Shown one piece after another: positions 1 to 54,831 of a stretch of 54,831 nt of DNA. The position numbers were made by a program, and so were the translations under genes. This stretch comes from Desulfobacca sp. (GTDB lineage: Bacteria; Desulfobacterota; Desulfobaccia; Desulfobaccales; Desulfobaccaceae), in contig DYEV01000017.1 of NCBI GenBank assembly GCA_020725545.1, positions 1-54,831 on the forward strand, read 5' to 3'. Under the pieces are notes generated by a model that saw nothing but the letters and a program-made list of their open reading frames with translations, had not been told where the DNA came from and ran no database searches. Position 1 is the first letter of the stretch; each line of letters begins with the position of its first letter.

Positions 1-282
1 ACCGGGCCCTAAACTTGCCGCCCAAACCGCTAACAACCAAACGATTCAGAGTTTAGCAAGATGTAGTGACCATAAAACCGCCCAAAATGACCTATTGCAT
101 GGATATAACTATTTTATTTTGTTAGCCGTGGTAAACTTGGGGTAGATACCACAGCGGAAAATCGGCAAGTTTATGCTGGGATACGATTGCCTGCGACTGT
201 CCTGCCGCAACCTCGGGTGGTTCTGGCGGGAATTTCGGAGACCGTGAGAGGCAGAGATACATCTCAGGCTGGAGGATGAGAC

Positions 283-897
283 ATGGCGGTGATGAGGGGC
301 AGACTGACCAGATTGCGTTTTTACGAAGAAGAAGGGCAGGAGGATTGGCGGCTGGTTCTCTCCCGCCTGGGCTGGTATGCCCTGTTGGTGGCAGTGCCGG
401 TTTCGGTGTGGCGCTTATTTTCTGATATGTGGGGCCTGCTCCACGCCACGCTGGCCATCTTGATCCTGGCAGTGGTGGTCCGCCTGCTGGGGCCGAGCCA
501 TTTCCTATCGTTTGACGAAGTGCTGTGCCGGCTTTTTCCCCGCCTGCGGCCGGCCTTCCGGCTGGGGCTGGTGCGCATCTGGGACCGGCGCCTGCGGCTC
601 GAAGAGGGTGGGGAGGTTGCCTGTCTGCTGCGGGGCGATCTGGTGGGAGCCGCCCCGGTGGAGGGCGATATCCTGAGGTTGGCGGGCTCCTTTCGCCAGG
701 TAACCTTCCATGTTTCCCAGGGCTGGAATGAAACCACCGACGCCCGCCTGGCCCCCCGGCCAACCCGCACCATTTGGGTGTTCGGGCTCACGGCGGCCAT
801 CTCGGGGCTTTTTCTCTTCTATCTCATCATCGGGGCGCTGGATGATTTCCTCCATCAACTTCTGACCCCTTTTCTGAGCCCCGACGACCTCGGCTGA
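283..897 (+). CDS. Hypothetical three-TM membrane protein
   Basis: 204 aa. I do not recognise the family. Two hydrophobic segments lie near the N-terminus (about residues 30-47 and 52-69) and one near the C-terminus (about 167-188). Between them is a soluble stretch of about 95 residues rich in Arg, Leu and Gly, which would face one side of the membrane as a single domain. The ATG at 283 has a GGAGG ribosome-binding site seven bases upstream, so the start is firm. The gene converges on cas6 at the end of the CRISPR operon, with about 125 bp between their stops. Its base composition matches its neighbours. It could be an accessory membrane protein of the CRISPR locus or an unrelated flanking gene; nothing visible decides this. 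Confidence 0.7.
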   Translation: MAVMRGRLTRLRFYEEEGQEDWRLVLSRLGWYALLVAVPVSVWRLFSDMWGLLHATLAILILAVVVRLLGPSHFLSFDEVLCRLFPRLRPAFRLGLVRIWDRRLRLEEGGEVACLLRGDLVGAAPVEGDILRLAGSFRQVTFHVSQGWNETTDARLAPRPTRTIWVFGLTAAISGLFLFYLIIGALDDFLHQLLTPFLSPDDLG

Positions 898-1023
898 GGG
901 TTTTAACGTGCCATGGAGCAGCATCCGGCAGTCAGGTGATCTTTCTCCCCTTGTCCTGCCAGACCCTCAGGCAGCCCTCCTTTTATCCTGTACATCCTTC
1001 CGTTTCAAAATTCCCTGCCAACC

Positions 1024-1893
1024 TCAGGGCGCCACAGGGGCCACCTGACCCATGCCTTTGGGCGTGCCATAGCCGATGCCGGCAAAGAAGGCAAAGCGCC
1101 ACAACAGATTGATGCAGCGCAAGACCTGGGGATCGGCACTTTTTTTGGCCCGGTATTCACAGTAGCCGGTGAAGCCGAGCTGCTGGCCGTGGGAGCCGAA
1201 GTTGAGGTTGCGGGTGCTGAGATGATAACCGGACACCATGAGATGAGCTTCCCAGATGGGGGCAGCAAGGGCCTCCAAGCGGCATTCCGGCGGGGAAAAA
1301 AGGTTCCAGCGCCGCAGGAGTTGGGGAAAGACCAGGGCGGGCTGGGGAAATAACACATTCCGGCCATCCTGTTTGAACGTGGTGGCGCTTAAAAACTTTA
1401 GCCCCAGGAGGGTGAACGGCTTCGCCTCCGGCCCCAGGCACGAGTCGGCCATTTCCCGGTACGTGGCCGCGGCGGCGCGGTCATGACTCCGGCTGGCTAT
1501 GTGGGTAATCTGGAAGCGGACCCGGCCCAGGTTCAGGGGCTCCAGCGGCCTGGCTAAAAGGTCCTGTAAGGCCGTCGACAGGTCCTGTTGCAAGGAGGTG
1601 ATCCGGAGCCAGTAGCTCCTTCCCGGTTCAATCTGGATGACGGGGGGGCGCCCACCGGCAGCACCGCCCATTATCTGCCTCTCCCCCCGGTTGCCGCCCC
1701 GGAGGCCGGACAGGGTAAAGGGGCGGTCCTGCACATCGGGATCGTGCAGTCTGTCAACCCAGCCATCGGCAGTGCGCTGGAGCAGGGTCATAAAAGCCCC
1801 GTGCACCAGGTGGCCGTTGGTGGCGGGGAGCGTCCCGCCCTGCAGGGCCCGCAGGTGGACGAGGAGGGCCAGTAACTCGGGAGCGTCAGACAT
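1024..1893 (-). CDS. cas6: CRISPR pre-crRNA endoribonuclease Cas6
   Basis: 289 aa RAMP-fold endoribonuclease that would cut the repeat RNA to make crRNAs for the Cmr complex. The C-terminal end carries the glycine-rich loop typical of Cas6 (GIGYGTPKGMGQV), and the preceding GYCEYRAKK region fits the second ferredoxin-like domain. The N-terminal half has the expected LLALLVHLRA helix and an NGHLVHGAF motif. I start at the ATG at 1893 (MSDAPELL), which follows the stop of the upstream TPR gene by two bases; the frame stays open further upstream but that would run into that gene. Cas6 is the last gene of the operon and is not fused to the RT-Cas1, unlike Cas6-RT-Cas1 proteins of some other bacteria. 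The catalytic residue cannot be assigned by eye because Cas6 active sites vary. Confidence 0.9.
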   Translation of the reverse strand: MSDAPELLALLVHLRALQGGTLPATNGHLVHGAFMTLLQRTADGWVDRLHDPDVQDRPFTLSGLRGGNRGERQIMGGAAGGRPPVIQIEPGRSYWLRITSLQQDLSTALQDLLARPLEPLNLGRVRFQITHIASRSHDRAAAATYREMADSCLGPEAKPFTLLGLKFLSATTFKQDGRNVLFPQPALVFPQLLRRWNLFSPPECRLEALAAPIWEAHLMVSGYHLSTRNLNFGSHGQQLGFTGYCEYRAKKSADPQVLRCINLLWRFAFFAGIGYGTPKGMGQVAPVAP

Positions 1894-1895
1894 GC

Positions 1896-4145
1896 TTAAC
1901 TTAATAACGAAGCCTGGATCTTTTGGAGCAGAGGATGGTGCGGGTCTATCTTGGCGGCTTGCTCCACCCACATCTTGGCGGCTTGAGGTGATAGAATATC
2001 CCGGGATAATCTGGCCAATTCCAATAAGGTCTGGAGTTTCTCAGCGGCCGGCATCTTTTTCGCCACGTCTTCATAGCGACCCCCGGCAGTTTCCAGGAAT
2101 TGCTGGGCCTGATCGCGCCGGTCGAAGCGGAGGGCAAAATCGGCCAGGGCAGTCAGCGTATACAGATTTTGGCCCCGGCTTTGATTAATTATTCGACGGA
2201 AGCACTCGGCCATCTGTTTCTGGTCGCCCTTGGCATCATAGCACAGACCCAGGACATGCCAAGCCGGGATGTTTTCGGGCCAGCGCCGAAGTAGGGTCTC
2301 CAATTGCTCCTGGGCCTTCTCTGCCTCTCCGGTCTGGAGCCACAGGTTGGCCTGGGCGACGAGCAGGCGGGGATTGTGGGGCTCCACCAGCAGAGCCCGG
2401 GCCACATATTCCTGGGCCAGGGCAAGGTTGGGATGGTCCAGATTCTCCCGGTTCAGGAGGGCCAGCTCCAGGAGAACGGCGACATTTTCCGGGGCCAGTT
2501 CCAGGGCCCGGTGCAGATGCTTGGCGGCCTCCTGCCATTGCCCGCGCCTCCGGGCCATATTTCCCAGGGAATGCAGGGCATACAGATTGCGCCGGTCCAG
2601 TTGCAACAGCCCCTGCCACGCCGTCTGAGCTTCCCCCCATTCGCCCCGGAAAAAATGCCAGCGGCCCCGGACATGCAGCACATAGATATTGTTCTTGCCC
2701 GGATCAAGCCGCTCTGCCTGCTCCACGTCCTGGTAGGCCTTCAGCCACTCGCCAGCCTCCAGATACATATCAGCCCGGGCTACCAGGGCGGGGATATTGC
2801 CAGAATCCAACCGCAGAGCCTGGGCAAAACACATTTCCGCGCCGCGGGAGTTCTGGCGTTCCGCCTCGAAGACGCCCCGGGCCTGCCAGAGATAAACGTT
2901 TTGGGGAACGGCTTCGCAGGCATCTGTGAAGGCAGCTCCGGCTTCCTCCTGCCGGGAAAGATCGACCTGGCTCCAGCGACTCAGCAGATGGGCCCGGGCC
3001 TGGAGCAGATAGACATTGCGCTGGTCTTGTTTGAGGGCGGTCTCGACAACCTCCTTGCCTTCCTTAAAGAGCCCGAGCCGCCCCAGACACTGGGTCCAGA
3101 TCAGGCGCTCCGCGGCGCTGCCGGCGTGGCTAAAAGTTTTGATCTGCTGCCAGTGCTTCGTTACCAGGGTGCGGATCTGGGAGAACTGAAAGCTCGTCCC
3201 CAGGGACCAGCGCCAACGGCTGTGGGCCAGCCAGCTTTGCAGGAGTTTTAGGATAACGTAGCGCTCCTCCCGTTCGGTAGACCGGCAGGCAGAGAAGAAC
3301 AGATCGTAGCTGTCCAGGGCAAGACCGCCGGCATCGGCCAGGATCCGGAAAAATCGCCGGGCATAGCCTTCTCCACGGGTGGACACCAGGAGAGCCGGAG
3401 GTTTCTCCCGCTCCACCCAGAAAAGAATGCCCTGCTGCGAGGCCTCCTCCACCACCTCGGCCAGGGTGTCCGGGTCGGCTTGGCTTAATTGCGCCAGCAG
3501 CTCCAGGGGCAGAGGCACGTCCCAGGCGTCTCCCAATACCACCCAATAGTGAGCCTGGCGCAGGATAGTGTTTCCCGTCTCTGCCAAATCCCGGTAAATC
3601 TGGTCGGTAGCGCCTGCTTCCCGCCGGGCAAAATCATTCGCCAACTGTTCCGGCTCAGATGAAAAATCGATAAAGTCCGGGAAGTAAAGGCAGGGAAGCT
3701 TCAAAGGCTGCTCTTCCCACATCTCCGCCGGTCCGGTGGCGATGGCCAGTCGCCCCGGCCTGACCCAACCCTCCAGGGTCAGGGCCAGGTTATGAAAGAG
3801 CGGGGCCTGGTGAATAATCCATACATTGACGCCTTCGCCCGGCGGGGGCAAATACGGCTTATCCAGGAATTGGGTAAACTGCGCCTGTTGCTTTTGCCAT
3901 AACAGCTCCCCGGCGATCAAACAGAGGAAATTCAGAAGCGTATGTTCCGCTTGAGGGGCTGAGGGAAATATGAGGACGCCGCCGGTATTTTGCCAACCCG
4001 GAATCGCCGCCAGGGTTTTTTGCCGCAGTTCCTGCAATTTTTCCAGATCAAAGAGATGAGCTCCCCAAACCGGTCGACCTTTCACATACAGGGAAGTCCA
4101 GTCTGGGAGGTCGTCTAACTGCTGCAGATAACTTGGGATAAACAT
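1896..4145 (-). CDS. Degenerate STAND-like / TPR-repeat protein in the CRISPR operon
   Basis: 749 aa. From about residue 330 to the end it consists of tandem helical TPR repeats, roughly ten, with the usual pattern (for example NIPALVARADMYLEAGEWLKA and WHVLGLCYDAKGD). The first 200 residues look like a P-loop NTPase of STAND type that has lost its motifs. A VLIFPSAPQAEHTLL stretch sits where Walker A should be but lacks the GK[ST]; VWIIHQAP replaces Walker B; RLAIATGP resembles a sensor strand. A winged-helix-like segment follows (about 205-265). This domain reading is inference. The chosen ATG at 4145 has GAGG ten bases upstream; a TTG at 4154 is also open. It overlaps the gene before it by 31 bp and abuts cas6, so it is translated as part of the CRISPR operon. 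It has no CHAT protease domain, so it is not the TPR-CHAT protein of type III-E. Confidence 0.8.
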   Translation of the reverse strand: MFIPSYLQQLDDLPDWTSLYVKGRPVWGAHLFDLEKLQELRQKTLAAIPGWQNTGGVLIFPSAPQAEHTLLNFLCLIAGELLWQKQQAQFTQFLDKPYLPPPGEGVNVWIIHQAPLFHNLALTLEGWVRPGRLAIATGPAEMWEEQPLKLPCLYFPDFIDFSSEPEQLANDFARREAGATDQIYRDLAETGNTILRQAHYWVVLGDAWDVPLPLELLAQLSQADPDTLAEVVEEASQQGILFWVEREKPPALLVSTRGEGYARRFFRILADAGGLALDSYDLFFSACRSTEREERYVILKLLQSWLAHSRWRWSLGTSFQFSQIRTLVTKHWQQIKTFSHAGSAAERLIWTQCLGRLGLFKEGKEVVETALKQDQRNVYLLQARAHLLSRWSQVDLSRQEEAGAAFTDACEAVPQNVYLWQARGVFEAERQNSRGAEMCFAQALRLDSGNIPALVARADMYLEAGEWLKAYQDVEQAERLDPGKNNIYVLHVRGRWHFFRGEWGEAQTAWQGLLQLDRRNLYALHSLGNMARRRGQWQEAAKHLHRALELAPENVAVLLELALLNRENLDHPNLALAQEYVARALLVEPHNPRLLVAQANLWLQTGEAEKAQEQLETLLRRWPENIPAWHVLGLCYDAKGDQKQMAECFRRIINQSRGQNLYTLTALADFALRFDRRDQAQQFLETAGGRYEDVAKKMPAAEKLQTLLELARLSRDILSPQAAKMWVEQAAKIDPHHPLLQKIQASLLS

Positions 4146-4945
4146 GTTATACAATCCTCGAGCTCAGCGCGCTTTTTCTGATCCAGGTGTTCCAAAAATC
4201 GCTGCCACTCTATCCGCAGCCGGCGATTGGCGGAATTCCAGGTATTTTGATTGAATTGAGACCCTAGTTGTCTTTTGGCTTGATTTTGGAATTGGAGATG
4301 CTGTGAATTTTCCTCTAAAAACAAAATGATTTGTATACCATCCTCTGAGGATATTTGCCGCAGCAATCGCAGTCGATCGTCCAAAGCCCGTGATCTGGTC
4401 AGCTGGGTAGAGGCGAATTGATCCAGTAGGTCTGCAGCCAGGCGTCGGCAGGTATCTAGAAAATCATCGCTGATTATCTTTTCTTCAGGAGTTAGGGAAG
4501 GGTCAATCACGACCAGCTCCCCCTGCGGTATCTGTTTATCCTTATCTTGGCTTTGATCTAAGCTCCCTGTGTCGAAATATTCGATCAATCGATCCATAAA
4601 CCGCAAAGGGATGACGGTCTTGACCAGATTGATGAAGCCCCCTAAACCTCTTTCCAGAAAATCCTCTAATGTCTTATTGGCTTTTATCCAGACCTGATAC
4701 TCTAAAACCAGAGCAAAGGACATGTCGTTGAGGGTTTCAACAATCCCTTCAACAGGATTGTGGGGAATTTCCCTTGCCAACTTTACCGCCGAAAATTTTT
4801 TTAGGGCTTGACCGGTGGCAAAATAACTCATATTCTTGGCAAAGTCTGAATCGAGCCAGACCTTGCGGCCGGCCTCGCGACTGCAGCCCAACCAGGTGTT
4901 CACGTCTTCCAGCGTAAATGTCACGGTCGGTTCTGGTTCCGGCAT
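4115..4945 (-). CDS. Uncharacterised CRISPR-operon protein, weakly sigma-factor-like
   Basis: 276 aa, not recognised. It is soluble and mostly helical, with higher AT content than the surrounding cmr genes. Two stretches recall sigma-70 family proteins: about residues 90-125 (a helical segment ending VIPLRFMDRLIEYF, then an acidic linker and SLTPEEK), and the C-terminal part, where QLGSQFNQNTWNSANRRLR looks like a helix-turn-helix with recognition helix. The resemblance is by eye and may be spurious. Its ATG lies four bases after the stop of the DHH gene, whose last codons supply a GGAGG. Its 3' end overlaps the TPR gene by 31 bp. The tight coupling implies the three products are made together. 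It could instead be a new helical adaptor. Confidence 0.7.
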   Translation of the reverse strand: MPEPEPTVTFTLEDVNTWLGCSREAGRKVWLDSDFAKNMSYFATGQALKKFSAVKLAREIPHNPVEGIVETLNDMSFALVLEYQVWIKANKTLEDFLERGLGGFINLVKTVIPLRFMDRLIEYFDTGSLDQSQDKDKQIPQGELVVIDPSLTPEEKIISDDFLDTCRRLAADLLDQFASTQLTRSRALDDRLRLLRQISSEDGIQIILFLEENSQHLQFQNQAKRQLGSQFNQNTWNSANRRLRIEWQRFLEHLDQKKRAELEDCITCLSQVICSS

Positions 4946-4949
4946 CTTC

Positions 4950-5771
4950 TCAGGTTGCCTCCCTGATTATGCTGATAAGCTTATCTTTGCTAAGTCGGGA
5001 ACCTAAGTAAGGTCCTCCGATAATCTTGCCGTGGGCCGGTCCACCCCAACCAGGTTCGCTCCGGTTCAAGCTATCCCGGAGATTTTCCAACTTATTGGAA
5101 TGACACGCAATAGTAACTTTGGACAGGCCCGCGGCCACGCTCACCTCGCAACCCAGCCTTTTCAGCAGACCATGGACCCCAGGCAGCGGCGCCTCCAGAT
5201 ATCCCCCCCACAGGCCGCTTTTGGTGGAAAAAAATTCCACCTGACAGGCGTACGAGTCCAGGTCCCGGTAAAGCTTGAGTTTGGCCTGGCGAAAGCCTTC
5301 CCACTCCGGCAACAGGGGGAGAGGTTGCCAGGGGCTTAAGCTCAGGCCCACCACGGTGCGGCACAGTTCGACGCCGGCCCGGAACTGGGCCAGCGGGTCG
5401 GATACAATCAACCTCAGCCCGGAGAAGAGAGCAGACAGGGACCAACCCCGGCCCTGAAAGAGGCAGCCCCGGCCCAGATCCACAGCGGCCACATATTCCG
5501 CCCAGTCCCACAACGCTGGATCTGCCGGCTCCCGCCAGTGCAGGGCCTGGAGGCAGGCCGGCGGCAAGGACAAGGTAGTGTTGTGGTGGTCAAAGTTGCC
5601 CAGCTCCAACTGGCCGCTGCCGCCGCACTCCAGGCAATACACCCCGGGGTCAGCCAGGATCTCCGGCGGCGCCTGGCCCGAGACCTGACGCACCGCATCC
5701 CCCTGCCGCCAGCCCAGCAGGAAGGCGGTGAAGACAGTGTCCAGGTCGGGTTTGTGGATGATGTATTTCAT
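4950..5771 (-). CDS. DHH-family phosphoesterase-like protein
   Basis: 273 aa. The N-terminus carries a DHH motif I (H6-K-P-D9-L-D11) and a true D61-H62-H63 signature, followed by a later aspartate in YVAAVDLG (D98). These are the metal ligands of the DHH superfamily, which includes NrnA/GdpP-type phosphodiesterases acting on short or cyclic nucleotides and inorganic pyrophosphatases. The motif II aspartate is not obvious; an acidic CLECGG stretch lies in its place. The glycine-rich C-terminus (GPAHGKIIGGPYLG) may be a degenerate DHHA1-like substrate domain. The gene lies 38 bp after the Can1-like CARF nuclease gene, so a plausible role is to degrade the cyclic or linear oligoadenylate signal. 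That role is inference: ring nucleases known to me belong to other folds. Confidence 0.8.
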   Translation of the reverse strand: MKYIIHKPDLDTVFTAFLLGWRQGDAVRQVSGQAPPEILADPGVYCLECGGSGQLELGNFDHHNTTLSLPPACLQALHWREPADPALWDWAEYVAAVDLGRGCLFQGRGWSLSALFSGLRLIVSDPLAQFRAGVELCRTVVGLSLSPWQPLPLLPEWEGFRQAKLKLYRDLDSYACQVEFFSTKSGLWGGYLEAPLPGVHGLLKRLGCEVSVAAGLSKVTIACHSNKLENLRDSLNRSEPGWGGPAHGKIIGGPYLGSRLSKDKLISIIREAT

Positions 5772-5809
5772 AGGGAAGAAAATAAGAGATGTTCTTTCTC
5801 TTTTCGAGA

Positions 5810-7855
5810 CTATAAAGTGGCTTGTCGCCTGTCCAATGCTTGCATGACCAAATTTTTCAACATATTCGGTTGGTTTAGGAGGCTCAGATTAATTTCCAGA
5901 GGTTCGAATTTAATGCTCGCTATGGCCCATTCTATGGCCTCATTATGGTTGATACCGGGTCTTATCAGAACCGGCAGGGTAAACCTTCCCAATTGGGATC
6001 TGGCCTCAGCGACAATTTCGTTCCGCACCGCTTCCCAGTCAAGGTCTGGAGGGCTCGTGCTCTTGCAGGAAATGGCAATATACTGTCCTTGCCATTGGAG
6101 AACAATATCGATTTCCGATCTGAAATAATTCTGTGGCATAGGGTGCAGCCAGGCCCAACGAATCCCCACCGTTAGATCGGAAATCTTTTTCCCGCCGGCG
6201 GCCAGAAAGGCCCCGGCCACCGCTTCTTCTAGCCAGTGCCCGAAGTCACCGAAACTGGTCACGGTTCCTTCCAGCTTATTCCCATTATTACAGGCTTGAA
6301 ATTGGATTTTCTCTGCGCTAGGAAAAACATCAACGCAGGTAATATAATTGCTGTCGTCTACTTGAATTTGCTCTCCTGCTTGCCAGCATGGCGGCCAAAA
6401 ACGTTTTCTCGGGTTACGTTTAACCTGTTTTGCGACGACATTAATCAGGTTCGAGAGAAAATTTTTTTTTGTCGAAATTTCTACGAGGCTGATACCCTCT
6501 GAGACCAGGCGCCCCCCGACACAAGCCGCCTGAATGGCGATCTCTGGAAAACCAAAATTGCGAGGGCACAAGCCTGGACCAGGAACCAGGGGCTGGATAC
6601 TTTGTGACTGATTATAGAGAGACCATAACCTCACGTTCGGCAGTCTCGCCAAATTCCAGGACTGAGCCTTTGTGCCCGGTGAGATGTTTAACTCCCAAGA
6701 ACCATCTTGAAGCAGATTTCCAAAAGCCTCCGGGTCCTCAATCCTGCCTTGCATATTCGTGGGCCAGAATATCATAGATTGACATTTCACATAATCCCTG
6801 ATGAGGAAGAGGCGGTGGGCCATGACCTTTACCCAAGGGGTTTCCCAATCAACCAGGATGATGGCTCTCTGCGGTGCGTGGCTATAAAGAGCCAACAGCG
6901 TGGCGCTGGGATCGGCCCCCAAAGCTACGATCAAACCTGTCCCATCCTGCCAATCGCCTTTGCACCGGTATGATTCTTTCAGTTTATCCGCCGGGAGTTC
7001 TGAATCTTCTGGGCCGGGTAACAGTTGCCCAGGGGGCTGGTTGAGATTCTGCTCCCAAGTGTCGGCGGTCTCAACGCCTTTTATCCCGTATGTGGCCGCC
7101 CGCTTCAGCATGAGAGTATCGTTGCTCAAAACAGTTAGGATTGGGCGTAATTGCATGATATGGTGCGGTGATTCCAGCAGAGCGGCGACCCGGCGGCACT
7201 CTTGTTTCAGACGGTGATTTTCGGACTCTTTAACCGCAGTGGAGTCTCGCCACAGCCGCACCAACCCATGCAGCCGGCCTTTCCGCTCCACGGCTTTGAG
7301 TAAGGCGAGGGGCGGAGGGGGGGTGAGAATGATTTTCAGGTTGTTCACTTCCTTATCAGAGTCGTTGACCGGCGGCTGCGTGGTGAGCCCATGCAAATCC
7401 AGCAGGGTCTTCAGCCCGATGTCCACCAGCTCCCATTTCTGCCCATCTTCTAAACTGTGCAAATAATTAAAATCTGCGTAGAGGGGCTTAATTCGGGGTT
7501 CGTCCTTAAGGTGATGGGAGATGAGGGCCACTTGGTAGTTGAGGCCAGGAGAAGTGTCATAGTAGATGGGCTCCGACAGCCCGCCCCCATTGATCTTCTG
7601 CCGGATAATATTCCAGGCTAAACTGTTTTGATCAGCCGTGGTCGTATCCAGGGCAATGAAGAGTGGCTCCACGGCCAAATTGGAGGCTAGATTTTGTAGG
7701 TAGGACTCCAGCCGCTGGGCTTCGGTTTTGGTATCCTTCGTATAAAGGAGAATGACCCGTTCAAGGGGATGATTAGTATCCATCTCCAGCAAGGTCCTGG
7801 CCGTGACGGCCACGGCGGCGGGCTGCTGGCCCACCAAGGTTATGAGTGTACTCAA
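5810..7855 (-). CDS. Can1-like CARF-domain nuclease (type III CRISPR effector)
   Basis: 681 aa. The N-terminal domain has CARF features: an ILSTLITLVGQQPAAVAV strand-helix start, ILLYT, and a ligand-loop motif DTSPGLNYQ near residue 100. A second Rossmann-like region follows in the middle (GLIVALGADPSATLL...), consistent with tandem CARF domains. The C-terminus is a PD-(D/E)XK nuclease: an E in HWLEEA (about 540), EIDIVL (about 580) and ISCKS (about 597). This order and length fit Can1, which nicks DNA when bound to cA4. I choose a TTG start at 7855 because it overlaps the cmr6 stop as TTGA and has GGAGGG seven bases upstream; the longer ATG frame would run 94 bp into cmr6. Expected activator: cyclic oligoadenylate from Cas10. 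Confidence 0.88.
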   Translation of the reverse strand: MSTLITLVGQQPAAVAVTARTLLEMDTNHPLERVILLYTKDTKTEAQRLESYLQNLASNLAVEPLFIALDTTTADQNSLAWNIIRQKINGGGLSEPIYYDTSPGLNYQVALISHHLKDEPRIKPLYADFNYLHSLEDGQKWELVDIGLKTLLDLHGLTTQPPVNDSDKEVNNLKIILTPPPPLALLKAVERKGRLHGLVRLWRDSTAVKESENHRLKQECRRVAALLESPHHIMQLRPILTVLSNDTLMLKRAATYGIKGVETADTWEQNLNQPPGQLLPGPEDSELPADKLKESYRCKGDWQDGTGLIVALGADPSATLLALYSHAPQRAIILVDWETPWVKVMAHRLFLIRDYVKCQSMIFWPTNMQGRIEDPEAFGNLLQDGSWELNISPGTKAQSWNLARLPNVRLWSLYNQSQSIQPLVPGPGLCPRNFGFPEIAIQAACVGGRLVSEGISLVEISTKKNFLSNLINVVAKQVKRNPRKRFWPPCWQAGEQIQVDDSNYITCVDVFPSAEKIQFQACNNGNKLEGTVTSFGDFGHWLEEAVAGAFLAAGGKKISDLTVGIRWAWLHPMPQNYFRSEIDIVLQWQGQYIAISCKSTSPPDLDWEAVRNEIVAEARSQLGRFTLPVLIRPGINHNEAIEWAIASIKFEPLEINLSLLNQPNMLKNLVMQALDRRQATL

Positions 7856-9141
7856 GATTGACCCTCCGGCGCTACGGTCATTTCCCCATACCCCAATGCC
7901 GTCTTGGCGCCAAGCCCAAATTCGCCCAGAGCCCGTGTCAGCCACTGACCCGCTATCTCCAGAAGTTCCTTATCCTGGGAGGTAAGCAGGAGCTGAAAGG
8001 TGACGCCCGGGGCCACGGTGAGGAAGTAGTTGGGCACCGGGCTGTAGTAGTCGGCGGGCGGATTGTGTTCCGGATCGCTGTAATATTGCTGGTAATGGAC
8101 ATTGATGATGTCCAACTCAAAGAGCTGCCCCTGAACCTGAGGAAAAGCATCGTAAAAGCAGACCTCGCCCCGACACTCCTGGCTGCCGAAGATCTGGCGG
8201 TAGTGGCAGCTCGCCTCCTCCTCCCAGACGTCAAAGAAGGCTCCTGGTTTGCCGGAGAGAAGGTCCCCTTGGGGATAGTCCTGGAGATACGGTAAGGTTT
8301 GAATCTTCTGCCACACTTTTTGCATCTCCTCTTTGATCTTCTTCAGTTCCTTCTGCAGAACCTGGCAACTCTTCCCTGCCCCTGGGAAAAGAATCAGCTT
8401 TTCCAGTAACTCCAAGGGGGTGAGTTTTTTGGGTTTGCTCTCATGCAGGTTATTGATATCCTCGGGCTGCAGGCGGGGGATACCGAATTTTGCCGCCAGT
8501 TCCGCCAAGGCCCAGGAGCGGCAGATCCCCTTGAGGGCCGTGCCCGGCAGGTAAGGCACGCCGTACAGCCGGTGCAGAGTCAGGCCGGTCTCCAGGGGCG
8601 TGGTGTTGCCGAAACCGATGGACAGACGCGCCCCGGTCTTGGCCGTCCTGGCCCACAATTCCAGGCCGGAGATATTTTTTAGGGTCTTTAAAGTGTTTAT
8701 CAGTTCCTGCTGCCGCTGCCAGCCATGTGAAGCGGCGCCTTGGGCTCGCAGACGGTCGGCCAGGGACACCAGGTCTTTCCATAAATTCTTCTTGTCAATC
8801 TCGGTGAATTGTTCATCCTGATATGGCAGCAGGCGCTGCAGGGCCAGGGAGAAATTATCGCATTTCTTCCAAGCCAGCGCATCATCCCCACGAACATCCC
8901 GGGGCAGAGGAAATATGGTCTTGGCCTGGTTGGTTGGCGAGGGGCTGTTGCCACCCGAGCCGGTTTTTCCCCCCGGCTTGCCCTTATATTTTTGCTTCCC
9001 GCTCGACGGCGAGGCCGCAGCCAGAGGCTTCGGGGCCGCAGCCGCGTTTAAACGCCTTTGCCAGTAGGGAGAGGCTTGGGAGGGGCCAGAGGCTTCTTGA
9101 AAACGCGACGCGGTTGGTTGGTTGGCTTCCCGGTCGGCCAT
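7852..9141 (-). CDS. cmr6: Type III-B RAMP protein Cmr6
   Basis: 429 aa. RAMP-superfamily subunit that caps the backbone of the Cmr complex near the crRNA 3' side. Family hallmarks are TGLTLHRLYGVPYLPGTALKG, a mid-protein FGSQECRGEVCFYDAFP segment, and the C-terminal G-rich loop LGAKTALGYG. It is longer than usual because of an N-terminal tail of about 90 residues that is low in complexity (Ala, Ser, Pro, Gly, Lys) and probably disordered, plus a lysine-rich helical insertion around 240-270. The start follows the cmr5 stop by three bases. The 3' end overlaps the Can1-like gene by four bases, which suggests coupled translation. Confidence 0.93.
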   Translation of the reverse strand: MADREANQPTASRFQEASGPSQASPYWQRRLNAAAAPKPLAAASPSSGKQKYKGKPGGKTGSGGNSPSPTNQAKTIFPLPRDVRGDDALAWKKCDNFSLALQRLLPYQDEQFTEIDKKNLWKDLVSLADRLRAQGAASHGWQRQQELINTLKTLKNISGLELWARTAKTGARLSIGFGNTTPLETGLTLHRLYGVPYLPGTALKGICRSWALAELAAKFGIPRLQPEDINNLHESKPKKLTPLELLEKLILFPGAGKSCQVLQKELKKIKEEMQKVWQKIQTLPYLQDYPQGDLLSGKPGAFFDVWEEEASCHYRQIFGSQECRGEVCFYDAFPQVQGQLFELDIINVHYQQYYSDPEHNPPADYYSPVPNYFLTVAPGVTFQLLLTSQDKELLEIAGQWLTRALGEFGLGAKTALGYGEMTVAPEGQS

Positions 9142-9144
9142 AGC

Positions 9145-9585
9145 CTAAGCCTCCTCCGTCTTGGATTCCAGTCCGCTGACCACCAGCTTGAGATAGTTCA
9201 GAAGTTTTAAGGTTTCCACCGTGGCCCGGAGATAGGTCCGGCTGTTGTTTTCCCGGATTTGTGCCAGGAGGACCCCCGCGTTATAGTCCACCCCATAGGG
9301 CGGGGCATAGTGGTCGAAATCAAGGTTGACATCACTCTTGGTCAGCCAGCGCTCCAAGTGTTCCAGGAGCAGTCCCTCGGCATTTTTGCCCTGCTTGGTC
9401 TTCTTGGCCGCCAAGGAGGCCAGGGCCTGACCCAGGCCGTTGGCATTCACCATAGCCGGGAACTTTCTCACCAGGGCCGCATACCGGGAAAAATCCCCCT
9501 TTTGGGCTTCCGTGGCAAACTGAAATGCCGCCCAGTAGCGCATCTGCTCCAAAGTCTGCCGTTTCGATGGACTTGCCCCGTTCAT
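9145..9585 (-). CDS. cmr5: Type III-B small subunit Cmr5
   Basis: 146 aa all-helical small subunit of the Cmr effector, forming the minor filament along the target RNA. The N-terminal QTLEQMRYWAAFQFATEA helix and C-terminal YLRATVETLKLLNYLKLV helix are characteristic. The length fits the family. The start codon overlaps the cmr4 stop as ATGA, and cmr6 begins three bases after the stop, so it is translationally linked on both sides. Confidence 0.93.
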   Translation of the reverse strand: MNGASPSKRQTLEQMRYWAAFQFATEAQKGDFSRYAALVRKFPAMVNANGLGQALASLAAKKTKQGKNAEGLLLEHLERWLTKSDVNLDFDHYAPPYGVDYNAGVLLAQIRENNSRTYLRATVETLKLLNYLKLVVSGLESKTEEA

Positions 9586-10544
9586 GACGTCCCTCCCGGA
9601 GACACGGCATAATACCGGAGCCGCACCAGGCCCCGACCCACGGTCTCGTCGCCACCCATTTGCAGGATCTTGCCCTCACGGATAATGTTCTGCAGAAATT
9701 CCATGCTCTTCTGGGCCTCCTGCCGGCCGTTGTTCTTCAGGGGAAGATTCTTGGCCAAGGCCAGGGAGTAAAGCAGGGTGTCGGCCAGGAGCAGCTCCTG
9801 GCTCCACAGGGCGCCGCTTTCCACCGTGCCGGTCTCGCCGATGCGGATACGGGTCACTACTTCGGTGGAAAGATTGACAAAATCCTGAAAATAATCATCA
9901 GGCACCACCACCAGGGACTTTTCCAGGCGGTTTTTGATATAGCCATAGACCGTTTCGCATGGCATGGCATTATCTTTTAGCCAGGTAGCCAGCCGGCCAA
10001 TGGCCTGGGTCTGACTGACATCCTGTTCCAGAGCCATATCCTCCAGGATGACCTTGCCGATTTGTTGACCATCCTCTTTCAGGGCTACCTGACACGGGTT
10101 GGCGGTCAAAGCCTTGTCATCCAAAGGCTGGAGCTCGGCGATGGCCTCCATGACCTCACCTGCCTCTCCCAGCATGTGCAGCCGGCGCCGGAAGCGTTCC
10201 AAGACCATGGGGCAGGTAATCCAAGCAAACCCGCCCGCAAAGGACCGCACCGGGAAGAGCAGCACCTGGGCATCGGTAAAGGCCAGAGAGCCGCTGTGGT
10301 CGCTGGTCTGTTCCGTGGCGGGGCCGAAGACTCGGATGATTTCTTGCCGTTTACCATTGTCTGACCCGTACAGTCCCTCGCTCCAGTCCCGGCAGGCCCC
10401 CTTGACGCCGCTGGCCTGGATAATGGGATAGTTGGTATGCCGCTCCCGTTGCAGGGGCAGGTCCACGTGGGAAATATTGGTGCCGCTGCCGGCGTGCAGG
10501 GGCGTTTCGCAGTAGAAAAAGACTATGGCTGCTTTTTTGAACAT
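9582..10544 (-). CDS. cmr4: Type III-B backbone RNase subunit Cmr4
   Basis: 320 aa RAMP protein that forms the repeated backbone of the Cmr complex and cleaves target RNA at 6-nt intervals. The conserved loop LHAGSG...HVDLPLQRE is present; D28 in VDLPLQRE corresponds to the catalytic aspartate known for this family, so the subunit should be an active RNase. YPIIQASGVKG is the following family motif. I use the ATG at 10544 because GGGAGGG lies five bases upstream; the frame is open to 10568, but that would overlap cmr3. Confidence 0.94.
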   Translation of the reverse strand: MFKKAAIVFFYCETPLHAGSGTNISHVDLPLQRERHTNYPIIQASGVKGACRDWSEGLYGSDNGKRQEIIRVFGPATEQTSDHSGSLAFTDAQVLLFPVRSFAGGFAWITCPMVLERFRRRLHMLGEAGEVMEAIAELQPLDDKALTANPCQVALKEDGQQIGKVILEDMALEQDVSQTQAIGRLATWLKDNAMPCETVYGYIKNRLEKSLVVVPDDYFQDFVNLSTEVVTRIRIGETGTVESGALWSQELLLADTLLYSLALAKNLPLKNNGRQEAQKSMEFLQNIIREGKILQMGGDETVGRGLVRLRYYAVSPGGTS

Positions 10545-10561
10545 CCTATCCCTCCCGGTGG

Positions 10562-11737
10562 TTACCACGTCCCCACGGCCGCCAGGCCAAAACTGGCCGC
10601 CGCCTGGAATTTATAATGTCTCATGAGGCTCTGAAAATGATAATGATTGATCAAAGTTAGGGCGTCGGCCTCAGTCAGCGCTTTCTCCAGCTCAAAAAAA
10701 TAAACGCTCCCCGCCGCCACCGCCCGCCGCAGCCGCCGGGGCGTCTGGGCAGCCAGATTCCAGCCTCCCACAGGTTCAGCCTTCCCCACCGCTGCCGCCA
10801 CCAGGGTGCCCGCCAATCCTTCCAGACGCCAGGTGCAGTCCGCAGGCTCCACATCATCCGGCAGCCACCCGGCCCGGAACAAGGCCGGGGTCATAAGATA
10901 AAGCCGGAAGCGATTCTCCCCAACCAGGGCAGCCTGCAATTCATCCCGGTGCGGCGGCAGCACCTCTGCTGAGAAAAGATCCGGCAACTCGTCCGCCTCA
11001 AGCCGTTGAAAATAAGCCGCCCGGGCCTCACCCCCCAAGGGCAGAAAACCCTGCTCCGGCAGGAGGTCGGCGACATCGCCGCTGCTATTGACCTCCACCA
11101 GGAGCGAGGCCCCCGCCGTCAATCGGGTAAATTCAACCATATAGATCTGCCCGGTCTCCGCGGTGCGCTGCGGCGTCAGGCGGATACCCAAACGCGGCTC
11201 GGGGATGGCTATTTCGGTTTGCCGCAGGATATCGGGCTCTGGGCGCCGCAGCAGGTAGGCCAAGAGTCTTTTCCCACGGAGATACAACGGTGGGCCTTGA
11301 TCCTCCGGCGATTTTACCCCCTCGGTGCGGCTTACCAGCTGGTACGGCAGGCTTGGCGGCGATAATGCCAACCCCGGCCACGCCGGCTCCACGGGCCGGA
11401 GGTAATCGGGATACATCTCCCCTCCCGTCTGCTTGCTCACCAGGATATCTTTGGGGGTTGGCAAGAGTGTCTCCTGACCTCCGAAGGAATCCCGCCCGAC
11501 CAGAAAAGGACCCCGAAAACGCAACTGACCCAGGTCATTCGGCCCGCCCAGCCGGTCATCCCTTTGGAACCCGGTGTGGTCCAAGTTCAGGTGGTAAAAC
11601 ATGGCGGCTCGCAGCGCCCCGGCCATGGTCAACGGCGTTGGCGGGAACTGACTGGCCGCCCGGATCACCTCCCCGGCGGTAAACGGGCGGCTGCCCCGAA
11701 ACAGCAACACATCCATTGGTTCTATTCTGAGCCACAT
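10562..11737 (-). CDS. cmr3: Type III-B RAMP protein Cmr3
   Basis: 391 aa subunit that binds the crRNA 5' handle and pairs with Cas10. The N-terminus MWLRIEPMDVLLFRGSRPF followed by PPTPLTMAGALRAA is diagnostic for Cmr3, and the C-terminal half shows the expected FRAGWLPDD region. It lies two bases after the cas10 stop and 17 bp before the chosen cmr4 start, in the usual cas10-cmr3-cmr4 order. Confidence 0.94.
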   Translation of the reverse strand: MWLRIEPMDVLLFRGSRPFTAGEVIRAASQFPPTPLTMAGALRAAMFYHLNLDHTGFQRDDRLGGPNDLGQLRFRGPFLVGRDSFGGQETLLPTPKDILVSKQTGGEMYPDYLRPVEPAWPGLALSPPSLPYQLVSRTEGVKSPEDQGPPLYLRGKRLLAYLLRRPEPDILRQTEIAIPEPRLGIRLTPQRTAETGQIYMVEFTRLTAGASLLVEVNSSGDVADLLPEQGFLPLGGEARAAYFQRLEADELPDLFSAEVLPPHRDELQAALVGENRFRLYLMTPALFRAGWLPDDVEPADCTWRLEGLAGTLVAAAVGKAEPVGGWNLAAQTPRRLRRAVAAGSVYFFELEKALTEADALTLINHYHFQSLMRHYKFQAAASFGLAAVGTW

Positions 11738-11739
11738 GG

Positions 11740-14634
11740 TTAGTCTTCCTTTCCCGCCAGGAACCGGCCCAACAGGAGGAGCTGCGTCAGGACCTCCCAG
11801 GGATCAAGATGTGATAACTCTGTCCTCTCTCGCTTTATATTACCCAGCAATTGCCAAATACCGTGCAGTGTTGCCGTGACTCGCTTCTGCGCCCCGGTCT
11901 TGCTGTGCTGTTTGGCCAGGCGGCCAACTTCCAGTTCCTGGGCTCGGGCCAGATCAAACTGGAGGGTTGACGGCATCGCCAGCCCCGGCGCCCAGCGGTG
12001 CTCCGCCAGCCGGTAAGGCAGGCGGCTGGAAAGCTCGTCCGCGGTCAAAAGCCCAACAATTTCGGCCAAGGCTTTCAAGGAACGGCAGGTATGGCTGTGG
12101 GGATCATAAGCAAAAGGCAGGCCGACCTCGGTGCTCTCCCCGGAGCGGCGCAGCAGCCGCACGGCCCAGGCATCCCGCCCCAGCTTCTGCTTGGCGGTCT
12201 TTTTTAACACTTCCGGGGCCAGTTCCAGGGCGTGATAGAGGGGATAGGAATGATGTACAATGATGGCTGCCATGCTGAGGGTCATGCCCTCGTGCGGCTC
12301 CTCGCCGGGGACGCCGGGGCGAACTCCTCCCAACAGGCGGCGCCACCGGCCCTTAATATCTTGATGGTCTTGCCGCAGGCCCCGAAACCCTTGATACAAC
12401 CCCTGCATTACCGGCAACAGGTGCGCCAGGGGCAGCAGGGCCAGGACATCGTCACCGCCGGCATAGATGAGTTTGCCGGCATGTTTTTCCTCCACCAGGG
12501 GACGCGCCTCATAGAGGGCGAAGTTCTTCAGGCTGTCGCTCAGAGCCAATTGCAAAGCCGGGCCTAGAGGCCGCGGGTAATTACTTACCGGCCACAGTCC
12601 CTTAAGGAGGTCATGCTCACGGACCTGGGGATGCAGCAGCCAGCGGAACTGCGGCGCCCTTTGGCCGGTGACCCATTCGCCCATCTTGTCCCCGTCCAGG
12701 GCCAGGATGGCGTAATACTTGGGTGGCGCATCGATGCCGGCGCTCTTCTTGGCCTGCGCTAACAAGACTGCCGCCGCCTCCTGGCACTCCTGGCGTCCTG
12801 ACGGATCGTGCAAGCCATAGGCTTGTTTCAGGGCCGCTTCTTCAAAGGAGTCGGGATAAAGCCAATCGCCATCCAGGCGCAAAAAAGCAATGCCGTTATC
12901 CACCTTTTGGCACCGCTGCGTCAAATAGTTTCCCGCAGCCGCCGGATAGGGCAGGTTATGATTCTCGGCGAATTTGGCGACTGCTTTGGTGTAGGTTGTC
13001 AATGCGGTGGCCAGATCGCCTTGCTGTTCCTTGACCGCCTCCAACAACCGGCCCCGCCAGGCCGCCGTGGCGATGCCCGCGGTGGAGGGAAAGAGGTGAT
13101 GATCCAGTTGTAATTCTTTTTCAAAGAAGGCTTCCAGAGCCAGACGCCGGGTGAGGCAGATGCTGCACAGGCTCTCGCCTTTGCGGATGCGGCCCAGGAG
13201 CTTCTGGCCGGACGCCCGGTCCAACTCCCCCAGGGCTTGCCAAAACTCCCGCAGCCAGCGGTAACTGTGGCGCTCAGCCGCTGGATTTTCCTTGATGACC
13301 CGGCTCTCAATCCGGTCAGCCACGGCCGGTATGGCCGCCAGGGTTTCCCAGGATGGATGCAGCGCCTCCCAGTCGCCGCACAGGGAGCATTTGTGCCCCG
13401 GTTCTTCCACCTGTTGGAAATCCCGCAGGTTTTTCCGGGCGGTCAGGGCCCGGCCGGTCAAACCGGATAGGAGGTGAAAGGTCTGGCCCACATGCAGCTC
13501 GTAACCTCGGGTCTGTAAGTTCCGGAGAAGTGTTTTAAAGTTATTGATCACGTCGGGTTTGAGGTCAGGCTCCACTGCCTTGATCACCGCCTCATGGTTA
13601 TTCCCCAAGGGGCAGACCACCCAATAAATGCCCAAACTGTCAATAAACTGGGCGGCCTGGCGCTCCCAGATCGCCTCCAGACCTGTATCGACTACCCTCC
13701 AGCCATTCTTTATAGCTTCTGTCACCCGATCGCGTACCTTGGTGGTCACCCTCTGCCAGCCCTCCGCCACTGCCTGGGCCGCTTTTTCAGCCAACTCCCC
13801 GGCGCGCTTAGCCGGCACCAGGGCCGCAAAGATATTGGGGATGCTGCCGATTTCCAGGGCCGACTTTTTCGGCGCCGCCAGCCCCGCTGCCCCCAAACCT
13901 TTCTCCTGAACCAGCCAATGGTCAACCAACGGCTGCTCCCGCAAGGACGGCGACAGGATGGCGTCCGGGCCGCAGACTTCGGCCACCGCCTTGATGGCCT
14001 GCCAGGAGAGGTATGAGAGCAAGTAGCTTCCCATCCAGGCGTCCTGGGTGCGCCGGGCCACGCTCACCGCCTTCTGGGCCGAAGCAATAGTGAAGAGCAG
14101 GATGGCCGGCTCCGGCAGCGCCCCGGCCACTGCTGATGCGACTGCGGCCTGTTCCCAGACCGTGTGCGACGGTATGCGGGGGTCGGCCGGCAGGATCTGC
14201 CACAGCTGCCCCAGCCCGGTGGAATCATCCTTAGCCAGCAGCTCCGGCAACAGCCGCCAGAGGGCCAGGAACAGGTGCTCGTCGTTTGAAGTTTTGGACT
14301 TCAGGTCCATCAGGACAGCCAAAACTTGTTGGCGCAGGGCGTCGGCAGAGAGCTCCTGGGGAAGGTGCAGCGGGATTTCCTGGGCCGACAAAGGATGTAT
14401 GAGGCATGGCTGCCGCCGGAAACAATCTTCCGGCAGGCCCTGGACAAAGGGTGGGATATCCAGGCCCGCGGCCAGGGCTGAACTTTTTACCACCGCGGCC
14501 AGATCAATGCCGCTCCCCGCACCCAAGATGGCAGCGAACAACTCATCCCGATGCGCTTCAGCCTCCACCGGATAGAGGGAATAATAAGGCAGACGATGGA
14601 GGAAGGTGGCGATCTTGGTTTGCCAAATATTCAT
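11740..14634 (-). CDS. cas10: Cas10 (Cmr2), cyclic oligoadenylate synthase subunit
   Basis: 964 aa large subunit of the type III-B complex. The second Palm domain keeps an intact GGDD at residues 726-729, with LDGDKMGEW in the preceding Palm strand region, so cyclic oligoadenylate synthesis should be possible. Two CxxC pairs (KCSLCG near 412 and LCSICL near 490) form the zinc-binding region. The N-terminal HD nuclease looks lost: the expected HD reads H-R (FLHRLPYYSLYPVEAEAHRDE), with no clear HD motif elsewhere in the first 100 residues. Target DNA cleavage by Cas10 itself is therefore doubtful. Its ATG overlaps the cmr1 stop by four bases. Confidence 0.95.
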   Translation of the reverse strand: MNIWQTKIATFLHRLPYYSLYPVEAEAHRDELFAAILGAGSGIDLAAVVKSSALAAGLDIPPFVQGLPEDCFRRQPCLIHPLSAQEIPLHLPQELSADALRQQVLAVLMDLKSKTSNDEHLFLALWRLLPELLAKDDSTGLGQLWQILPADPRIPSHTVWEQAAVASAVAGALPEPAILLFTIASAQKAVSVARRTQDAWMGSYLLSYLSWQAIKAVAEVCGPDAILSPSLREQPLVDHWLVQEKGLGAAGLAAPKKSALEIGSIPNIFAALVPAKRAGELAEKAAQAVAEGWQRVTTKVRDRVTEAIKNGWRVVDTGLEAIWERQAAQFIDSLGIYWVVCPLGNNHEAVIKAVEPDLKPDVINNFKTLLRNLQTRGYELHVGQTFHLLSGLTGRALTARKNLRDFQQVEEPGHKCSLCGDWEALHPSWETLAAIPAVADRIESRVIKENPAAERHSYRWLREFWQALGELDRASGQKLLGRIRKGESLCSICLTRRLALEAFFEKELQLDHHLFPSTAGIATAAWRGRLLEAVKEQQGDLATALTTYTKAVAKFAENHNLPYPAAAGNYLTQRCQKVDNGIAFLRLDGDWLYPDSFEEAALKQAYGLHDPSGRQECQEAAAVLLAQAKKSAGIDAPPKYYAILALDGDKMGEWVTGQRAPQFRWLLHPQVREHDLLKGLWPVSNYPRPLGPALQLALSDSLKNFALYEARPLVEEKHAGKLIYAGGDDVLALLPLAHLLPVMQGLYQGFRGLRQDHQDIKGRWRRLLGGVRPGVPGEEPHEGMTLSMAAIIVHHSYPLYHALELAPEVLKKTAKQKLGRDAWAVRLLRRSGESTEVGLPFAYDPHSHTCRSLKALAEIVGLLTADELSSRLPYRLAEHRWAPGLAMPSTLQFDLARAQELEVGRLAKQHSKTGAQKRVTATLHGIWQLLGNIKRERTELSHLDPWEVLTQLLLLGRFLAGKED

Positions 14635-15764
14635 AGAAGCTGATGTGCTCCCTTATCTCTCAAGATCTTGAGAAAATCATTTATGGCACGGTAATTGGGA
14701 AAATCTACATCCTGGATCACGCCTCCAGAGATCCGAATTTTTTTCCCTCGAGGAAGGAATTGCGCCGGCAGGAAAACTACCACCCCCATAGCCTGGCCGT
14801 CGTGCAAACCCTGGACGTGCAGGAACAGAGGACTAGCCCGACGACCTTTATTGCCCCCTTCCATCAAATCCACCCCCGCTTTCGAACCTTGACTGCGAAA
14901 AAAATAATTATGGGGCAGGCCAAAGGCCGATCGGGCAGGAGCAAATTTTGGGATGATTTTGCCATGTAAATAATCCAACATCAAATCGTGATCTTCCTTG
15001 GCAACTCCAGAGGTTTTTCTCGTTTTCGTTTTAAAATCAATGTAATACGAGCGATAATCTTGGAAAACTTTGTTCAAACCTTTTAGAACCATCATACTTG
15101 ACTTTAAAGCCGGTCCATAAATTATCTTGCTGCTTTTACTGAAATAAGAATAATTTGGCATGCTTGCCGATAGAGGTACATCTTTCAAAAAGTTCTGCAC
15201 ACACTTGACATACTCTTCAGTACTTATTAAGCGCCATCGCGGTATATAATTTTCGAGTTCTTTATGAATTCCCGAAAAACCAACTACTTTAAACGAACCA
15301 AACCCTCTGCGGCTGCGGGCCCCCAGGCCGCCAAACATAGCCAAGGCCCAAAAGGAACGCAGGATCTTAGCCCTGTCTGCTAGTCCCAACGAACTGTTGA
15401 AAGTGATGGTCAATTGCAATTCGGTGCCGCAGTCCAGACCTGGCCGAGTTGTCAGGTTTTTTTGGGCATTCTTGTCATAGCCCACCACACCATACCCAAG
15501 ATATGCGAAATCATGCAGTTTATCACTATTGGCGACTAGCGGTTTTGGCTTTAAAACACTCGTAGATAACCGCACAGGCGATTTGAACTCAGTATTCCCA
15601 AACAGCCTCCCCTCCTCCTGCAATGTATCCGGATATATCGCCCGGTACCAAAACCGCAGCAGGCCCTTCAGGCTGGCGGCCCGGAACTCCGGGGGGCCGT
15701 TTTGGTCGGCGCCGCCCATGAACATGGGAGTCACCAGTTCAATGTCAAAGGTAATCTTTTCCAC
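14631..15764 (-). CDS. cmr1: Type III-B RAMP protein Cmr1
   Basis: 377 aa RAMP subunit at the 3' side of the crRNA. The N-terminus has the family motifs: ITFDIELVTPMFMGG, then FRAASLKGLLRFWYRA and LFGN, and further on GGLGARSRRGFGSF. The start is GTG (15764) with GGAG nine bases upstream. Its central part is more AT-rich than its neighbours. It is the first cmr gene of the operon, 72 bp after RT-cas1, and overlaps cas10 by four bases. Confidence 0.94.
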   Translation of the reverse strand: MEKITFDIELVTPMFMGGADQNGPPEFRAASLKGLLRFWYRAIYPDTLQEEGRLFGNTEFKSPVRLSTSVLKPKPLVANSDKLHDFAYLGYGVVGYDKNAQKNLTTRPGLDCGTELQLTITFNSSLGLADRAKILRSFWALAMFGGLGARSRRGFGSFKVVGFSGIHKELENYIPRWRLISTEEYVKCVQNFLKDVPLSASMPNYSYFSKSSKIIYGPALKSSMMVLKGLNKVFQDYRSYYIDFKTKTRKTSGVAKEDHDLMLDYLHGKIIPKFAPARSAFGLPHNYFFRSQGSKAGVDLMEGGNKGRRASPLFLHVQGLHDGQAMGVVVFLPAQFLPRGKKIRISGGVIQDVDFPNYRAINDFLKILRDKGAHQLL

Positions 15765-15836
15765 GGCAGTTCTCCGCTGGGTAAATTAATTGGGCCATAC
15801 TACAATAAAAATCTGACGCAAGTCTACTAATAATCT

Positions 15837-18155
15837 TCACCATTTTCCCACATACGGCCGAAAAGCCGTTTTTTTCTCCAGATGCTGCCGCAGGTCTTTC
15901 ACCTGGGCCTGAATAATCTCGCCCAGCTTCAGTTCCCGGCCCCGAAAGGGCTGGATGATCGCCAGGCGTCCTTCCACTTGCCGGACCAGTTCTTTCCGGC
16001 TCTCCAGGGTCAACCTGCCTTCCTGGTCTAGTTGGAAAGCCTCCCGACGGCGGCGCAGTTCCGCCAGCACCACCCGATCCACTACCTGGGGCCGGAAGAG
16101 CTCCATCAAATCATAGGCCAAGGTCGGCTCCTGGCGGCGGGCGGCGTGCAGGAAGCTGATATACGGATTGAGCCCGGCGTTATAGATGGCGCCCAGCACC
16201 CGGGAGCGCAGCACCGCGTAGCCATAGTTGAGCAGACAGTTCACCAGGTCCGTGGCTCCCTGGTGTTCCCGGCGGGGAAAATCAACGCCACCGGCCAGCA
16301 ACAGTTTGACCATCTCCCAGTAGTGGCTGGCCAGCCTCCCTTCGATGCTGAACAGACGTCCCCGGGTCTGGGGCCAGTCGCCGTTGGGCTGCAAGCCGTT
16401 AGCCTCAGCCACCAGTGAAGCCGCAGCCTCCAAAAATCGCCCATAGGAGCCATTAAAAGAGCCGTTGCGGCGGTTTTCGTATTTGCCGAAATACTTGATC
16501 AAATTAATCTGATTTTTGATCTTCCCCAGTACCAGGGCTCGGGCCAGGGGAAACGCCTGCCGGACATCATGGGCTGCTTCCAGTTGCCGCAGCTGCAGGG
16601 CCGGCGCGGGTGAGCCTGGCCCCTGAATAAAGGCCTCGATGTCTCCTTTCGTAGATATCCAACTGATGGGGACGCCTCGGCCGGCGCAGTGAGTAATGAG
16701 ATCGGAAGAAAGAGAATTGGAGTGGGACAGCAGGGTGATGCTCTCCAGACAATTTAACATCACTTCGTAGAGAGTCTGCCGCTGCTGCCGCACCACCAGC
16801 CGGCTGCCCTGTTTGCCCAGAAACAGTCCGGGGGTGTTGATCACCAGATTGGCCACATGGAGGAGCTGGCGCACCCGCCGCCGCTTCTCCTGGCGGACTT
16901 TTTTCGTGACCTGCTTACTGGTCTGCTTCTCCTGGCGGCAGTTCTGGGCGGCTTGCCTGGCCTGGTTGAGCAGCTCCTGCAGAAAGGCCTGTCTCTCGGC
17001 TCCGGTCTGGCAGGCAGGGATCTCTAAACATTCCAGAGCTTTCTGCGCCGCCTCGATTTCGGGCCCGTTAGGCCCGACAAAGATTTTTGCCAGCCGCGGC
17101 ACGCAGGCTGCCTGGAGTTCCTGCTGCAGCCGGCTCATTTCCCCGGGCTCTACCAGGGCACCGTAGTAGCGCTGCCACCCGGCCACCGATTCGCTGAGCT
17201 GACGGACGGCCGGCTCATAGGCGCCGGGCTTCAGGCCCTGGGCCAGGTGGTGCAGTTTGTGATGGATGGTGCCCCACTTGGCCGGGTCGATGACCAGTTT
17301 GCCCTCGGTAAAATGAATGCCCAGGAAAGTAAAACCGGAACTGACGGGGTTCACCGGCTGCGGGTTCTGGTTCAGCCGCAGTTTGAGGTGAGATCGCAAA
17401 AAATCGCTGACCGCGGCGTACAAAGCCTCGCCTTCCTGGCGTTCCCGAGTGAACAGCCTGATATCATCGGCATAACGGATGAAGTCCGGCGCGTGCTCCT
17501 TGACAAAGAGATCCAGGGGGTGCAGATAGATGTTGGCCAGCAGGGGCGAAACCACGCCGCCCTGGGAGACGCCGTGATACACATCCAGCCAACGCCCGCC
17601 GGTATTCACCACACCCATCTTCAGCCAGAGGAGCAGCAGACGGCAAACGGGCTCCTCAACCCGGTAGGAGCGCAGCTGGTCCATCAGGATGTCATGATCG
17701 ATGCTGGGGAAAAATTCGTCGATATCCAGGGTCATCACCCAGCCGGGGCGGCTGGTCTGCAGAATATGGGAGACTCGTTTGATGGCTTTCTGGGGTCCCT
17801 TGCCGGGGCGGTAGCCGTAGCTGTTATCCAGAAATCGGGAGTTGATCTGAGGTTCAACAATCCGGCGGACCGCCTCCTGGGCCACCTTGTCCCGCACGGC
17901 CGGCAGGCCCAGGACCCGCTTTTCCCCCGGCTGCGATTTCGGGATGGCCACCTGGAGCAGAGGTTGGGGGACATAGGACCCGGTAAGCAGTTCTTCCCGG
18001 AGAGTGTCCAGCTCCCTGAGCTCGTCCTGGGAAAAGTCGGCCACCGTTTTGCCGTCGGCGCCCCCGGCCGCTTTTCGGGCCAGAATCCGCCGCCAGGCCT
18101 GCCGCAGGTTGTCGGGGTCGACGATCCGGGAAAGCTGATAATAGTTGGTCTGCAT
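15837..18155 (-). CDS. cas1: Reverse transcriptase-Cas1 fusion
   Basis: 772 aa. Residues about 1-330 are a group II intron-like reverse transcriptase: fingers motif KRVLGLPAVRDKVAQEA, DIDEFFPSID, GVSQGGVVSPLLANIYL and the catalytic Y228-A-D-D. A linker with charged coiled segments follows. From about 433 the protein is Cas1, with the metal ligands in place: E in FSIEGRLASHYWE, H in ISFLHAARR and the acidic DLMELFRP. It should integrate spacers and, by analogy with studied RT-Cas1 proteins, may acquire them from RNA. I choose the second of two adjacent ATGs (18155); the frame is open to 18380 but its upstream part translates repeat DNA. It has no N-terminal Cas6 domain. It heads the operon, divergent from the array. 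Confidence 0.95.
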   Translation of the reverse strand: MQTNYYQLSRIVDPDNLRQAWRRILARKAAGGADGKTVADFSQDELRELDTLREELLTGSYVPQPLLQVAIPKSQPGEKRVLGLPAVRDKVAQEAVRRIVEPQINSRFLDNSYGYRPGKGPQKAIKRVSHILQTSRPGWVMTLDIDEFFPSIDHDILMDQLRSYRVEEPVCRLLLLWLKMGVVNTGGRWLDVYHGVSQGGVVSPLLANIYLHPLDLFVKEHAPDFIRYADDIRLFTRERQEGEALYAAVSDFLRSHLKLRLNQNPQPVNPVSSGFTFLGIHFTEGKLVIDPAKWGTIHHKLHHLAQGLKPGAYEPAVRQLSESVAGWQRYYGALVEPGEMSRLQQELQAACVPRLAKIFVGPNGPEIEAAQKALECLEIPACQTGAERQAFLQELLNQARQAAQNCRQEKQTSKQVTKKVRQEKRRRVRQLLHVANLVINTPGLFLGKQGSRLVVRQQRQTLYEVMLNCLESITLLSHSNSLSSDLITHCAGRGVPISWISTKGDIEAFIQGPGSPAPALQLRQLEAAHDVRQAFPLARALVLGKIKNQINLIKYFGKYENRRNGSFNGSYGRFLEAAASLVAEANGLQPNGDWPQTRGRLFSIEGRLASHYWEMVKLLLAGGVDFPRREHQGATDLVNCLLNYGYAVLRSRVLGAIYNAGLNPYISFLHAARRQEPTLAYDLMELFRPQVVDRVVLAELRRRREAFQLDQEGRLTLESRKELVRQVEGRLAIIQPFRGRELKLGEIIQAQVKDLRQHLEKKTAFRPYVGKW

Positions 18156-18201
18156 CATACCTGAAAGAACCCAGCCCCCCGCCTTTTTCGTGCAGCCAGC
18201 G

Positions 18202-18578
18202 GCAAAAGTGTTGCGAAAATTTCGTATTGCCCATATTTGATAATCTCTTCGCATAGTTAAGCCGATTTTGCGCCGTTTGGGGCCCTTTGGGTAGAGGCCG
18301 AAAAGTTCGCAAAAGCCCCTTTTGGCCAGCGCGGCCCGGAGGTGTTGCGAAAAAACCGCCGGAGCCCGAAAAACGGCCAAGACAACATTTTGTTATTCCT
18401 GCTATAATTTGCGGCCCTGGCTGGCCCCGGAGGCCGATTTTCGCAAATGGCCTTTTTTCCGGGGCGCAGCAAAAGTGTTGCGAAAATTTGGAGTTAACAA
18501 TATCAATGAGTTAGGCCAAAAAGGGCGGTTTTAGGCAGAAATTGCCGGGGGCAAAAAGGGGGTTTTGCGAAAAAAACC
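18202..18578. repeat. Repeated TTGCGAAAA elements upstream of RT-cas1
   Basis: A 21-bp sequence ending in GTGTTGCGAAAATTT occurs exactly at 18202-18222 and 18469-18489. Shorter forms lie at 18342-18357 and 18563-18578. Near three of the copies is an inverted partner: TTCGCA at 18248-18253, TTCGCAA at 18306-18312 and TTTTCGCAA at 18438-18446, each 28-37 nt away. The region would be the 5' untranslated RNA of the cas operon on the minus strand. It could be a set of regulator sites or a structured RNA. There is no convincing coding sequence here. Confidence 0.75.
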
Positions 18579-18594
18579 GGGAGAGAAAAATCTC

Positions 18595-18623
18595 TTGACA
18601 CGGCGGCCGGATAGCTTTAGAGT
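18595..18623 (+). promoter_or_regulatory. CRISPR leader promoter
   Basis: A perfect sigma-70 -35 box TTGACA (18595-18600) is followed after 17 bp by TAGAGT (18618-18623), matching four of six -10 bases. It reads toward the array and ends about 38 bp before the first repeat, as expected for a leader promoter. The repeat orientation (3' end ATTGGAAAC) agrees. Confidence 0.7.
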
Positions 18624-18661
18624 ATTTGCAAGGAGGTTTATAACCGGTTGAAATGACCGGG

Positions 18662-18980
18662 GAAGCACTGGAGGAATTCCCGTTAGGGATTGGAAACTTA
18701 TTAATGCCTCATTTGGCGTTAAGCCATTTAAGGGAAGCACTGGAGGAATTCCCGTTAGGGATTGGAAACAGATTTAAAATTAAAAAACAAAAAATTGTTT
18801 TCATGGAAGCACTGGAGGAATTCCCGTTAGGGATTGGAAACACCGTGTCCCCAGTATCCTTCTTCAGGCTTTGAGAAGCACTGGAGGAATTCCCGTTAGG
18901 GATTGGAAACGCATGTAATAATGATCGCAACAGAAATGGAAAAAGAAGCACTGGAGGAATTCCCGTTAGGGATTGGAAAT
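18662..18980 (+). CRISPR. CRISPR array, 5 repeats and 4 spacers
   Basis: 36-bp repeats begin at 18662, 18734, 18806, 18875 and 18945. Each starts GAAGCACTGGAGGAAT and ends GGGATTGGAAAC. Spacers are 36, 36, 33 and 34 bp. The repeat can fold TCCC-gtta-GGGA, and cleavage at the base of that stem leaves exactly eight bases, TTGGAAAC, the usual type III handle length. The last repeat ends in T instead of C, marking the leader-distal end. The array is short, and its spacers are more AT-rich than the flanking DNA. It lies between the divergent RT-cas1 and cas2. Confidence 0.98.
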
Positions 18981-19013
18981 GGCAGGCGTATTTTGGGAGG
19001 CGGGCTCTGAACC

Positions 19014-19467
19014 GTGTTTCTGACCATCTCCTACGACATCACTGACGACCTGCGCCGCCAGCGGCTGGCCAAAGTTTTAAGCAATTTCGGCTACCGGGTC
19101 CAGAAAAGCGTCTTTGAACTGGAGAATGATGCCGGGAACTTCATACATTGAAGGAAAAAATTGAGGCGACGATTGACTGGGAGGATGACCGCGTCGGGAG
19201 TATTTCGTCAAGGTGTTTCCCAGGGAAAATGCCAAATTGCCGGGGAACTGGGCCGATGTTCGCCTTTCCTGGGGGACCGAACCCGCAGGATCACAGAGCC
19301 TGATTCAAGAACTCCTCATTCTTGCGAAAAAAGTCGGCGCTGTCCTTTACGATGGACAGATTAAAAAAGTCATAACTCAGGATAACATCCCCGACGCCGT
19401 CGCCAGCCTGACTAGAGGCGGCACGTGGGTGAAAAAAGCCTTGGGATTTGCCAACCCCCCGGAATGA
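19014..19467 (+). pseudogene. cas2: cas2, disrupted by two frameshifts
   Basis: A GTG at 19014 opens a Cas2 N-terminus (FLTISYDITDD, then the arginine-rich helix and FGYRVQKSVFELEN) that stops at 19149-19151 after 45 codons. The Cas2 reading continues one frame over as LKEKIEATIDWEDDRV, then shifts again near 19196 to EYFVKVFPRENA. One missing base at each point would restore a single frame. After the expected Cas2 end the last frame stays open to 19467 (LIQELLILAKKVGAVLYDGQ...), which I do not recognise and which may be a second gene fragment. Either cas2 is dead or the sequence has two base errors. Its partner RT-Cas1 looks intact. Confidence 0.75.
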
Positions 19468-20190
19468 AATGGCAAGAGGAATTCATTAAATCTTCCCAAG
19501 ACCAAATCTCAAAAACTTTTGTGACCCAAGGACAGTTCTGCTGACGGGAAGGCCCGGGTAGTCTCGATTCCCTCAGGCCTGCCGGTTTAGCTCTTGTCGT
19601 CGATATTCCCTACAGTTCATCCCCTCCCTTCAATGGCTGGATTTTCCAGCCGCCCTCTTCTTTCCCTGCCCCGACATGACAGCCCCCATTGCCCTGATTA
19701 ATATTTTCCGTCTTTAGCACGATTTTCCCCACCTCGCCAGTATTCCTTCCTGACGTCCGCCTTCCCAACGGCTGATCATAATCTCCAGGCCAGACCATGG
19801 CCAAACGCCAAGTAAACTTTTTCTTGTTTAGGGACAAGTTGTCTGCACGATTTTCGGGAGGAAGGCCGTTTTATCCATCATGAACCCGATAATCCATACC
19901 TTCAGGATATAAGCTGAAGATGGTTCAGTCTGATCTTACGCTCATAACCTCTCAAGTAAAGGAGGCTCCTATGTCCTGCTAGTAAGATGATGAGATTCTC
20001 CTGAAGGCCAAGGTCCTTCCGGGGGAGGCGCCCCCTGGGAACAGAAGTGCGCCGCATGCCAGCAGATCTGCCAGTTCATGTCTGCCCCCTTCCAGGCAGG
20101 CCCTTTGGCAGGTGCAGGGGGGCTGAGCAGTCGACCGGGTGCACGAAAACGCCGCGGTCCAGCGTTTCTTTCATGAGGAGGAAGATGACC
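19468..20190. other. Intergenic region without convincing genes
   Basis: About 720 bp. A minus-strand frame at 19610-19837 is open but starts with TTG, lacks a ribosome-binding site and has no recognisable domain. GTGCACGAAAAC at 20139 recurs at 21992. No RNA gene or clear terminator is seen. Confidence 0.6.
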
Positions 20191-20415
20191 ATGCTGAAAG
20201 GCATCTTGACAGTTCTGCAGGGCTTAGGCCATGGGCTGGGGGCGGTGCTAGGGACGTTCCCGGCAGCCCTGGTGTTTGGGGGCCTGGGACTCCTGGTGGG
20301 TTATTTCCTGGTGACCACGCCGCCCTTTTCCTATCTCCTGAGCGAGCGGTTCCTGGTCCTGTTGGGGCTGCTGGGTCTGGGAGCGGGGCTATGGCTGGAC
20401 TTCCGGCGGAGGTAA
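20191..20415 (+). CDS. Small two-TM membrane protein
   Basis: 74 aa, very hydrophobic, with two membrane segments separated by a short loop (VTTPPFSYLLSER) and a positively charged C-terminus (LDFRRR). This predicts both ends in the cytoplasm. Family not recognised. I choose the ATG at 20191 because AGGAGG lies eight bases upstream; an ATG two codons earlier is equally open. It is the first of a run of small membrane-protein genes on the same strand, and a GTGCACGA motif lies about 50 bp upstream. Confidence 0.6.
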   Translation: MLKGILTVLQGLGHGLGAVLGTFPAALVFGGLGLLVGYFLVTTPPFSYLLSERFLVLLGLLGLGAGLWLDFRRR

Positions 20416-20638
20416 AGCGGGGGGGAGCAGCCCCCCGGGGCGGCTGGTGTCCGGGCGGCCCCCACCGGCCGCGGCGGGGCCGGGGGGCATACTGGCGCCC
20501 CCGGGAAAAACGCGGTTGGCAGGCCTTGGTGCACGATTCCTTAGCCGATGCCCGTTATTTCCTGCAAAGGCAGATAGCCCATCAGGGCTTTTCCCCTGGC
20601 CGCCGGCCAGGCAACGACACCCTAAGGAGTGAGAAATC

Positions 20639-21142
20639 ATGAAGATCCAGCTCATCCATCCCCTGACCGGGGAAACCGTCCAGATGGAGCTTGACGAAGC
20701 GACGCCGCAGCGGCTGGCCGAGCTGTTGGCGCCCCAGGCTTCTCAGACCCGGGTCCGGCAGCAGGTGGACAACCTGCCCTACCGCCGGGATGTCAAGGCC
20801 ATCCTGGGCGAGCTGGCCGCCATGACCCTGAAGCTCGGCGGTGTGGTGCTGCACGTGGGCCGCAAGCTTCTGGAGCTGGTCTTTGCTCTGGTGCAGCGCT
20901 ACCCCAACACCTCCTGCTACACTCTCATTGAGTATGCCCTGGGCTCTCTTATAAGCTCTATCCCCTTGCTGGGCTGGCTGCTGGGCTGGCTGGTCCTGCC
21001 GCTGTTCACTGCCTTGGGGCTGGCCATCGGGGGGTGGAGCGACCTCAAGACCCAGCAGCAAGTGCAACAGCTGCAGGAGCAGATCCAAAACCTGCGCCTG
21101 CGGGCCGGCGTCGACTACCATGAACGTGGAGGTGACCAATAA
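20639..21142 (+). CDS. Hypothetical membrane protein with N-terminal soluble part
   Basis: 167 aa. The first 60 residues are soluble and start MKIQLIHPLTGETVQMELDE, which resembles a small ubiquitin- or TerD-like beta segment only weakly. Two hydrophobic stretches follow (about 100-135), then a glutamine-rich helix likely to form a coiled coil (LKTQQQVQQLQEQIQNL). TAAGGAG precedes the ATG. The stop overlaps the next start (TAATG), so the two proteins are probably co-translated and may work together. Not recognised. Confidence 0.7.
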   Translation: MKIQLIHPLTGETVQMELDEATPQRLAELLAPQASQTRVRQQVDNLPYRRDVKAILGELAAMTLKLGGVVLHVGRKLLELVFALVQRYPNTSCYTLIEYALGSLISSIPLLGWLLGWLVLPLFTALGLAIGGWSDLKTQQQVQQLQEQIQNLRLRAGVDYHERGGDQ

Positions 21143-21963
21143 TGTCCCCGCAACCAACGGCAACGGAGCTGGCCCAGGCTGTGGAGGAGCTGCTGCGCGC
21201 TCCTGCCGACCATCCCCAGGCGTGCCAGGATCCGCCCCTGATAGCCGACCGGCTGCGCTTCCTTTTCCAGCTGGCCGGCGGCGAGGTTGGCTGCCAGGGC
21301 GATGACTCCTCCCCCAACCTCTCAGCAGCCGGCGTCGGCATCCTGTCCGGGACGACGGCGGCGAGCTGGAAGATAACCTCTGCCTACTGGAATCTGGGCT
21401 TGCTGGGCCACCTTTGGTGTTACGCCAGCGGCACCATTCCCGCACTCTTTAGCGCCCTCCTATACGGCACCGGCGTCGGCCTGCTGGTGGCAGGGACCAC
21501 CTGCGTCGCCGTCCGACTGTGGCGAAAACGCCGCCAATCCTTGACCTACCACATCCCCCGCTACCTTAACCGCCCCGTCGATCTGGTAGCCTGCAGCGTC
21601 GCTTACCTGCTCCTTGCGCCCGCCCTCCACGCCAGCCGGGCCGCATCCCTGGACGCCGCCGCTTACCTGGAGAAACGCCTCAGCGAGGAGTGGGGCTACC
21701 ACCCTCGGGCGGCCCAGCAGCTGGTCCAAGCACAAGACAAATGGGCGAGTCCTAATTTTGACCTGGCCACCTACCAGCGGATCTATGCCAGTCTCACCAG
21801 CAGCTGCCCTGAGGTCCACCAGCCGCTCCTGCAGGCGAATATCCTGTCCTTTCTCCAGGACCTGCCCAACGGCGCCGGACGCACCCATCAGGCCCTTGTC
21901 CTGCAAAAGAATTTGGGCTGCCTTTTGAACTTACCGGCTGGGTCCCTGGCTGGCGAGACATAG
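21142..21963 (+). CDS. Hypothetical membrane protein
   Basis: 273 aa. A soluble N-terminus (about 85 residues) is followed by one or two membrane segments (about 93-126), a basic loop (RLWRKRRQSL) and a helical C-terminal domain starting near 150. The C-terminal part (YLEKRLSEEWGY...LVQAQDKW...LTSSCPEVHQPLLQANILSFLQDL) resembles the all-helical TerB fold in outline, which is a guess. It overlaps the upstream gene by one base. The pair has no obvious link to the CRISPR locus. Confidence 0.7.
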   Translation: MSPQPTATELAQAVEELLRAPADHPQACQDPPLIADRLRFLFQLAGGEVGCQGDDSSPNLSAAGVGILSGTTAASWKITSAYWNLGLLGHLWCYASGTIPALFSALLYGTGVGLLVAGTTCVAVRLWRKRRQSLTYHIPRYLNRPVDLVACSVAYLLLAPALHASRAASLDAAAYLEKRLSEEWGYHPRAAQQLVQAQDKWASPNFDLATYQRIYASLTSSCPEVHQPLLQANILSFLQDLPNGAGRTHQALVLQKNLGCLLNLPAGSLAGET

Positions 21964-22085
21964 CAGCAATCTCTGCCCAAGGCGGCAGCTCGTGCACGAA
22001 AACCAGCAACGGCGCTGTCTTTTTTCTCAGAAAGGCCGCGGTCAGCGGCCCGCATCTGAAAACCTGCTGACAGGAGGTAACCTGT

Positions 22086-22286
22086 ATGAGCAAGCGTGAC
22101 CCGAACCAGGACAGGATCCCCGGCATGTGCCGCCAGGGGAACGAATGCGTGGCCGATCTGCGCTCTCAGGACGTCCCTCGGCAAAAGGCCATTGAAGAGT
22201 GCTGCCGGCGGGGCGGACACCACCCTGGCGATGAGACCAGTCCGGACCGCCACCAGCGACGGCAATCTAGGCGAAACAGATCCTAA
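22086..22286 (+). CDS. Small charged protein
   Basis: 66 aa, unknown. It has four cysteines in the central part (MCRQGNEC and ECC) and a basic, histidine-rich tail (HHPGDETSPDRHQRRQSRRNRS). The ATG at 22086 is preceded by AGGAGG eight bases upstream, which is the main reason to call it. A GTGCACGAAAAC motif lies 83 bp upstream. Confidence 0.45.
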   Translation: MSKRDPNQDRIPGMCRQGNECVADLRSQDVPRQKAIEECCRRGGHHPGDETSPDRHQRRQSRRNRS

Positions 22287-22428
22287 CCACACTAGAAGGA
22301 GGTAAGCCGTGGACATTCACGAGTTGACCACAGGCGGCTGGAGCAATAGTGGCAGGATTTATGATGACGGTCGCCCCCAGAAAAGCATAACCCACCAATA
22401 TCTTGAGTTCACCCCGAAAGGAGATACT

Positions 22429-22769
22429 ATGAATTTTAGGACCTTCTTGGAAGAATAGCTCAAACAAGCCGGCCAGCCGGGGATGGCCGAGAAGATCTTG
22501 AGTCGCATCAGGCCCTGGCTTAAGAAGGTTAGCCTGCCTATACTCTTGCAACTGCTGGAAGATTTCTTGGACTTCTTCTGCCCCCGGAAATCTCTGGGTC
22601 TGATAAGGTCCTCATCATTGCAGCCTTGTTGTATCTTATGACGCCCTTGGATCTTATCCCCGATTTTCTGCCGGTAGTGGGCTTCGCCGATGATGCAGCA
22701 GTGCTGACGTCGGTCATCGCCTTTATCAAAAACAAATTAAATGAGACCAAAACCAGCCGCGCCCAATAG
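22429..22769 (+). pseudogene. DUF1232 (YkvA-like) membrane protein gene, broken
   Basis: The C-terminal part is unmistakable DUF1232: LLYLMTPLDLIPDFLPVVGFADDAAVL, ending at 22769. Upstream the reading frame has a TAG at 22456-22458 after MNFRTFLEE, and another frameshift near 22570, after LLQLLEDFLDFF. Restoring both gives one protein of about 110 residues. A GTG at 22309 with a strong AAGGAGG is in frame with the first part and gives a 49-codon peptide ending at the same TAG; it may be a separate remnant. DUF1232 proteins are small membrane proteins of unknown function. Confidence 0.7.
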
Positions 22770-22875
22770 CATAATCACTGCGACATCTGACCCATCCGAG
22801 TGACGGCCGCAAGCGGGGAGAGTTCTGTGCACCACCAACTTTGATTCAGACCTGGAGCGGCAGCCAGCCCCGCGC

Positions 22876-23060
22876 CTAATACCGCCGCCGGGCGCGCCAA
22901 GCCGGATTGGTCTTATCCCACCGCCGCTTCTGAAACAAGGCCTCCGCCTGGGCCAGGGTGGTACCTTCCTACACTTGCAAACTTTGGTCCGGCCGGGCTG
23001 ATGAGCCAGAAAATCCACCGCCCAGTCCAGATCCGCGGGAAGCCGGATAGAGATGGGCAT
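22876..23060 (-). pseudogene. Ribbon-helix-helix-like antitoxin remnant
   Basis: The ATG at 23060 starts MPISIRLPADLDWAVDFLAHQPGRTK, a typical ribbon-helix-helix N-terminus. After that the sensible reading moves to another frame (EGTTLAQAEALFQKRRWDK...RARRRY) and also meets a stop. As it stands the product would be scrambled. It lies divergently next to the PIN-domain remnant, so the two may descend from a toxin-antitoxin pair. The assignment rests on 26 residues. Confidence 0.45.
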
Positions 23061-23131
23061 ATCTTCTCCTCTCCTCTAATATCCTTCATGATATAAGTAA
23101 AATCTGTAATCGTCGAGAAGGTAACGGCTGA

Positions 23132-23524
23132 CTCTTATTAGACCAAAACGCCATCCTGGCGGTGCTGGCGGATGAGCCCGGGGCCCAAACGGTTGCCGAC
23201 CTGCTGCGGGCGGCGACCGGCCCGTTGTCTCTCAGCGCTGTCAACTTGGGGGAAGTCTATTATGTGGTGGCCCGACGGCACGGGGAAACCGTTGCCGAGC
23301 AGGTAGTCCAGGCGGTCCACCAAGAGGAGCGGCTGGCCATCGTGGAGGCCACCTGGCCCCGGATCAAGGCCGCAGCCCGCCTCAAGGCCGCCGGGGGGCT
23401 GTCCTCCGCCGACGCCTTGGCCCTGGGGCATGCCCAGGAACTCAATGCCCCGCTGGTCACCGGCGCCCCTGAACTGCAAGCGGCCGCCGGCCGGTTTGGG
23501 GTGGAGCTGGTCTGGCTCGGCTGA
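23132..23524 (+). pseudogene. PIN-domain (VapC-like) toxin lacking a start codon
   Basis: The frame reads LLDQNAILAVLADEPGAQTVADLL, then SAVNLGEVYYVVARR, LSSADALALGHA and APLVTGAPEL, which is a VapC-type PIN nuclease of about 130 residues. An in-frame stop precedes LLDQN, no ATG, GTG or TTG stands in front of it, and the first possible start (GTG at 23162) would drop the first catalytic aspartate. The usual last acidic residue is also changed (TGAPEL where TGDPEL is normal). I read it as inactive. Confidence 0.7.
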
Positions 23525-23570
23525 CGGGCGGCAGCCCAAACCTCTGCCGTATCCCAACAACCAGGAGGAC

Positions 23571-23900
23571 ATGATGCCCAAAGCCCTTGTCGCCGGCGCC
23601 GGGCTGGTGCCCCGGCACCTGACCCTGGTCCCGTACCTGACCCCCGAGGAGGTGCAGAAGCTGGCCGCGGCCTGCCAGGGCCGGCACCGGCTGCGGGACG
23701 CCCTGCTCATTGGTACCCTGTTCCAGACCGGCCTGCGCCTCAGCGAGGCCCTGGCCCTCACCCCCCGGCGCCCTGGGGAGCCTCCCCCCGGCGGCCCGGT
23801 GCTCAGCCTCCAGGGTAAGGGCGGCAAACCCCGCCTGGTGGCCTGCCCGGAGATGCTGGCGGCCCGCCTATTCCTCGGGCAGACATTGTCCTTGATCTAA
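23571..23900 (+). pseudogene. Truncated tyrosine recombinase (integrase) fragment
   Basis: 109 codons. LTPEEVQKLAAACQG, LRDALLIGTLFQTGLRLSEALAL (with the first catalytic Arg) and LQGKGGKPR (with the beta-strand Lys) are the N-terminal half of a XerC/D-type catalytic domain. The frame then ends at 23900 before the HxxR and tyrosine motifs. An AGGAGG stands before the two ATGs. The fragment is consistent with a former mobile element that decayed in this island. Confidence 0.7.
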
Positions 23901-24116
23901 AAACCATCTAAAGGAGGCAACAGATATTCACTGGTGGGGTAACAGGAAATATAATTGTCGTTGATAGGGAAAAATAGTTGACGTTGATCAAGGCGCTGCC
24001 CCCTCCCCGAAAACCCCTCCCCCAACCCCCACCCCGGGGCCTTTGGGCTGCGCCAAAAGGTTGGCAAAGGGATTTTATCCTCCCCAAGAGAATGAAAGGG
24101 GTTTTTTTTCCGTCTG

Positions 24117-24725
24117 TTAAATAAGACTCTGTCCATTGCGATTCCCATACAGGCGCCAGATATCCAGGCCACCGTAATACAGATAATACAAACCGAACAG
24201 CACGAAGATCAAAGCCGCCCCCACTTTTATGGCCCGCTCCGGCAGCTGTTTGCCTAAAATCCGGCCGACGCCGATGGCCAGGGCGTCGGAGAGCACCATG
24301 CCCAGGGTGGAGCCCAGCCAGACCGGCAGGAGGTCCTGGCTGGCGGCCAGGGTGACAGTGCTGAGCATGGTTTTGTCACCCAGTTCGGCCAGAAAGAAGG
24401 TGACGAAGACGATGACGAAGGGCGACCGCAACCCTCGACTGGAGTAATCGGCCTCATCCTCCAGGGTGTCGCCCCGCCAGGTCCACCAGCCAAAGCCCAC
24501 AAAGGCCAGACCGGAGAGGAAGTAAATCCAAGCCTGGGGCAGAAACCGGCTGGTGGCGCCACCCAGAGCCACGGACAGGGCATGCACCGCCAAGGTGGCC
24601 AGAAAGATGGCTAGCAGGACGACCCCGGCCCGATAGCGGGTGGCCAACAGAAGGGCCACCAGTTGGGTTTTATCCCCCAGCTCCGCCAGAAACACGAGAA
24701 ATAATGACAACCAGAAAGCTTCCAC
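24117..24725 (-). CDS. GDT1/UPF0016-family manganese exporter
   Basis: 202 aa integral membrane protein of the GDT1/TMEM165 family (MneA-like), with two copies of the signature ELGDKT (FLAELGDKTQL near the N-terminus and FLAELGDKTML in the second half) in two homologous groups of three helices. Bacterial members export manganese. An ATG frame extends to 24821, but that part runs through the riboswitch terminator hairpin. I start at GTG 24725, just downstream of it. Control is by the adjacent yybP-ykoY riboswitch, which fits the manganese role. Confidence 0.88.
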   Translation of the reverse strand: MEAFWLSLFLVFLAELGDKTQLVALLLATRYRAGVVLLAIFLATLAVHALSVALGGATSRFLPQAWIYFLSGLAFVGFGWWTWRGDTLEDEADYSSRGLRSPFVIVFVTFFLAELGDKTMLSTVTLAASQDLLPVWLGSTLGMVLSDALAIGVGRILGKQLPERAIKVGAALIFVLFGLYYLYYGGLDIWRLYGNRNGQSLI

Positions 24726-24738
24726 ACTGACTACCCCC

Positions 24739-24774
24739 AAAAAAAAAGACTTTTGCACCCAAGGTGCAAAAGTC
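24739..24774 (-). terminator. Riboswitch-linked intrinsic terminator
   Basis: A perfect 12-bp stem GACTTTTGCACC/GGTGCAAAAGTC with a 3-base loop is followed on the minus strand by nine Ts, immediately before the exporter start. The 5' arm GACTTTTGC is also the 3' strand of the aptamer P1 helix, so the two structures exclude each other. Confidence 0.93.
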
Positions 24775-24855
24775 TCGCTGAGCGTAAAGGTGCCGGCAAC
24801 GCCAGGCCCGGAGGCCAGCATGTTGACGCTGCCCGGAGCAGCTACTCCCCTTTGC
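24766..24855 (-). promoter_or_regulatory. yybP-ykoY manganese riboswitch
   Basis: On the minus strand the segment reads GCAAAGGGGAGTAGC, then GTCAACATGCTGGCC, GGCGTTGCCGGC and CGCTGAGCGAGACTTTTGC. These are the conserved GGGGAGUAG and GUCAACA loop elements and the closing GAGACnUUUGC of the yybP-ykoY class, which binds Mn2+. Binding would stabilise P1, stop the terminator from forming and switch the exporter on. Confidence 0.93.
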
Positions 24856-24934
24856 TGACGATATCGTATCTGAACGTAGTCAAAAAGGCAAGTCCCCGAA
24901 AGCCTTTTTCGGCCTCCCCAGAGTTTTTTCTCCC

Positions 24935-24969
24935 AAAAAAAGGGGCGGCTCCCGGAGCCGCCCCTTTTT
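24935..24969. terminator. Bidirectional intrinsic terminator
   Basis: AAAAAAAGGGGCGGCTCC and its complement GGAGCCGCCCCTTTTT form a strong hairpin with A/T tracts on both sides. It lies 18 bp after the stop of the minus-strand beta-barrel gene and separates it from the riboswitch unit. Confidence 0.9.
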
Positions 24970-24986
24970 CGTGTCTTTATATTTGG

Positions 24987-25814
24987 TTAGAAGTGATAGG
25001 CTGCGCCCACCTGCCCAGAGAAGAGGTTGAAATCAGGCTTGGATTGGGCATTGTAGGTGAACACGGTACCGGGGATAGTCCCGTTGAAATCATACTTGGG
25101 AGCAAAATACCGGTATTTAAAAGAAACCTGGACAGAGACGGACTTGTTAAAGTAGTAGCGGACGCCGGTCTCCGTAGCCAGGCCAAGATCCACCGAACTC
25201 TTGGATGCGGGGGCCAAACCAAAGTTAGCCCCTAAAACCCTGATGTTAGCAGTAGGACGCTCATCGCTGAAGAAAACCGCCGGACCCACTGCCAGGTAAA
25301 CTTCCAGCCGGCCAAAGGGCAGTTGGCTGTCAGGCAGGAAGCCATAGCGGCCGGCGAACATGAAAGCCCAAGTGGCCAAGCTGCCGCTGGTATCAAACCC
25401 AAAGTCACCGGTGAGACCGGGAATTCTCCATCTGCCGTTTTGATTGGAGAAACTCAGCTTCTGATAGCTGAAATCGGTATAAAAGCCGAAGTAGCGGGCC
25501 CAATCCGGCATGTTCCCGATGGCATAGGTGCCGTAAGGCGAAAACCAGTAACCAAACTTCAGGCCGCCCAGGACATAGGGATCAATATTGCCCGGGATGG
25601 TCGCCCGAATTGGCACAGCCAAGGCGTTTGTGTTAAAATTTCTGATGGCGTTACTCTGTGACGAGGCGCCCCCGCCCCCCACATAAAGTTCGATGAAGAA
25701 AGACGGTTCCGACAGAGCCTTTGCCGTCGGAGCTTTCGTCTGGGCCCACACCATGGTAGGCGCCAGCACCAAGGCGGCAATAACCGCCAACCAGATGAAT
25801 TTCCCCTTTTTCAT
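24987..25814 (-). CDS. Outer-membrane beta-barrel protein
   Basis: 275 aa with a clear signal peptide (MKKGKFIWLAVIAALVLAPTMVWA, cleavage after AWA-like VWA). The mature part alternates amphipathic strands with aromatic girdles (VLGGLKFGYWF, WARYFGFYTDFSYQKL, VSVQVSFKYRYF) and ends VGAAYHF, with the terminal phenylalanine needed for BAM-dependent insertion. This fits an eight-stranded OmpA/OmpW-like barrel with unknown substrate. It is monocistronic, with a strong terminator after it. Confidence 0.85.
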   Translation of the reverse strand: MKKGKFIWLAVIAALVLAPTMVWAQTKAPTAKALSEPSFFIELYVGGGGASSQSNAIRNFNTNALAVPIRATIPGNIDPYVLGGLKFGYWFSPYGTYAIGNMPDWARYFGFYTDFSYQKLSFSNQNGRWRIPGLTGDFGFDTSGSLATWAFMFAGRYGFLPDSQLPFGRLEVYLAVGPAVFFSDERPTANIRVLGANFGLAPASKSSVDLGLATETGVRYYFNKSVSVQVSFKYRYFAPKYDFNGTIPGTVFTYNAQSKPDFNLFSGQVGAAYHF

Positions 25815-26051
25815 GTTTCCCCCCTTAATAATTAGGTTTTCTGTTGCATACCAATCTGTTTACTACGAAAGGTCGTGTTTTCCCCTCACACCCCCCTTCC
25901 CTTTAGGCACTCCTCTCTCAAGGCAAGAATATGCGCCTGGTATTTACCATTACGGCCATTTTATGGTGAAAGTGTGAATATTGTCAAGCAGAAAGTTATG
26001 CCATCAAAGAAAATTTTGCGCTCGCAGCCCAAAACCACCCCTTGCCTGGGC

Positions 26052-26960
26052 TTAAGGCCAGAAACTCAGGAGCGTTGCTGCTCCCAGAACCAAGCCGATG
26101 AGGCCGTTTATCGTGAAAAAGGCCTGATTGAGGCGGCTCAGGTCCTGAGGCGAGAGCAGGGCGTGTTCCGCCATTAAGAGGATGGCGGCCACTACCGCGG
26201 CGCCCCAATAGAGGGGTCCCAACATCGCAACCCAGGCCACGGCCAGAAAACCCAGACCAGCCCCCACATGCAGCCCCGCAGCCAGGCGCATGGCCCGGAC
26301 CCGGCCAAAACGGGCCGGGAGGGAGCATAAGCCTGACTGCCGATCAAAATCCTCATCCTGCAGGGCATAGAGGATATCAAAGCCAGCCACCCAGAGGAGG
26401 ACTGCCAGCGACAACAGGAGTGGCAGGGGTTGGATATCACCCCGGATGGCAATCCAACCTCCCAGGGGCGCCAGACCCAAGCCGGCGCCCAGAACCACAT
26501 GTGAGGCCCAGGTAAAACGTTTCGTATAGGAATAGAAGAAAACCCATCCCAGCGCCAACGGCGCGAGCAGCAGACTCAGCCAGTTGAGCTGCCCAGCGGC
26601 CAGGAAAAAGAGCAGGGAACTGGCGATGATAAAAATCACCGTGGCCCGGCGGCTGACCAAACCCATGGGCAAGGCCCGGCTGGCGGTGCGGGGATTCAGG
26701 GCATCGTAGGGCCAGTCCACCAGCCGGTTAAAGGCCATGGCGGCGCTGCGGGCTCCCACCATGGCCAGCAGGATAAAAAAGGCCTGCCGGGCCGTGGGCA
26801 ACCCCCGGGCCGCCAGCAGCGCCCCCATAAAGGCAAAGGGGAGGGCAAAAACCGTATGCTCGATCTTGATCATGTCGAGGAGAATCAACAAGTTCCCAGC
26901 TATAGTCATTTTTTCCGGCGCGGCCTTCAAACCAGATTTTATCTTATTGTTTTGACTCAT
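26052..26960 (-). CDS. ubiA: UbiA-family prenyltransferase, menaquinone pathway
   Basis: 302 aa integral membrane prenyltransferase. It carries both Asp-rich motifs: NRLVDWPYDALNPRTASRALP (first) and DILYALQDEDFDRQSG (second), which bind Mg-diphosphate of the polyprenyl donor. Several hydrophobic helices lie between them. Position after ubiD and mqnA suggests it prenylates the aromatic product of the futalosine route (MqnP-type role) rather than 4-hydroxybenzoate. The start overlaps the ubiD stop by 17 bp. Confidence 0.88.
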   Translation of the reverse strand: MSQNNKIKSGLKAAPEKMTIAGNLLILLDMIKIEHTVFALPFAFMGALLAARGLPTARQAFFILLAMVGARSAAMAFNRLVDWPYDALNPRTASRALPMGLVSRRATVIFIIASSLLFFLAAGQLNWLSLLLAPLALGWVFFYSYTKRFTWASHVVLGAGLGLAPLGGWIAIRGDIQPLPLLLSLAVLLWVAGFDILYALQDEDFDRQSGLCSLPARFGRVRAMRLAAGLHVGAGLGFLAVAWVAMLGPLYWGAAVVAAILLMAEHALLSPQDLSRLNQAFFTINGLIGLVLGAATLLSFWP

Positions 26961-28407
26961 GCCCTAACCCCAGCCGGCCCCAGATCTGGTCCACCTTCTT
27001 TTGCACCTCCGGGTCCATGTCAATGACCTCGGGCCAGTCCCGAGTAAAGCCTTCTTCGGGCCACTTGCGGGTGGCGTCGATGCCCATCTTGGAGCCATAG
27101 TGGGGCAGGGGTGAGGCATGGTCCAGGGCGTCCACCGGTCCGTCCACAAAGACCACATCTCGGCGGGGATCGACGTTATTGCCCAGGCGCCAGAGGACAT
27201 TGCCCAAATCTTGGACATCAACTTCCTTATCGAACACAATCATGATTTTCGTGAACATCATCTGGCCCAAACCCCAGAGGGCGTGCATGACCTTGCGGGC
27301 GTGGCCCGGATAGCGTTTGTCAATGGCTATGAAGGCCAGATTGTGGAACACCCCTTCCACCGGCAGGTTCATGTCGACGATCTCGGGCAGGGTTTTCTTG
27401 ATGAGGGGTAAAAACAGGCGCTCCGTGGCCTTGGCCATGAAACAGTCTTCCATGGGCGGCCGGCCGACGATGGTGGCCGGATAGATGGCCTGGCGGCGCC
27501 GGGTCAGGGTGGTGACATGGAAGACGGGATACATGTCGGCCAGGGAATAGTAGCCGGTGTGATCGCCAAAGGGGCCCTCGAGACGGCGCTCCCCGGGTTC
27601 CACATAACCTTCCAGGACGATCTGGGAGGCGGCCGGGACCAGCAAAGGGACCGAGACGCAGTGCACCAGCTCCACCGGTTCCTGGCGCAGGAAGCCGGCA
27701 AAGAGCATTTCGTCCAGATCATCGGGGAGGGGTGCGGTGGCCGCATAGGTCACCGCCGGGTCCGGGCCGATGGCCACCGCCACCGGCAGACGTTCGCCCC
27801 GCTGCTCCGCCACCCGGTAGTGGGCCGCGCCGCCCTTGTGCCGGTGCCAGTGCATACCCGTGGTGTTGCGGTCATAGACCTGCAGCCGATACATGCCCAC
27901 ATTGCGTTTGCCGGTTTCCGGATGGTGGGTGATGACCACCGGCAGGGTGATAAAGGGGCCGCCGTCCTGAGGCCAGCAGGTGAGCACCGGAATGGTGCCC
28001 AGATCCACCTCATCTCCCTGTAGGACGATCTCCTGGCAGGGGGCGCGGCTGACGGTTTTGGGGAAGATGTTGGCCAACCGCCGCAGTTTGGGGATCATCT
28101 TGAGCTTCTTAAAGAGGGTGTCCGGTGCTTCGGCTTCCAGGAAGCTGAGGATGTCCGTGGCTATTTCCTCAAAACTATCCACTTCCAGGGCCAGGCACAT
28201 GCGCCGCATGGACCCGAAGGCGTTCATCAAGACCGGCATATCGTAGCCCGGGACGTTTTCAAAGAGGAGCGCCGGTCCGCCCAGTTTACAGACCCGGTCG
28301 GTGACTTCGGTGATTTCCAAATAGGGACTCAACGGCTCTTGAATGCGGACGAGTTCCCTCTCTTTTTCCAGGACCTTGATAAATTTTTGCAGGCTGTCGT
28401 AGCCCAT
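26944..28407 (-). CDS. ubiD: UbiD-family decarboxylase, menaquinone pathway
   Basis: 487 aa, full length for prenylated-FMN-dependent decarboxylases. The N-terminal SLQKFIKVLEKERELVRI, GGPALLFENVPGYDMPV, TCWPQDGGPFITLPVVIT and GMYRLQVYDRNTTGMHWH motifs are diagnostic. In a cluster with mqnA, mqnC and mqnE it probably decarboxylates the naphthoate intermediate (MqnL-type role). The cofactor partner ubiX is not in the window. It is followed by ubiA with a 17-bp overlap. Confidence 0.9.
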   Translation of the reverse strand: MGYDSLQKFIKVLEKERELVRIQEPLSPYLEITEVTDRVCKLGGPALLFENVPGYDMPVLMNAFGSMRRMCLALEVDSFEEIATDILSFLEAEAPDTLFKKLKMIPKLRRLANIFPKTVSRAPCQEIVLQGDEVDLGTIPVLTCWPQDGGPFITLPVVITHHPETGKRNVGMYRLQVYDRNTTGMHWHRHKGGAAHYRVAEQRGERLPVAVAIGPDPAVTYAATAPLPDDLDEMLFAGFLRQEPVELVHCVSVPLLVPAASQIVLEGYVEPGERRLEGPFGDHTGYYSLADMYPVFHVTTLTRRRQAIYPATIVGRPPMEDCFMAKATERLFLPLIKKTLPEIVDMNLPVEGVFHNLAFIAIDKRYPGHARKVMHALWGLGQMMFTKIMIVFDKEVDVQDLGNVLWRLGNNVDPRRDVVFVDGPVDALDHASPLPHYGSKMGIDATRKWPEEGFTRDWPEVIDMDPEVQKKVDQIWGRLGLGHESKQ

Positions 28408-28595
28408 ATGTATTCCTTTATTTTTCCTGGCGGGCTTTCCCCGCCTGATGAGAAGCTATTTCAAAACCCCTTTTTCCCGGGATCCGGAACGGAGTGAAGG
28501 AGCTAGATCTAACTGGAAATACAACATTCTTCGCTGCGCGCGGAGCGACAAAACCATCGCCGGCGGGGATTTGATCTAAGTCTGCCGGTCCGCCG

Positions 28596-29417
28596 TCAAA
28601 GAAAACGTAGTTGCGGCAAATCATCAAATTCCCCGTAGCGCCAGAGAAAACGGAAAAAGGTCTCCAAACCTTCTTGTTGGTCGGCGTCCAGGTCATAATT
28701 GAGCCGTTGAAAATAAGCGATCAGTTCTGCGGCAGACAAGGGCACCACCGTTGCCGCCTGTTGGCAGATGGCCGGCAGCGCTTGCAGCCCCAGGGCCTTG
28801 GCGGCCAGGAGGGTGCGATGGACGGTGCGGACCGGCTCAGGGTTCTCCTGAAAATATGCCGCCCGGGCGGCCCAGACGCCGAAAACAAAGGGGAGGCCGG
28901 TGAGGTCGGCCCAGGCCCGGCCCAGATCCAGAAAATAGGGGTAGCAGCCCCGGGCTTTAAGGCGCAGGGCCTCGTCGCCGATGGCCAACATGCCGTAGCA
29001 GCCGTCCAGGAAGCGGTCGGTGACCGGCCCCACTCGATAGAGGGGCCGGGCGCCATAGAGTTCGGTCAGGACGATTTTCACTAAGGCCGCGGAGGTGGCT
29101 GAGCCGGCGCTGAGGAGCACCTCTCTGCCGGTGAGCCGATGAAACGGCACCCGGCTGAAAAACAGGACGCTGCCCACGTCGCCCCGGGTGGCGATGGCCA
29201 GGTCGGGCAACAGGACATAATGATCACTATGGCGGCCGTATTCATAGGAGGAAATGGCGCTGACATCCAGCAACCCCTGGCGCAGGCGCTGGTTCAGTTC
29301 CGCCGGCGTGCCCGTCTCCACGGCAAAGCCGTTGGCTACCCAAGCCTGGTCCAGGGCAAAATAAATGGGGAGGACATTAATGTAGCGGATGCGTCCCAAC
29401 CGCACCTTAGGCTCCAT
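28596..29417 (-). CDS. mqnA: Chorismate dehydratase MqnA
   Basis: 273 aa periplasmic-binding-protein-like fold enzyme that converts chorismate to 3-[(1-carboxyvinyl)oxy]benzoate, the first step of the futalosine pathway. Hallmarks: RLGRIRYINVLPIYFAL, GTPAELNQRLRQGLLDVSAISSYEYGRH and LAIGDEALRLK. I start at ATG 29417, which has AAGGAG seven bases upstream and overlaps the mqnX stop by 11 bp. The downstream 190 bp to ubiD shows no gene. Confidence 0.92.
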   Translation of the reverse strand: MEPKVRLGRIRYINVLPIYFALDQAWVANGFAVETGTPAELNQRLRQGLLDVSAISSYEYGRHSDHYVLLPDLAIATRGDVGSVLFFSRVPFHRLTGREVLLSAGSATSAALVKIVLTELYGARPLYRVGPVTDRFLDGCYGMLAIGDEALRLKARGCYPYFLDLGRAWADLTGLPFVFGVWAARAAYFQENPEPVRTVHRTLLAAKALGLQALPAICQQAATVVPLSAAELIAYFQRLNYDLDADQQEGLETFFRFLWRYGEFDDLPQLRFL

Positions 29418-30681
29418 GGAGCATCTCCTTTCCCGACGGCGTGAGCCAATAGATCTGCCCGTGGACGCCGGCGTCCAAGAGGCCGGGCCACAGATCCCTC
29501 GGGGCCGGCACCGGCAGAAATAACAACGCCGCCCGTTTGCCGGGCCTGAGGCTGCCGAATTCATGGTGGCGCCCCAGGGCCTCGGCCCCGCGCCAGGTGG
29601 CCATGGTCAGATAATCGGCCAAGGGGATCTCTGGGCAGTATTCATACAAGAGTTGTATGTCCTTGAATAAATTGAAGTCAGCTGTGCTGGCCAGGGAGTC
29701 GGTCCCCAGGGTCAGCCTTACCCCGGCCCGGCGCAGAGCCGCAACGTCGGGTACGCCGACGCCGGTATGCCGGTTGGAGCGGGGACAGAGGGCCAGGAAG
29801 ACGCCGCGGCGGGCCAGAATGGCCCGATCTGCCTCTGTCAGGCAGACACCGTGCACCGCCAGGCTGGGCCCCTGCCAAAACCCCAACTGCTCCAGATAGA
29901 CCGCGGGAGAACAGGCCGGCGGCGTGTAGCCCTCATACCAGCGGCCGCGATCCTGTAAAAGGTCACGGAAGGGGCCGGTGCCCTGCTGCAAAAAGACAAG
30001 TTCTTCCGGAGATTCACCCAGATGCACACACCCCGGCCGCTGCCGGGTCTGGTTCCAGACAGCGATCCGGCGGAACAGGGCCGCAGCCACGGAATAGGGG
30101 GCATGGGCCGCGGCACTCACCGGCAGCTCGGCGACGGCGGGGCGGGCGAAAAAAGGGAAATCGGCCGCCAATTGACCATTGTTGAGCAGATTGAATCCCA
30201 AGCACTCATAAAAATAGTGAAAGGCCAGATCGCCGGCCGCCAGCATGTCCAGACTGCGACCGGAGTTGCTGACCTCGCCCACCAAAATGGTGCCGCTGCG
30301 CCGCAGGGCGGCGATACTATGCCGGATGCCCTGGTCGATGGCCGCCGGCGGGAGTGACGCATAGCCGGCCATGGCCTTGGCCAGCCAGGCCGGCAGGGTT
30401 TCCTGGGGCGGAATGGTCCCGGCCAGGGCCGTAAACTCCAGATGCACATGGGTATTGACCAGGGCTGGGAGAATGGCCCCGTCGCCGTGATCATGGCAGA
30501 TCATTTGGCCGCCATGGGTCTGGCACTGGTCCCGAACGGCGGCGGCCGGGCCCACGGCCAGAATCCGGCCATCGGCCACCGCCACGGCGCCGTCCGTGAG
30601 CACCGGGCTCGAGATGGGAATGACCCACCGGGCCTGATGAATGGTGATGGACTCGCCCCCGGCCCTCGTTTGGCCTGCCAT
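29407..30681 (-). CDS. mqnX: Aminofutalosine deaminase-like amidohydrolase MqnX
   Basis: 424 aa amidohydrolase. Metal ligands are visible: NTHVHLEF (H-x-H), AAHAPYSV, VHLGES and GTDSLAS (terminal Asp). The family includes guanine and cytosine deaminases; the mqn context indicates deamination of 6-amino-6-deoxyfutalosine to futalosine. I start at ATG 30681, five bases after the stop of the MTAP-like gene; an upstream ATG in frame lies inside that gene. Confidence 0.85.
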   Translation of the reverse strand: MAGQTRAGGESITIHQARWVIPISSPVLTDGAVAVADGRILAVGPAAAVRDQCQTHGGQMICHDHGDGAILPALVNTHVHLEFTALAGTIPPQETLPAWLAKAMAGYASLPPAAIDQGIRHSIAALRRSGTILVGEVSNSGRSLDMLAAGDLAFHYFYECLGFNLLNNGQLAADFPFFARPAVAELPVSAAAHAPYSVAAALFRRIAVWNQTRQRPGCVHLGESPEELVFLQQGTGPFRDLLQDRGRWYEGYTPPACSPAVYLEQLGFWQGPSLAVHGVCLTEADRAILARRGVFLALCPRSNRHTGVGVPDVAALRRAGVRLTLGTDSLASTADFNLFKDIQLLYEYCPEIPLADYLTMATWRGAEALGRHHEFGSLRPGKRAALLFLPVPAPRDLWPGLLDAGVHGQIYWLTPSGKEMLHGA

Positions 30682-30686
30682 CGGTC

Positions 30687-31571
30687 TCAGACCTCTCCCG
30701 GCCCGATGAACCACTGCCGCCAATCCGGACCGATGTCGCCCCGTTGCCGATAGCGCTCCATGAGCCAGGGGCAGGGGCACTGCCGGGGCGTGGCCGTCAG
30801 AGCCGGCAGCAGGTTTAGGACCAGATCGGCAAAGGCGGCCTCCACCGCCTGCACCCGACGGATTTCCTGGGGTGTAGCCAAGCCTTCAAAAAGGACCCCC
30901 CGTTGATAAGGCCGGTCTTTGATGCCTTCGGCATAGTTGACCACATAGCAGACCGGGGTGTAGCAGAGTTCCAGTTCCCGGGCCAAAAAGACCTCGGGCA
31001 CCAGGGTCATACCTACCAGGTCGCCGCCCAACAGCTTGAACTTGCGGATTTCCGCCGGCGTTTCCAAACGGGGGCCGGTGGTGGCGGTGTAGACCCCGGC
31101 GGCATGCAACGGGAACGGGCCGGAGCTGAGGCCTTGGATCAAAACCTGTCGCAGCTCCGGGCAGAAGACCGGGTTCTGCCGGACAAACCCCAGGCCGCGC
31201 CCGGGGAAAAAGGTATACGGTTGCTGGTGGCCTTCATCCAGGATATCGTCAGGAATGACCAGATCTCCGGGCGCCATGGCCTCGTTGATGGCCCCGGGGG
31301 CGCACCAGGCCAGGATCTTCTCCACCCCCAGGGCCTTGAGGGCATAGAGATTGGCCCGGTCATTGACATAGGGAGCCGAGACCTCATAACCGGATTCACC
31401 GTGCCGGGAGAGGACGGCAAAGGGTATATCCTGAAAGTCGAAAAGGTGAATTGGATTGCTGCGGCCGAAGGGGGTGTCAAAGCGGGCCGCCGGCTGCGGC
31501 TGCAGCCCCCGGGCCAAGAAATCCCTCTGGGCTCCCACCCGGGCAATAATGGCGATCTGTGGTCTGAGCAT
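30687..31571 (-). CDS. MTAP/purine nucleoside phosphorylase-family protein in mqn cluster
   Basis: 294 aa. The family signatures are YVNDRANLYALKALGVEKI, CAPGAINEAMAPGDLVIPDD and TTGPRLETPAEIRKFKLLGGDLVGMTLVPEV, the last being the MTAP substrate and phosphate site. It sits where the futalosine hydrolase gene (mqnB) would be expected, and I see no mqnB. A reasonable inference is that it cleaves the futalosine glycosidic bond by hydrolysis or phosphorolysis; a methylthioadenosine salvage role is the alternative. Confidence 0.85.
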   Translation of the reverse strand: MLRPQIAIIARVGAQRDFLARGLQPQPAARFDTPFGRSNPIHLFDFQDIPFAVLSRHGESGYEVSAPYVNDRANLYALKALGVEKILAWCAPGAINEAMAPGDLVIPDDILDEGHQQPYTFFPGRGLGFVRQNPVFCPELRQVLIQGLSSGPFPLHAAGVYTATTGPRLETPAEIRKFKLLGGDLVGMTLVPEVFLARELELCYTPVCYVVNYAEGIKDRPYQRGVLFEGLATPQEIRRVQAVEAAFADLVLNLLPALTATPRQCPCPWLMERYRQRGDIGPDWRQWFIGPGEV

Positions 31572-31762
31572 GGCAGTCTGTGGTTTCTGGTTTCCGGTTT
31601 CGGGAGATGTCTCAGTGACCTTGCTGAATGATCTTTAGCCCCTGCTCACACTCGAGGCTTGGCCCTATTCTTTCTGGCCCTCGGTTTACAGCTTCTTTGA
31701 CCTGTTACCCCGACTTTATACCCCTTGCTGAAGCTCGGGGCTCTGGGCGGTAATGTTCCGGC

Positions 31763-32839
31763 TTAGGGCTGCCGTTCCACCGGCCGATAGAGATGGTCCC
31801 GTTGCCGGACCAGGTAGCCGGCGCCTTCGATCTGTCGGACGATCTCCTCCCGGCTGAGGCGGTAGCCCACACCGGTGGCCGCCACGACGTTTTCTTCGAT
31901 CATGGTGGAGCCGAAATCGTTGGCCCCGAACTCCAGGGCGATCTGGGCCACCTTGGCCCCTTGGGTGACCCAGGAGACCTGCAGATTGGCGAAATTGTCC
32001 AACACCAACCGGGCGATGGCCAGGGTCTTGAGGTAATCCACCACATCGGTGGTCGTGCCGCCCAGGGCCGTGCCGCCGGGTTGGAAGCTCCAGGGAATAA
32101 AGGCGGTAAAGCCGCCAGTGTGGTCCTGCACCTCCCGGAGGCGCAACAGATGCTGCAACCGTTCGGCCTTGGTCTCGATATGCCCGAACATCATGGTGGC
32201 GGTGGTCCGCAGCCCCAGAGCATGGGCCGTGGCCATCACCGTCAGCCACTTCTGGGCGGTGCCTTTGCCCGGCGCCAGCTGGGAGCGCACCCGGTCCACC
32301 AGAATTTCGGCGCCGCCGCCGGGGATGGAGTTGAGCCCGGCGGCCCGCAGGCGCTCCAGCACCTCAGTGAGACTGAGGCCGAAACTCTTGGCAAAAAAGC
32401 TGATTTCCGGGGGGGAAAAGCCATGGACCATGAGGCCGGCTTGCCGGATAAAACGCACCAATTCCTCATAATAGGAGAAGGGGAGCTCGGGGTTGAGACC
32501 GCCCTGCAGCAGGATGCCGGTGCCGCCCAGGGCCTTGGTTTCCGCCAACTTGCGTTCCAACTCCTCCCAGGACAGGACATAGCCCTCGGGGTGCCCCGGT
32601 GGTCGGTAAAAGGCACAGAAGCGGCAGCCGGAGACGCAGATATTGGTGTAATTGATGTTCCGGTCCACCACGTAGGAGACCACGGCCTCGGGATGACGCT
32701 GCCGGCGGATATAATCGGCCCAGCGCCCCAGGGTCAATAAGTCCAGGTCCCACAGCGCCAGCGCCTCGTCCAGGGAGAGGCGCTCCTGGGCTAAAATTTT
32801 CTTAGCCAGCGCCGCCGCAGCGGTGGCACAACCTTGCAT
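31763..32839 (-). CDS. mqnC: Cyclic dehypoxanthinyl futalosine synthase MqnC (radical SAM)
   Basis: 358 aa radical SAM enzyme. The cluster motif is CVSGCRFC (CxxxCxxC), preceded by DRNINYTNI; LQGGLNPELPFSYYEELVRFI and FGANDFGSTMIEENVVAATG are typical of MqnC. It forms the spiro ring from dehypoxanthinyl futalosine. I choose ATG 32839; an in-frame ATG 24 bp earlier is also possible and neither has a strong ribosome-binding site. It lies 76 bp after mqnE. Confidence 0.93.
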   Translation of the reverse strand: MQGCATAAAALAKKILAQERLSLDEALALWDLDLLTLGRWADYIRRQRHPEAVVSYVVDRNINYTNICVSGCRFCAFYRPPGHPEGYVLSWEELERKLAETKALGGTGILLQGGLNPELPFSYYEELVRFIRQAGLMVHGFSPPEISFFAKSFGLSLTEVLERLRAAGLNSIPGGGAEILVDRVRSQLAPGKGTAQKWLTVMATAHALGLRTTATMMFGHIETKAERLQHLLRLREVQDHTGGFTAFIPWSFQPGGTALGGTTTDVVDYLKTLAIARLVLDNFANLQVSWVTQGAKVAQIALEFGANDFGSTMIEENVVAATGVGYRLSREEIVRQIEGAGYLVRQRDHLYRPVERQP

Positions 32840-32915
32840 CGTTGTTTTTCCCTTTTCCCTCATCCCTGGCCCCGGCTCCGACCAGCTTTCTTCTTTGGTC
32901 CGGTCATATCGAGAA

Positions 32916-34016
32916 TTAATACGTGGCAATAACATTATAGATCGTATCCCGCTCCACCGGCTGGCGCCCGGCCTGGCGGATGAGGTGGTGCAGCTCCTGG
33001 CGGGTCAGACCCTGAGCGGTCTGGGCTCCGGCCATGTGGGTGATGCGCTCTTCAATGACGGTGCCGTCGATGTCATCAACGCCGAAGGACAGGGAGAGCT
33101 GGGCGATCTTGGGGCCGATCATGATCCAGAAGGCCTTGATGTGGGGGAAATTGTCCAGCAGCAGGCGGGCCACCGCCAGATTCTTCAGGTCATCGAAGCC
33201 GGTGGTCTCCGGCAGCCCGGCCAATTGGGTGTTGGCGGAGTGAAAGGCCAGAGGGATAAAGGTCAGGAAGCCCCCGGTCTCATCCTGCGCGGCCCGCAGC
33301 TTCAGGAGGTGGTCCACCCGCTCCTCCAGGGTTTCCTGATGGCCGTAAAGCATAGTGGCGTTGGTATGCAGACCCAGACGGTGGGCTGTCTGGCAGACAC
33401 CCAGCCAGCCCTCGGGGGAGAGTTTTTTGGCGCATAAACTCTGGCGGATGCGGGGGCTGAAGACCTCGGCGCCGCCCCCTGGCAGGGAGCCCAGACCGGC
33501 CTCCCGTAGGGCTGCCAGGGTTTCGGGAATGCTCAGGCCGGCAATCCCGGCCAGATGGTGGATCTCCACGGCGGTAAAGGCCTGGAGATGCACCGTGGGA
33601 CGTATGGCTTTGATGCTCCGGAGCATGTCCAGATAATAAGAAAAGGGCAGATCGGGATGGAGCCCCCCCACGATGTGAATTTCACTGATGGGATCGGCCA
33701 GGCGCTCCTCGACTTTGGTGCAGATCTCCTCCAAGGTCATCTGGTAGGCCAAAGGATCGCCGGCCTCTTTGCCGAAGGCGCAGAATTTGCAGCCGTTGAT
33801 GCAGATATTGGAATAGTTGATATGCTGATTGACGATGTAATAAGCCTTGTTGCCGTGGAGGCGCTCCCGCACTAGGTTGGCCAGATAACCCACCCCCAAA
33901 AGGTCGGTACTCCGATAGAGGGTCAGGCCATCCTCAAAGCTCAATCGTTCCTGAGCCGCCACTTTGTCCCGGATGGGCAGCAATTGCGGATCTTTGAAAA
34001 AACCATTGCCAGACAT
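32916..34016 (-). CDS. mqnE: Aminofutalosine synthase MqnE (radical SAM)
   Basis: 366 aa radical SAM enzyme joining the carboxyvinyloxybenzoate to S-adenosylmethionine to give aminofutalosine. CINGCKFC supplies the iron-sulfur ligands, INYSNI precedes it, and VGGLHPDLPFSYYLDMLRSI and FGVDDIDGTVIEERITHMAGAQT are family motifs. ATG 34016 has AAGGA eight bases upstream. It is the first mqn gene of the run, about 200 bp after the tetR stop. Confidence 0.93.
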   Translation of the reverse strand: MSGNGFFKDPQLLPIRDKVAAQERLSFEDGLTLYRSTDLLGVGYLANLVRERLHGNKAYYIVNQHINYSNICINGCKFCAFGKEAGDPLAYQMTLEEICTKVEERLADPISEIHIVGGLHPDLPFSYYLDMLRSIKAIRPTVHLQAFTAVEIHHLAGIAGLSIPETLAALREAGLGSLPGGGAEVFSPRIRQSLCAKKLSPEGWLGVCQTAHRLGLHTNATMLYGHQETLEERVDHLLKLRAAQDETGGFLTFIPLAFHSANTQLAGLPETTGFDDLKNLAVARLLLDNFPHIKAFWIMIGPKIAQLSLSFGVDDIDGTVIEERITHMAGAQTAQGLTRQELHHLIRQAGRQPVERDTIYNVIATY

Positions 34017-34214
34017 AGGGTTATCCTTTGAAAAGTCAAAGCATGGCAGCACGGGGTTGCCAGCCTGGGTTCTGAAGAACGGGCTGCAAGCCTGTTCCAG
34101 TGATCTTAAAGCAACAGCCTTTCCCTGGAACCTCCCCCGCCCCGACGGCGACTTTGGGCTTTGCCAAAAGCAGAAAAAGAATTTCCTGCCGCCTACAGGT
34201 GAGGAGGCAATTTT

Positions 34215-34865
34215 TCAATTGCCGGCCAGACCGCGGCGAAGTATGTCCATTAATTCCTGCACCCGCTGCCGCAAGGCCTCGGGGTTGGCCTGCTCCAGAT
34301 CCAGGACCACATCAAAGGCCGGCACACTGGCGGCCTGTAAAAACCGGTCCAGCAGGGCATCCAACAGAAAAACGGCGCTGGCTGCGGGCAGGTCCGGGCG
34401 CAGCTCCCCGCGGGCCAGCCCCTGCCGCAGGAGGGAGTGCAAATAATTTGCGGCATACTGCCGGACCCGCTGCAATAGCTCCTGCCGCTGCGGCACCTGC
34501 TGATCAAAAAGGATTTTCAGGTAGATGCCATAAATCTTGGGATACTGCCGGATAAAATCCAGCCCCGCCAGGAGCGAGCGTTCCAAGCGGGTGAAGAAAT
34601 CCTCCTCCTGGGTGCTGTCCTTGACCTGGACCAAGAGCCGCCGCACCACGGCGATGGCAAAGTCAAACACATAGAGGAAGATCCCTGATTTGTCGGTAAA
34701 ATATTGGTAGAGCGAGCCTTTGGCAATGCCGGAAGCCGCCACAATCGTATTCAAGCTGGCCTGCTGATAGCCCTTGTCGGCAAACTCCGTCAGGGCCGCC
34801 TCGATGATCCGGGCCTGCTTGTCTTCGGGCAGATTGAGGAAAGTGGGGCGGACAGTCTCGTTCAT
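34215..34865 (-). CDS. TetR-family transcriptional regulator
   Basis: 216 aa. The N-terminal DNA-binding domain is clear (RIIEAALTEFADKGYQQASLNTIVAASGIAKGSLYQYFTDK), followed by an all-helical ligand domain. An ATG 33 bp upstream is also in frame; I prefer 34865 because the longer start lies inside the palindrome at 34881-34900. The gene precedes the mqn cluster on the same strand and is divergent from valS, so it could control itself and either neighbour. Ligand unknown. Confidence 0.9.
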   Translation of the reverse strand: MNETVRPTFLNLPEDKQARIIEAALTEFADKGYQQASLNTIVAASGIAKGSLYQYFTDKSGIFLYVFDFAIAVVRRLLVQVKDSTQEEDFFTRLERSLLAGLDFIRQYPKIYGIYLKILFDQQVPQRQELLQRVRQYAANYLHSLLRQGLARGELRPDLPAASAVFLLDALLDRFLQAASVPAFDVVLDLEQANPEALRQRVQELMDILRRGLAGN

Positions 34866-34880
34866 GACCTCGGCAACTCC

Positions 34881-34900
34881 ATATGACCAGTTGGTCATAT
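34881..34900. promoter_or_regulatory. Palindromic operator upstream of tetR
   Basis: Arms ATATGACCA and TGGTCATAT flank a central GT, a perfect 9-bp inverted repeat 15 bp upstream of the chosen tetR start. Size and position fit autoregulation by the TetR protein. Confidence 0.7.
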
Positions 34901-35247
34901 CATGTTGTCAGAGTTCTGTCAAGGTCTGCCGGTCTCCGGGTCTTATTGAAATCCCTGCCGAAACCCCTTGACAGCGGCCGTGTCTTATGGTACTTCCCAA
35001 GCATATATCTGGTGACTTCTCGGTATGCTGTGGCCGGGAAGACACCGGCCGGCAACAGAGGGAAACTTTTAACGTTAACCTACAGATCAGCCGCAGTTTT
35101 TTGTATAGGCAACGGGGAGAGTAACGCTGACACCTTTTCCCCCTTGCCTATTATCTTTTGGCCCTTTTGGGTCGCCGGTTTTCGCAGGGGCGGCCCCAGC
35201 AGGGATCTGGCAGCATCATTTATCTTGGCCAGTTCAGGAGAACCGTT

Positions 35248-37902
35248 ATGTCGGAGTCGTTGGAGAAGGTCTATAATCCCCATGACATTGAGCAGAAGTG
35301 GTATGTTTTTTGGGAGGCCCAGGGTCTGTTCCGGGCCGACACCGACAGCGACCGGCCGCCTTACAGCATTGTCATCCCGCCGCCGAACATCACCGGTTCC
35401 CTGCACATGGGCCATGCCTTGAACAACACCCTCCAGGATATCCTCATCCGGGCCAAACGCATGCAGGGGTATAATGCTTTGTGGATGCCCGGCACCGACC
35501 ATGCCGGGATCGCTACCCAGAATGTGGTGGAGCGGATGCTGGCGGCCGAGGGCACCGACCGGCACGCCCTGGGCCGGGAGGCCTTTGTCCAACGGGTCTG
35601 GGAATGGAAAGCCCAGTCCGGCGGCCACATCATCAGCCAACTCAAGCGTCTGGGCTGTTCCTGCGATTGGAGTCGGGAGCGGTTCACCATGGACGCCGGC
35701 CTGTCCGCGGCGGTGCGGGAGGTCTTTGTCCGGCTGTATGAAGAGGGGCTGATCTATAAAGGTGATTATATTATCAATTGGTGCCCCCGCTGCCAGACGG
35801 CATTGGCCGATCTGGAGGTGGAGCACGAGAGCAAAGACAGCTATCTCTATTATATTAAATATCTGCTGGCCGATAATGGCGGACATCTCACCGTGGCCAC
35901 CACCCGGCCGGAGACCTTGCTGGGCGACACGGCCGTGGCCATCAATCCCAACGATCCCCGTTATACCAAATTTCACGGCGCCACCGTGCTGCTGCCGGTG
36001 CTGGGCCGGCGCATTCCGGTCATTAGCGATGAGTATGTGGACATGGAGTTCGGCACCGGCGCCCTGAAGGTGACGCCGGCCCATGACCTCAACGATTTTC
36101 AGATTGCCGGCCGCCATAACCTTCCCGCGGTGCGGGTCATCGATGATCGGGGCCGCATGACCGCGGAGGCGGGAAAATACCAGGGCATGGACCGCTTCGC
36201 CTGCCGGGAGAAAATCCTGAAGGACCTGAAGGCGGACGGCTTGCTGGAAAAGGTGGAAAAGTATGTCCATGGTGTGGGGCACTGTTACCGCTGTCGCACC
36301 GTGGTGGAGCCCATGCTCTCCAAGCAGTGGTTCGTCAGCGTCAAACCATTGGCCCAGGCCGCAGTGGCCGCGGTGCAGGCAGGCCGCATTCGCATCATCC
36401 CGGCCATGTGGGAGAAGACCTTTTTTGAGTGGATGCACAATATCCGGGATTGGTGCATCTCCCGACAGATCTGGTGGGGCCACCGCATTCCGGCCTGGAA
36501 TTGCCCTGATTGCGGCGCACTCGTCGTGGCCCGGGATACTCCGGCAGCCTGCCCCCAATGCCAAGGCGCCAACTTGCAGCAGGAAGAGGACGTCCTGGAC
36601 ACCTGGTTTTCCTCGGCCCTCTGGCCCTTCTCCACCCTGGGCTGGCCGGAGCAGACCAAAGAACTGCAGCTCTTTTATCCCACTTCGGTGTTGATCACCG
36701 CCTTTGACATCCTCTTCTTCTGGGTGGCCCGCATGATGATGATGGGCCTGCATTTTATGCAGGAGGTGCCCTTCCGGGAGGTTTATATCCATGCCCTGGT
36801 GCGGGATGCCGAAGGGAATAAGATGAGTAAATCCAAGGGGAATGTGGTGGATCCTCTGGATATCATGGATAAGTATGGCACCGACGCCTTCCGCTTTTCG
36901 CTGGCCGCCTTTGCCGCCATGGGCCGGGACGTGCGTCTGTCGGAAGAACGTATTGCCGGGTATCGCAATTTTGTCAATAAAATCTGGAATGCCAGCCGCT
37001 TTACCCTCATGAACCTGGCTGATTTCGACCCCGCAAGCGAGGACCGCCTGCCCCTCACTGTGATCGAGCGTTGGATTGTCAGCCGCCTGCAGCGGGTCAG
37101 CCAGGAGGTAACCGCCTCCCTGGATTCCTATAATTTTGATCAGGCGGCCCATCAGCTTTATCAATTCGTCTGGCACGAATTCTGTGACTGGTATGTGGAG
37201 CTCAGCAAACCGGCCCTTTACGACAGCCGGGATCCGGCGGTGCGGCACCATAGTCAACGGGTCTTATGGGAAGTCCTGAGCGCCCTGCTGCGGTTGCTGC
37301 ACCCTTTCATGCCCTTTGTTACTGAAGAAATCTGGCATAAGCTGCCTGGGGTCCAAGGCAGCATCATGGTGGCGCCCTTCCCTCTGGCCCAGCCCGCGCT
37401 GCTGGATACGGCCGCGGAAGACGAGATGACCTTACTGATGGGAGTGATTACCGCGGTGCGCAACCTGCGGGGGGAAATGAACATTCCGCCCAGCACCAGG
37501 GCGCCGGTGCAGTTTTATAGCAGCAGCGCCAAGGCCTTGGCTATTCTGACCAACCATGCTAAATCGCTGGAAATCTTGGCCAAAATCGACGGCCTGGCCT
37601 TCAACCCCGAAGGCGAGCGGCCGCAGGCTGCGGCCAAGGCCGTGGTGGACGACGTGGAGATTTACCTCCCCTTGGCCGGTCTCATCGATTTTGCCGAAGA
37701 AGACCGCCGCCTCAGCAAGGAGTTGGAAAAGATCGGCAAGGAATTGACCACGGCCCAACGGAAACTGGCCAATGAAGATTTTGTGGCCAAAGCCCCGGCC
37801 GCGGTGGTGGCCAAAGAGAAGGAACGGGTCCACAGCCTCACCGAAAAACTGGCTAAACTGAAAAGCCATAAAGAAAAAATCAAGGCCTTGACGGCGCTGT
37901 GA
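35248..37902 (+). CDS. valS: Valyl-tRNA synthetase
   Basis: 884 aa, full-length class I aminoacyl-tRNA synthetase charging tRNA-Val. PPPNITGSLHMGHAL carries the HIGH motif (near residue 53), NKMSKSKGN carries KMSKS (near 525), and the editing domain TTRPETLLGDTAVAINP lies between. The C-terminal coiled-coil arm (LSKELEKIGKELTTAQRKL) is present. ATG 35248 has CAGGAG seven bases upstream. A long minus-strand frame opposite it is a shadow. TTGACA at 34968 may mark its promoter, with no good -10. Confidence 0.97.
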   Translation: MSESLEKVYNPHDIEQKWYVFWEAQGLFRADTDSDRPPYSIVIPPPNITGSLHMGHALNNTLQDILIRAKRMQGYNALWMPGTDHAGIATQNVVERMLAAEGTDRHALGREAFVQRVWEWKAQSGGHIISQLKRLGCSCDWSRERFTMDAGLSAAVREVFVRLYEEGLIYKGDYIINWCPRCQTALADLEVEHESKDSYLYYIKYLLADNGGHLTVATTRPETLLGDTAVAINPNDPRYTKFHGATVLLPVLGRRIPVISDEYVDMEFGTGALKVTPAHDLNDFQIAGRHNLPAVRVIDDRGRMTAEAGKYQGMDRFACREKILKDLKADGLLEKVEKYVHGVGHCYRCRTVVEPMLSKQWFVSVKPLAQAAVAAVQAGRIRIIPAMWEKTFFEWMHNIRDWCISRQIWWGHRIPAWNCPDCGALVVARDTPAACPQCQGANLQQEEDVLDTWFSSALWPFSTLGWPEQTKELQLFYPTSVLITAFDILFFWVARMMMMGLHFMQEVPFREVYIHALVRDAEGNKMSKSKGNVVDPLDIMDKYGTDAFRFSLAAFAAMGRDVRLSEERIAGYRNFVNKIWNASRFTLMNLADFDPASEDRLPLTVIERWIVSRLQRVSQEVTASLDSYNFDQAAHQLYQFVWHEFCDWYVELSKPALYDSRDPAVRHHSQRVLWEVLSALLRLLHPFMPFVTEEIWHKLPGVQGSIMVAPFPLAQPALLDTAAEDEMTLLMGVITAVRNLRGEMNIPPSTRAPVQFYSSSAKALAILTNHAKSLEILAKIDGLAFNPEGERPQAAAKAVVDDVEIYLPLAGLIDFAEEDRRLSKELEKIGKELTTAQRKLANEDFVAKAPAAVVAKEKERVHSLTEKLAKLKSHKEKIKALTAL

Positions 37903-38278
37903 CCTTTGTACCAGTGACGCCAGTGAGCCCCGAGACTATTGCTGCTGACCATCCGGAGAAATGCCGCCCTGGTGAATTGGTGCCAACGCCGCCCCAACCT
38001 GCCCGCCGAGCCGCCTGACCAGTCCAGACCTGGGATTGGGTCCCGACTCCATTTCGCCCATATTGCCTCTGATTAATTAAAATTAATTTACATTAAATTA
38101 TAATACAATATAAGAACGACGGCGAGGCGCCTCTCTTTGGGGAATATTTTTTATCTCAGATTTCTTGATAATTTTCGTTGTAAAAAATAAATAAATAGTC
38201 TATTATGGAAATCTAAAGAAGGACGTTGTTTAAGACCCCGCCTGCCAAGCCCCTAACACCGAAGAGAGACGAACGACC
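37903..38278. other. Intergenic region with AT-rich core
   Basis: 375 bp between valS and the histidine kinase gene. From about 38070 to 38215 the sequence becomes strongly AT-rich (runs such as AATTAAAATTAATTT), likely the promoter region of the kinase gene. No coding sequence or clear hairpin is seen. Confidence 0.5.
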
Positions 38279-40120
38279 ATGGAGACTCCTTGGCGAGAGG
38301 TTGTGGAGAAGACCCACCTGGGTGTCTGGATCCTCGATGGCAATGATCGGACTACTTATGTCAACGATCGTTTAACAGCGCTATTAGGTCTCACGCCCGA
38401 GGAGATGTTGGACCGGGGAGCTTGTGATCTTCTGGATCCCCCCCGGGACCTTCGCTTGTTGGCCAATCTCAAGCAAAACCTGCCGTTGGTCACCGATTTC
38501 TGCTTTCACCGCCGAGATGGCAAAACCGTGTATCTCTTGTTGGCGGCCAATGCCTTGCCGGTCCAGAACGCCTCCTCCCAGGGGACGTTGATCATGGTGG
38601 CGGATATCACCGAACGGAAGTTGGTGGAGGAGCTCCTCTGGCGGCAGGCGCATATCGTGGATCAGATTCATGATGCCGTCATCTCCGTGGACTTGGAAAA
38701 GTGCATCACCAGTTGGAACCAGGGAGCCCAACGACTTTTCGGTTACACTGCAGCCGAGATGTTGGGGCAGCCTTTTGCGGTGCTCTATGCGCCGGAGAAG
38801 GCCGAGATTTTTACGGCCGAGGTGATGAGCGCTCTGGACCAGAAGGGCCAATATGAGCGGGAACTCTGGCTCCGGCAGAGCACCGGCACGCCGTTATATG
38901 CCCATCTCGCCATGTCGCCTCTGAAAAATCGGGAAGGTCAGGTCATTGGCAGCATCGTTTCGGCCCGTGACATCACCAAACGCAAACTTCTCGAGGAAGA
39001 GCTTATCCGGACCAGTCGGTTGGAGTCAGTCAGTGTTTTGGCCAGCGGCATTGCCCATGATTTCAATAACATGCTTACGGCTATCCTGGGCAATATCACC
39101 ATGGCCTCTCTCACTGCCGATGCCAAGGGCTTTGTCCAGGAACGTCTGGCTGAGGCGGAAAAAGCCTGCATCCGGGCTCAGAATCTGGCCCGGCAGCTGC
39201 TCACCTTCTCCAAGCGCGAGAAACCCCAGAAAAAATTGGTATCGCTGCGGGAGGTGCTGAAAACCTCGGCCAGTCTGGTGTTGCGCAGCTCCAATGTCCG
39301 GCGTCAGGCCGCCATCCCCTCAGACCTCTGGTGGGTGGAGGCGGACGAGGAGCAGATCAACCAAGCCATCAATCACCTCCTCATTAATGCTGACCAGGCC
39401 ATGCCTCGGGGCGGCACCATTCAGATTACGGCAGAGAATATCACCTTGTCCGAGGACGCCCAGGTGCCCCTCAATCCTGGCCCCTATGTGAAGGTAGCCA
39501 TCTGCGACCAAGGCGTCGGCATCCCTCCGGAATACTTAGACAGGGTGTTTGATCCATTCTTCACCACCAAACGTCGGGGTAACGGTCTGGGTCTGGCGAC
39601 GGTGTACGCGATTCTCAGAAATCACGATGGCCACATCACGGTTACCTCACTGCCGGAGAGCGGCACCACCTTTACCTTTTATCTACCTGCCATCATCCGG
39701 CCGGCCAAACCTGGGCGGACCAAAATCCCGGCCTTAAAAATGGGGCGAGGGCGGGTTCTCCTGATGGATGATGAGGAGATGATTTTAGAAGTCTCCAGCG
39801 CCATGTTGAAACGGTTGGGATATGAAGTCTGGGTCGCGCAGGATGGCGCCGCGGCCTTGGAGGCCTACCGTCAGGCAAGTATGGCAGGGAGCCCCTTTGA
39901 TGCGATTATCCTCGATCTGACGGTCCCGGGCGGTTTGGGGGCCAAAGAAACCATCGGCCCACTGTTGCAGGTCAATCCTCAGGCCAAGGTCATCGTTTCC
40001 AGCGGTTTCGCTGATGACCCCTCGCTGACTGATTTCCAGTCTTTCGGCTTTGCCGGTTTCTTGCCGAAACCTTATAATTTAACCCAGCTCAGCGCGGTCA
40101 TGCATAAGGTCTTGCGGTAA
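38279..40120 (+). CDS. Hybrid sensor histidine kinase (PAS-PAS-HK-REC)
   Basis: 613 aa, soluble. Two PAS domains (about 1-115 and 120-245) are followed by a dimerisation helix with the phospho-accepting His near 260 in ASGIAHDFNNMLTAILGN, an ATPase domain with NHLLINADQAM, CDQGVGIP and GNGLGLATVY boxes, and a C-terminal receiver (LLMDDEEM, phospho-Asp in LDLTVPGG near 546, Lys in PKPYN near 598). Without membrane helices it senses a cytoplasmic signal. No response-regulator gene is adjacent, so the output partner is unknown. Confidence 0.95.
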   Translation: METPWREVVEKTHLGVWILDGNDRTTYVNDRLTALLGLTPEEMLDRGACDLLDPPRDLRLLANLKQNLPLVTDFCFHRRDGKTVYLLLAANALPVQNASSQGTLIMVADITERKLVEELLWRQAHIVDQIHDAVISVDLEKCITSWNQGAQRLFGYTAAEMLGQPFAVLYAPEKAEIFTAEVMSALDQKGQYERELWLRQSTGTPLYAHLAMSPLKNREGQVIGSIVSARDITKRKLLEEELIRTSRLESVSVLASGIAHDFNNMLTAILGNITMASLTADAKGFVQERLAEAEKACIRAQNLARQLLTFSKREKPQKKLVSLREVLKTSASLVLRSSNVRRQAAIPSDLWWVEADEEQINQAINHLLINADQAMPRGGTIQITAENITLSEDAQVPLNPGPYVKVAICDQGVGIPPEYLDRVFDPFFTTKRRGNGLGLATVYAILRNHDGHITVTSLPESGTTFTFYLPAIIRPAKPGRTKIPALKMGRGRVLLMDDEEMILEVSSAMLKRLGYEVWVAQDGAAALEAYRQASMAGSPFDAIILDLTVPGGLGAKETIGPLLQVNPQAKVIVSSGFADDPSLTDFQSFGFAGFLPKPYNLTQLSAVMHKVLR

Positions 40121-40326
40121 GCTGCCCTCATCTCCCTTGGAGGCGTCCCAGGTCGACCGACGTCGGCGAGGGTCGCGGCCTCCCTTGTCCTGCCCAGGCA
40201 TCGCTAAATTTCTCAAGGTTTGCGGCAACAAGCCGATAGTATGAAAAAGACTGCGATTTGCCTGAACACCAGGATACGCTGACGGGGATCAGGCAAGGTG
40301 ACATTCGTGAGCAGGATGGCAAAGCT

Positions 40327-40542
40327 ATGAAATCAAAGATCACCAACGTCGCACCTCCCGCCACCCAGCGACAGGTGAAGATCCTCTTGAAAGCCCTTCT
40401 CCGCCTGGGCCAAGCACCCGAGGTGCGTCAGGAGAAAGTCCGGACCTTGTCCCGAGCCCTGCAGACGAATGGCTACCGGATCGACTGCCGCAAGTTGGCC
40501 GATTGTCTCATTACTAGCCTCTTATTCGGCCTGTTGCGTTGA
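40327..40542 (+). CDS. flgM: FlgM-like anti-sigma-28 factor
   Basis: 71 aa. The C-terminal half, EVRQEKVRTLSRALQTNGYRIDCRKLADCLITSLLF, matches the FlgM sigma-28-binding region (VRxEKVxxLxxAIxxGxYxxDxxxIADxLL). FlgM binds FliA until the flagellar hook is complete. The frame is open from 40258; I prefer the ATG at 40327, where the basic N-terminus MKSKITNVAP begins. No flagellar genes are nearby. Confidence 0.6.
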   Translation: MKSKITNVAPPATQRQVKILLKALLRLGQAPEVRQEKVRTLSRALQTNGYRIDCRKLADCLITSLLFGLLR

Positions 40543-40715
40543 GGGCCAACAAGGTTTAGGGATTGCGGGAGGGGGAGATGTCAGAGCCGGGGGCAGGAAT
40601 AGTTACGGCAGGGGGCTTTGCGTCGGGCCAGAGGCAGAAAGGGAGACCCTCCCGGGTAAACTGTTGATCTCACCAATGCAATAAGAAACGCCTTTGCCTG
40701 GGCCGGGGGCGAGCC
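40543..40715. other. Intergenic region between convergent genes
   Basis: This stretch lies between the FlgM-like gene and the groEL terminator, about 170 bp long, and shows nothing I can assign. Confidence 0.5.
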
Positions 40716-40752
40716 AAAAAGAAAGCCGGGGCGGCGGGGGAGCCGTCCCGGC
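40716..40752 (-). terminator. groESL transcription terminator
   Basis: On the minus strand GCCGGGACGGC and GCCGCCCCGGC pair as an 11-bp stem with one G-U position, followed by TTTCTTTTT. It lies about 30 bp after the groEL stop. Confidence 0.8.
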
Positions 40753-40779
40753 CGTGTTTTTCGCCCAAAAGGGCGTTGT

Positions 40780-42426
<1,647 letters not shown>

Positions 42427-42493
42427 TTACTCCTCTCGTGGCAATTATCGTCTTGATCTTGGAAAAATAGGAGAAAATAGGGGAGACAGGAGA

Positions 42494-42784
42494 TTAGTCT
42501 GCAATGATGGCCAAAATGTCATCTTCCCGCATCATGAGGTGTTCTTCGCCTTCAACCTTGATTTCCGTGCCGGCATATTTGCCGAACAGGACCCGGTCAC
42601 CCACCTTCACGGTCATGGGCAGGCGTTCGCCGCTCTCGCCCACCTTGCCGGACCCCACGGCCACAACCCGGCCTTCAATGGGCTTTTCCTTGGCAGTATC
42701 GGGGATGTAAATGCCGCCCTTGGTTATGGGCATTTCCTCGATGCGTTTTACCAGGACGCGATCATTCAAAGGGACAATCTTCAT
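42494..42784 (-). CDS. groES: Co-chaperonin GroES
   Basis: 96 aa. [16 protein letters not shown] starts the typical beta-barrel, the mobile loop reads [19 protein letters not shown], and [32 protein letters not shown] closes it. ATG 42784 has AGGAGG seven bases upstream; a frame six codons longer is less likely. First gene of the groESL operon. Confidence 0.98.
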
Positions 42785-42834
42785 GCTAAAACCTCCTGAC
42801 ATATCTTGAAGTTAGTAATAAATGGCGCATTTTG

Positions 42835-42861
42835 ATAGCACTCATCTATGGAGAGTGCTAA
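42835..42861. promoter_or_regulatory. CIRCE element (HrcA operator)
   Basis: TAGCACTC and GAGTGCTAA are separated by nine bases, the CIRCE consensus bound by the heat-shock repressor HrcA. It lies about 50 bp upstream of groES. The hrcA gene is not in the window. Confidence 0.95.
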
Positions 42862-43530
42862 CGTCGATAATTTAATCCAGATTTTCCGGAAGTCAAGGGG
42901 CAGGAGAAAATTTTTGGGTCAAAGGAGAATTTTTTTGACCACAGGTGGCCTGGGACTGATAATCTCGCCTCCTGGGCTGAGCGGTCCAGTGGCGCAGGTG
43001 ATATCACGACCGGCACGGCTTGCACTCACCCCATGCCCGTTCCCATTGCATGAGTCTCGGTACAGAACAAGACAATATCTTTTCATCACTGTTAAATAAA
43101 TCTGAAGATTTTCCTCGACAAAGTTCCAGCATGATAAAATAATCGCTTTTTATATATCAGACTATATTTGATTATAATTCAATATTAATTATTAATAACA
43201 AATAAATTTATGATATTTTCTCATTATTATTTGGTTGATACATAATTTACTTATAATATTGTCCGAAAATGCAAATGTTTATTTTTATGAACAGACATAT
43301 TCAAAATAATGAACGAAAACAACTGGCAGCAGTCCCCCCGAAAGCCGGGGAACAGAGGTTTGCTTGTCATAACTTATTGAAATATCTTAATTGACGATAT
43401 TGGCGATGGAATTTTTCTATTATGGCAAGGATGTTGCTATATTAATGGACATATTAATTTTTCTGGTTCAATTACTAATTATGAATGGGAGGTGGTTGTT
43501 ATTAGGAGGTGATGATCTAAATCACAGAGA
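42862..43530. other. AT-rich intergenic region
   Basis: About 670 bp without a convincing gene. Roughly 43080-43500 is strongly AT-rich in an otherwise GC-rich window (runs such as AATATTAATTATTAATAAC). A plus-strand terminator follows, so a small transcript from this region is possible. Confidence 0.55.
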
Positions 43531-43573
43531 GCCGGGTCCGCATGACTCTGCTGGGGGACCCGGCCATTTTTTT
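43531..43573 (+). terminator. Plus-strand intrinsic terminator without an annotated gene
   Basis: GCCGGGTCC (43531-43539) pairs with GGACCCGGC (43556-43564) and is followed by ATTTTTTT. The T tract is on the plus strand, so it does not serve the minus-strand permease gene next to it. A second possible pairing CAGAG/CTCTG overlaps the left arm. Confidence 0.75.
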
Positions 43574-43594
43574 GTACCAGGGGGAGGTCGCCTT

Positions 43595-44329
43595 TTAGTC
43601 CCGGGCTTTTTTGACGAAATTGACGGCCAGCAGAAAGGCGGCCGCTGCCAGGATAACCAGGATCAGATATGGACGCCGGGGGGGAGTCTGGCCGAATGCC
43701 GCCGTGCGGATGGCCTCGGTGGCCGGTGTCAAGGGCAGCAGGCGCAGGATGGGTTTCAGCCATCCCGGCATGTTTTCCAGGGGGAAGAAGGTGCCGCTCA
43801 GAAAGGCCATGGGGGTGATAACAAAAGACGTTAACAGGGCCTGATCCGCGTGGGATTTCACTACCATGGCCAGGGCGATGGCCAGGGCTGCGAAGAACCA
43901 GGCGGTGAGCAGCACGGCGGTCCAGAAATAGAGGTTGTAGGACAGGTTGACGCCAGCCAGGCAGGCGATGAGGATGATGACCATTACCGACAAAAGGGCC
44001 CGGGTGATCCCAGCCAAGGTCTCCCCCAGGACATACGAGGCGTCGCTGATGGGTGCGGCCTGGAACTCTTCAAAGATCCCCCAATAAAAGCGGGCCACGT
44101 TGATCTCGGTGGCAATGGCAAAGGCCTGGATCATGGCGCTCATGGCGATGAGGCCGGGGATGAGAAACTCCAGGTAGGGTCGGCCTTGGACGGTGACGCT
44201 GCTGCCCAAGCCCACGCCAAAGGCTAACAAATAGAGGATCGGTGCCACCGACATGGAAGCCAGCTGCCGGAGCAGGCGCCGGCGCAGGATGAGCAGTTCA
44301 CGCCAATACACGGGAAACCAGTCGCGCAT
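43595..44329 (-). CDS. ABC-2 type transport permease
   Basis: 244 aa membrane subunit with six predicted hydrophobic segments. The N-terminal VYWRELLILRRRLLRQL amphipathic part, FLIPGLIAMSAM, and FLSGTFFPLENMPGWLKPILRLLPLTPATEAIR (the ABC-2 signature region) are clear. It lies about 36 bp after the ATPase gene on the same strand and forms an exporter with it. Substrate unknown; NodJ/DrrB-like drug or polysaccharide exporters are the closest general class. Confidence 0.9.
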   Translation of the reverse strand: MRDWFPVYWRELLILRRRLLRQLASMSVAPILYLLAFGVGLGSSVTVQGRPYLEFLIPGLIAMSAMIQAFAIATEINVARFYWGIFEEFQAAPISDASYVLGETLAGITRALLSVMVIILIACLAGVNLSYNLYFWTAVLLTAWFFAALAIALAMVVKSHADQALLTSFVITPMAFLSGTFFPLENMPGWLKPILRLLPLTPATEAIRTAAFGQTPPRRPYLILVILAAAAFLLAVNFVKKARD

Positions 44330-44365
44330 GTCTCAGATCCTCACTGCTTGTAGCCGCGGTTCGCC

Positions 44366-45256
44366 TTAGGATCCGGCATTAGAGCGGGGGTGTCCCTCTC
44401 CCCCGGCGATACTGCCATCTGCCGCCACCTTTTTACCGGTCAGAGCAATAAAGGCGTCCTCGAGGTTGACTCGGCGCAGGGCAAAACTGCCCTCCCGCCC
44501 GGCAATAAAGTCCTGGGCCTCCTGTCGGCCTGGGAAATAATGGGTCCGCATCTCGCCTTCCAGCATTTCGTCCACGGCCCACTCCCCCAGACGGGCCCGT
44601 AAGCTGGCCGGGGTATCCAAGGCGACGATGTTCCCCCGGTCCAGAAAGGCCACCCGGTCCGCCAAGAATTCCGCTTCTTCGATGTAGTGGGTAGTCAGGA
44701 AGATGGTGGTGCCGTCCTGTTGGATGCGCTTCAACAGGGACCAGAGGCGGCGGCGGATGCTGGGGTCCAGGCCCACGGTGGGCTCGTCCAGAAAGAGGAT
44801 GCGGGGCGCATGCATGAGGGCCCGGGCCACCATGACTCGGCGTTTCATGCCGCCGGACAGCTGCTTCACCAGGCTGTCCCGCCGGTCCGCCAGCTCCACA
44901 TAGGCCAGCAGGGCCTCGGCCTGCTCCCGCCGGGCCGCCGCCGGCATACGAAACAGCCGGCCGTGAATATCCAGATTTTCCCGGACAGTCAGTTCCAGGT
45001 CCAGATTGATGACCTGGGGGACCAACCCCACCTGCCGCTTGGCCTGCAACGACTCCCGCTCAAAATGAAAACCATTCAGATAGGCGTCCCCGGACGTGGC
45101 CCGGGTCAGACCGATGAGGATGCGGATGGTGGTGGTCTTGCCGGAGCCATTGGGACCCAGATAGGCAAAGAGTTCGCCTGGCGGTACCTCCAGGGAAACG
45201 CCATTCAGGGCCGTGATATTCTTATAGCGCTTGACCAAATTGTGGATGGCGATCAT
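44366..45256 (-). CDS. ABC transporter ATP-binding protein
   Basis: 296 aa. Walker A GPNGSGKTTT, signature LSGGMKRRVMVARAL, Walker B ILFLDEPTVGLDP and switch His in TTHYIEEAE are all present, as in DrrA/NodI-type exporters. I start at ATG 45256 (MIAIHNLVKRY); the frame is open a further 90 bp upstream but the added sequence looks non-coding. It pairs with the permease gene that follows. Confidence 0.94.
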   Translation of the reverse strand: MIAIHNLVKRYKNITALNGVSLEVPPGELFAYLGPNGSGKTTTIRILIGLTRATSGDAYLNGFHFERESLQAKRQVGLVPQVINLDLELTVRENLDIHGRLFRMPAAARREQAEALLAYVELADRRDSLVKQLSGGMKRRVMVARALMHAPRILFLDEPTVGLDPSIRRRLWSLLKRIQQDGTTIFLTTHYIEEAEFLADRVAFLDRGNIVALDTPASLRARLGEWAVDEMLEGEMRTHYFPGRQEAQDFIAGREGSFALRRVNLEDAFIALTGKKVAADGSIAGGEGHPRSNAGS

Positions 45257-45750
45257 ATTAGTCAGGAAATATGGTTTCCAGTTTCCGGCAAAAGCTTTAC
45301 AGTGGGCGGGCCTCCGTGCCCGCCCCAGCTCGCCAGACGCCGCCACCGTCCATTTCCATGGTGCGCGGGCGACCTTTAAAAATCATGGCAATTTTCACGA
45401 AGATAAGTTAACCTTTTGTCGCGCAGGCATTCCTGCCTCCGAATGCCACCAAAACTTTTAAAAATCATGGCAATTAGTCGTCAGTTGCCAGTGGTTAGAA
45501 GCTCGGGGCCAGGGGATTTGCCTGGGGGAGGGCTCGGCAACGGTTGCCCGGTTTAAACATCGTCAAGGCTATGAAACCGATAGCCACCCAGACCAATCCC
45601 TTTTTTGCATATCATGATATTGGAGCCCCGCCAAGGAGTTCTTGCCGGGTCGGAGCCAGCGCAGGCACAGGCCAGTTACGGTAATCAGGCCTTCCTGGAA
45701 AGGGGAAAAAGACTGCCGGCCCAATTCGTGCTCCCTTGATAATAATCGTC
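45257..45750. other. Intergenic region with hairpins and a direct repeat
   Basis: About 490 bp between divergent genes. GGGCGGGC/GCCCGCCC (around 45304-45325) and GGCATTC/GAATGCC (around 45427-45448) can form hairpins, and TTTAAAAATCATGGCAATT occurs twice, at 45375 and 45457. No gene is seen. Confidence 0.6.
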
Positions 45751-45768
45751 TAACCGGTTATATGCATA
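45751..45768. promoter_or_regulatory. Palindromic site upstream of arsR
   Basis: TAACCGGTTA is directly followed by TATGCATA; both are perfect palindromes, ending three bases before the arsR ATG. ArsR proteins bind dyad sites at their own promoters, so this is a candidate operator. Confidence 0.45.
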
Positions 45769-45771
45769 ATC

Positions 45772-46155
45772 ATGAAAAAGGAAGCCCATTTTTTTAAATC
45801 CCTGGCCGACGAGACCCGCCTGCAGATCCTCTGGCTGTTAATGCTCCAACCGGAGTTGTGCGTCTGTGACATTATGGAGCCCCTGGGTATCAGCCAATCC
45901 AAGGCCTCCCGCCACCTGCCCTATCTATACAATCTCGCTTTAGTGGCCGACCGCCGCCAGGGGGTGTGGAGGTATTATCGGCTGGCAGCAGCCCCGGGTA
46001 GTTGGCAGGAGAAGGAGTTGCACCTGCTCAGGGAGATCCTTCAGGAGACCCCGGCAGCCCAGGTCCTGCCGGCCAAACTATCGCAGTGGCGCCGGCACTG
46101 GGAGTGCCAGGTTCCGGAGGCCGCGGCGGCCGGCGGCGGCTTGGCGAATTTGTGA
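45772..46155 (+). CDS. arsR: ArsR-family metalloregulator
   Basis: 127 aa winged-helix repressor. FFKSLADETRLQILWLL begins the fold, the metal-site motif ELCVCD (C30 and C32) matches As(III)/Sb(III)-sensing ArsR, and the recognition helix is SQSKASRHLPYLYNLALV. Its place before an arsenate reductase supports arsenic sensing. ATG 45772 has no strong ribosome-binding site. Confidence 0.9.
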   Translation: MKKEAHFFKSLADETRLQILWLLMLQPELCVCDIMEPLGISQSKASRHLPYLYNLALVADRRQGVWRYYRLAAAPGSWQEKELHLLREILQETPAAQVLPAKLSQWRRHWECQVPEAAAAGGGLANL

Positions 46156-46228
46156 CTCTGCTGCCGGACTGGCTGGGGATCGCCAGCGGTCCGCCAATGA
46201 GTGGCTGCGGCCCAGGAGTCAGTGCGGA

Positions 46229-46651
46229 ATGCTAAAGGTTCTCTTTTTATGTACCGAAAACGCCTGCCGCAGCCAGATGGCGGAAGGGTTGATTAACCAT
46301 GATTTCCCGGGGCAAGTGCAGGCTTTCTCCGCGGGGGTGCGGCCCACCCGGGTCAATCCCCGGGCCATCCGGGTCATGGCCGAATTGGGCATTGACATCA
46401 GCGGCCAGCGCTCCAAGTCGCTGGCTGAATTTCAGAGCGAGACATTTGATCTGGCCATCACCCTCTGCGATTCTGCCCAGAAAGAGTGCCCCATATTCCC
46501 GGGGGCCAAGCGGCTCGTACACCTGGGATTCCCGGATCCGGCTCAGGCCACCGGCTCGGAAGCAGAAATTATGCAGGAATTTCGCAGGGGGCGGGATGCT
46601 CTGCGACAGGAGTTGGGGGCTTTTCTGGAGAAAGAACTGGTCCGCTCTTAG
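46229..46651 (+). CDS. arsC: Arsenate reductase, thioredoxin-coupled type
   Basis: 140 aa low-molecular-weight phosphatase-fold reductase. The P-loop LCTENACRSQMAEG (C8), and the redox pair C80 and C87 in LCDSAQKECP, match the three catalytic cysteines of thioredoxin-linked ArsC. It reduces arsenate to arsenite. It lies 73 bp after arsR; no arsenite exporter (arsB or acr3) is seen in the window. Confidence 0.93.
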   Translation: MLKVLFLCTENACRSQMAEGLINHDFPGQVQAFSAGVRPTRVNPRAIRVMAELGIDISGQRSKSLAEFQSETFDLAITLCDSAQKECPIFPGAKRLVHLGFPDPAQATGSEAEIMQEFRRGRDALRQELGAFLEKELVRS

Positions 46652-46733
46652 CAGGCTTTGGCAATCATTCCGGCCGGCAGGGGCGCCCTCCTAATTTTTC
46701 CCCGATCCCTCTTCCCTCCTTTCTTTATCCCTC

Positions 46734-47537
46734 TTACAGCTGCACCACCTCGGCTTCGATCTCTTCTCTCATAAATAAACCGGCCAGCTCCCGAAACCGG
46801 GGGGTAAGGTCCGTGGTCAGGTAGCGGCGCCGACCGTTGCGGCTCAGGCGGGTTTCGATCTCCGGGTGGCGTTGCAGGTAATCTGCCAACTTCATGGCGG
46901 TGACTTCGCCGGAGCAGATGATCTCCACTCCAGAGTTAACATAATGCTGAATTTTGGGTTTCAGGATAGAATAGTGGGTACAGCCCAGAATGAGGGTGTC
47001 AATCTGGTGGGCCAGGAGGGGGGTCAGATACTTTGCCAGCATCAGGTCAGCCACCTCCCCGTCCTGCTCGCCGCATTCAATGATGGGCACCAGCAGAGGG
47101 CAGGCCTGCTGAAAGACTTGGACGGTGGGGTCCAGCTTGCGCAGTTCGATCTTGAAGGAATTGGAGGCCACCGTACCTTCGGTGGCGATGACGCCGATGC
47201 GCTTGCTGACGCTCCGGGCCAGGGCCTCTTCCACGGTGGGGATGACCACCCCCAGGACCCGATTCTCCGGGTAGTGCAAAGGGAGATACTTTTGCTGGAT
47301 GGTGCGCAGGGCCTTGGAGGAAGCCGTATGGCAGGCCAGGATAATCAGCACGCAGCCTTGGGCAAAGAGATACGCCACCGCCTGTTGGGTGAATTTCAGC
47401 ACCACCGCATCCGACCGCGTGCCATAGGGAATGCGGGCATTATCACCCAAGTAGAGATAGTCATAGTGCGGCAGAACCCGCAGGAATTCCCGCAACACCG
47501 CCAGCCCGCCAAAGCCTGAATCAAAGACGCCGATCAT
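46734..47537 (-). CDS. murI: Glutamate racemase
   Basis: 267 aa. It supplies D-glutamate for peptidoglycan. IGVFDSGFGGLAVLREF, LGDNARIPYG, LACHTASSKAL (first catalytic Cys) and LILGCTHYSILKP (second catalytic Cys) are diagnostic. I use ATG 47537; the frame is open for 54 bp upstream, where the DNA contains AGTTCGT tandem copies and is unlikely to be coding. Confidence 0.96.
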   Translation of the reverse strand: MIGVFDSGFGGLAVLREFLRVLPHYDYLYLGDNARIPYGTRSDAVVLKFTQQAVAYLFAQGCVLIILACHTASSKALRTIQQKYLPLHYPENRVLGVVIPTVEEALARSVSKRIGVIATEGTVASNSFKIELRKLDPTVQVFQQACPLLVPIIECGEQDGEVADLMLAKYLTPLLAHQIDTLILGCTHYSILKPKIQHYVNSGVEIICSGEVTAMKLADYLQRHPEIETRLSRNGRRRYLTTDLTPRFRELAGLFMREEIEAEVVQL

Positions 47538-47624
47538 CAATAGTTCGTAGTTCGTAGTTATTGGTTGTCGGTGCTCAAACCTGAGCCGCACAAATCCAGC
47601 CCCTGACCCCTGACCTCATACCTT

Positions 47625-48419
47625 TTATTCCGATAACTTCAGCAGTGTGCCCCGCTGCCGGGCCCGCCGGAGGCTGAGGGTGATGAGGCCGTAGCCGGCG
47701 GCCAGATAGGCCAGGCTCAGGAGAAAGCCCCGGGCCAAAGGGGCGGACGCCGAAAGCGGAAAGCCGTAAAACGATCGGAAATGTTCCATAAAATGGGTGA
47801 GGGGGATGACCTGGGCCACGGCCTGCAGACTGGTCGGCAGGAGCGTCACCGGATAGTAGAGGCCGGCCAACAGGAGCACCAGATATGAGATGGCCCAAGC
47901 CGTGATCTCGGCCCGGTGACCGAAGAGCAGCACCAGGGAAAGGACCAGGACCCCCTCAATGACGGCCACCAGAAACAGGCCCAGGAAAAAGACGGCTAAG
48001 CCAGTCCAGCCGGCTTGGCGTAGGTCCATGTCAAAGGCCCAGATGCTCAGGGCCAGCATGATCACGAACACAACCAGCCCCCGAATAAAGCCCACCAGGC
48101 CGGCGCCCAGGATGACGTGGACCAAATGGATGGGCGCAATGAAGCCGTGTTTCAGGCTCTTGGCCCAGACATCGTAGAGCAGGGCATAGGAGACGTCCAG
48201 TTGGGCAATCTGCACCGTATTCATGGCCACCGCGCCGATGAGGACGAAAGAGACCGTGGCACCGCCGAGTTCCAGGAAGCGGGTGAGCAGTCCCACGGAA
48301 AACAGGCCCACCAGGGGCCAGAAGAGCATTTCAAAGACCGCAAAGACGTTGCGGCGGTTCATGATCCCGCCCCGGGCCGCGAAGGCCCAGACCTTGACGG
48401 CCTCAGTGACTAAACTCAC
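47625..48419 (-). CDS. ABC-2 type transport permease
   Basis: 264 aa membrane subunit with about six hydrophobic segments; LLAGLYYPVTLLPTSLQAVAQVIPLTHFMEHFRSF is the ABC-2 signature region. I choose GTG 48419 because GGAGG lies nine bases upstream; it overlaps the ATPase stop by 17 bp, so the two are co-translated. Sequence unlike the first permease (43595), so this is a second, separate exporter. Substrate unknown. Confidence 0.88.
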   Translation of the reverse strand: MSLVTEAVKVWAFAARGGIMNRRNVFAVFEMLFWPLVGLFSVGLLTRFLELGGATVSFVLIGAVAMNTVQIAQLDVSYALLYDVWAKSLKHGFIAPIHLVHVILGAGLVGFIRGLVVFVIMLALSIWAFDMDLRQAGWTGLAVFFLGLFLVAVIEGVLVLSLVLLFGHRAEITAWAISYLVLLLAGLYYPVTLLPTSLQAVAQVIPLTHFMEHFRSFYGFPLSASAPLARGFLLSLAYLAAGYGLITLSLRRARQRGTLLKLSE

Positions 48420-49341
48420 GGTAGAGATCCTCCAAATCCGCAGCTTCGACCCGGATGGTCTTGATCTGCCCGCCGGCTTTGCCGATCTCTTGGATAACCA
48501 GGGGCAGGCGGCTGTCGCTGTGATCCAAGACCAGTTCCAGATGGGTTTCATTCTGCCGGCAGCGCAGCACGCCGGGGAGCTGGCGGCAATCCAGTTGGGG
48601 CAGTGGCCCGGCACACGCCAACAACACCCGATCTCCCAGACCCAGCTGAGTCTGCAGGGCCCGGATGCTCCCCTGGGCCAGGATCCGGCCCTCGCCCAGG
48701 AATCCCACTTCGTGGCAGAGCTGTTCCGCTTCCCGCAAGTTATGGGTGGTCAGGATGATGGTGACGCCGGTCTGCCGGTTCAGGCGCAGGATCTCTTCCC
48801 GGGTGTGCTGGGCGGCGATGGGGTCCAGGCCGTTGGTGGGTTCATCCAGGAAAAGCAGCTCCGGCCGGCTGATCAGGGCCTTGGCCAGGGCCAGGCGCTG
48901 TTTCAATCCCGACGACAGGGTCTCGAAGGGACTGTGGCGATACTCCTGGAGTTCAAAGAGGGCTACCATCTCCTCTACCCGCGCCGCCAGGGTCCGGCCC
49001 CAGAGGCCATAAAGCCGACCGTAGAAACGCAGGTTCTCCACCACGGTCAGGGACCAGACGAATTTGGCCGCGCCGCTGGCCAGATTGATGCGGCGCCGCA
49101 CCTTCCCGGCCTGGCGGCGCACGTCCAAGCCCAGGACCTCGACCACCCCGGCATCGGGCAGCAGCAGGGTGGCCAGGATGGAGATCAGAGTGGTCTTGCC
49201 GGCGCCGTTGGGCCCCAAAATCCCAAAAATGGTTCCCGGCGGGATCAACAGATGCAGATCCCGCAGGACCGGCTGACGCCGCCGGCGCCAACCGCTATGA
49301 AATGTCTTAAACAGGCCCTCGGCCCGGATCGCGGTGTCCAT
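48403..49341 (-). CDS. ABC transporter ATP-binding protein
   Basis: 312 aa. Walker A GPNGAGKTTL, signature LSSGLKQRLALAKAL, Walker B LLFLDEPTNGLDP and switch His in LTTHNLREAE are intact. A C-terminal regulatory extension of about 80 residues follows the ATPase core, as in CcmA/NodI-like exporters. ATG at 49341. Its 3' end overlaps the permease start. Confidence 0.94.
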   Translation of the reverse strand: MDTAIRAEGLFKTFHSGWRRRRQPVLRDLHLLIPPGTIFGILGPNGAGKTTLISILATLLLPDAGVVEVLGLDVRRQAGKVRRRINLASGAAKFVWSLTVVENLRFYGRLYGLWGRTLAARVEEMVALFELQEYRHSPFETLSSGLKQRLALAKALISRPELLFLDEPTNGLDPIAAQHTREEILRLNRQTGVTIILTTHNLREAEQLCHEVGFLGEGRILAQGSIRALQTQLGLGDRVLLACAGPLPQLDCRQLPGVLRCRQNETHLELVLDHSDSRLPLVIQEIGKAGGQIKTIRVEAADLEDLYREFSH

Positions 49342-49504
49342 ATACTAACCTGATTTTCATATCAGAGATGGCCCCGGCTGGCAAGTAGCAGCACGCGCAG
49401 GCACTCCCCTGCCAAGTCCTTTTCCCTGATCCCTTGGTCACTTTCAGCCTTTCTCACTTTCTCCTTGGCAAGAGAGCGTCCGCTGCGGTAGACTGGAAGG
49501 TATT

Positions 49505-50533
49505 ATGGCAGAACAGGAACGGTTCGTCAGCCCCCGGCGGCACCCCGAGGATCTGGGTCTGGAAGTCGGCCTCCGCCCCCGGGCATTGGCCGAGTTTGTC
49601 GGCCAGGAAGACCTGAAGCGGATGCTCGGCATCGCCATTGCCGCGGCCCAGGGCCGGGGTGAGGCCGTGGACCATATCCTTTTACATGGCCCCCCGGGTT
49701 TGGGCAAGACCACCCTGGCCCATATCATTGCCCAGGAACTGGGGGTAGGCCTGAAGACTACCGCGGGCCCGGTCATCGAGCGACCCGGCGACCTGGCCGC
49801 GCTGCTCACCAACCAAAAACCCGGCGACGTCCTGTTTATTGATGAGATTCATCGCCTGCCCCACGTGGTGGAAGAAGTCCTCTACCCGGCCATGGAGGAC
49901 TTTAAGCTGGACCTGATCATCGGCCAGGGGCCGGGGGCTCGGGCTTTGCGGTTGGACATCCCCCGCTTTACTTTGGTGGGGGCGACGACCCGGGCCGGGC
50001 TGTTGACCCCGGCCTTGCGGGACCGCTTCGGTCTGATGCTGCGCCTGGAATTTTATCAGCCCCCGGAGCTGCAGGCCATTGTCAGCCGGGCGGCCGGCAC
50101 CCTGCAGGTGGAGATCGACGGGGCAGGGGCCTGGGAGATCGCCCGGCGCTCCCGGGGCACGCCCCGCATCGCCAACCGGCTCCTCAAACGGGTGCGGGAC
50201 TATGCCCAGGTGCATGGCGACGGCCGCATCACCCAGGAGATGGCCGACGCCGCCCTGACTCTGCTGGAAGTGGACCACCGGGGCTTCGATCGCATGGACC
50301 GCCGCATCCTCCTCACCATCATCGACAAATTCGACGGCGGCCCGGTGGGTCTGGACACCCTGGCCGCAGCCCTCTGCGAAGAACGGGACACCCTGGAAGA
50401 CGTCTACGAGCCCTTCCTGATCCAATGCGGCTTCATCAACCGCACCCCCCGAGGCCGGGTGGCGACCAGATTGGCGGTGGAGTATTTTCAGCGGCCGCGG
50501 CAGAAGTCGGGACATCCATCATTGGAATTTTGA
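49505..50533 (+). CDS. ruvB: Holliday junction helicase RuvB
   Basis: 342 aa AAA+ motor for branch migration with Ruv[20 protein letters not shown], Walker [12 protein letters not shown], Walker [10 protein letters not shown] and the sensor [19 protein letters not shown] are all present. The C-terminal winged helix ends [12 protein letters not shown]. ruvA and ruvC are not next to it. ATG 49505 has GGAAGG five bases upstream. Confidence 0.98.
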
Positions 50534-50568
50534 TCAAGATACACAACAAATATACACCACGGGATAAA

Positions 50569-50784
50569 TTATGGCTCAAGGGCAGAGATTGCCTGGTCTG
50601 TCTTGCTGAGCCGCCGCAGACGGCGACGAACCTCTTCATATTGACTCTCGAGACCCTTCACCGTCGGCTCAGGGTGACAAATTTGCCACGCAGTAACTAA
50701 TGTCGCTAAGCAAGAAGGTTGCAGAAAATCCATCGCCTCATCCAGGCCTCGAGGGATGCAGGCTTTTACCCATAAAGACGGCAT
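50569..50784 (-). CDS. Possible small protein
   Basis: 71 codons from ATG 50784, reading MPSLWVKACIPRGLDEAMDF and ending with a charged helix (ESQYEEVRRRLRRLSK). The amino-acid make-up looks protein-like, but there is no good ribosome-binding site and no recognised family. It sits in the 270-bp gap between ruvB and the radical SAM gene. Could be chance. Confidence 0.3.
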   Translation of the reverse strand: MPSLWVKACIPRGLDEAMDFLQPSCLATLVTAWQICHPEPTVKGLESQYEEVRRRLRRLSKTDQAISALEP

Positions 50785-50809
50785 TTTTTCATAGCACGGA
50801 CCATTGACC

Positions 50810-51913
50810 ATGGCTCGCTGCCGCCTCTGTGGCGCTGACAACCCGTTCATCTCCGCCCGGCTGGGCTTCTGCGGCCCCTGCCTGCGGGAGCATTTTGCCC
50901 AGGTCTGGCCGGAAATCCAGCAGGTGCATCGGGCCAGCCGCCGGGACTTCGGCCTCCCTGAGGAGCCGCCCCACGCCGCGGACGGGAAACTATGCACCCT
51001 GTGTTTCCATGCCTGCCGCATTCCTGAGGGCGGGGTGGGCTATTGCGGCGCCCGCCGCGTTACCGGTGGCCGCCTCGTGGACGGCACGCCGGCCGGGGCC
51101 AGGGTCAGTTGGTACGACGACCCCCTGCCCACCAACTGCGTGGCCGACTGGTTCTGCCCCGGCGGCACCGGCCGGGGTTACCCGACGTATGCCTGTCGGG
51201 ACGGCCCGGAATATGGCTACGTCAATCTGGCGGTCTTTTACCACGCCTGCAATTTTAACTGCCTCTATTGCCAGAACTGGGATTTTAAACGGCGCACCGG
51301 CCGGGGGCGGTTGGTGACGGCCGCAGAGTTGGCCGAGGCCGTCCATAGCCGCACCGCCTGTATCTGCTTCTTCGGCGGCGATCCGACGCCGCAGCTGCCC
51401 CATGCCCTGGCTGCGGCTAGGCTGGCCCGCCAGCAGGCCAGAGAGGCGGGCCGGCGTCTGCGCCTCTGTTGGGAGACCAACGGCGCCATGCAGCCGGGCT
51501 GGCTTAAACCCCTGGCCGACAGCTCCCTCCCGAGCGGCGGGGTCATCAAGTTTGATCTGAAGGCCTTCAGCGACGAGATGCACCTGGCCCTGACCGGCGT
51601 CAGCAACAGCCAGACCCTTAAAAATTTTGCGGCCCTGGCGCAGCGCTTTGGCGAACGCCCTGAAGTGCCCTTCTTAACAGCCAGCACCCTCCTGGTGCCC
51701 GGCTACGTGGACCTGGAAGAAGTTTACGGCCTGGCCAGATTTATCGCCCGCCTCAACCCGGAGATTCCCTACAGCCTCCTGGCCTTTTACCCCCAATTCT
51801 ACCTCACCGACCTGCCCGTCACGCCCCGGCAGCTAGCCCTGGCCGCCCAACAGACGGCCCTGGACGCCGGGGTCAAAAACCTCCGTCTGGGGAACGTCCA
51901 CCTGCTGAAGTAA
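50810..51913 (+). CDS. Radical SAM protein, PflA-like
   Basis: 367 aa. The radical SAM cluster motif is CNFNCLYC (CxxxCxxC). Before it lies a cysteine-rich N-terminus (CRLCGADN, FCGPC, LCTLCFHAC, GYCGARR) that probably binds zinc or another iron-sulfur cluster. This layout fits the pyruvate formate-lyase-activating-enzyme-like group (COG1180/COG1313). The frame opens at a TTG six bases before; I prefer ATG 50810. Substrate unknown; no glycyl-radical partner is nearby. Confidence 0.88.
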   Translation: MARCRLCGADNPFISARLGFCGPCLREHFAQVWPEIQQVHRASRRDFGLPEEPPHAADGKLCTLCFHACRIPEGGVGYCGARRVTGGRLVDGTPAGARVSWYDDPLPTNCVADWFCPGGTGRGYPTYACRDGPEYGYVNLAVFYHACNFNCLYCQNWDFKRRTGRGRLVTAAELAEAVHSRTACICFFGGDPTPQLPHALAAARLARQQAREAGRRLRLCWETNGAMQPGWLKPLADSSLPSGGVIKFDLKAFSDEMHLALTGVSNSQTLKNFAALAQRFGERPEVPFLTASTLLVPGYVDLEEVYGLARFIARLNPEIPYSLLAFYPQFYLTDLPVTPRQLALAAQQTALDAGVKNLRLGNVHLLK

Positions 51914-52020
51914 CAATTTCCTTGCGTGGCACTGCTGGACGCGGTAGTAAAGAAGGTGCCGGTAGCTGCGGTTCATACCCTTCTGGCAAAACTCCTGACA
52001 TCTGACGATAAGGAACTTCC

Positions 52021-52605
52021 ATGAACGTCATCTGGATGGTGCTGGTCTGTCTGAGTGTACTGTTTGCCGTGCTGGGCGGGCGCATCGACGCCTTTACCAA
52101 GGCCCTCTTTGAGGCCGGCAAGGCCGCGGTAGAAGTCTGCCTCTATCTCGTGGGCATCGTCTCCCTGTGGCTGGGTCTGACCAAGATCCTGGAGGACTGC
52201 GGGGTCATCTATAAGATGTCCAATTTCTTCCGGCCGGTCATGTCGCTGCTCTTCCGGAACATTCCCCCTGGCCACCCGGCCATTACCAACATTACCTTGA
52301 ACCTCTTGGCCAATGTCCTGGGCATCGGCAACGCTGCCACGCCTTTGGGCATCAAGGCCATGGAGGACCTGCAGACCCTGAACGACAAGCCGGACACGGT
52401 CAGTTTTGAAATGATGCTCTTTATTGTCATTAATACGGCCAGCGTGCAGTTGATCCCCTTCACGGTCATCGGCCTGCTGGCCAGCTACGGCTCCCAGAAC
52501 CCCAACCGCATCATGCTGCCCACTTTCATTGCCACGGTCATCTCGGCCATTACCGCCGTGGGCATCCTTTTCCTCTTCAAAAAACTTTACGACCGGAACG
52601 CGTGA
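52021..52605 (+). CDS. spmA: Spore maturation protein A-like membrane protein
   Basis: 194 aa with about five hydrophobic segments. The conserved core NITLNLLANVLGIGNAATPLGIKAMEDLQ identifies SpmA (Gate/nucleoside-recognition family). In Bacillus it affects spore core dehydration; in non-sporulating bacteria the role is unknown. ATG 52021 follows AAGGAA. It is coupled to spmB, which begins two bases after its stop codon. Confidence 0.93.
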   Translation: MNVIWMVLVCLSVLFAVLGGRIDAFTKALFEAGKAAVEVCLYLVGIVSLWLGLTKILEDCGVIYKMSNFFRPVMSLLFRNIPPGHPAITNITLNLLANVLGIGNAATPLGIKAMEDLQTLNDKPDTVSFEMMLFIVINTASVQLIPFTVIGLLASYGSQNPNRIMLPTFIATVISAITAVGILFLFKKLYDRNA

Positions 52606-52606
52606 T

Positions 52607-53134
52607 ATGGAAATCCTGCAACAATCTTTTCAGTACCTCATCCCCCTGTTCATCCTCTTTACGGTGGCCTATGGCTTCGCCAAGGGCACGCCGGTCTATG
52701 AGTCCTTTGTCTCCGGCGCCAAAGAGGGGATCGGCATCATCATGGGCATCTTCCCGTATGTGCTGGCCATTTTTATTATGGTGAAATCCTTCCAGGCCTC
52801 GGGGGCCCACGACTTTTTCAAAGCGGTCTTTGCCGCGGCCACCGGCCCCTTGGGTCTGCCGGCCGAGGTCTTTTCCATCGGCTTGGTGAAACCCATGTCC
52901 AATGCCGCAGCGTTGGGGATTTTTACCGAGATCCTCAAGACCCACGGTCCCGACTCCTATACCAGCACTATCGCCGCGGTAATCATGGGCAGCGCCGAAA
53001 CGACCTTTTATGTCATTGCGGTGTATCTGGGCTCCGTGGGCATCAAGAAATCCCGCTTCCTGGTGCCGGTCTGCCTGAGCGCCGATCTGGTGGGGATTCT
53101 GGTGGCGGTGGTGGTGGTAAGGCTGCTGTTTTAG
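52607..53134 (+). CDS. spmB: Spore maturation protein B-like membrane protein
   Basis: 175 aa membrane protein. VSGAKEGIGIIMGIFPYVLAIFIMV and KPMSNAAALGIFTEIL...GSAETTFYVIAVYLGSVGI match SpmB. The two Spm proteins probably form one membrane complex. I start at ATG 52607, although the frame is open further upstream inside spmA. Confidence 0.93.
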   Translation: MEILQQSFQYLIPLFILFTVAYGFAKGTPVYESFVSGAKEGIGIIMGIFPYVLAIFIMVKSFQASGAHDFFKAVFAAATGPLGLPAEVFSIGLVKPMSNAAALGIFTEILKTHGPDSYTSTIAAVIMGSAETTFYVIAVYLGSVGIKKSRFLVPVCLSADLVGILVAVVVVRLLF

Positions 53135-53153
53135 AGGGAGCTGAGGCCTCTTA

Positions 53154-53967
53154 ATGGATTTTTTCTCCACCTTTGGCGCCCAGGATTCCACAGCTAATGT
53201 GACGGGCTATAATTTTACCGTCCTATGCTTTATGGCCAAGGCGGACTACCGTCTCCGGGATGAACTGGTCATCGGCCCGGGAACGGGCTACTATCATACC
53301 TGCGCCACCTATAAAGTCTCGGGGGCGGCGCCGGGATCAACAGCATCCCGTTCTACGCCTACGGGGCCTGCCCCGCCGGGTCTTTTTACGCCGTGGGGTC
53401 GTTGGACTATACCCTCAACCTCTACAGCCTGGACCGGAACATTGTCTTTGGTGTGGTCAACCGGGTGGCCACGGGTTTGGTCAACGGCAGACAGCTCAAT
53501 GCCTCCCTGGAAACCGGCTACGACGTTAAAGTGGCGCAGGTCATCTTGACCCCAGCCTTCACCTTGTACTACTCCCAGGCCTGGGTGAACGGGTTCACGG
53601 AGAGCGGCGCCGGGTCCCTGGACCTGAAAGTGAACTCCCAGAGCGCCCACTCTGTGCGGACCGGCTTGGGATGCGGCTGTCCCGCCCCTTCCAGGCCGGG
53701 ACAACCCTCATACTCCCCCAAATTTACGCCTTCCATCAACATGAATTTGCCAACCACCGCCGGGAGCTGGACGCCCGTCTGGCCCAAGCTTACAGTAGCT
53801 TCGGCTTCCAGACCGACTCCCCCTCCCGAGATTTTGCTGTCTTGGGAGCCGGGTTGGTGGTGGGCCTCCGAAAGAACCTGACCTTCCAGGCCACGTTCAA
53901 CGCCAAAGTGGGCAGGGGCGGGTATTCACCTCAGAGGGTCAGCGCCGGGCTGCGACATGAATTCTAG
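53154..53967 (+). pseudogene. Autotransporter beta-barrel domain, disrupted by two frameshifts
   Basis: Three frames join into one autotransporter translocator domain: FFSTFGAQDSTANVTGYNF, then (shifted near 53330) LDYTLNLYSLDRN... and GFTESGAGSLDLKV, then (shifted near 53670) LPQIYAFHQHEFANHRRELDARL and a C-terminal GLRHEF. The three pieces are in order, with the closing Phe of an outer-membrane barrel. No passenger domain is seen upstream, where spmB ends 20 bp before. The gene is decayed or the sequence has two base errors. Confidence 0.75.
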
Positions 53968-54445
53968 ATAGAATTCAAGACCACTGCTATATTCCAAAAT
54001 TCTTTTAAAATATCGTGAGGTTGCAATCTTCAGAGCATATTTGGCAACTGGGGGGGAGCGAAGCGAATCCCGCCTTCCGGCCATGCGGCCAGGCAGTTGC
54101 ACTCAGACGGTATCCTTTTGCGCTGCCAGGCGTTTGATGATTTGGAACTCGGGGGCACTTGCAGTGGCAGCAGGTACGAGGATATCCAGACCCCTCTTAG
54201 ACCCAGACCCACGGCAACTTTTGGACGATATCCCAACTTTCGAACAGTCCATGTATTCCGCCATCATACTTACCCGGCCATACCAGCATTATTCTCTTGG
54301 TGCCCAGAACCTCGGCTATCTTCAATAATGGACAGGCTATGCTATGCATTGGGGAAAAAATTCTCGCCAGCCGGCGAATAGATGGTATAGAATAAAGTGA
54401 TTAAAAATGGCCTTTTCCAAGGAGGCCAGTCTCCACTAGGTCGAC
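53968..54445. other. Intergenic region before tRNA-Arg
   Basis: About 480 bp. Open frames exist but have no ribosome-binding site or recognisable family. The tRNA promoter is likely near its 3' end. Confidence 0.5.
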
Positions 54446-54522
<77 letters not shown>

Positions 54523-54537
54523 AACATATTAAAAATA

Positions 54538-54563
54538 GGGGCTTTTTTAGCCCCTTAAATTTT
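54538..54563 (+). terminator. Intrinsic terminator after tRNA-Arg
   Basis: GGGGCT and AGCCCC pair around a loop of five Ts and are followed by TTAAATTTT, 15 bp after the tRNA. Confidence 0.6.
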
Positions 54564-54772
54564 GGCTTTTGACGCGGAGACCACTCGTGTCGCCGCTGCC
54601 TTCCCAACTCCCTGCCTTCCTCCGCCGCAGAGAACATTGGCTGCGCCGTTTCCCAAGCCTGGCCAGGTTAATGGCTGGCAAATCTGTTAAACTGAAATTC
54701 GACCGCAAGTTAAAATAGTTATGCGATAACAACAGGTTAAGCGGTACAAAAAAAGTGTTTGGTGAAGTTCTA

Positions 54773-54831
54773 CATTGAAAACTGACCCCCAATCGCCATT
54801 GAAAATTGACCCCCTCAGAGATAAACCGATG
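54773..54831. mobile_element. Possible end of an IS21-family element
   Basis: CATTGAAAACTGACCCCC (54773-54790) and CATTGAAAATTGACCCCC (54797-54814) are near-identical direct repeats 24 bp apart. Paired repeats containing GGGGTCAATTTTCAATG are typical of IS21-family termini, where the transposase binds several sites. The element would continue past the window; no transposase is visible here. Confidence 0.5.

What the first reader, a model, noticed from the sequence alone, without database searches (positions are those of the whole stretch)
1896..5771. Three-gene accessory module (DHH, unknown, STAND-like/TPR) inside a type III-B operon
Between the CARF nuclease and cas6 lie three genes that are not part of the Cmr core. 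Junctions are 38 bp, 4 bp, a 31-bp overlap and 2 bp, so they are almost certainly co-expressed with the effector complex. One product is a possible signal-cleaving enzyme, one may bind DNA or RNA polymerase, and one is a large protein-interaction scaffold. This set resembles no standard type III accessory cassette I know. A TPR protein together with a sigma-like protein recalls the TPR-CHAT and CASP-sigma genes of type III-E systems, yet this locus is III-B and has no CHAT protease. The parallel is inference.
Basis: partly seen in the sequence, partly recalled or inferred. Interest (0 to 1): 0.88.

Follow-up and report, generated by a model that had tools for sequence, protein, structure and literature searches.

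The report
CRISPR III-B operon with sigma-like module
Inside a bacterial RNA-sensing CRISPR (type III-B) operon lie three conserved extra genes, a likely signal-destroying enzyme plus a tightly coupled pair that looks like a divergent transcription sigma factor and its large TPR partner, suggesting this immune system may also switch genes on, not only cut nucleic acids.

Summary
They are not strain-specific: the triplet recurs in order in two other Desulfobacca-group genomes. It is really two separable parts. (1) The DHH protein is a distant MYG1/DHH-type metallo-phosphoesterase; the eight other loci found (Desulfobacterota, Bipolaricaulota) all have CARF or type III neighbours, four with transcription-type partners (CARF-sigma54 activators; Lon-CARF plus zf-HC2) and one near a sigma70-like gene. 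(2) The sigma-like and TPR genes form an always-overlapping pair, found five times, each inside a III-B operon. The N-terminal domain of the sigma-like model matches region 2 of many solved sigma factors, although no sequence profile detects it. Best explanation: Cas10 makes cyclic oligoadenylate, Can1 acts, the DHH enzyme removes the signal, and the TPR protein controls a divergent sigma factor that launches a transcriptional response. Linkage is shown and the enzyme class well supported; the sigma role rests on fold evidence; the switch is inferred. It works like CASP (III-E) and Calp but is a member of neither.

The parts
4950..5771 (-). DHH gene: MYG1-like DHH metallo-phosphoesterase, 273 aa; invariant D9, D11, E48, D61-H62-H63, D98 across eight homologues
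   Evidence: alignment; profile reaches a PF03690 MYG1 protein; hhalign 91% vs at most 2% for 30 shuffles
4115..4945 (-). sigma-like gene, 276 aa; residues ~10-124 match sigma region 2; C-terminal helix with [NRA][TI][WFY]x[ST]xNRRL[RK] recalls a sigma region 4 recognition helix
   Evidence: alignments; AF2 model; VIA-align 2 matches to sigma factors; sequence profiles negative (36, 37, 59, 70, 94)
1896..4145 (-). TPR gene, 749 aa from ATG 4145: N-terminal ~320 aa of unknown fold (possible degenerate STAND NTPase plus winged helix) followed by a TPR superhelix
   Evidence: Pfam TPR families; model: TPR confident from ~320; Foldseek TPR superhelices; alignment
5810..7945 (-). Can1-like CARF nuclease, 711 aa; PD-(D/E)xK region around residues 568-649
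   Evidence: CARF4-PDDEXK and Csx1 models; motif region
1024..1893 (-). cas6
   Evidence: start at ATG 1893
11740..14634 (-). cas10/cmr2 with GGDD cyclase motif, no N-terminal HD seen
7852..11737 (-). cmr3 (10562-11737), cmr4 (9582-10568), cmr5 (9145-9585), cmr6 (7852-9141)
   Evidence: cmr3 and cmr5 also by matches in a second III-B locus
14631..15764 (-). cmr1
15837..18380 (-). reverse transcriptase-Cas1 fusion
18655..18981 (.). CRISPR array, five repeats containing GAAGCACTGGAGGAATTCCCGTTAGGGATTGGAAAC (last copy one base different) at 69-72 bp spacing

Best explanation
A type III-B signalling operon that carries, besides its CARF nuclease, a signal-removal enzyme and a candidate transcriptional output arm. 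Steps: (1) target RNA activates the Cmr complex and the Cas10 GGDD domain makes cyclic oligoadenylate (motif seen; activity inferred). (2) The Can1-like CARF nuclease is switched on by that signal (family knowledge; inferred). (3) The DHH protein, a MYG1/DHH-type metal-dependent phosphoesterase, degrades the cyclic signal or its linear products and resets the system (enzyme class supported; substrate inferred from constant CARF company and the precedent of the archaeal MAD DHH-DHHA1 nuclease). (4) The sigma-like protein is a divergent sigma70-family protein that recruits RNA polymerase to selected promoters (fold-level support for region 2; promoter use inferred). (5) The overlapping, translationally coupled TPR protein binds it as an inhibitor or adaptor and releases or delivers it when the Cmr complex or a CARF protein is activated (inferred). 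The outcome would be an infection-triggered gene expression programme, by analogy possibly including the cas genes themselves.
For: Gene order DHH, sigma-like, TPR, cas6 downstream of a CARF gene is conserved in three species. The sigma-like/TPR pair without DHH occurs in two distant Desulfobacterota families, inside full or partial III-B operons (L030: Cmr6, pair, Cas6, CARF; L031/L101: Can1-like, Cmr1, Cas10, Cmr3-6, Cas6, pair, Cas1, Cas2), always with overlapping reading frames. The DHH family occurs at nine distinct loci, all with CARF or type III neighbours, including CARF-AAA-HTH sigma54 activators (PADLOC RtcR_PspF2, E 6e-94 and 5e-101), Lon-CARF proteins next to zf-HC2 proteins (twice), and a CARF protein with a sigma70-like gene nearby. 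DHH enzyme class: profile hit to a PF03690 MYG1 protein, hhalign 91% against a best of 2% in 30 shuffles; all four motif positions conserved. Sigma fold: in the VIA-align 2 list, the rows covering residues ~1-125 are sigma factors (sigmaS Z 6.9 at 2.9 A over 96 residues, sigma32 6.8, SigI1 6.6, SigH 6.3, sigmaA 5.5, ECF SigL 5.6) with one exception (HK97 gp6, Z 4.8). Precedents: MAD DHH-DHHA1 nuclease degrades cOA (PMC7854544); CASP and Calp use sigma factors (PMC10028731, PMC11229360).
Against: No sequence-profile method detects sigma homology and shuffles are not clearly beaten; Z of 5-7 can be only a common helical arrangement, and the model has mean pLDDT 59.5 from three sequences. Foldseek alone found nothing significant. 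No anti-sigma or protease gene lies in the window's operon to explain release. The DHH gene is missing from two of five sigma-like/TPR loci, so the pair does not depend on it. Nothing shows which nucleotide the DHH protein cuts; the named MYG1 enzyme is an RNA exonuclease (own knowledge).
Confidence: 0.45

Rival explanations
1. The pair is a defence effector, not a transcription module: the TPR protein is a STAND-like sensor/effector with a helical partner (the so-called sigma-like protein) that keeps it inactive or links it to the Cmr complex.
For: The N-terminal pattern (beta strand, loop, long helix, then a hydrophobic strand, then a winged-helix-like stretch, then TPRs) is STAND-like (by reading); one member has GLGKD where a Walker A motif would lie; STAND-TPR proteins are common in defence (own knowledge). 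Sigma homology is not shown by sequence.
Against: No Walker A motif in any of the five members; no recognisable toxic domain; fold matches point to sigma region 2 for the partner.
Confidence: 0.25
2. The pair serves CRISPR adaptation or crRNA handling: it sits next to cas6 in all five loci and directly upstream of cas1-cas2 in one.
For: Gene order; the window operon also carries RT-Cas1.
Against: Three of the five contigs are too short to show cas1; the pair lies before cas6 in four loci and after it in one; no nuclease or polymerase motif was recognised in either protein.
Confidence: 0.12
3. The DHH protein is not an off-switch but an RNA exonuclease effector or trimmer, as MYG1 is.
For: Nearest named family is MYG1 exonuclease.
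Against: Its constant neighbours are CARF proteins of very different outputs (nuclease, protease, sigma54 activator), which share only the signal.
Confidence: 0.3
4. The genes are passengers with no role in CRISPR function.
For: The module is rare (5 of 395 sampled genomes with a sigma-like hit, one of them a marginal fragment).
Against: Conserved order, overlaps and type III company at every locus across several families, while a type III locus is a tiny part of each genome.
Confidence: 0.03

Closest known systems
CASP / Craspase of type III-E (Csx29 TPR-CHAT, Csx30, CASP-sigma)
   Same: A TPR protein and a (predicted) sigma protein encoded with a type III effector; proposed transcriptional output
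   Different: III-B multi-subunit Cmr effector instead of Cas7-11; no CHAT protease, no Csx30; the sigma-like protein is far more divergent (CASP-sigma scores HHpred 100% as ECF, PMC10028731)
CalpL-CalpT-CalpS (SAVED-Lon, anti-sigma, ECF sigma)
   Same: cOA-based type III system with a sigma output
   Different: No Lon or SAVED protein and no CalpT-like gene in this operon; relatives of the DHH gene do sit beside Lon-CARF plus zf-HC2 proteins elsewhere
MYG1 exonuclease (PF03690) and the DHH phosphoesterases, including the archaeal cOA-degrading MAD nuclease; NrN (SAM-AMP) as a functional parallel
   Same: D-x-D, acidic, DHH and final D motif order; likely metal-dependent phosphodiester cleavage; MAD and NrN remove type III signals
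   Different: No Pfam DHH, DHHA1 or MYG1 profile hits the window protein; substrate unknown
Can1
   Same: CARF and PD-(D/E)xK regions in one long chain upstream of the module
   Different: Only distant profile matches (E about 1e-6 to 1e-7)

Membership tests
Type III-B CRISPR-Cas | Cmr1-6 set with Cas10/Cmr2 | tested here: met
DHH/MYG1 phosphoesterases | Conserved D-x-D, acidic, DHH and final D motifs in order | tested here: met
   D9, D11, E48, D61-H62-H63, D98 invariant in eight homologues
DHH/MYG1 phosphoesterases | Profile match above curated cut-off (PF01368, PF03690) | tested here: not met
   only the indirect link through and hhalign 91%, so it is filed as a distant relative, not a member of either Pfam family
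Type III ring nucleases / signal-degrading enzymes | Degrades cOA or SAM-AMP | not testable with these tools
   needs an enzyme assay
Sigma70 family | Region 2 fold | tested here: inconclusive
   favours it (Z 5.2-6.9, 80-97 residues aligned); Z below 8 and a low-confidence model
Sigma70 family | Match to sigma70 region 2 or 4 profiles | tested here: not met
   the hhalign controls ecf vs rpoD and nrnA vs recJ also failed, so the profile-profile part of this test is weak. The protein is therefore called sigma-like, not a sigma factor
Sigma70 family | Binds RNA polymerase and directs promoter use | not testable with these tools
   needs pull-down and ChIP-seq
CASP (type III-E) | TPR-CHAT protease and Cas7-11 in the locus | tested here: not met
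   CHAT only elsewhere in the genome
Calp | SAVED-Lon protease in the locus | tested here: not met
STAND NTPases | Walker A motif in the N-terminal domain | tested here: not met
   by reading the alignment: no GxxxxGK[ST] in any of five members; one has GLGKD
TPR proteins | Multiple TPR units | tested here: met

The most novel reading that the evidence does not exclude
A third, protease-free way for CRISPR systems to turn on gene expression: a canonical III-B complex controls a new, very divergent sigma family through a dedicated TPR (degenerate STAND) partner, and an unrecognised MYG1-like family is a general off-switch shared by type III systems, often those with transcriptional outputs.
Probability: 0.35. 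Interest if true: 0.88.

Novelty: new variant of a known kind. Interest (0 to 1): 0.72.

Why it matters
Only two CRISPR-linked sigma pathways are described in the papers read (CASP, Calp), both run by a protease. A sigma-like/TPR pair in ordinary III-B operons would extend a transcriptional response to the common multi-subunit systems and offer a protease-free switch. The DHH family gives a testable candidate for a new class of CRISPR signal-degrading enzyme; the ring-nuclease survey read here does not mention DHH (PMC12409355).

Tried and rejected
Sequence profiles for the sigma-like protein: Pfam, NCBIfam, PADLOC, PHROGs, PDB sequences: nothing. Profile-profile comparison with ECF, FliA and RpoD sets taken from relatives: under 1%; an earlier run used some wrong ORFs and is discarded. 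Score against shuffles: only one of five members stands out, and only with the ECF set. DHH against NrnA, RecJ and a third DHH set: under 4%, but the positive control nrnA vs recJ also failed, so uninformative; MYG1 worked. Family PF03690 sought in 99 genomes: no hit, and the controls were silent too, so no conclusion. Plasmids and viral contigs gave no relatives of the module. The weak DHH hit in G196 lies in an ORF without a DHH motif and is treated as noise. The weak sigma-like hits in G159 and G132 contain stops and are treated as noise. Foldseek alone on the sigma-like model: no significant hit. The TPR N-terminus could not be modelled. Rfam: nothing in 1-20700. No paper found that describes this cassette.

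Full report
What is there. The window (contig C14 of a 2.94 Mb, 38-contig genome) comes from a relative of Desulfobacca (named relatives). On the minus strand it carries RT-Cas1, Cmr1, Cas10, Cmr3, Cmr4, Cmr5, Cmr6, a 711-aa CARF/PD-(D/E)xK protein, the three genes of the finding, and Cas6, next to a five-repeat CRISPR array. Cas10 has a GGDD motif and no N-terminal HD, so this complex most likely acts by making cyclic oligoadenylate (inference).

Is the set conserved? The same three genes in the same order, downstream of a CARF gene and followed by cas6, occur in two other Desulfobacca-group genomes (contigs MUKC01000093.1 = L013 = G026 and CALGOE010000256.1 = L012 = G025). Identities to the window are 61-62% for DHH, 34-38% for the sigma-like protein and 49-50% for the TPR protein. 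The sigma-like protein evolves fastest.

The set is two parts. Profiles of each protein were searched through sampled genomes of the phylum. The TPR N-terminal profile and the sigma-like profile found two further loci in other families without any DHH gene: L030 (Cmr6, sigma-like, TPR, Cas6, CARF) and L031/L101 (Can1-like CARF, Cmr1, Cas10, Cmr3, Cmr4, Cmr5, Cmr6, Cas6, sigma-like, TPR, Cas1, Cas2). In all five loci the end of the sigma-like gene overlaps the start of the TPR gene, by 31, 32, 28, 14 and 4 bp, a hallmark of translational coupling. All five are inside III-B operons or directly beside Cas6, and have a CARF gene (only its tail in L012, a fragment in L030). In the 395-genome sample four real hits and one marginal fragment were found, so the pair is rare but not unique.

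The DHH gene travels separately. Beyond the three triplet loci it was found in L014/G297, L015/G260, G280, L016 (Bipolaricaulota), G199 and G374: nine distinct loci with the window. All have a CARF gene next to it or a type III operon around it: a CARF-PDDEXK tail (L014; the contig ends there); CARF-AAA-HTH sigma54 activators beside Cas10 in G260 and G280 (PADLOC RtcR_PspF2, 6e-94 and 5e-101); Lon-CARF proteins with a zf-HC2 protein in G199 and G374, the latter also with a Can1-like protein; and in L016 a CARF protein, a sigma70 region 1.2-2-3 ORF followed by a region 4-like ORF, and Cas10. The common factor is the CARF signal, not one output; transcription-type outputs recur.

What the DHH protein is. 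No curated profile hits it. Across eight homologues the invariant residues include K7, D9, D11, E48, N59, D61-H62-H63 and D98. Its profile reached a protein in G150 (E 3e-4) that is a clear PF03690 MYG1 protein (3e-11) related to solved MYG1 exonuclease chains. Profile-profile comparison gave 91% over residues 11-102 against at most 2% for 30 shuffles. I file it as a distant relative of MYG1/DHH phosphoesterases. The substrate is inferred: a metal-dependent DHH-DHHA1 nuclease (MAD) already removes cOA in Sulfolobus islandicus (PMC7854544), and NrN removes SAM-AMP (PMC11229360). The ring-nuclease survey PMC12409355 does not mention DHH.

What the sigma-like protein is. Sequence methods are silent; shuffle tests are not convincing, although profile-profile control comparisons between known distant relatives failed as well. 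The AF2 model from three sequences has mean pLDDT 59.5, with residues ~11-130 mostly at 72-84 and a dip to about 56 at 51-70. Foldseek gave no significant match. In the structural second look seven of the top eight rows are sigma factors (the eighth covers another part of the protein), and all rows covering residues ~1-125 but one are sigma factors: sigmaS, sigma32, SigI1, SigH, SigA, ECF SigL, Thermus sigmaA; 80-97 residues aligned, rmsd 2.6-3.8 A, Z 5.2-6.9. For 7f0r_F, 9a4r and 9a58 the sigma identity is read from the entry title, chain length and range. The tool warns that Z below 8, or 13 for helical bundles, can be a common arrangement, so this is suggestive, not proof. The architecture (N-terminal helical domain, poorly modelled linker 128-185, C-terminal helices with a conserved NRRL[RK] segment) is what a two-domain sigma would show; the resemblance of that segment to the GTVxSRLxRAR helix of region 4 is from own knowledge.

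What the TPR protein is. A TPR superhelix from about residue 320 to the end. Most of the first ~320 residues were not modelled with confidence (pLDDT under 50 for 1-275 and 308-319). Their sequence pattern recalls a degenerate STAND NTPase followed by a winged helix, with no Walker A motif; this remains unproven.

Mechanism and rivals. See Best explanation. Shown: linkage and overlap. Well supported: DHH enzyme class. Partly supported: sigma fold. Inferred: substrate, RNA polymerase binding, TPR as switch, output genes. The closest working analogues are CASP (Csx29 protease cleaves Csx30, which inhibits CASP-sigma; PMC10028731) and Calp (PMC11229360); both need a protease that this operon lacks, and CHAT proteins in this genome lie on other contigs. 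The module is therefore judged to work like these systems, with moderate probability, but not to be a member.

Limits. Genome searches sampled the phylum and could not cover other phyla for the sigma-like/TPR pair; absence elsewhere is not shown. Two of the nine DHH loci and three of the five pair loci lie on short contigs. Neither interaction nor activity was tested.

Verdict. Observation confirmed; interpretation partly supported and sharpened. New variant of a known kind; interest 0.72, held down by the missing sequence-level proof of the sigma assignment.

Noticed in passing
L017:1712-3812 (G199) and L098:5015-7112 (G374): Pairs of a zf-HC2 zinc-finger protein and a Lon-CARF protein next to the DHH gene in type III loci; looks like a CARF-based counterpart of CalpT/CalpL, with no sigma gene seen nearby.
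   Followed up: partly
L020:1135-2625 and L018:4381-5856: CARF-AAA sigma54 activator-HTH (RtcR/PspF-like) genes beside Cas10 and the DHH gene in Adiutrix-group genomes: a possible cOA-to-sigma54 route.
   Followed up: partly
L016:12267-13477: In a Bipolaricaulota type III locus a sigma70-like gene is split over two ORFs (regions 1.2-2-3, then a region 4-like ORF).
   Followed up: partly
window 15837-18380 and 18655-18981: RT-Cas1 fusion beside a short five-repeat CRISPR array.
   Followed up: partly
window 11740-14634: Cas10 keeps GGDD but shows no N-terminal HD dipeptide, suggesting loss of its DNase.
   Followed up: partly
L017:4137-4982 and L098:7182-7904: A similar small lipoprotein-like gene follows the Lon-CARF gene in both loci.
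   Followed up: no
L102 and L103 (G000 contigs C23 and C1): CHAT-domain proteins, one in a 1343-codon open frame, elsewhere in the genome and away from this CRISPR locus.
   Followed up: no

Follow-up and report, generated by a model that had tools for sequence, protein, structure and literature searches.

A divergent DHH-type gene linked to type III CRISPR and CARF genes in Desulfobacca sp. encodes a candidate eraser of Cas10-made signals

What is a DHH-type protein doing in a type III CRISPR operon, directly beside a CARF nuclease? The question arises from a gene in the window (the whole stretch of Desulfobacca sp. DNA analyzed here, 54,831 nucleotides), for which the first-pass annotation had proposed a role in clearing oligoadenylates as an off-switch for type III signaling. 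The gene lies at 4950..5771 on the minus strand, begins with ATG and encodes 273 amino acids, exactly as annotated, and we describe it as a candidate, divergent DHH-DHHA1 gene on the basis of the ORF list, an alignment of relatives and a fold comparison. The surroundings were also as claimed. A CARF-PD-(D/E)xK effector gene (5810..7945, minus strand, 711 aa as listed) lies directly upstream, with PADLOC matches to CARF and Csx1/CARF_PDDEXK and the motif EIDIVLQWQGQYIAISCK, and the locus includes Cmr2/Cas10 (11740..14634, minus strand; Pfam/NCBIfam/PADLOC), a probable signal synthase. Its GGDD palm motif is intact at residue 726, so signal synthesis is plausible from the sequence.

The operon is of type III-B (Cmr) and runs on the minus strand from a reverse transcriptase-Cas1 fusion (15837..18380; PADLOC) through cmr1 (14631..15764; PADLOC), cmr2/cas10, cmr3 (10562..11737; Pfam, NCBIfam), cmr4 (9582..10568; TIGR02580), cmr5 (9145..9585; Pfam, NCBIfam) and cmr6 (7852..9141; TIGR01898). 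It continues with the CARF nuclease gene, the DHH gene, a gene for an all-helical protein of 276 aa with no family match (4115..4945; ORF and structure model), a gene for a TPR protein of 752 aa (1896..4154; Pfam) and cas6 (1024..1971; Pfam/NCBIfam/PADLOC). The true start of the CARF-PD-(D/E)xK gene is likely a TTG directly past the cmr6 stop (TTGA overlap). As the gaps flanking the DHH gene are short (38 nt from the end of the CARF gene to its start and ~5 nt from its stop to the start of the next gene), it is likely co-transcribed with its operon neighbors. A repeat search found a CRISPR array of 5 repeats at 18655..18981, and a 38-nt direct repeat (82% identical) was seen at 18199-18236 and 18466-18503, in the upstream region and start of the RT-Cas1 ORF. 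In its own genome the DHH-family gene is single copy, and three further DHH proteins, recognized as such by Pfam, are encoded elsewhere; a second Cas10 palm match (882-aa frame) lies outside the window, at G000:C32:66050-66454.

Relatives were sought in 488 genomes of the window's phylum (G000-G487), together with one contig scan reaching close relatives only. Intact or near-intact members were found in 10/488 genomes: the window itself, L002 (as in G025), L003 (as in G026), L014 (G374), L015 (G297), L016 (G199), L017 (G260, where the contig end cuts the member off), L018 (G280), L032 (G419) and L033/L036 (G406, a two-contig copy). Six genomes with weak, partial or decayed matches were left out of all counts. 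These were G196 (E 8e-4, partial), G449 (E 9e-19, yet with four stops; a decayed copy at the end of its contig, where inspection by eye showed no cas genes), G462 (a fragment of 58 positions), G448 (31 positions with one stop), G343 (internal stop) and G150, whose match is a MYG1 protein and was retained as a cousin only. The decayed or fragmentary copies in G449 (L029/L034) and G462 (L030/L035) lie away from visible cas genes; in L034 there is also a fragment resembling a group II intron. Searches of plasmids, phages and viral contigs yielded no relatives.

Searches of the window protein against Pfam (0 families, with no match to the MYG1 family PF03690), NCBIfam, PADLOC and PHROG gave no informative match, and sequence searches against the PDB returned nothing useful. 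The same was true of the relatives in Pfam (8 members scanned, none matching DHH or DHHA1) and in PADLOC and PHROGs (10 members). A PADLOC 'CARF6' match (E 7e-4) to the truncated member L033 only was taken as chance. Since Pfam, NCBIfam and PADLOC gave no match, motif reading was the sole basis for the DHH name before the fold comparison and a profile match to MYG1 were obtained.

The motifs in question are K-x-D-L-D (residues 7-11, reading K-P-D-L-D in the window protein), C-x-E-x-GG-x-G (46-53), N-x-DHH (59-63, with D-H-H at 61-63), Y-x-x-x-V-D (93-98) and GWGG...I..P..G (241-257). Across the 10-sequence alignment, in which pairwise identity is 28-64%, K7-x-D9-L10-D11, E48-x-G-G-x-G, N59-x-D61-H62-H63, Y93 and V97-D98 are invariant in 10/10. 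With the window protein as reference, 27 of the 273 columns are invariant, and they include all six canonical DHH positions (D9, D11, D61, H62, H63 and D98); the hypergeometric value for this, 5e-7, is indicative only, as the alignment was already in view when these positions were chosen. Invariance of the predicted catalytic residues (D9, D11, E48, D61-H62-H63 and D98) at this level of identity suggests that the active site is under selection. The first-pass annotation had named motif loss in homologues as evidence that would count against its proposal; instead, the core is retained in every aligned member. Its description of H-K-P-D-L-D and D-H-H as conserved was right for D9, D11 and D-H-H (10/10 each) but not for the leading His, as residue 6 is H in only 3 members, R in 4, E in 2 and Q in 1.

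The site nevertheless departs from the standard pattern. Canonical NrnA-type motif I is HxxxDxD, in which the His binds metal, and motif II usually has an Asp. Compared with NrnA-type proteins, the family has the D-x-D of motif I, the D-H-H of motif III and the Asp of motif IV in 10/10, but the metal-binding His of motif I is absent, position 5 being I or V in 10/10 where the NrnA set has H, and the motif II Asp is absent, with Glu48 in its place in 10/10. The DHHA1 signature GGGH of the NrnA set is likewise absent, and residues 241-244 read GWGG or GWSG with no conserved His after them. Because the motif-I His is missing and motif II has Glu, this is not a textbook DHH site, and the metal site may be altered or weakened.

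A structure model was made with AlphaFold from a three-sequence alignment (mean pLDDT 56). It is good in the C-terminal half only; residues 1-107 fall below a pLDDT of 50, so the model by itself lends no support to the DHH half. Of the 340 PDB matches from Foldseek, 7 reach E <= 1e-3, and every one of these is a DHH/DHHA1 protein (NrN in 4 cases), although their TM-scores, taken over the model, are low (0.24-0.30). The top fold matches also include NrnA, PggH and RecJ types. The 50 matches listed from VIA-align are, by title, DHH-superfamily chains, alanyl-tRNA synthetase C-terminal (DHHA1-like) chains or complexes holding one, and the best among those listed have Z 8.6 (rmsd 7.3, 155 residues) and Z 8.5 (2.7, 96 residues). 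This low-confidence model supports a DHHA1-like C-terminal half. The N-terminal half is predicted to be DHH from its motifs and from the best sequence-level match of the family profile outside itself, a MYG1_exonuc protein (PF03690, 20 bits). In that alignment E48 lies over the motif-II Asp, N-F-D-H-H over N-F-D-H-H, and motif IV is in register, although MYG1 differs in its motif I and in having Asp in motif II, and no CRISPR link was seen for it. NrnA/PggH/GdpP-type proteins resemble the family in the DHHA1-like C-terminal fold (VIA Z about 7-8) and in the motif order DxD, DHH, D, but not in the motif-I His, motif-II Asp or GGGH, and the family profile did not match any of five NrnA proteins from the same genomes (hhalign probability 1.6; negative scores).

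All 10 members have neighbors of type III or CARF type. In six (window, L016, L017, L018, L032 and L036) cas10 is on the same contig, and the remaining four (L002, L003, L014 and L015), whose contigs measure 5.6-12.4 kb, have a CARF protein, a Cas6-like gene or both next to the member. GGDD is kept in 6/6 Cas10 proteins inspected at member loci, and also in that of L094. Three output modules accompany the family; some neighbor names in L002, L003, L032 and L036 come from by-eye resemblance to tested proteins. The CARF-PD-(D/E)xK nuclease is present in the window, L003 and L014, and as a C-terminal fragment in L015. The second module comprises a sigma-70-like protein, a zinc-finger anti-sigma-like protein, a Lon protease with a CARF domain and a TraT lipoprotein, followed by Cas10; it was recognized by Pfam in L014 and L016 (of these two, only the L016 contig includes cas10) and by resemblance in L032 and L036. 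The third, in L017 and L018, is a sigma54-activator AAA+ protein with Cas10, whose AAA+ domain was Pfam-tested in both and whose CARF domain gave a sub-threshold Pfam hit in L018 only.

The CARF-Lon module (L014 4253-7901, L016 915-4979, L032 4257-8785 and L036 136-3935) may be the CARF equivalent of Calp, a system based on SAVED; in L014 and L016 the protease has Lon_C plus a Csm6-type CARF, and the anti-sigma-like genes are zf-HC2. The CARF-like sigma54-activator AAA+ gene (L017 1135-2622, L018 4384-5856) adjoins Cas10 and is divergent from the DHH gene, and its product is possibly a sigma54 switch driven by cyclic oligoadenylate.

A profile of the CARF nuclease matched 7/7 member-bearing genomes in a sample of 395, compared with 13/395 overall, and 5/5 compared with 11/393 when the two sample genomes that supplied profile sequences were removed. 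In G199, G260 and G280 the match is on another contig than the DHH gene. The profile also matched 6 member-less genomes of the sample, two of them weakly (E near 5e-4 to 9e-4), and G023, G027 and G028, from the window's genus and family, have Cas10 and no DHH gene; the DHH enzyme is therefore optional. A base rate for Cas10 was sought with PF22335, which matched 254/395 genomes, but an E. coli control was also above the cut-off, so this profile over-counts and was not used. A search for Csx3 was positive in 2/14 genomes; the frames in G199 and G374 are short, and one of them contains a stop.

Downstream of the DHH gene in the window, the helical protein and TPR protein form a gene pair (4115-4945 and 1896-4154) that recurs in L002 (1161-4390), in L003 (2315-5342) and, at a type III-B locus without the DHH gene, in L094 (10835-13638). 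The C-terminus of the helical protein reads F-N-x-N-T-x-x-S-x-N-R-R-L or a variant of it. The pair looks like a regulator pair. A link of the 276-aa protein to sigma factors is a guess from its helix pattern and position; hhalign against the sigma proteins of L014, L016, L032 and L036 gave it no support (probability 0.4), and the protein had no Pfam match and its model no fold match.

The gene, its place in the operon, the conserved core residues, a C-terminal half that is DHHA1-like and the linkage to type III/CARF genes in 10 genomes are observations; catalysis, substrate, metal use and an off-switch role are inferred. We propose that the protein would be a divergent DHH-DHHA1-type phosphodiesterase that depends on metal and is dedicated to CRISPR. 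The type III Cas10 would make a nucleotide second messenger. The DHH enzyme would clear this messenger, whether by breaking open the ring of cyclic oligoadenylate or by shortening the linear pieces that CARF cleavage leaves behind, and this clearance would limit or reset the adjoining CARF outputs. As Cas10 and a CARF sensor are what the three output modules have in common, the likeliest substrate would be the Cas10-made nucleotide signal or its linear fragments, and not the target of any one effector. We put the probability that the enzyme removes the Cas10-made signal, in whatever way, at about 0.55; direct opening of the ring is a good deal more tentative. An off-switch is the best-supported reading, given the type III/CARF linkage in 10/10, the three unrelated CARF outputs and the preserved core of the active site. 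What counts against it is that a CARF domain is able to cleave the ligand it binds, so the system need not have a dedicated eraser.

Among the other readings, the one that survives best is a nanoRNase-like exonuclease for linear oligonucleotides, which would clear linear A2>p/A4>p, or short RNA and DNA fragments from the CARF nuclease, and leave the ring untouched. The NrnA, PggH and RecJ types among the top DHH-DHHA1 fold matches fit this, as does the position of the window gene directly downstream of the CARF nuclease, but in L017 and L018 no CARF nuclease adjoins the gene (the profile match is on another contig in G260 and G280), and the window's genome already has three Pfam-recognized DHH proteins elsewhere; we consider such a clean-up role rather unlikely. 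An eraser whose signal is not cyclic, be it SAM-AMP or a different nucleotide conjugate, is less likely again. The known CRISPR-encoded DHH eraser NrN, which accounts for 4/7 Foldseek matches with E <= 1e-3, acts on SAM-AMP, but no CorA was found among the neighbors scanned with Pfam, and the sensors here are CARF proteins, which in published systems bind cyclic oligoadenylate. It is improbable that the protein is an additional effector, a MYG1- or RecJ-like DHH exonuclease acting on RNA or DNA during the response: operons of this kind do cluster effector genes and the best outside profile match is to MYG1_exonuc, yet no CARF, SAVED or other sensor is fused within its 273 aa, and the gene accompanies full effectors and does not replace them. 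A catalytically dead or binding-only protein (a signal sponge or structural partner), which the absent motif-I His and the motif II Glu in 10/10 might suggest, is very unlikely in view of seven strictly invariant core residues (D9, D11, E48, D61, H62, H63, D98) at 28-64% pairwise identity.

How new would a DHH off-switch be? The nearest precedents are two DHH-DHHA1-type enzymes, NrN and the membrane-associated nuclease MAD. MAD is not known to lie within a cas operon. According to reviews, MAD of Sulfolobus islandicus is reported to degrade cyclic oligoadenylate (Zhao 2020), a likeness to the activity proposed here, and it is set apart from the window family in being archaeal and membrane-associated. 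NrN, from a Bacteroides fragilis type III-B locus and the one CRISPR-encoded DHH enzyme with tested substrates in the literature searched, degrades SAM-AMP and did not cleave cA2-cA6 or pApA (Chi 2023), a substrate range that, by analogy, counts against cyclic-oligoadenylate activity here. Like the window protein, NrN (PDB 9lq9, 9lqa-9lqc) is a small DHH-DHHA1-type protein inside a type III-B locus with an off-switch logic, and it is among the best Foldseek matches. It differs in working with CorA and SAM-AMP, where the window family occurs with CARF modules and no CorA was found; the comparison is one of context and fold. With MAD and NrN as precedents, a DHH off-switch is not new in principle, and the first-pass annotation went too far in suggesting a new type of off-switch. 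Its reading as such gains from the linkage in 10/10 and the intact core, and loses from these precedents and from a site that is not textbook DHH.

The ring nucleases Crn1-Crn5 (Csx3, DUF1874, Csx16/Csx20, Crn4) are likewise type III accessory genes that remove the Cas10 signal, but their folds differ from the one predicted for the window family. The setting is that of a ring nuclease, a type III locus with an active-site Cas10, in that type III/CARF neighbors occur in 10/10 and GGDD in 6/6. A word search found no 'DHH' in the main text of the 2024 effector census, the 2025 ring-nuclease census, the 2025 CRISPR classification or the Crn4 paper (PMC11229360, PMC12409355, PMC12669027 and PMC12830947). 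A CARF-associated DHH family with an altered metal site thus appears undescribed in the literature searched, though an earlier mention in Shah 2019 or Makarova 2020 is possible.

The most specific form of the proposal is one we hold with considerable doubt: a DHH ring nuclease, dedicated to CRISPR and rebuilt at its metal site, would be a portable off-switch shared by at least three CARF outputs that are unrelated to each other. If it is true, one enzyme would serve a Lon protease output that frees a sigma factor, a nuclease and a sigma54 activator, and the family would add another fold class to the type III ring nucleases Crn1-Crn5. Recent surveys state that a signal-degrading enzyme accompanies most active type III systems and that new ones should come to light among the exceptions; a fold-distinct eraser that acts with nuclease as well as transcriptional CARF outputs would explain some of these exceptions. 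Its presence would also mark those type III loci whose response is transcriptional, and cyclic oligoadenylate signaling would gain a point of control that depends on metal.

What the first reader, a model, noticed from the sequence alone, without database searches (positions are those of the whole stretch)
18160..18594. Repeat-rich leader upstream of RT-cas1 that could fold into several hairpins
Four TTGCGAAAA copies occur in 370 bp, two within a perfect 21-bp repeat about 267 bp apart. Three have an inverted partner 28-37 nt away. This lies in the non-coding DNA between a reverse transcriptase gene and the array, where a template RNA, regulator sites or a decoy could sit.
Basis: seen in the sequence. 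Interest (0 to 1): 0.6.

Follow-up and report, generated by a model that had tools for sequence, protein, structure and literature searches.

The report
Spaced private-word sites in CRISPR leader
The DNA in front of this bacterium's CRISPR memory array carries six copies of one short word at set distances from the array, and distantly related systems use different words at nearly the same distances, which suggests landing sites for the protein machine that writes new memories.

Summary
The 502-bp leader between divergent RT-Cas1 and a 5-repeat array holds four direct TTGCGAAAA copies, one exact inverted copy and one 7-base inverted partner. Five of the genome's 27 copies lie in this leader.
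The hairpin reading is weak: RNA folding is ordinary (z -1.45).
What is there is a layout. Leaders of other RT-Cas1 loci (Desulfobacterota, Brocadiales, Ignavibacteria-class genomes, an Arcobacter plasmid) repeat their own word: TTTGCGAA, TTTTCGAA, CGTGAGAAAA, ATGAGAAA or AGTTTGAAGA. Order and distances are similar: the nearest copy is about -104 (sd 9) from the first repeat, the next about 99 bp further, and inverted copies lie 33-41 bp upstream of direct ones. An untuned test is positive in 13 of 19 RT-locus arrays, 0 of 31 leaders of cas1-selected arrays and 1 of 12 non-RT type III arrays. Words follow the RT-Cas1 tree; one genome with two RT-Cas1 systems uses a different word in each leader. 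The window has a perfect IHF consensus between its two nearest direct sites.
Best reading: a folded docking platform for spacer integration, read by the locus's own adaptation proteins. Binding and function are inferred. A simpler two-site version sits at -57 and -146/-158 in 12 of 46 other leaders.

The parts
18563..18573 (+). site D1 (TTTTGCGAAAA), word starts -97 from first repeat
   Evidence: exact for the 9-mer
18476..18486 (+). site D2 (TGTTGCGAAAA), word starts -184
18438..18446 (-). site I2, inverted exact copy (TTTTCGCAA on +), word -223, 39 bp upstream of D2
18343..18353 (+). site D3 (TGTTGCGAAAA), word starts -317
18306..18314 (-). site I3, inverted copy (TTCGCAAAA on +; 7-base core TTGCGAA exact), -356, 39 bp upstream of D3; assigned by position in relatives
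   Evidence: core list; sequence
18209..18219 (+). site D4 (TGTTGCGAAAA), word starts -451
18501..18513 (+). perfect match to the IHF consensus WATCAANNNNTTR (consensus recalled), TATCAATGAGTTA, -161, between D2 and D1
   Evidence: chance 0.04 per leader of this composition
18595..18623 (+). sigma70-like promoter TTGACA-17-TAGAGT, probable array promoter
   Evidence: 10 of 12; consensus match only
18160..18661 (+). CRISPR leader, 502 bp
18662..18980 (+). CRISPR array, 5 repeats of 36 nt, GAAGCACTGGAGGAATTCCCGTTAGGGATTGGAAAC
15837..18158 (-). RT-Cas1 fusion, 773 aa
   Evidence: RVT_1 3.9e-28, Cas_Cas1 4e-64
7852..15764 (-). type III-B effector genes (RAMP, Cas10/Cmr2, Cmr3, RAMP, Cmr5, Cmr6)
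1024..1971 (-). Cas6
19014..19200 (+). broken cas2: about 36-44 residues of Cas2, then the frame is lost
   Evidence: tblastn to five Cas2 proteins

Best explanation
The leader is a multi-site docking platform for spacer integration. Each copy of TTGCGAA(AA), about 13-16 bp with its flanks, would bind a protein made by the same CRISPR locus, most simply the RT-Cas1-Cas2 integrase itself. Four direct sites (D1-D4) and two inverted sites (I2, I3) would be folded towards the leader-repeat junction, with IHF bending the DNA between D1 and D2 where its site is present, so that new spacers enter only before the first repeat. Shown here: the sites, their order and spacing, restriction to the leader side, the word following the RT-Cas1 tree, two different words in one genome, and an IHF-like site at a repeated place. 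Inferred: which protein binds, the folding, and the role in integration.
For: (1) An untuned 8-mer test is positive in 13 of 19 arrays at RT loci: 11 of 16, L018/L146, L222 but not L292. (2) The layout is anchored on the first repeat: D1 mean -104, sd 9, 0 of 5000 random placements as tight; 13 of 15 inverted copies lie 33-41 bp upstream of a direct copy, random mean 0.69, max 6 (the 13 positive leaders). (3) Conservation is confined to about -5..+11 around the word and flanks are at background, so it is not a decayed tandem duplication. (4) In 13 loci the words occur 53 times in 7.2 kb of leader and 3 times in the other 192.5 kb. (5) Words follow the RT-Cas1 tree (the tree's deep forks are open). 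(6) G407 (Candidatus Kuenenia hertensis by the titles of L018/L020) has two RT-Cas1 loci: TTTGCGAA at 6 places and TTTTCGAA at 0 in one leader, TTTTCGAA at 7 match positions (some overlapping) and TTTGCGAA at 0 in the other. This speaks against one host regulator. (7) Exact IHF consensus in 4 of 15 leaders, all at -161 to -176, about 1 expected anywhere in all 15; 1-mismatch matches at that place in L144, L131 and L127. (8) Effector modules differ: Cmr genes at the window and L222, other RAMP proteins at L127/L144/L147, so the layout goes with RT-Cas1.
Against: No binding or integration data. Marinomonas RT-Cas1/Cas2 integrates in vitro into substrates with 20-40 bp of leader (PMC11014452, passages) and Thiomicrospira Cas6-RT-Cas1-Cas2 works with 163 bp (PMC8102632, passages), so such sites are not needed for chemistry in that Cas6-fused clade. 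Six of 19 RT-locus arrays failed the untuned test; L292, L038 and L069 show nothing. Absolute positions beyond D1 vary: full-position concordance of 15 leaders 141 vs random mean 91.6 (max 143 in 2000), and in 8 lineage representatives 64 of 3000 slides did as well. Helical phasing is only suggestive (15, 520 and 488 of 5000 for the three intervals). cas2 beside the array is broken, so this locus may not acquire now.
Confidence: 0.55

Rival explanations
1. The sites are operators of a transcription factor that controls array (pre-crRNA) transcription, with looping between distant operators.
For: In the window D1 lies about 30 bp upstream of a good -35 box; multi-operator looping is common (recalled). 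Csa3a in Sulfolobus binds a leader-distal motif and activates array transcription (PMC9456107, abstract and passages).
Against: Outside the leaders the words are almost absent, 3 in 192.5 kb, although several cas operons lie in view. No regulator family is shared by the loci: ORF clustering of 22 loci found only RT-Cas1 in all, then Cas6 (10), RAMP-like (8) and Cas2 (8). Two different words in one genome. Promoter scores and positions scatter in other leaders.
Confidence: 0.25
2. The locus factor does both: it binds the leader words, regulates the array and releases or recruits the integrase, as proposed for Csa3a and Cas1.
For: A published precedent links a leader-distal motif, a transcription factor and Cas1 activity (PMC9456107, abstract and passages).
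Against: No Csa3-like or other DNA-binding family found in the loci, but genes outside the fetched stretches were not examined.
Confidence: 0.1
3. Structured leader RNA, an RT template or decoy.
For: I2/D2 and I3/D3 are complementary and change together between systems.
Against: Fold z-scores -1.45, -1.37, -0.99, 0.46; no Rfam match; unpaired D1 and D4 carry the same word; L137 and L222 have few or no inverted copies.
Confidence: 0.04
4. Decayed tandem duplication or chance repetition in a low-complexity leader, no function.
For: A degenerate unit of about 133 bp can be aligned three times in the window.
Against: Shuffle and placement tests, background identity outside the word, recurrence in unrelated leaders with other words.
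Confidence: 0.03

Closest known systems
Type I-E / I-F leader: IHF sites plus upstream motif / integrase anchoring site
   Same: DNA bending and an upstream sequence contacted by Cas1-Cas2 set the integration site (recalled; cited in PMC10212523 and PMC9602844 passages)
   Different: Those elements lie within about 100-200 bp and are few (recalled); here one word is repeated about six times over 450 bp in both orientations and differs between systems
Type I-D leader motifs I-III (Kieper 2019, seen only through the review PMC10212523, passage)
   Same: Several motifs in a long leader (202-220 bp) enhance spacer uptake; one resembles the integrase anchoring site
   Different: Described as three motifs, not copies of one word in that passage; shorter leader; no RT
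Sulfolobus I-A leader-distal motif bound by Csa3a (PMC9456107)
   Same: Distal leader motif (-143 to -94) needed for full acquisition
   Different: One distal region and a dedicated factor; no such factor found here
Type II-A leader-end motifs (PMC5382924, abstract)
   Same: Leader motif classes mirror Cas protein clusters, i.e. private words co-evolve
   Different: A single motif at the 3' leader end
Lambda attP arm-type sites with IHF sites (recalled)
   Same: Repeated sites in both orientations plus a bend site around an integration point
   Different: Different integrase chemistry; analogy only

Membership tests
RT-Cas1 type III-B CRISPR-Cas locus | RT and Cas1 domains in one protein | tested here: met
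RT-Cas1 type III-B CRISPR-Cas locus | Cmr effector genes with Cas10/Cmr2 | tested here: met
RT-Cas1 type III-B CRISPR-Cas locus | intact cas2 beside the array | tested here: not met
   frame lost after about 36-44 residues; another cas2 match on contig C27 of the same genome
Leader with IHF-dependent integration (I-E / I-F kind) | IHF consensus in the leader | tested here: met
   window exact match at -161; 4 of 15 leaders exact overall
Leader with IHF-dependent integration (I-E / I-F kind) | IHF actually required for integration | not testable with these tools
   needs experiment; ihf genes not searched
Leader with IHF-dependent integration (I-E / I-F kind) | upstream motif contacted by Cas1-Cas2 | not testable with these tools
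   indirect only: word follows the RT-Cas1 tree
Six-site RT-Cas1 leader layout (defined here) | at least 4 copies of one word, nearest at -80 to -115, inverted copies 33-41 bp upstream of direct ones | tested here: met
   window: D1 -97, I2-D2 39 bp, I3-D3 39 bp
Structured RNA / RT template | fold more stable than shuffles, or Rfam match | tested here: not met

The most novel reading that the evidence does not exclude
CRISPR leaders of RT-Cas1 systems, and in reduced two-site form many other type III and some other systems, are attachment-site-like platforms built from a private word that each adaptation module reads for itself. The geometry is conserved and the word is free to drift, so several CRISPR systems in one cell keep their spacer integration apart. 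RT-Cas1 modules use a larger platform (D1 near -104 rather than -57, six sites rather than two).
Probability: 0.35. Interest if true: 0.82.

Novelty: new variant of a known kind. Interest (0 to 1): 0.64.

Why it matters
How type III and RT-Cas1 integrases find the leader-repeat junction is poorly understood; the papers read here use 20-163 bp of leader (PMC11014452, PMC8102632, passages). A 450-bp layout with fixed geometry and changing words gives exact, mutable sites for footprinting and acquisition assays, and predicts that leaders shorter than about 460 bp are incomplete in this clade. Private words would explain how co-resident systems avoid writing into each other's arrays. No description of this layout was found in nine searches of an open-access library, which lacks most subscription papers and the most relevant leader survey.

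Tried and rejected
RNA hairpins / template RNA: folding ordinary, no Rfam hit. Decayed tandem duplication: a 133-bp self-alignment exists, but identity drops to background outside the word. Dispersed genomic repeat: the 11-mer is found only here. A shared regulator gene: none found by ORF clustering. The third inverted partner at 18246 was dropped as it has no counterpart in relatives. Close relatives of RT-Cas1: the two single-sequence scans gave none (genome contigs, viral contigs); plasmids gave none at E 1e-80. Helical phasing: only D1-D2 suggestive. Sample: the 13 leaders that passed the untuned test; L135, L129, L141, L038, L069 and L292 were left out, orientation was normalised so the nearest copy counts as direct, L138 uses its second-ranked 8-mer, and L146 positions were corrected for the true repeat start. 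L135 and L129 show the layout only by eye with chosen words. Structure prediction and fold search were not used. Of the type III loci listed, two of three planned batches were fetched (40 stretches).

Full report
WHAT IS IN THE WINDOW. Positions 18160-18661 are the non-coding leader between a divergent RT-Cas1 gene (15837-18158, -) with type III-B cmr genes behind it and a 5-repeat CRISPR array starting at 18662. The word TTGCGAAAA occurs four times on + and once exactly on -; six occur in the whole window against 0.55 expected and 27 in the 2.94-Mb genome, five of them here. The extended TGTTGCGAAAA is found nowhere else in the genome. A sixth site, TTCGCAA at 18306, shares the 7-base core. 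The leader also holds a TTGACA-17-TAGAGT promoter match at -67 and a perfect IHF consensus (consensus recalled) at -161.

RELATIVES. No close homologue of this RT-Cas1 was found. Distant ones (27-37% identity) came from a genome-contig scan with a 4-sequence profile, from genome searches of the family, order and phylum and of two other classes and from an Arcobacter plasmid. Reading their leaders showed each repeating its own word.

UNTUNED TEST. For each array I took up to 560 bp on each side, counted the commonest non-low-complexity 8-mer on both strands, and compared it with dinucleotide shuffles. Positive means at least 4 copies and no shuffle reaching that. At RT loci 13 of 19 arrays were positive on the leader side: 11 of 16, L018 (same locus as L146), and L222 but not L292. 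Failures were L135, both arrays of L141, L038, L069 and L292; L038 and L069 were not confirmed as RT-Cas1 fusions. Of 13 trailer sides one was positive, because the array itself continues there (L144). Controls: 50 flanks of 31 arrays near cas1 genes without an RT fusion gave 2 positives, one a split array (L193) and one a trailer side (L219). Twelve arrays near cas10 without RT gave 1 positive, L289.

GEOMETRY. In the 13 positive leaders the nearest copy lies at -82 to -114 (mean -104, sd 9; 0 of 5000 random placements as tight). Thirteen of 15 inverted copies lie 33-41 bp upstream of the next direct copy (random mean 0.69, max 6). In seven lineage representatives the D1-D2 distances are 87, 97, 99, 120, 98, 99, 96 (0 of 5000 random sets as tight). 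The window reads D1 -97, D2 -184, I2 -223, D3 -317, I3 -356, D4 -451. Over the full leader the concordance of 15 curated leaders is 141 same-orientation pairs against 91.6 expected (max 143 in 2000), and weaker in 8 representatives (64 of 3000 slides as good), because D2-D3 and D3-D4 distances vary by tens of bases. Identity between copies falls to background beyond about -5..+11 of the word.

WORDS AND THEIR READER. Words group with the RT-Cas1 tree: TTCAAACTTT (= AAAGTTTGAA) in one Desulfobacterota group (support 91/91), TGAGAAA/AGAGAAA in one Ignavibacteria-class group, TTTGCGAA/TTTTCGAA in one Brocadiales group; deep forks, including the window's place, are unresolved. G407 carries two RT-Cas1 loci, and each leader has its own word and none of the other's. 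Words are nearly confined to leaders: 53 in 7.2 kb against 3 in 192.5 kb of neighbouring DNA. Across 22 loci the only family present in all is RT-Cas1; Cas6 follows in 10, RAMP-like in 8 and Cas2 in 8. These facts point to a reader encoded by the locus, and RT-Cas1-Cas2 is the simplest candidate. This is inference.

IHF. Exact WATCAANNNNTTR matches occur in 4 of 15 leaders (window, L147, L146, L090), all at -161 to -176 between D1 and D2, and one-mismatch matches at that place in L144, L131 and L127; about one exact match would be expected anywhere in all 15. The five Bacteroidota-class leaders, L145, L222 and L129 lack an exact one.

A WIDER PATTERN. A sensitive search for 12-mer pairs in 46 other leaders (15 from type III or divergent RT loci, three of them RT-bearing; 31 from the cas1 set, one a split array) found 12 with a pair at -55 to -62 and -145 to -160. 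The same leaders shifted by 100, 200 or 280 bp gave 0, 0 and 1; reverse complements 0; 20 trailer sides 0; ten shuffled replicates 1 hit in all. Words such as AGGTTCGCGCAA, AGGTATGCGGAA and GAGGTTTACTAA resemble the RT-clade words (GGTTTGCGAA, GGTTTTCGAA). L141 and L289 add an inverted third copy about 95-100 bp further up (read by eye). The six-site leader therefore looks like an enlarged version of a more general two-site leader.

MECHANISM AND RIVALS. Proposed: the locus's integrase, or a Cas partner, binds the word; multiple sites, inverted pairs and an IHF bend fold about 450 bp of leader into a complex that presents the leader-repeat junction. Main rival: operators for array transcription. 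Against the rival: absence of the word from cas promoters in view, absence of a shared regulator gene, two words in one cell. Against the proposal: no binding data, in vitro integration by Marinomonas RT-Cas1/Cas2 with 20-40 bp of leader (PMC11014452), and a broken cas2 at this very locus.

LITERATURE. Type I-D leader motifs through a review passage (PMC10212523); the Csa3a distal motif (PMC9456107); type II-A leader-end motifs (PMC5382924, abstract); I-F leader mutants and IHF (PMC9602844, passages). The RT-CRISPR origin paper (PMC5513706, term search) mentions leaders once, in general terms. [quoted passage not shown]

Noticed in passing
12 leaders incl. L274, L280, L283, L218, L219 (positions -57 and -146/-158): A two-copy version of the leader word at fixed distances in non-RT CRISPR leaders, with system-specific words resembling GGTTxxxxGAA.
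   Followed up: partly
window 19014-19200: cas2 next to the array keeps about 36-44 residues and then loses its frame; the array has only 5 repeats. Decay or assembly error not distinguished.
   Followed up: partly
window 18643-18659: Dyad ACCGGTTgaaatGACCGG just before the first repeat; folds as a 6-bp stem. Could be a leader-end anchor.
   Followed up: no
window 18630-18870: By eye, AAGGAGG followed by ATG at 18653 opens a frame that runs through the first repeats, because repeat plus spacer is 72 nt twice. Probably chance.
   Followed up: no
window 5810-7945: 711-aa ORF with weak Csx1/CARF matches at both ends, no Pfam hit; possibly a two-CARF ancillary effector.
   Followed up: no
L131:6785-7909 and L149 (G001, G004): A 375-aa protein without Pfam match is encoded just upstream of RT-Cas1 in two relatives.
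   Followed up: no
G000:C27:10068-10922 and G000:C32:66050-66454: The window's genome holds a second cas1 (with a cas2 match nearby) and a second cas10; no array was found in the stretches fetched around them (L182, L253).
   Followed up: partly
L219 trailer side of array 8344-8892: CTCTGTGC seven times in 560 bp on the non-leader side; unexplained.
   Followed up: no
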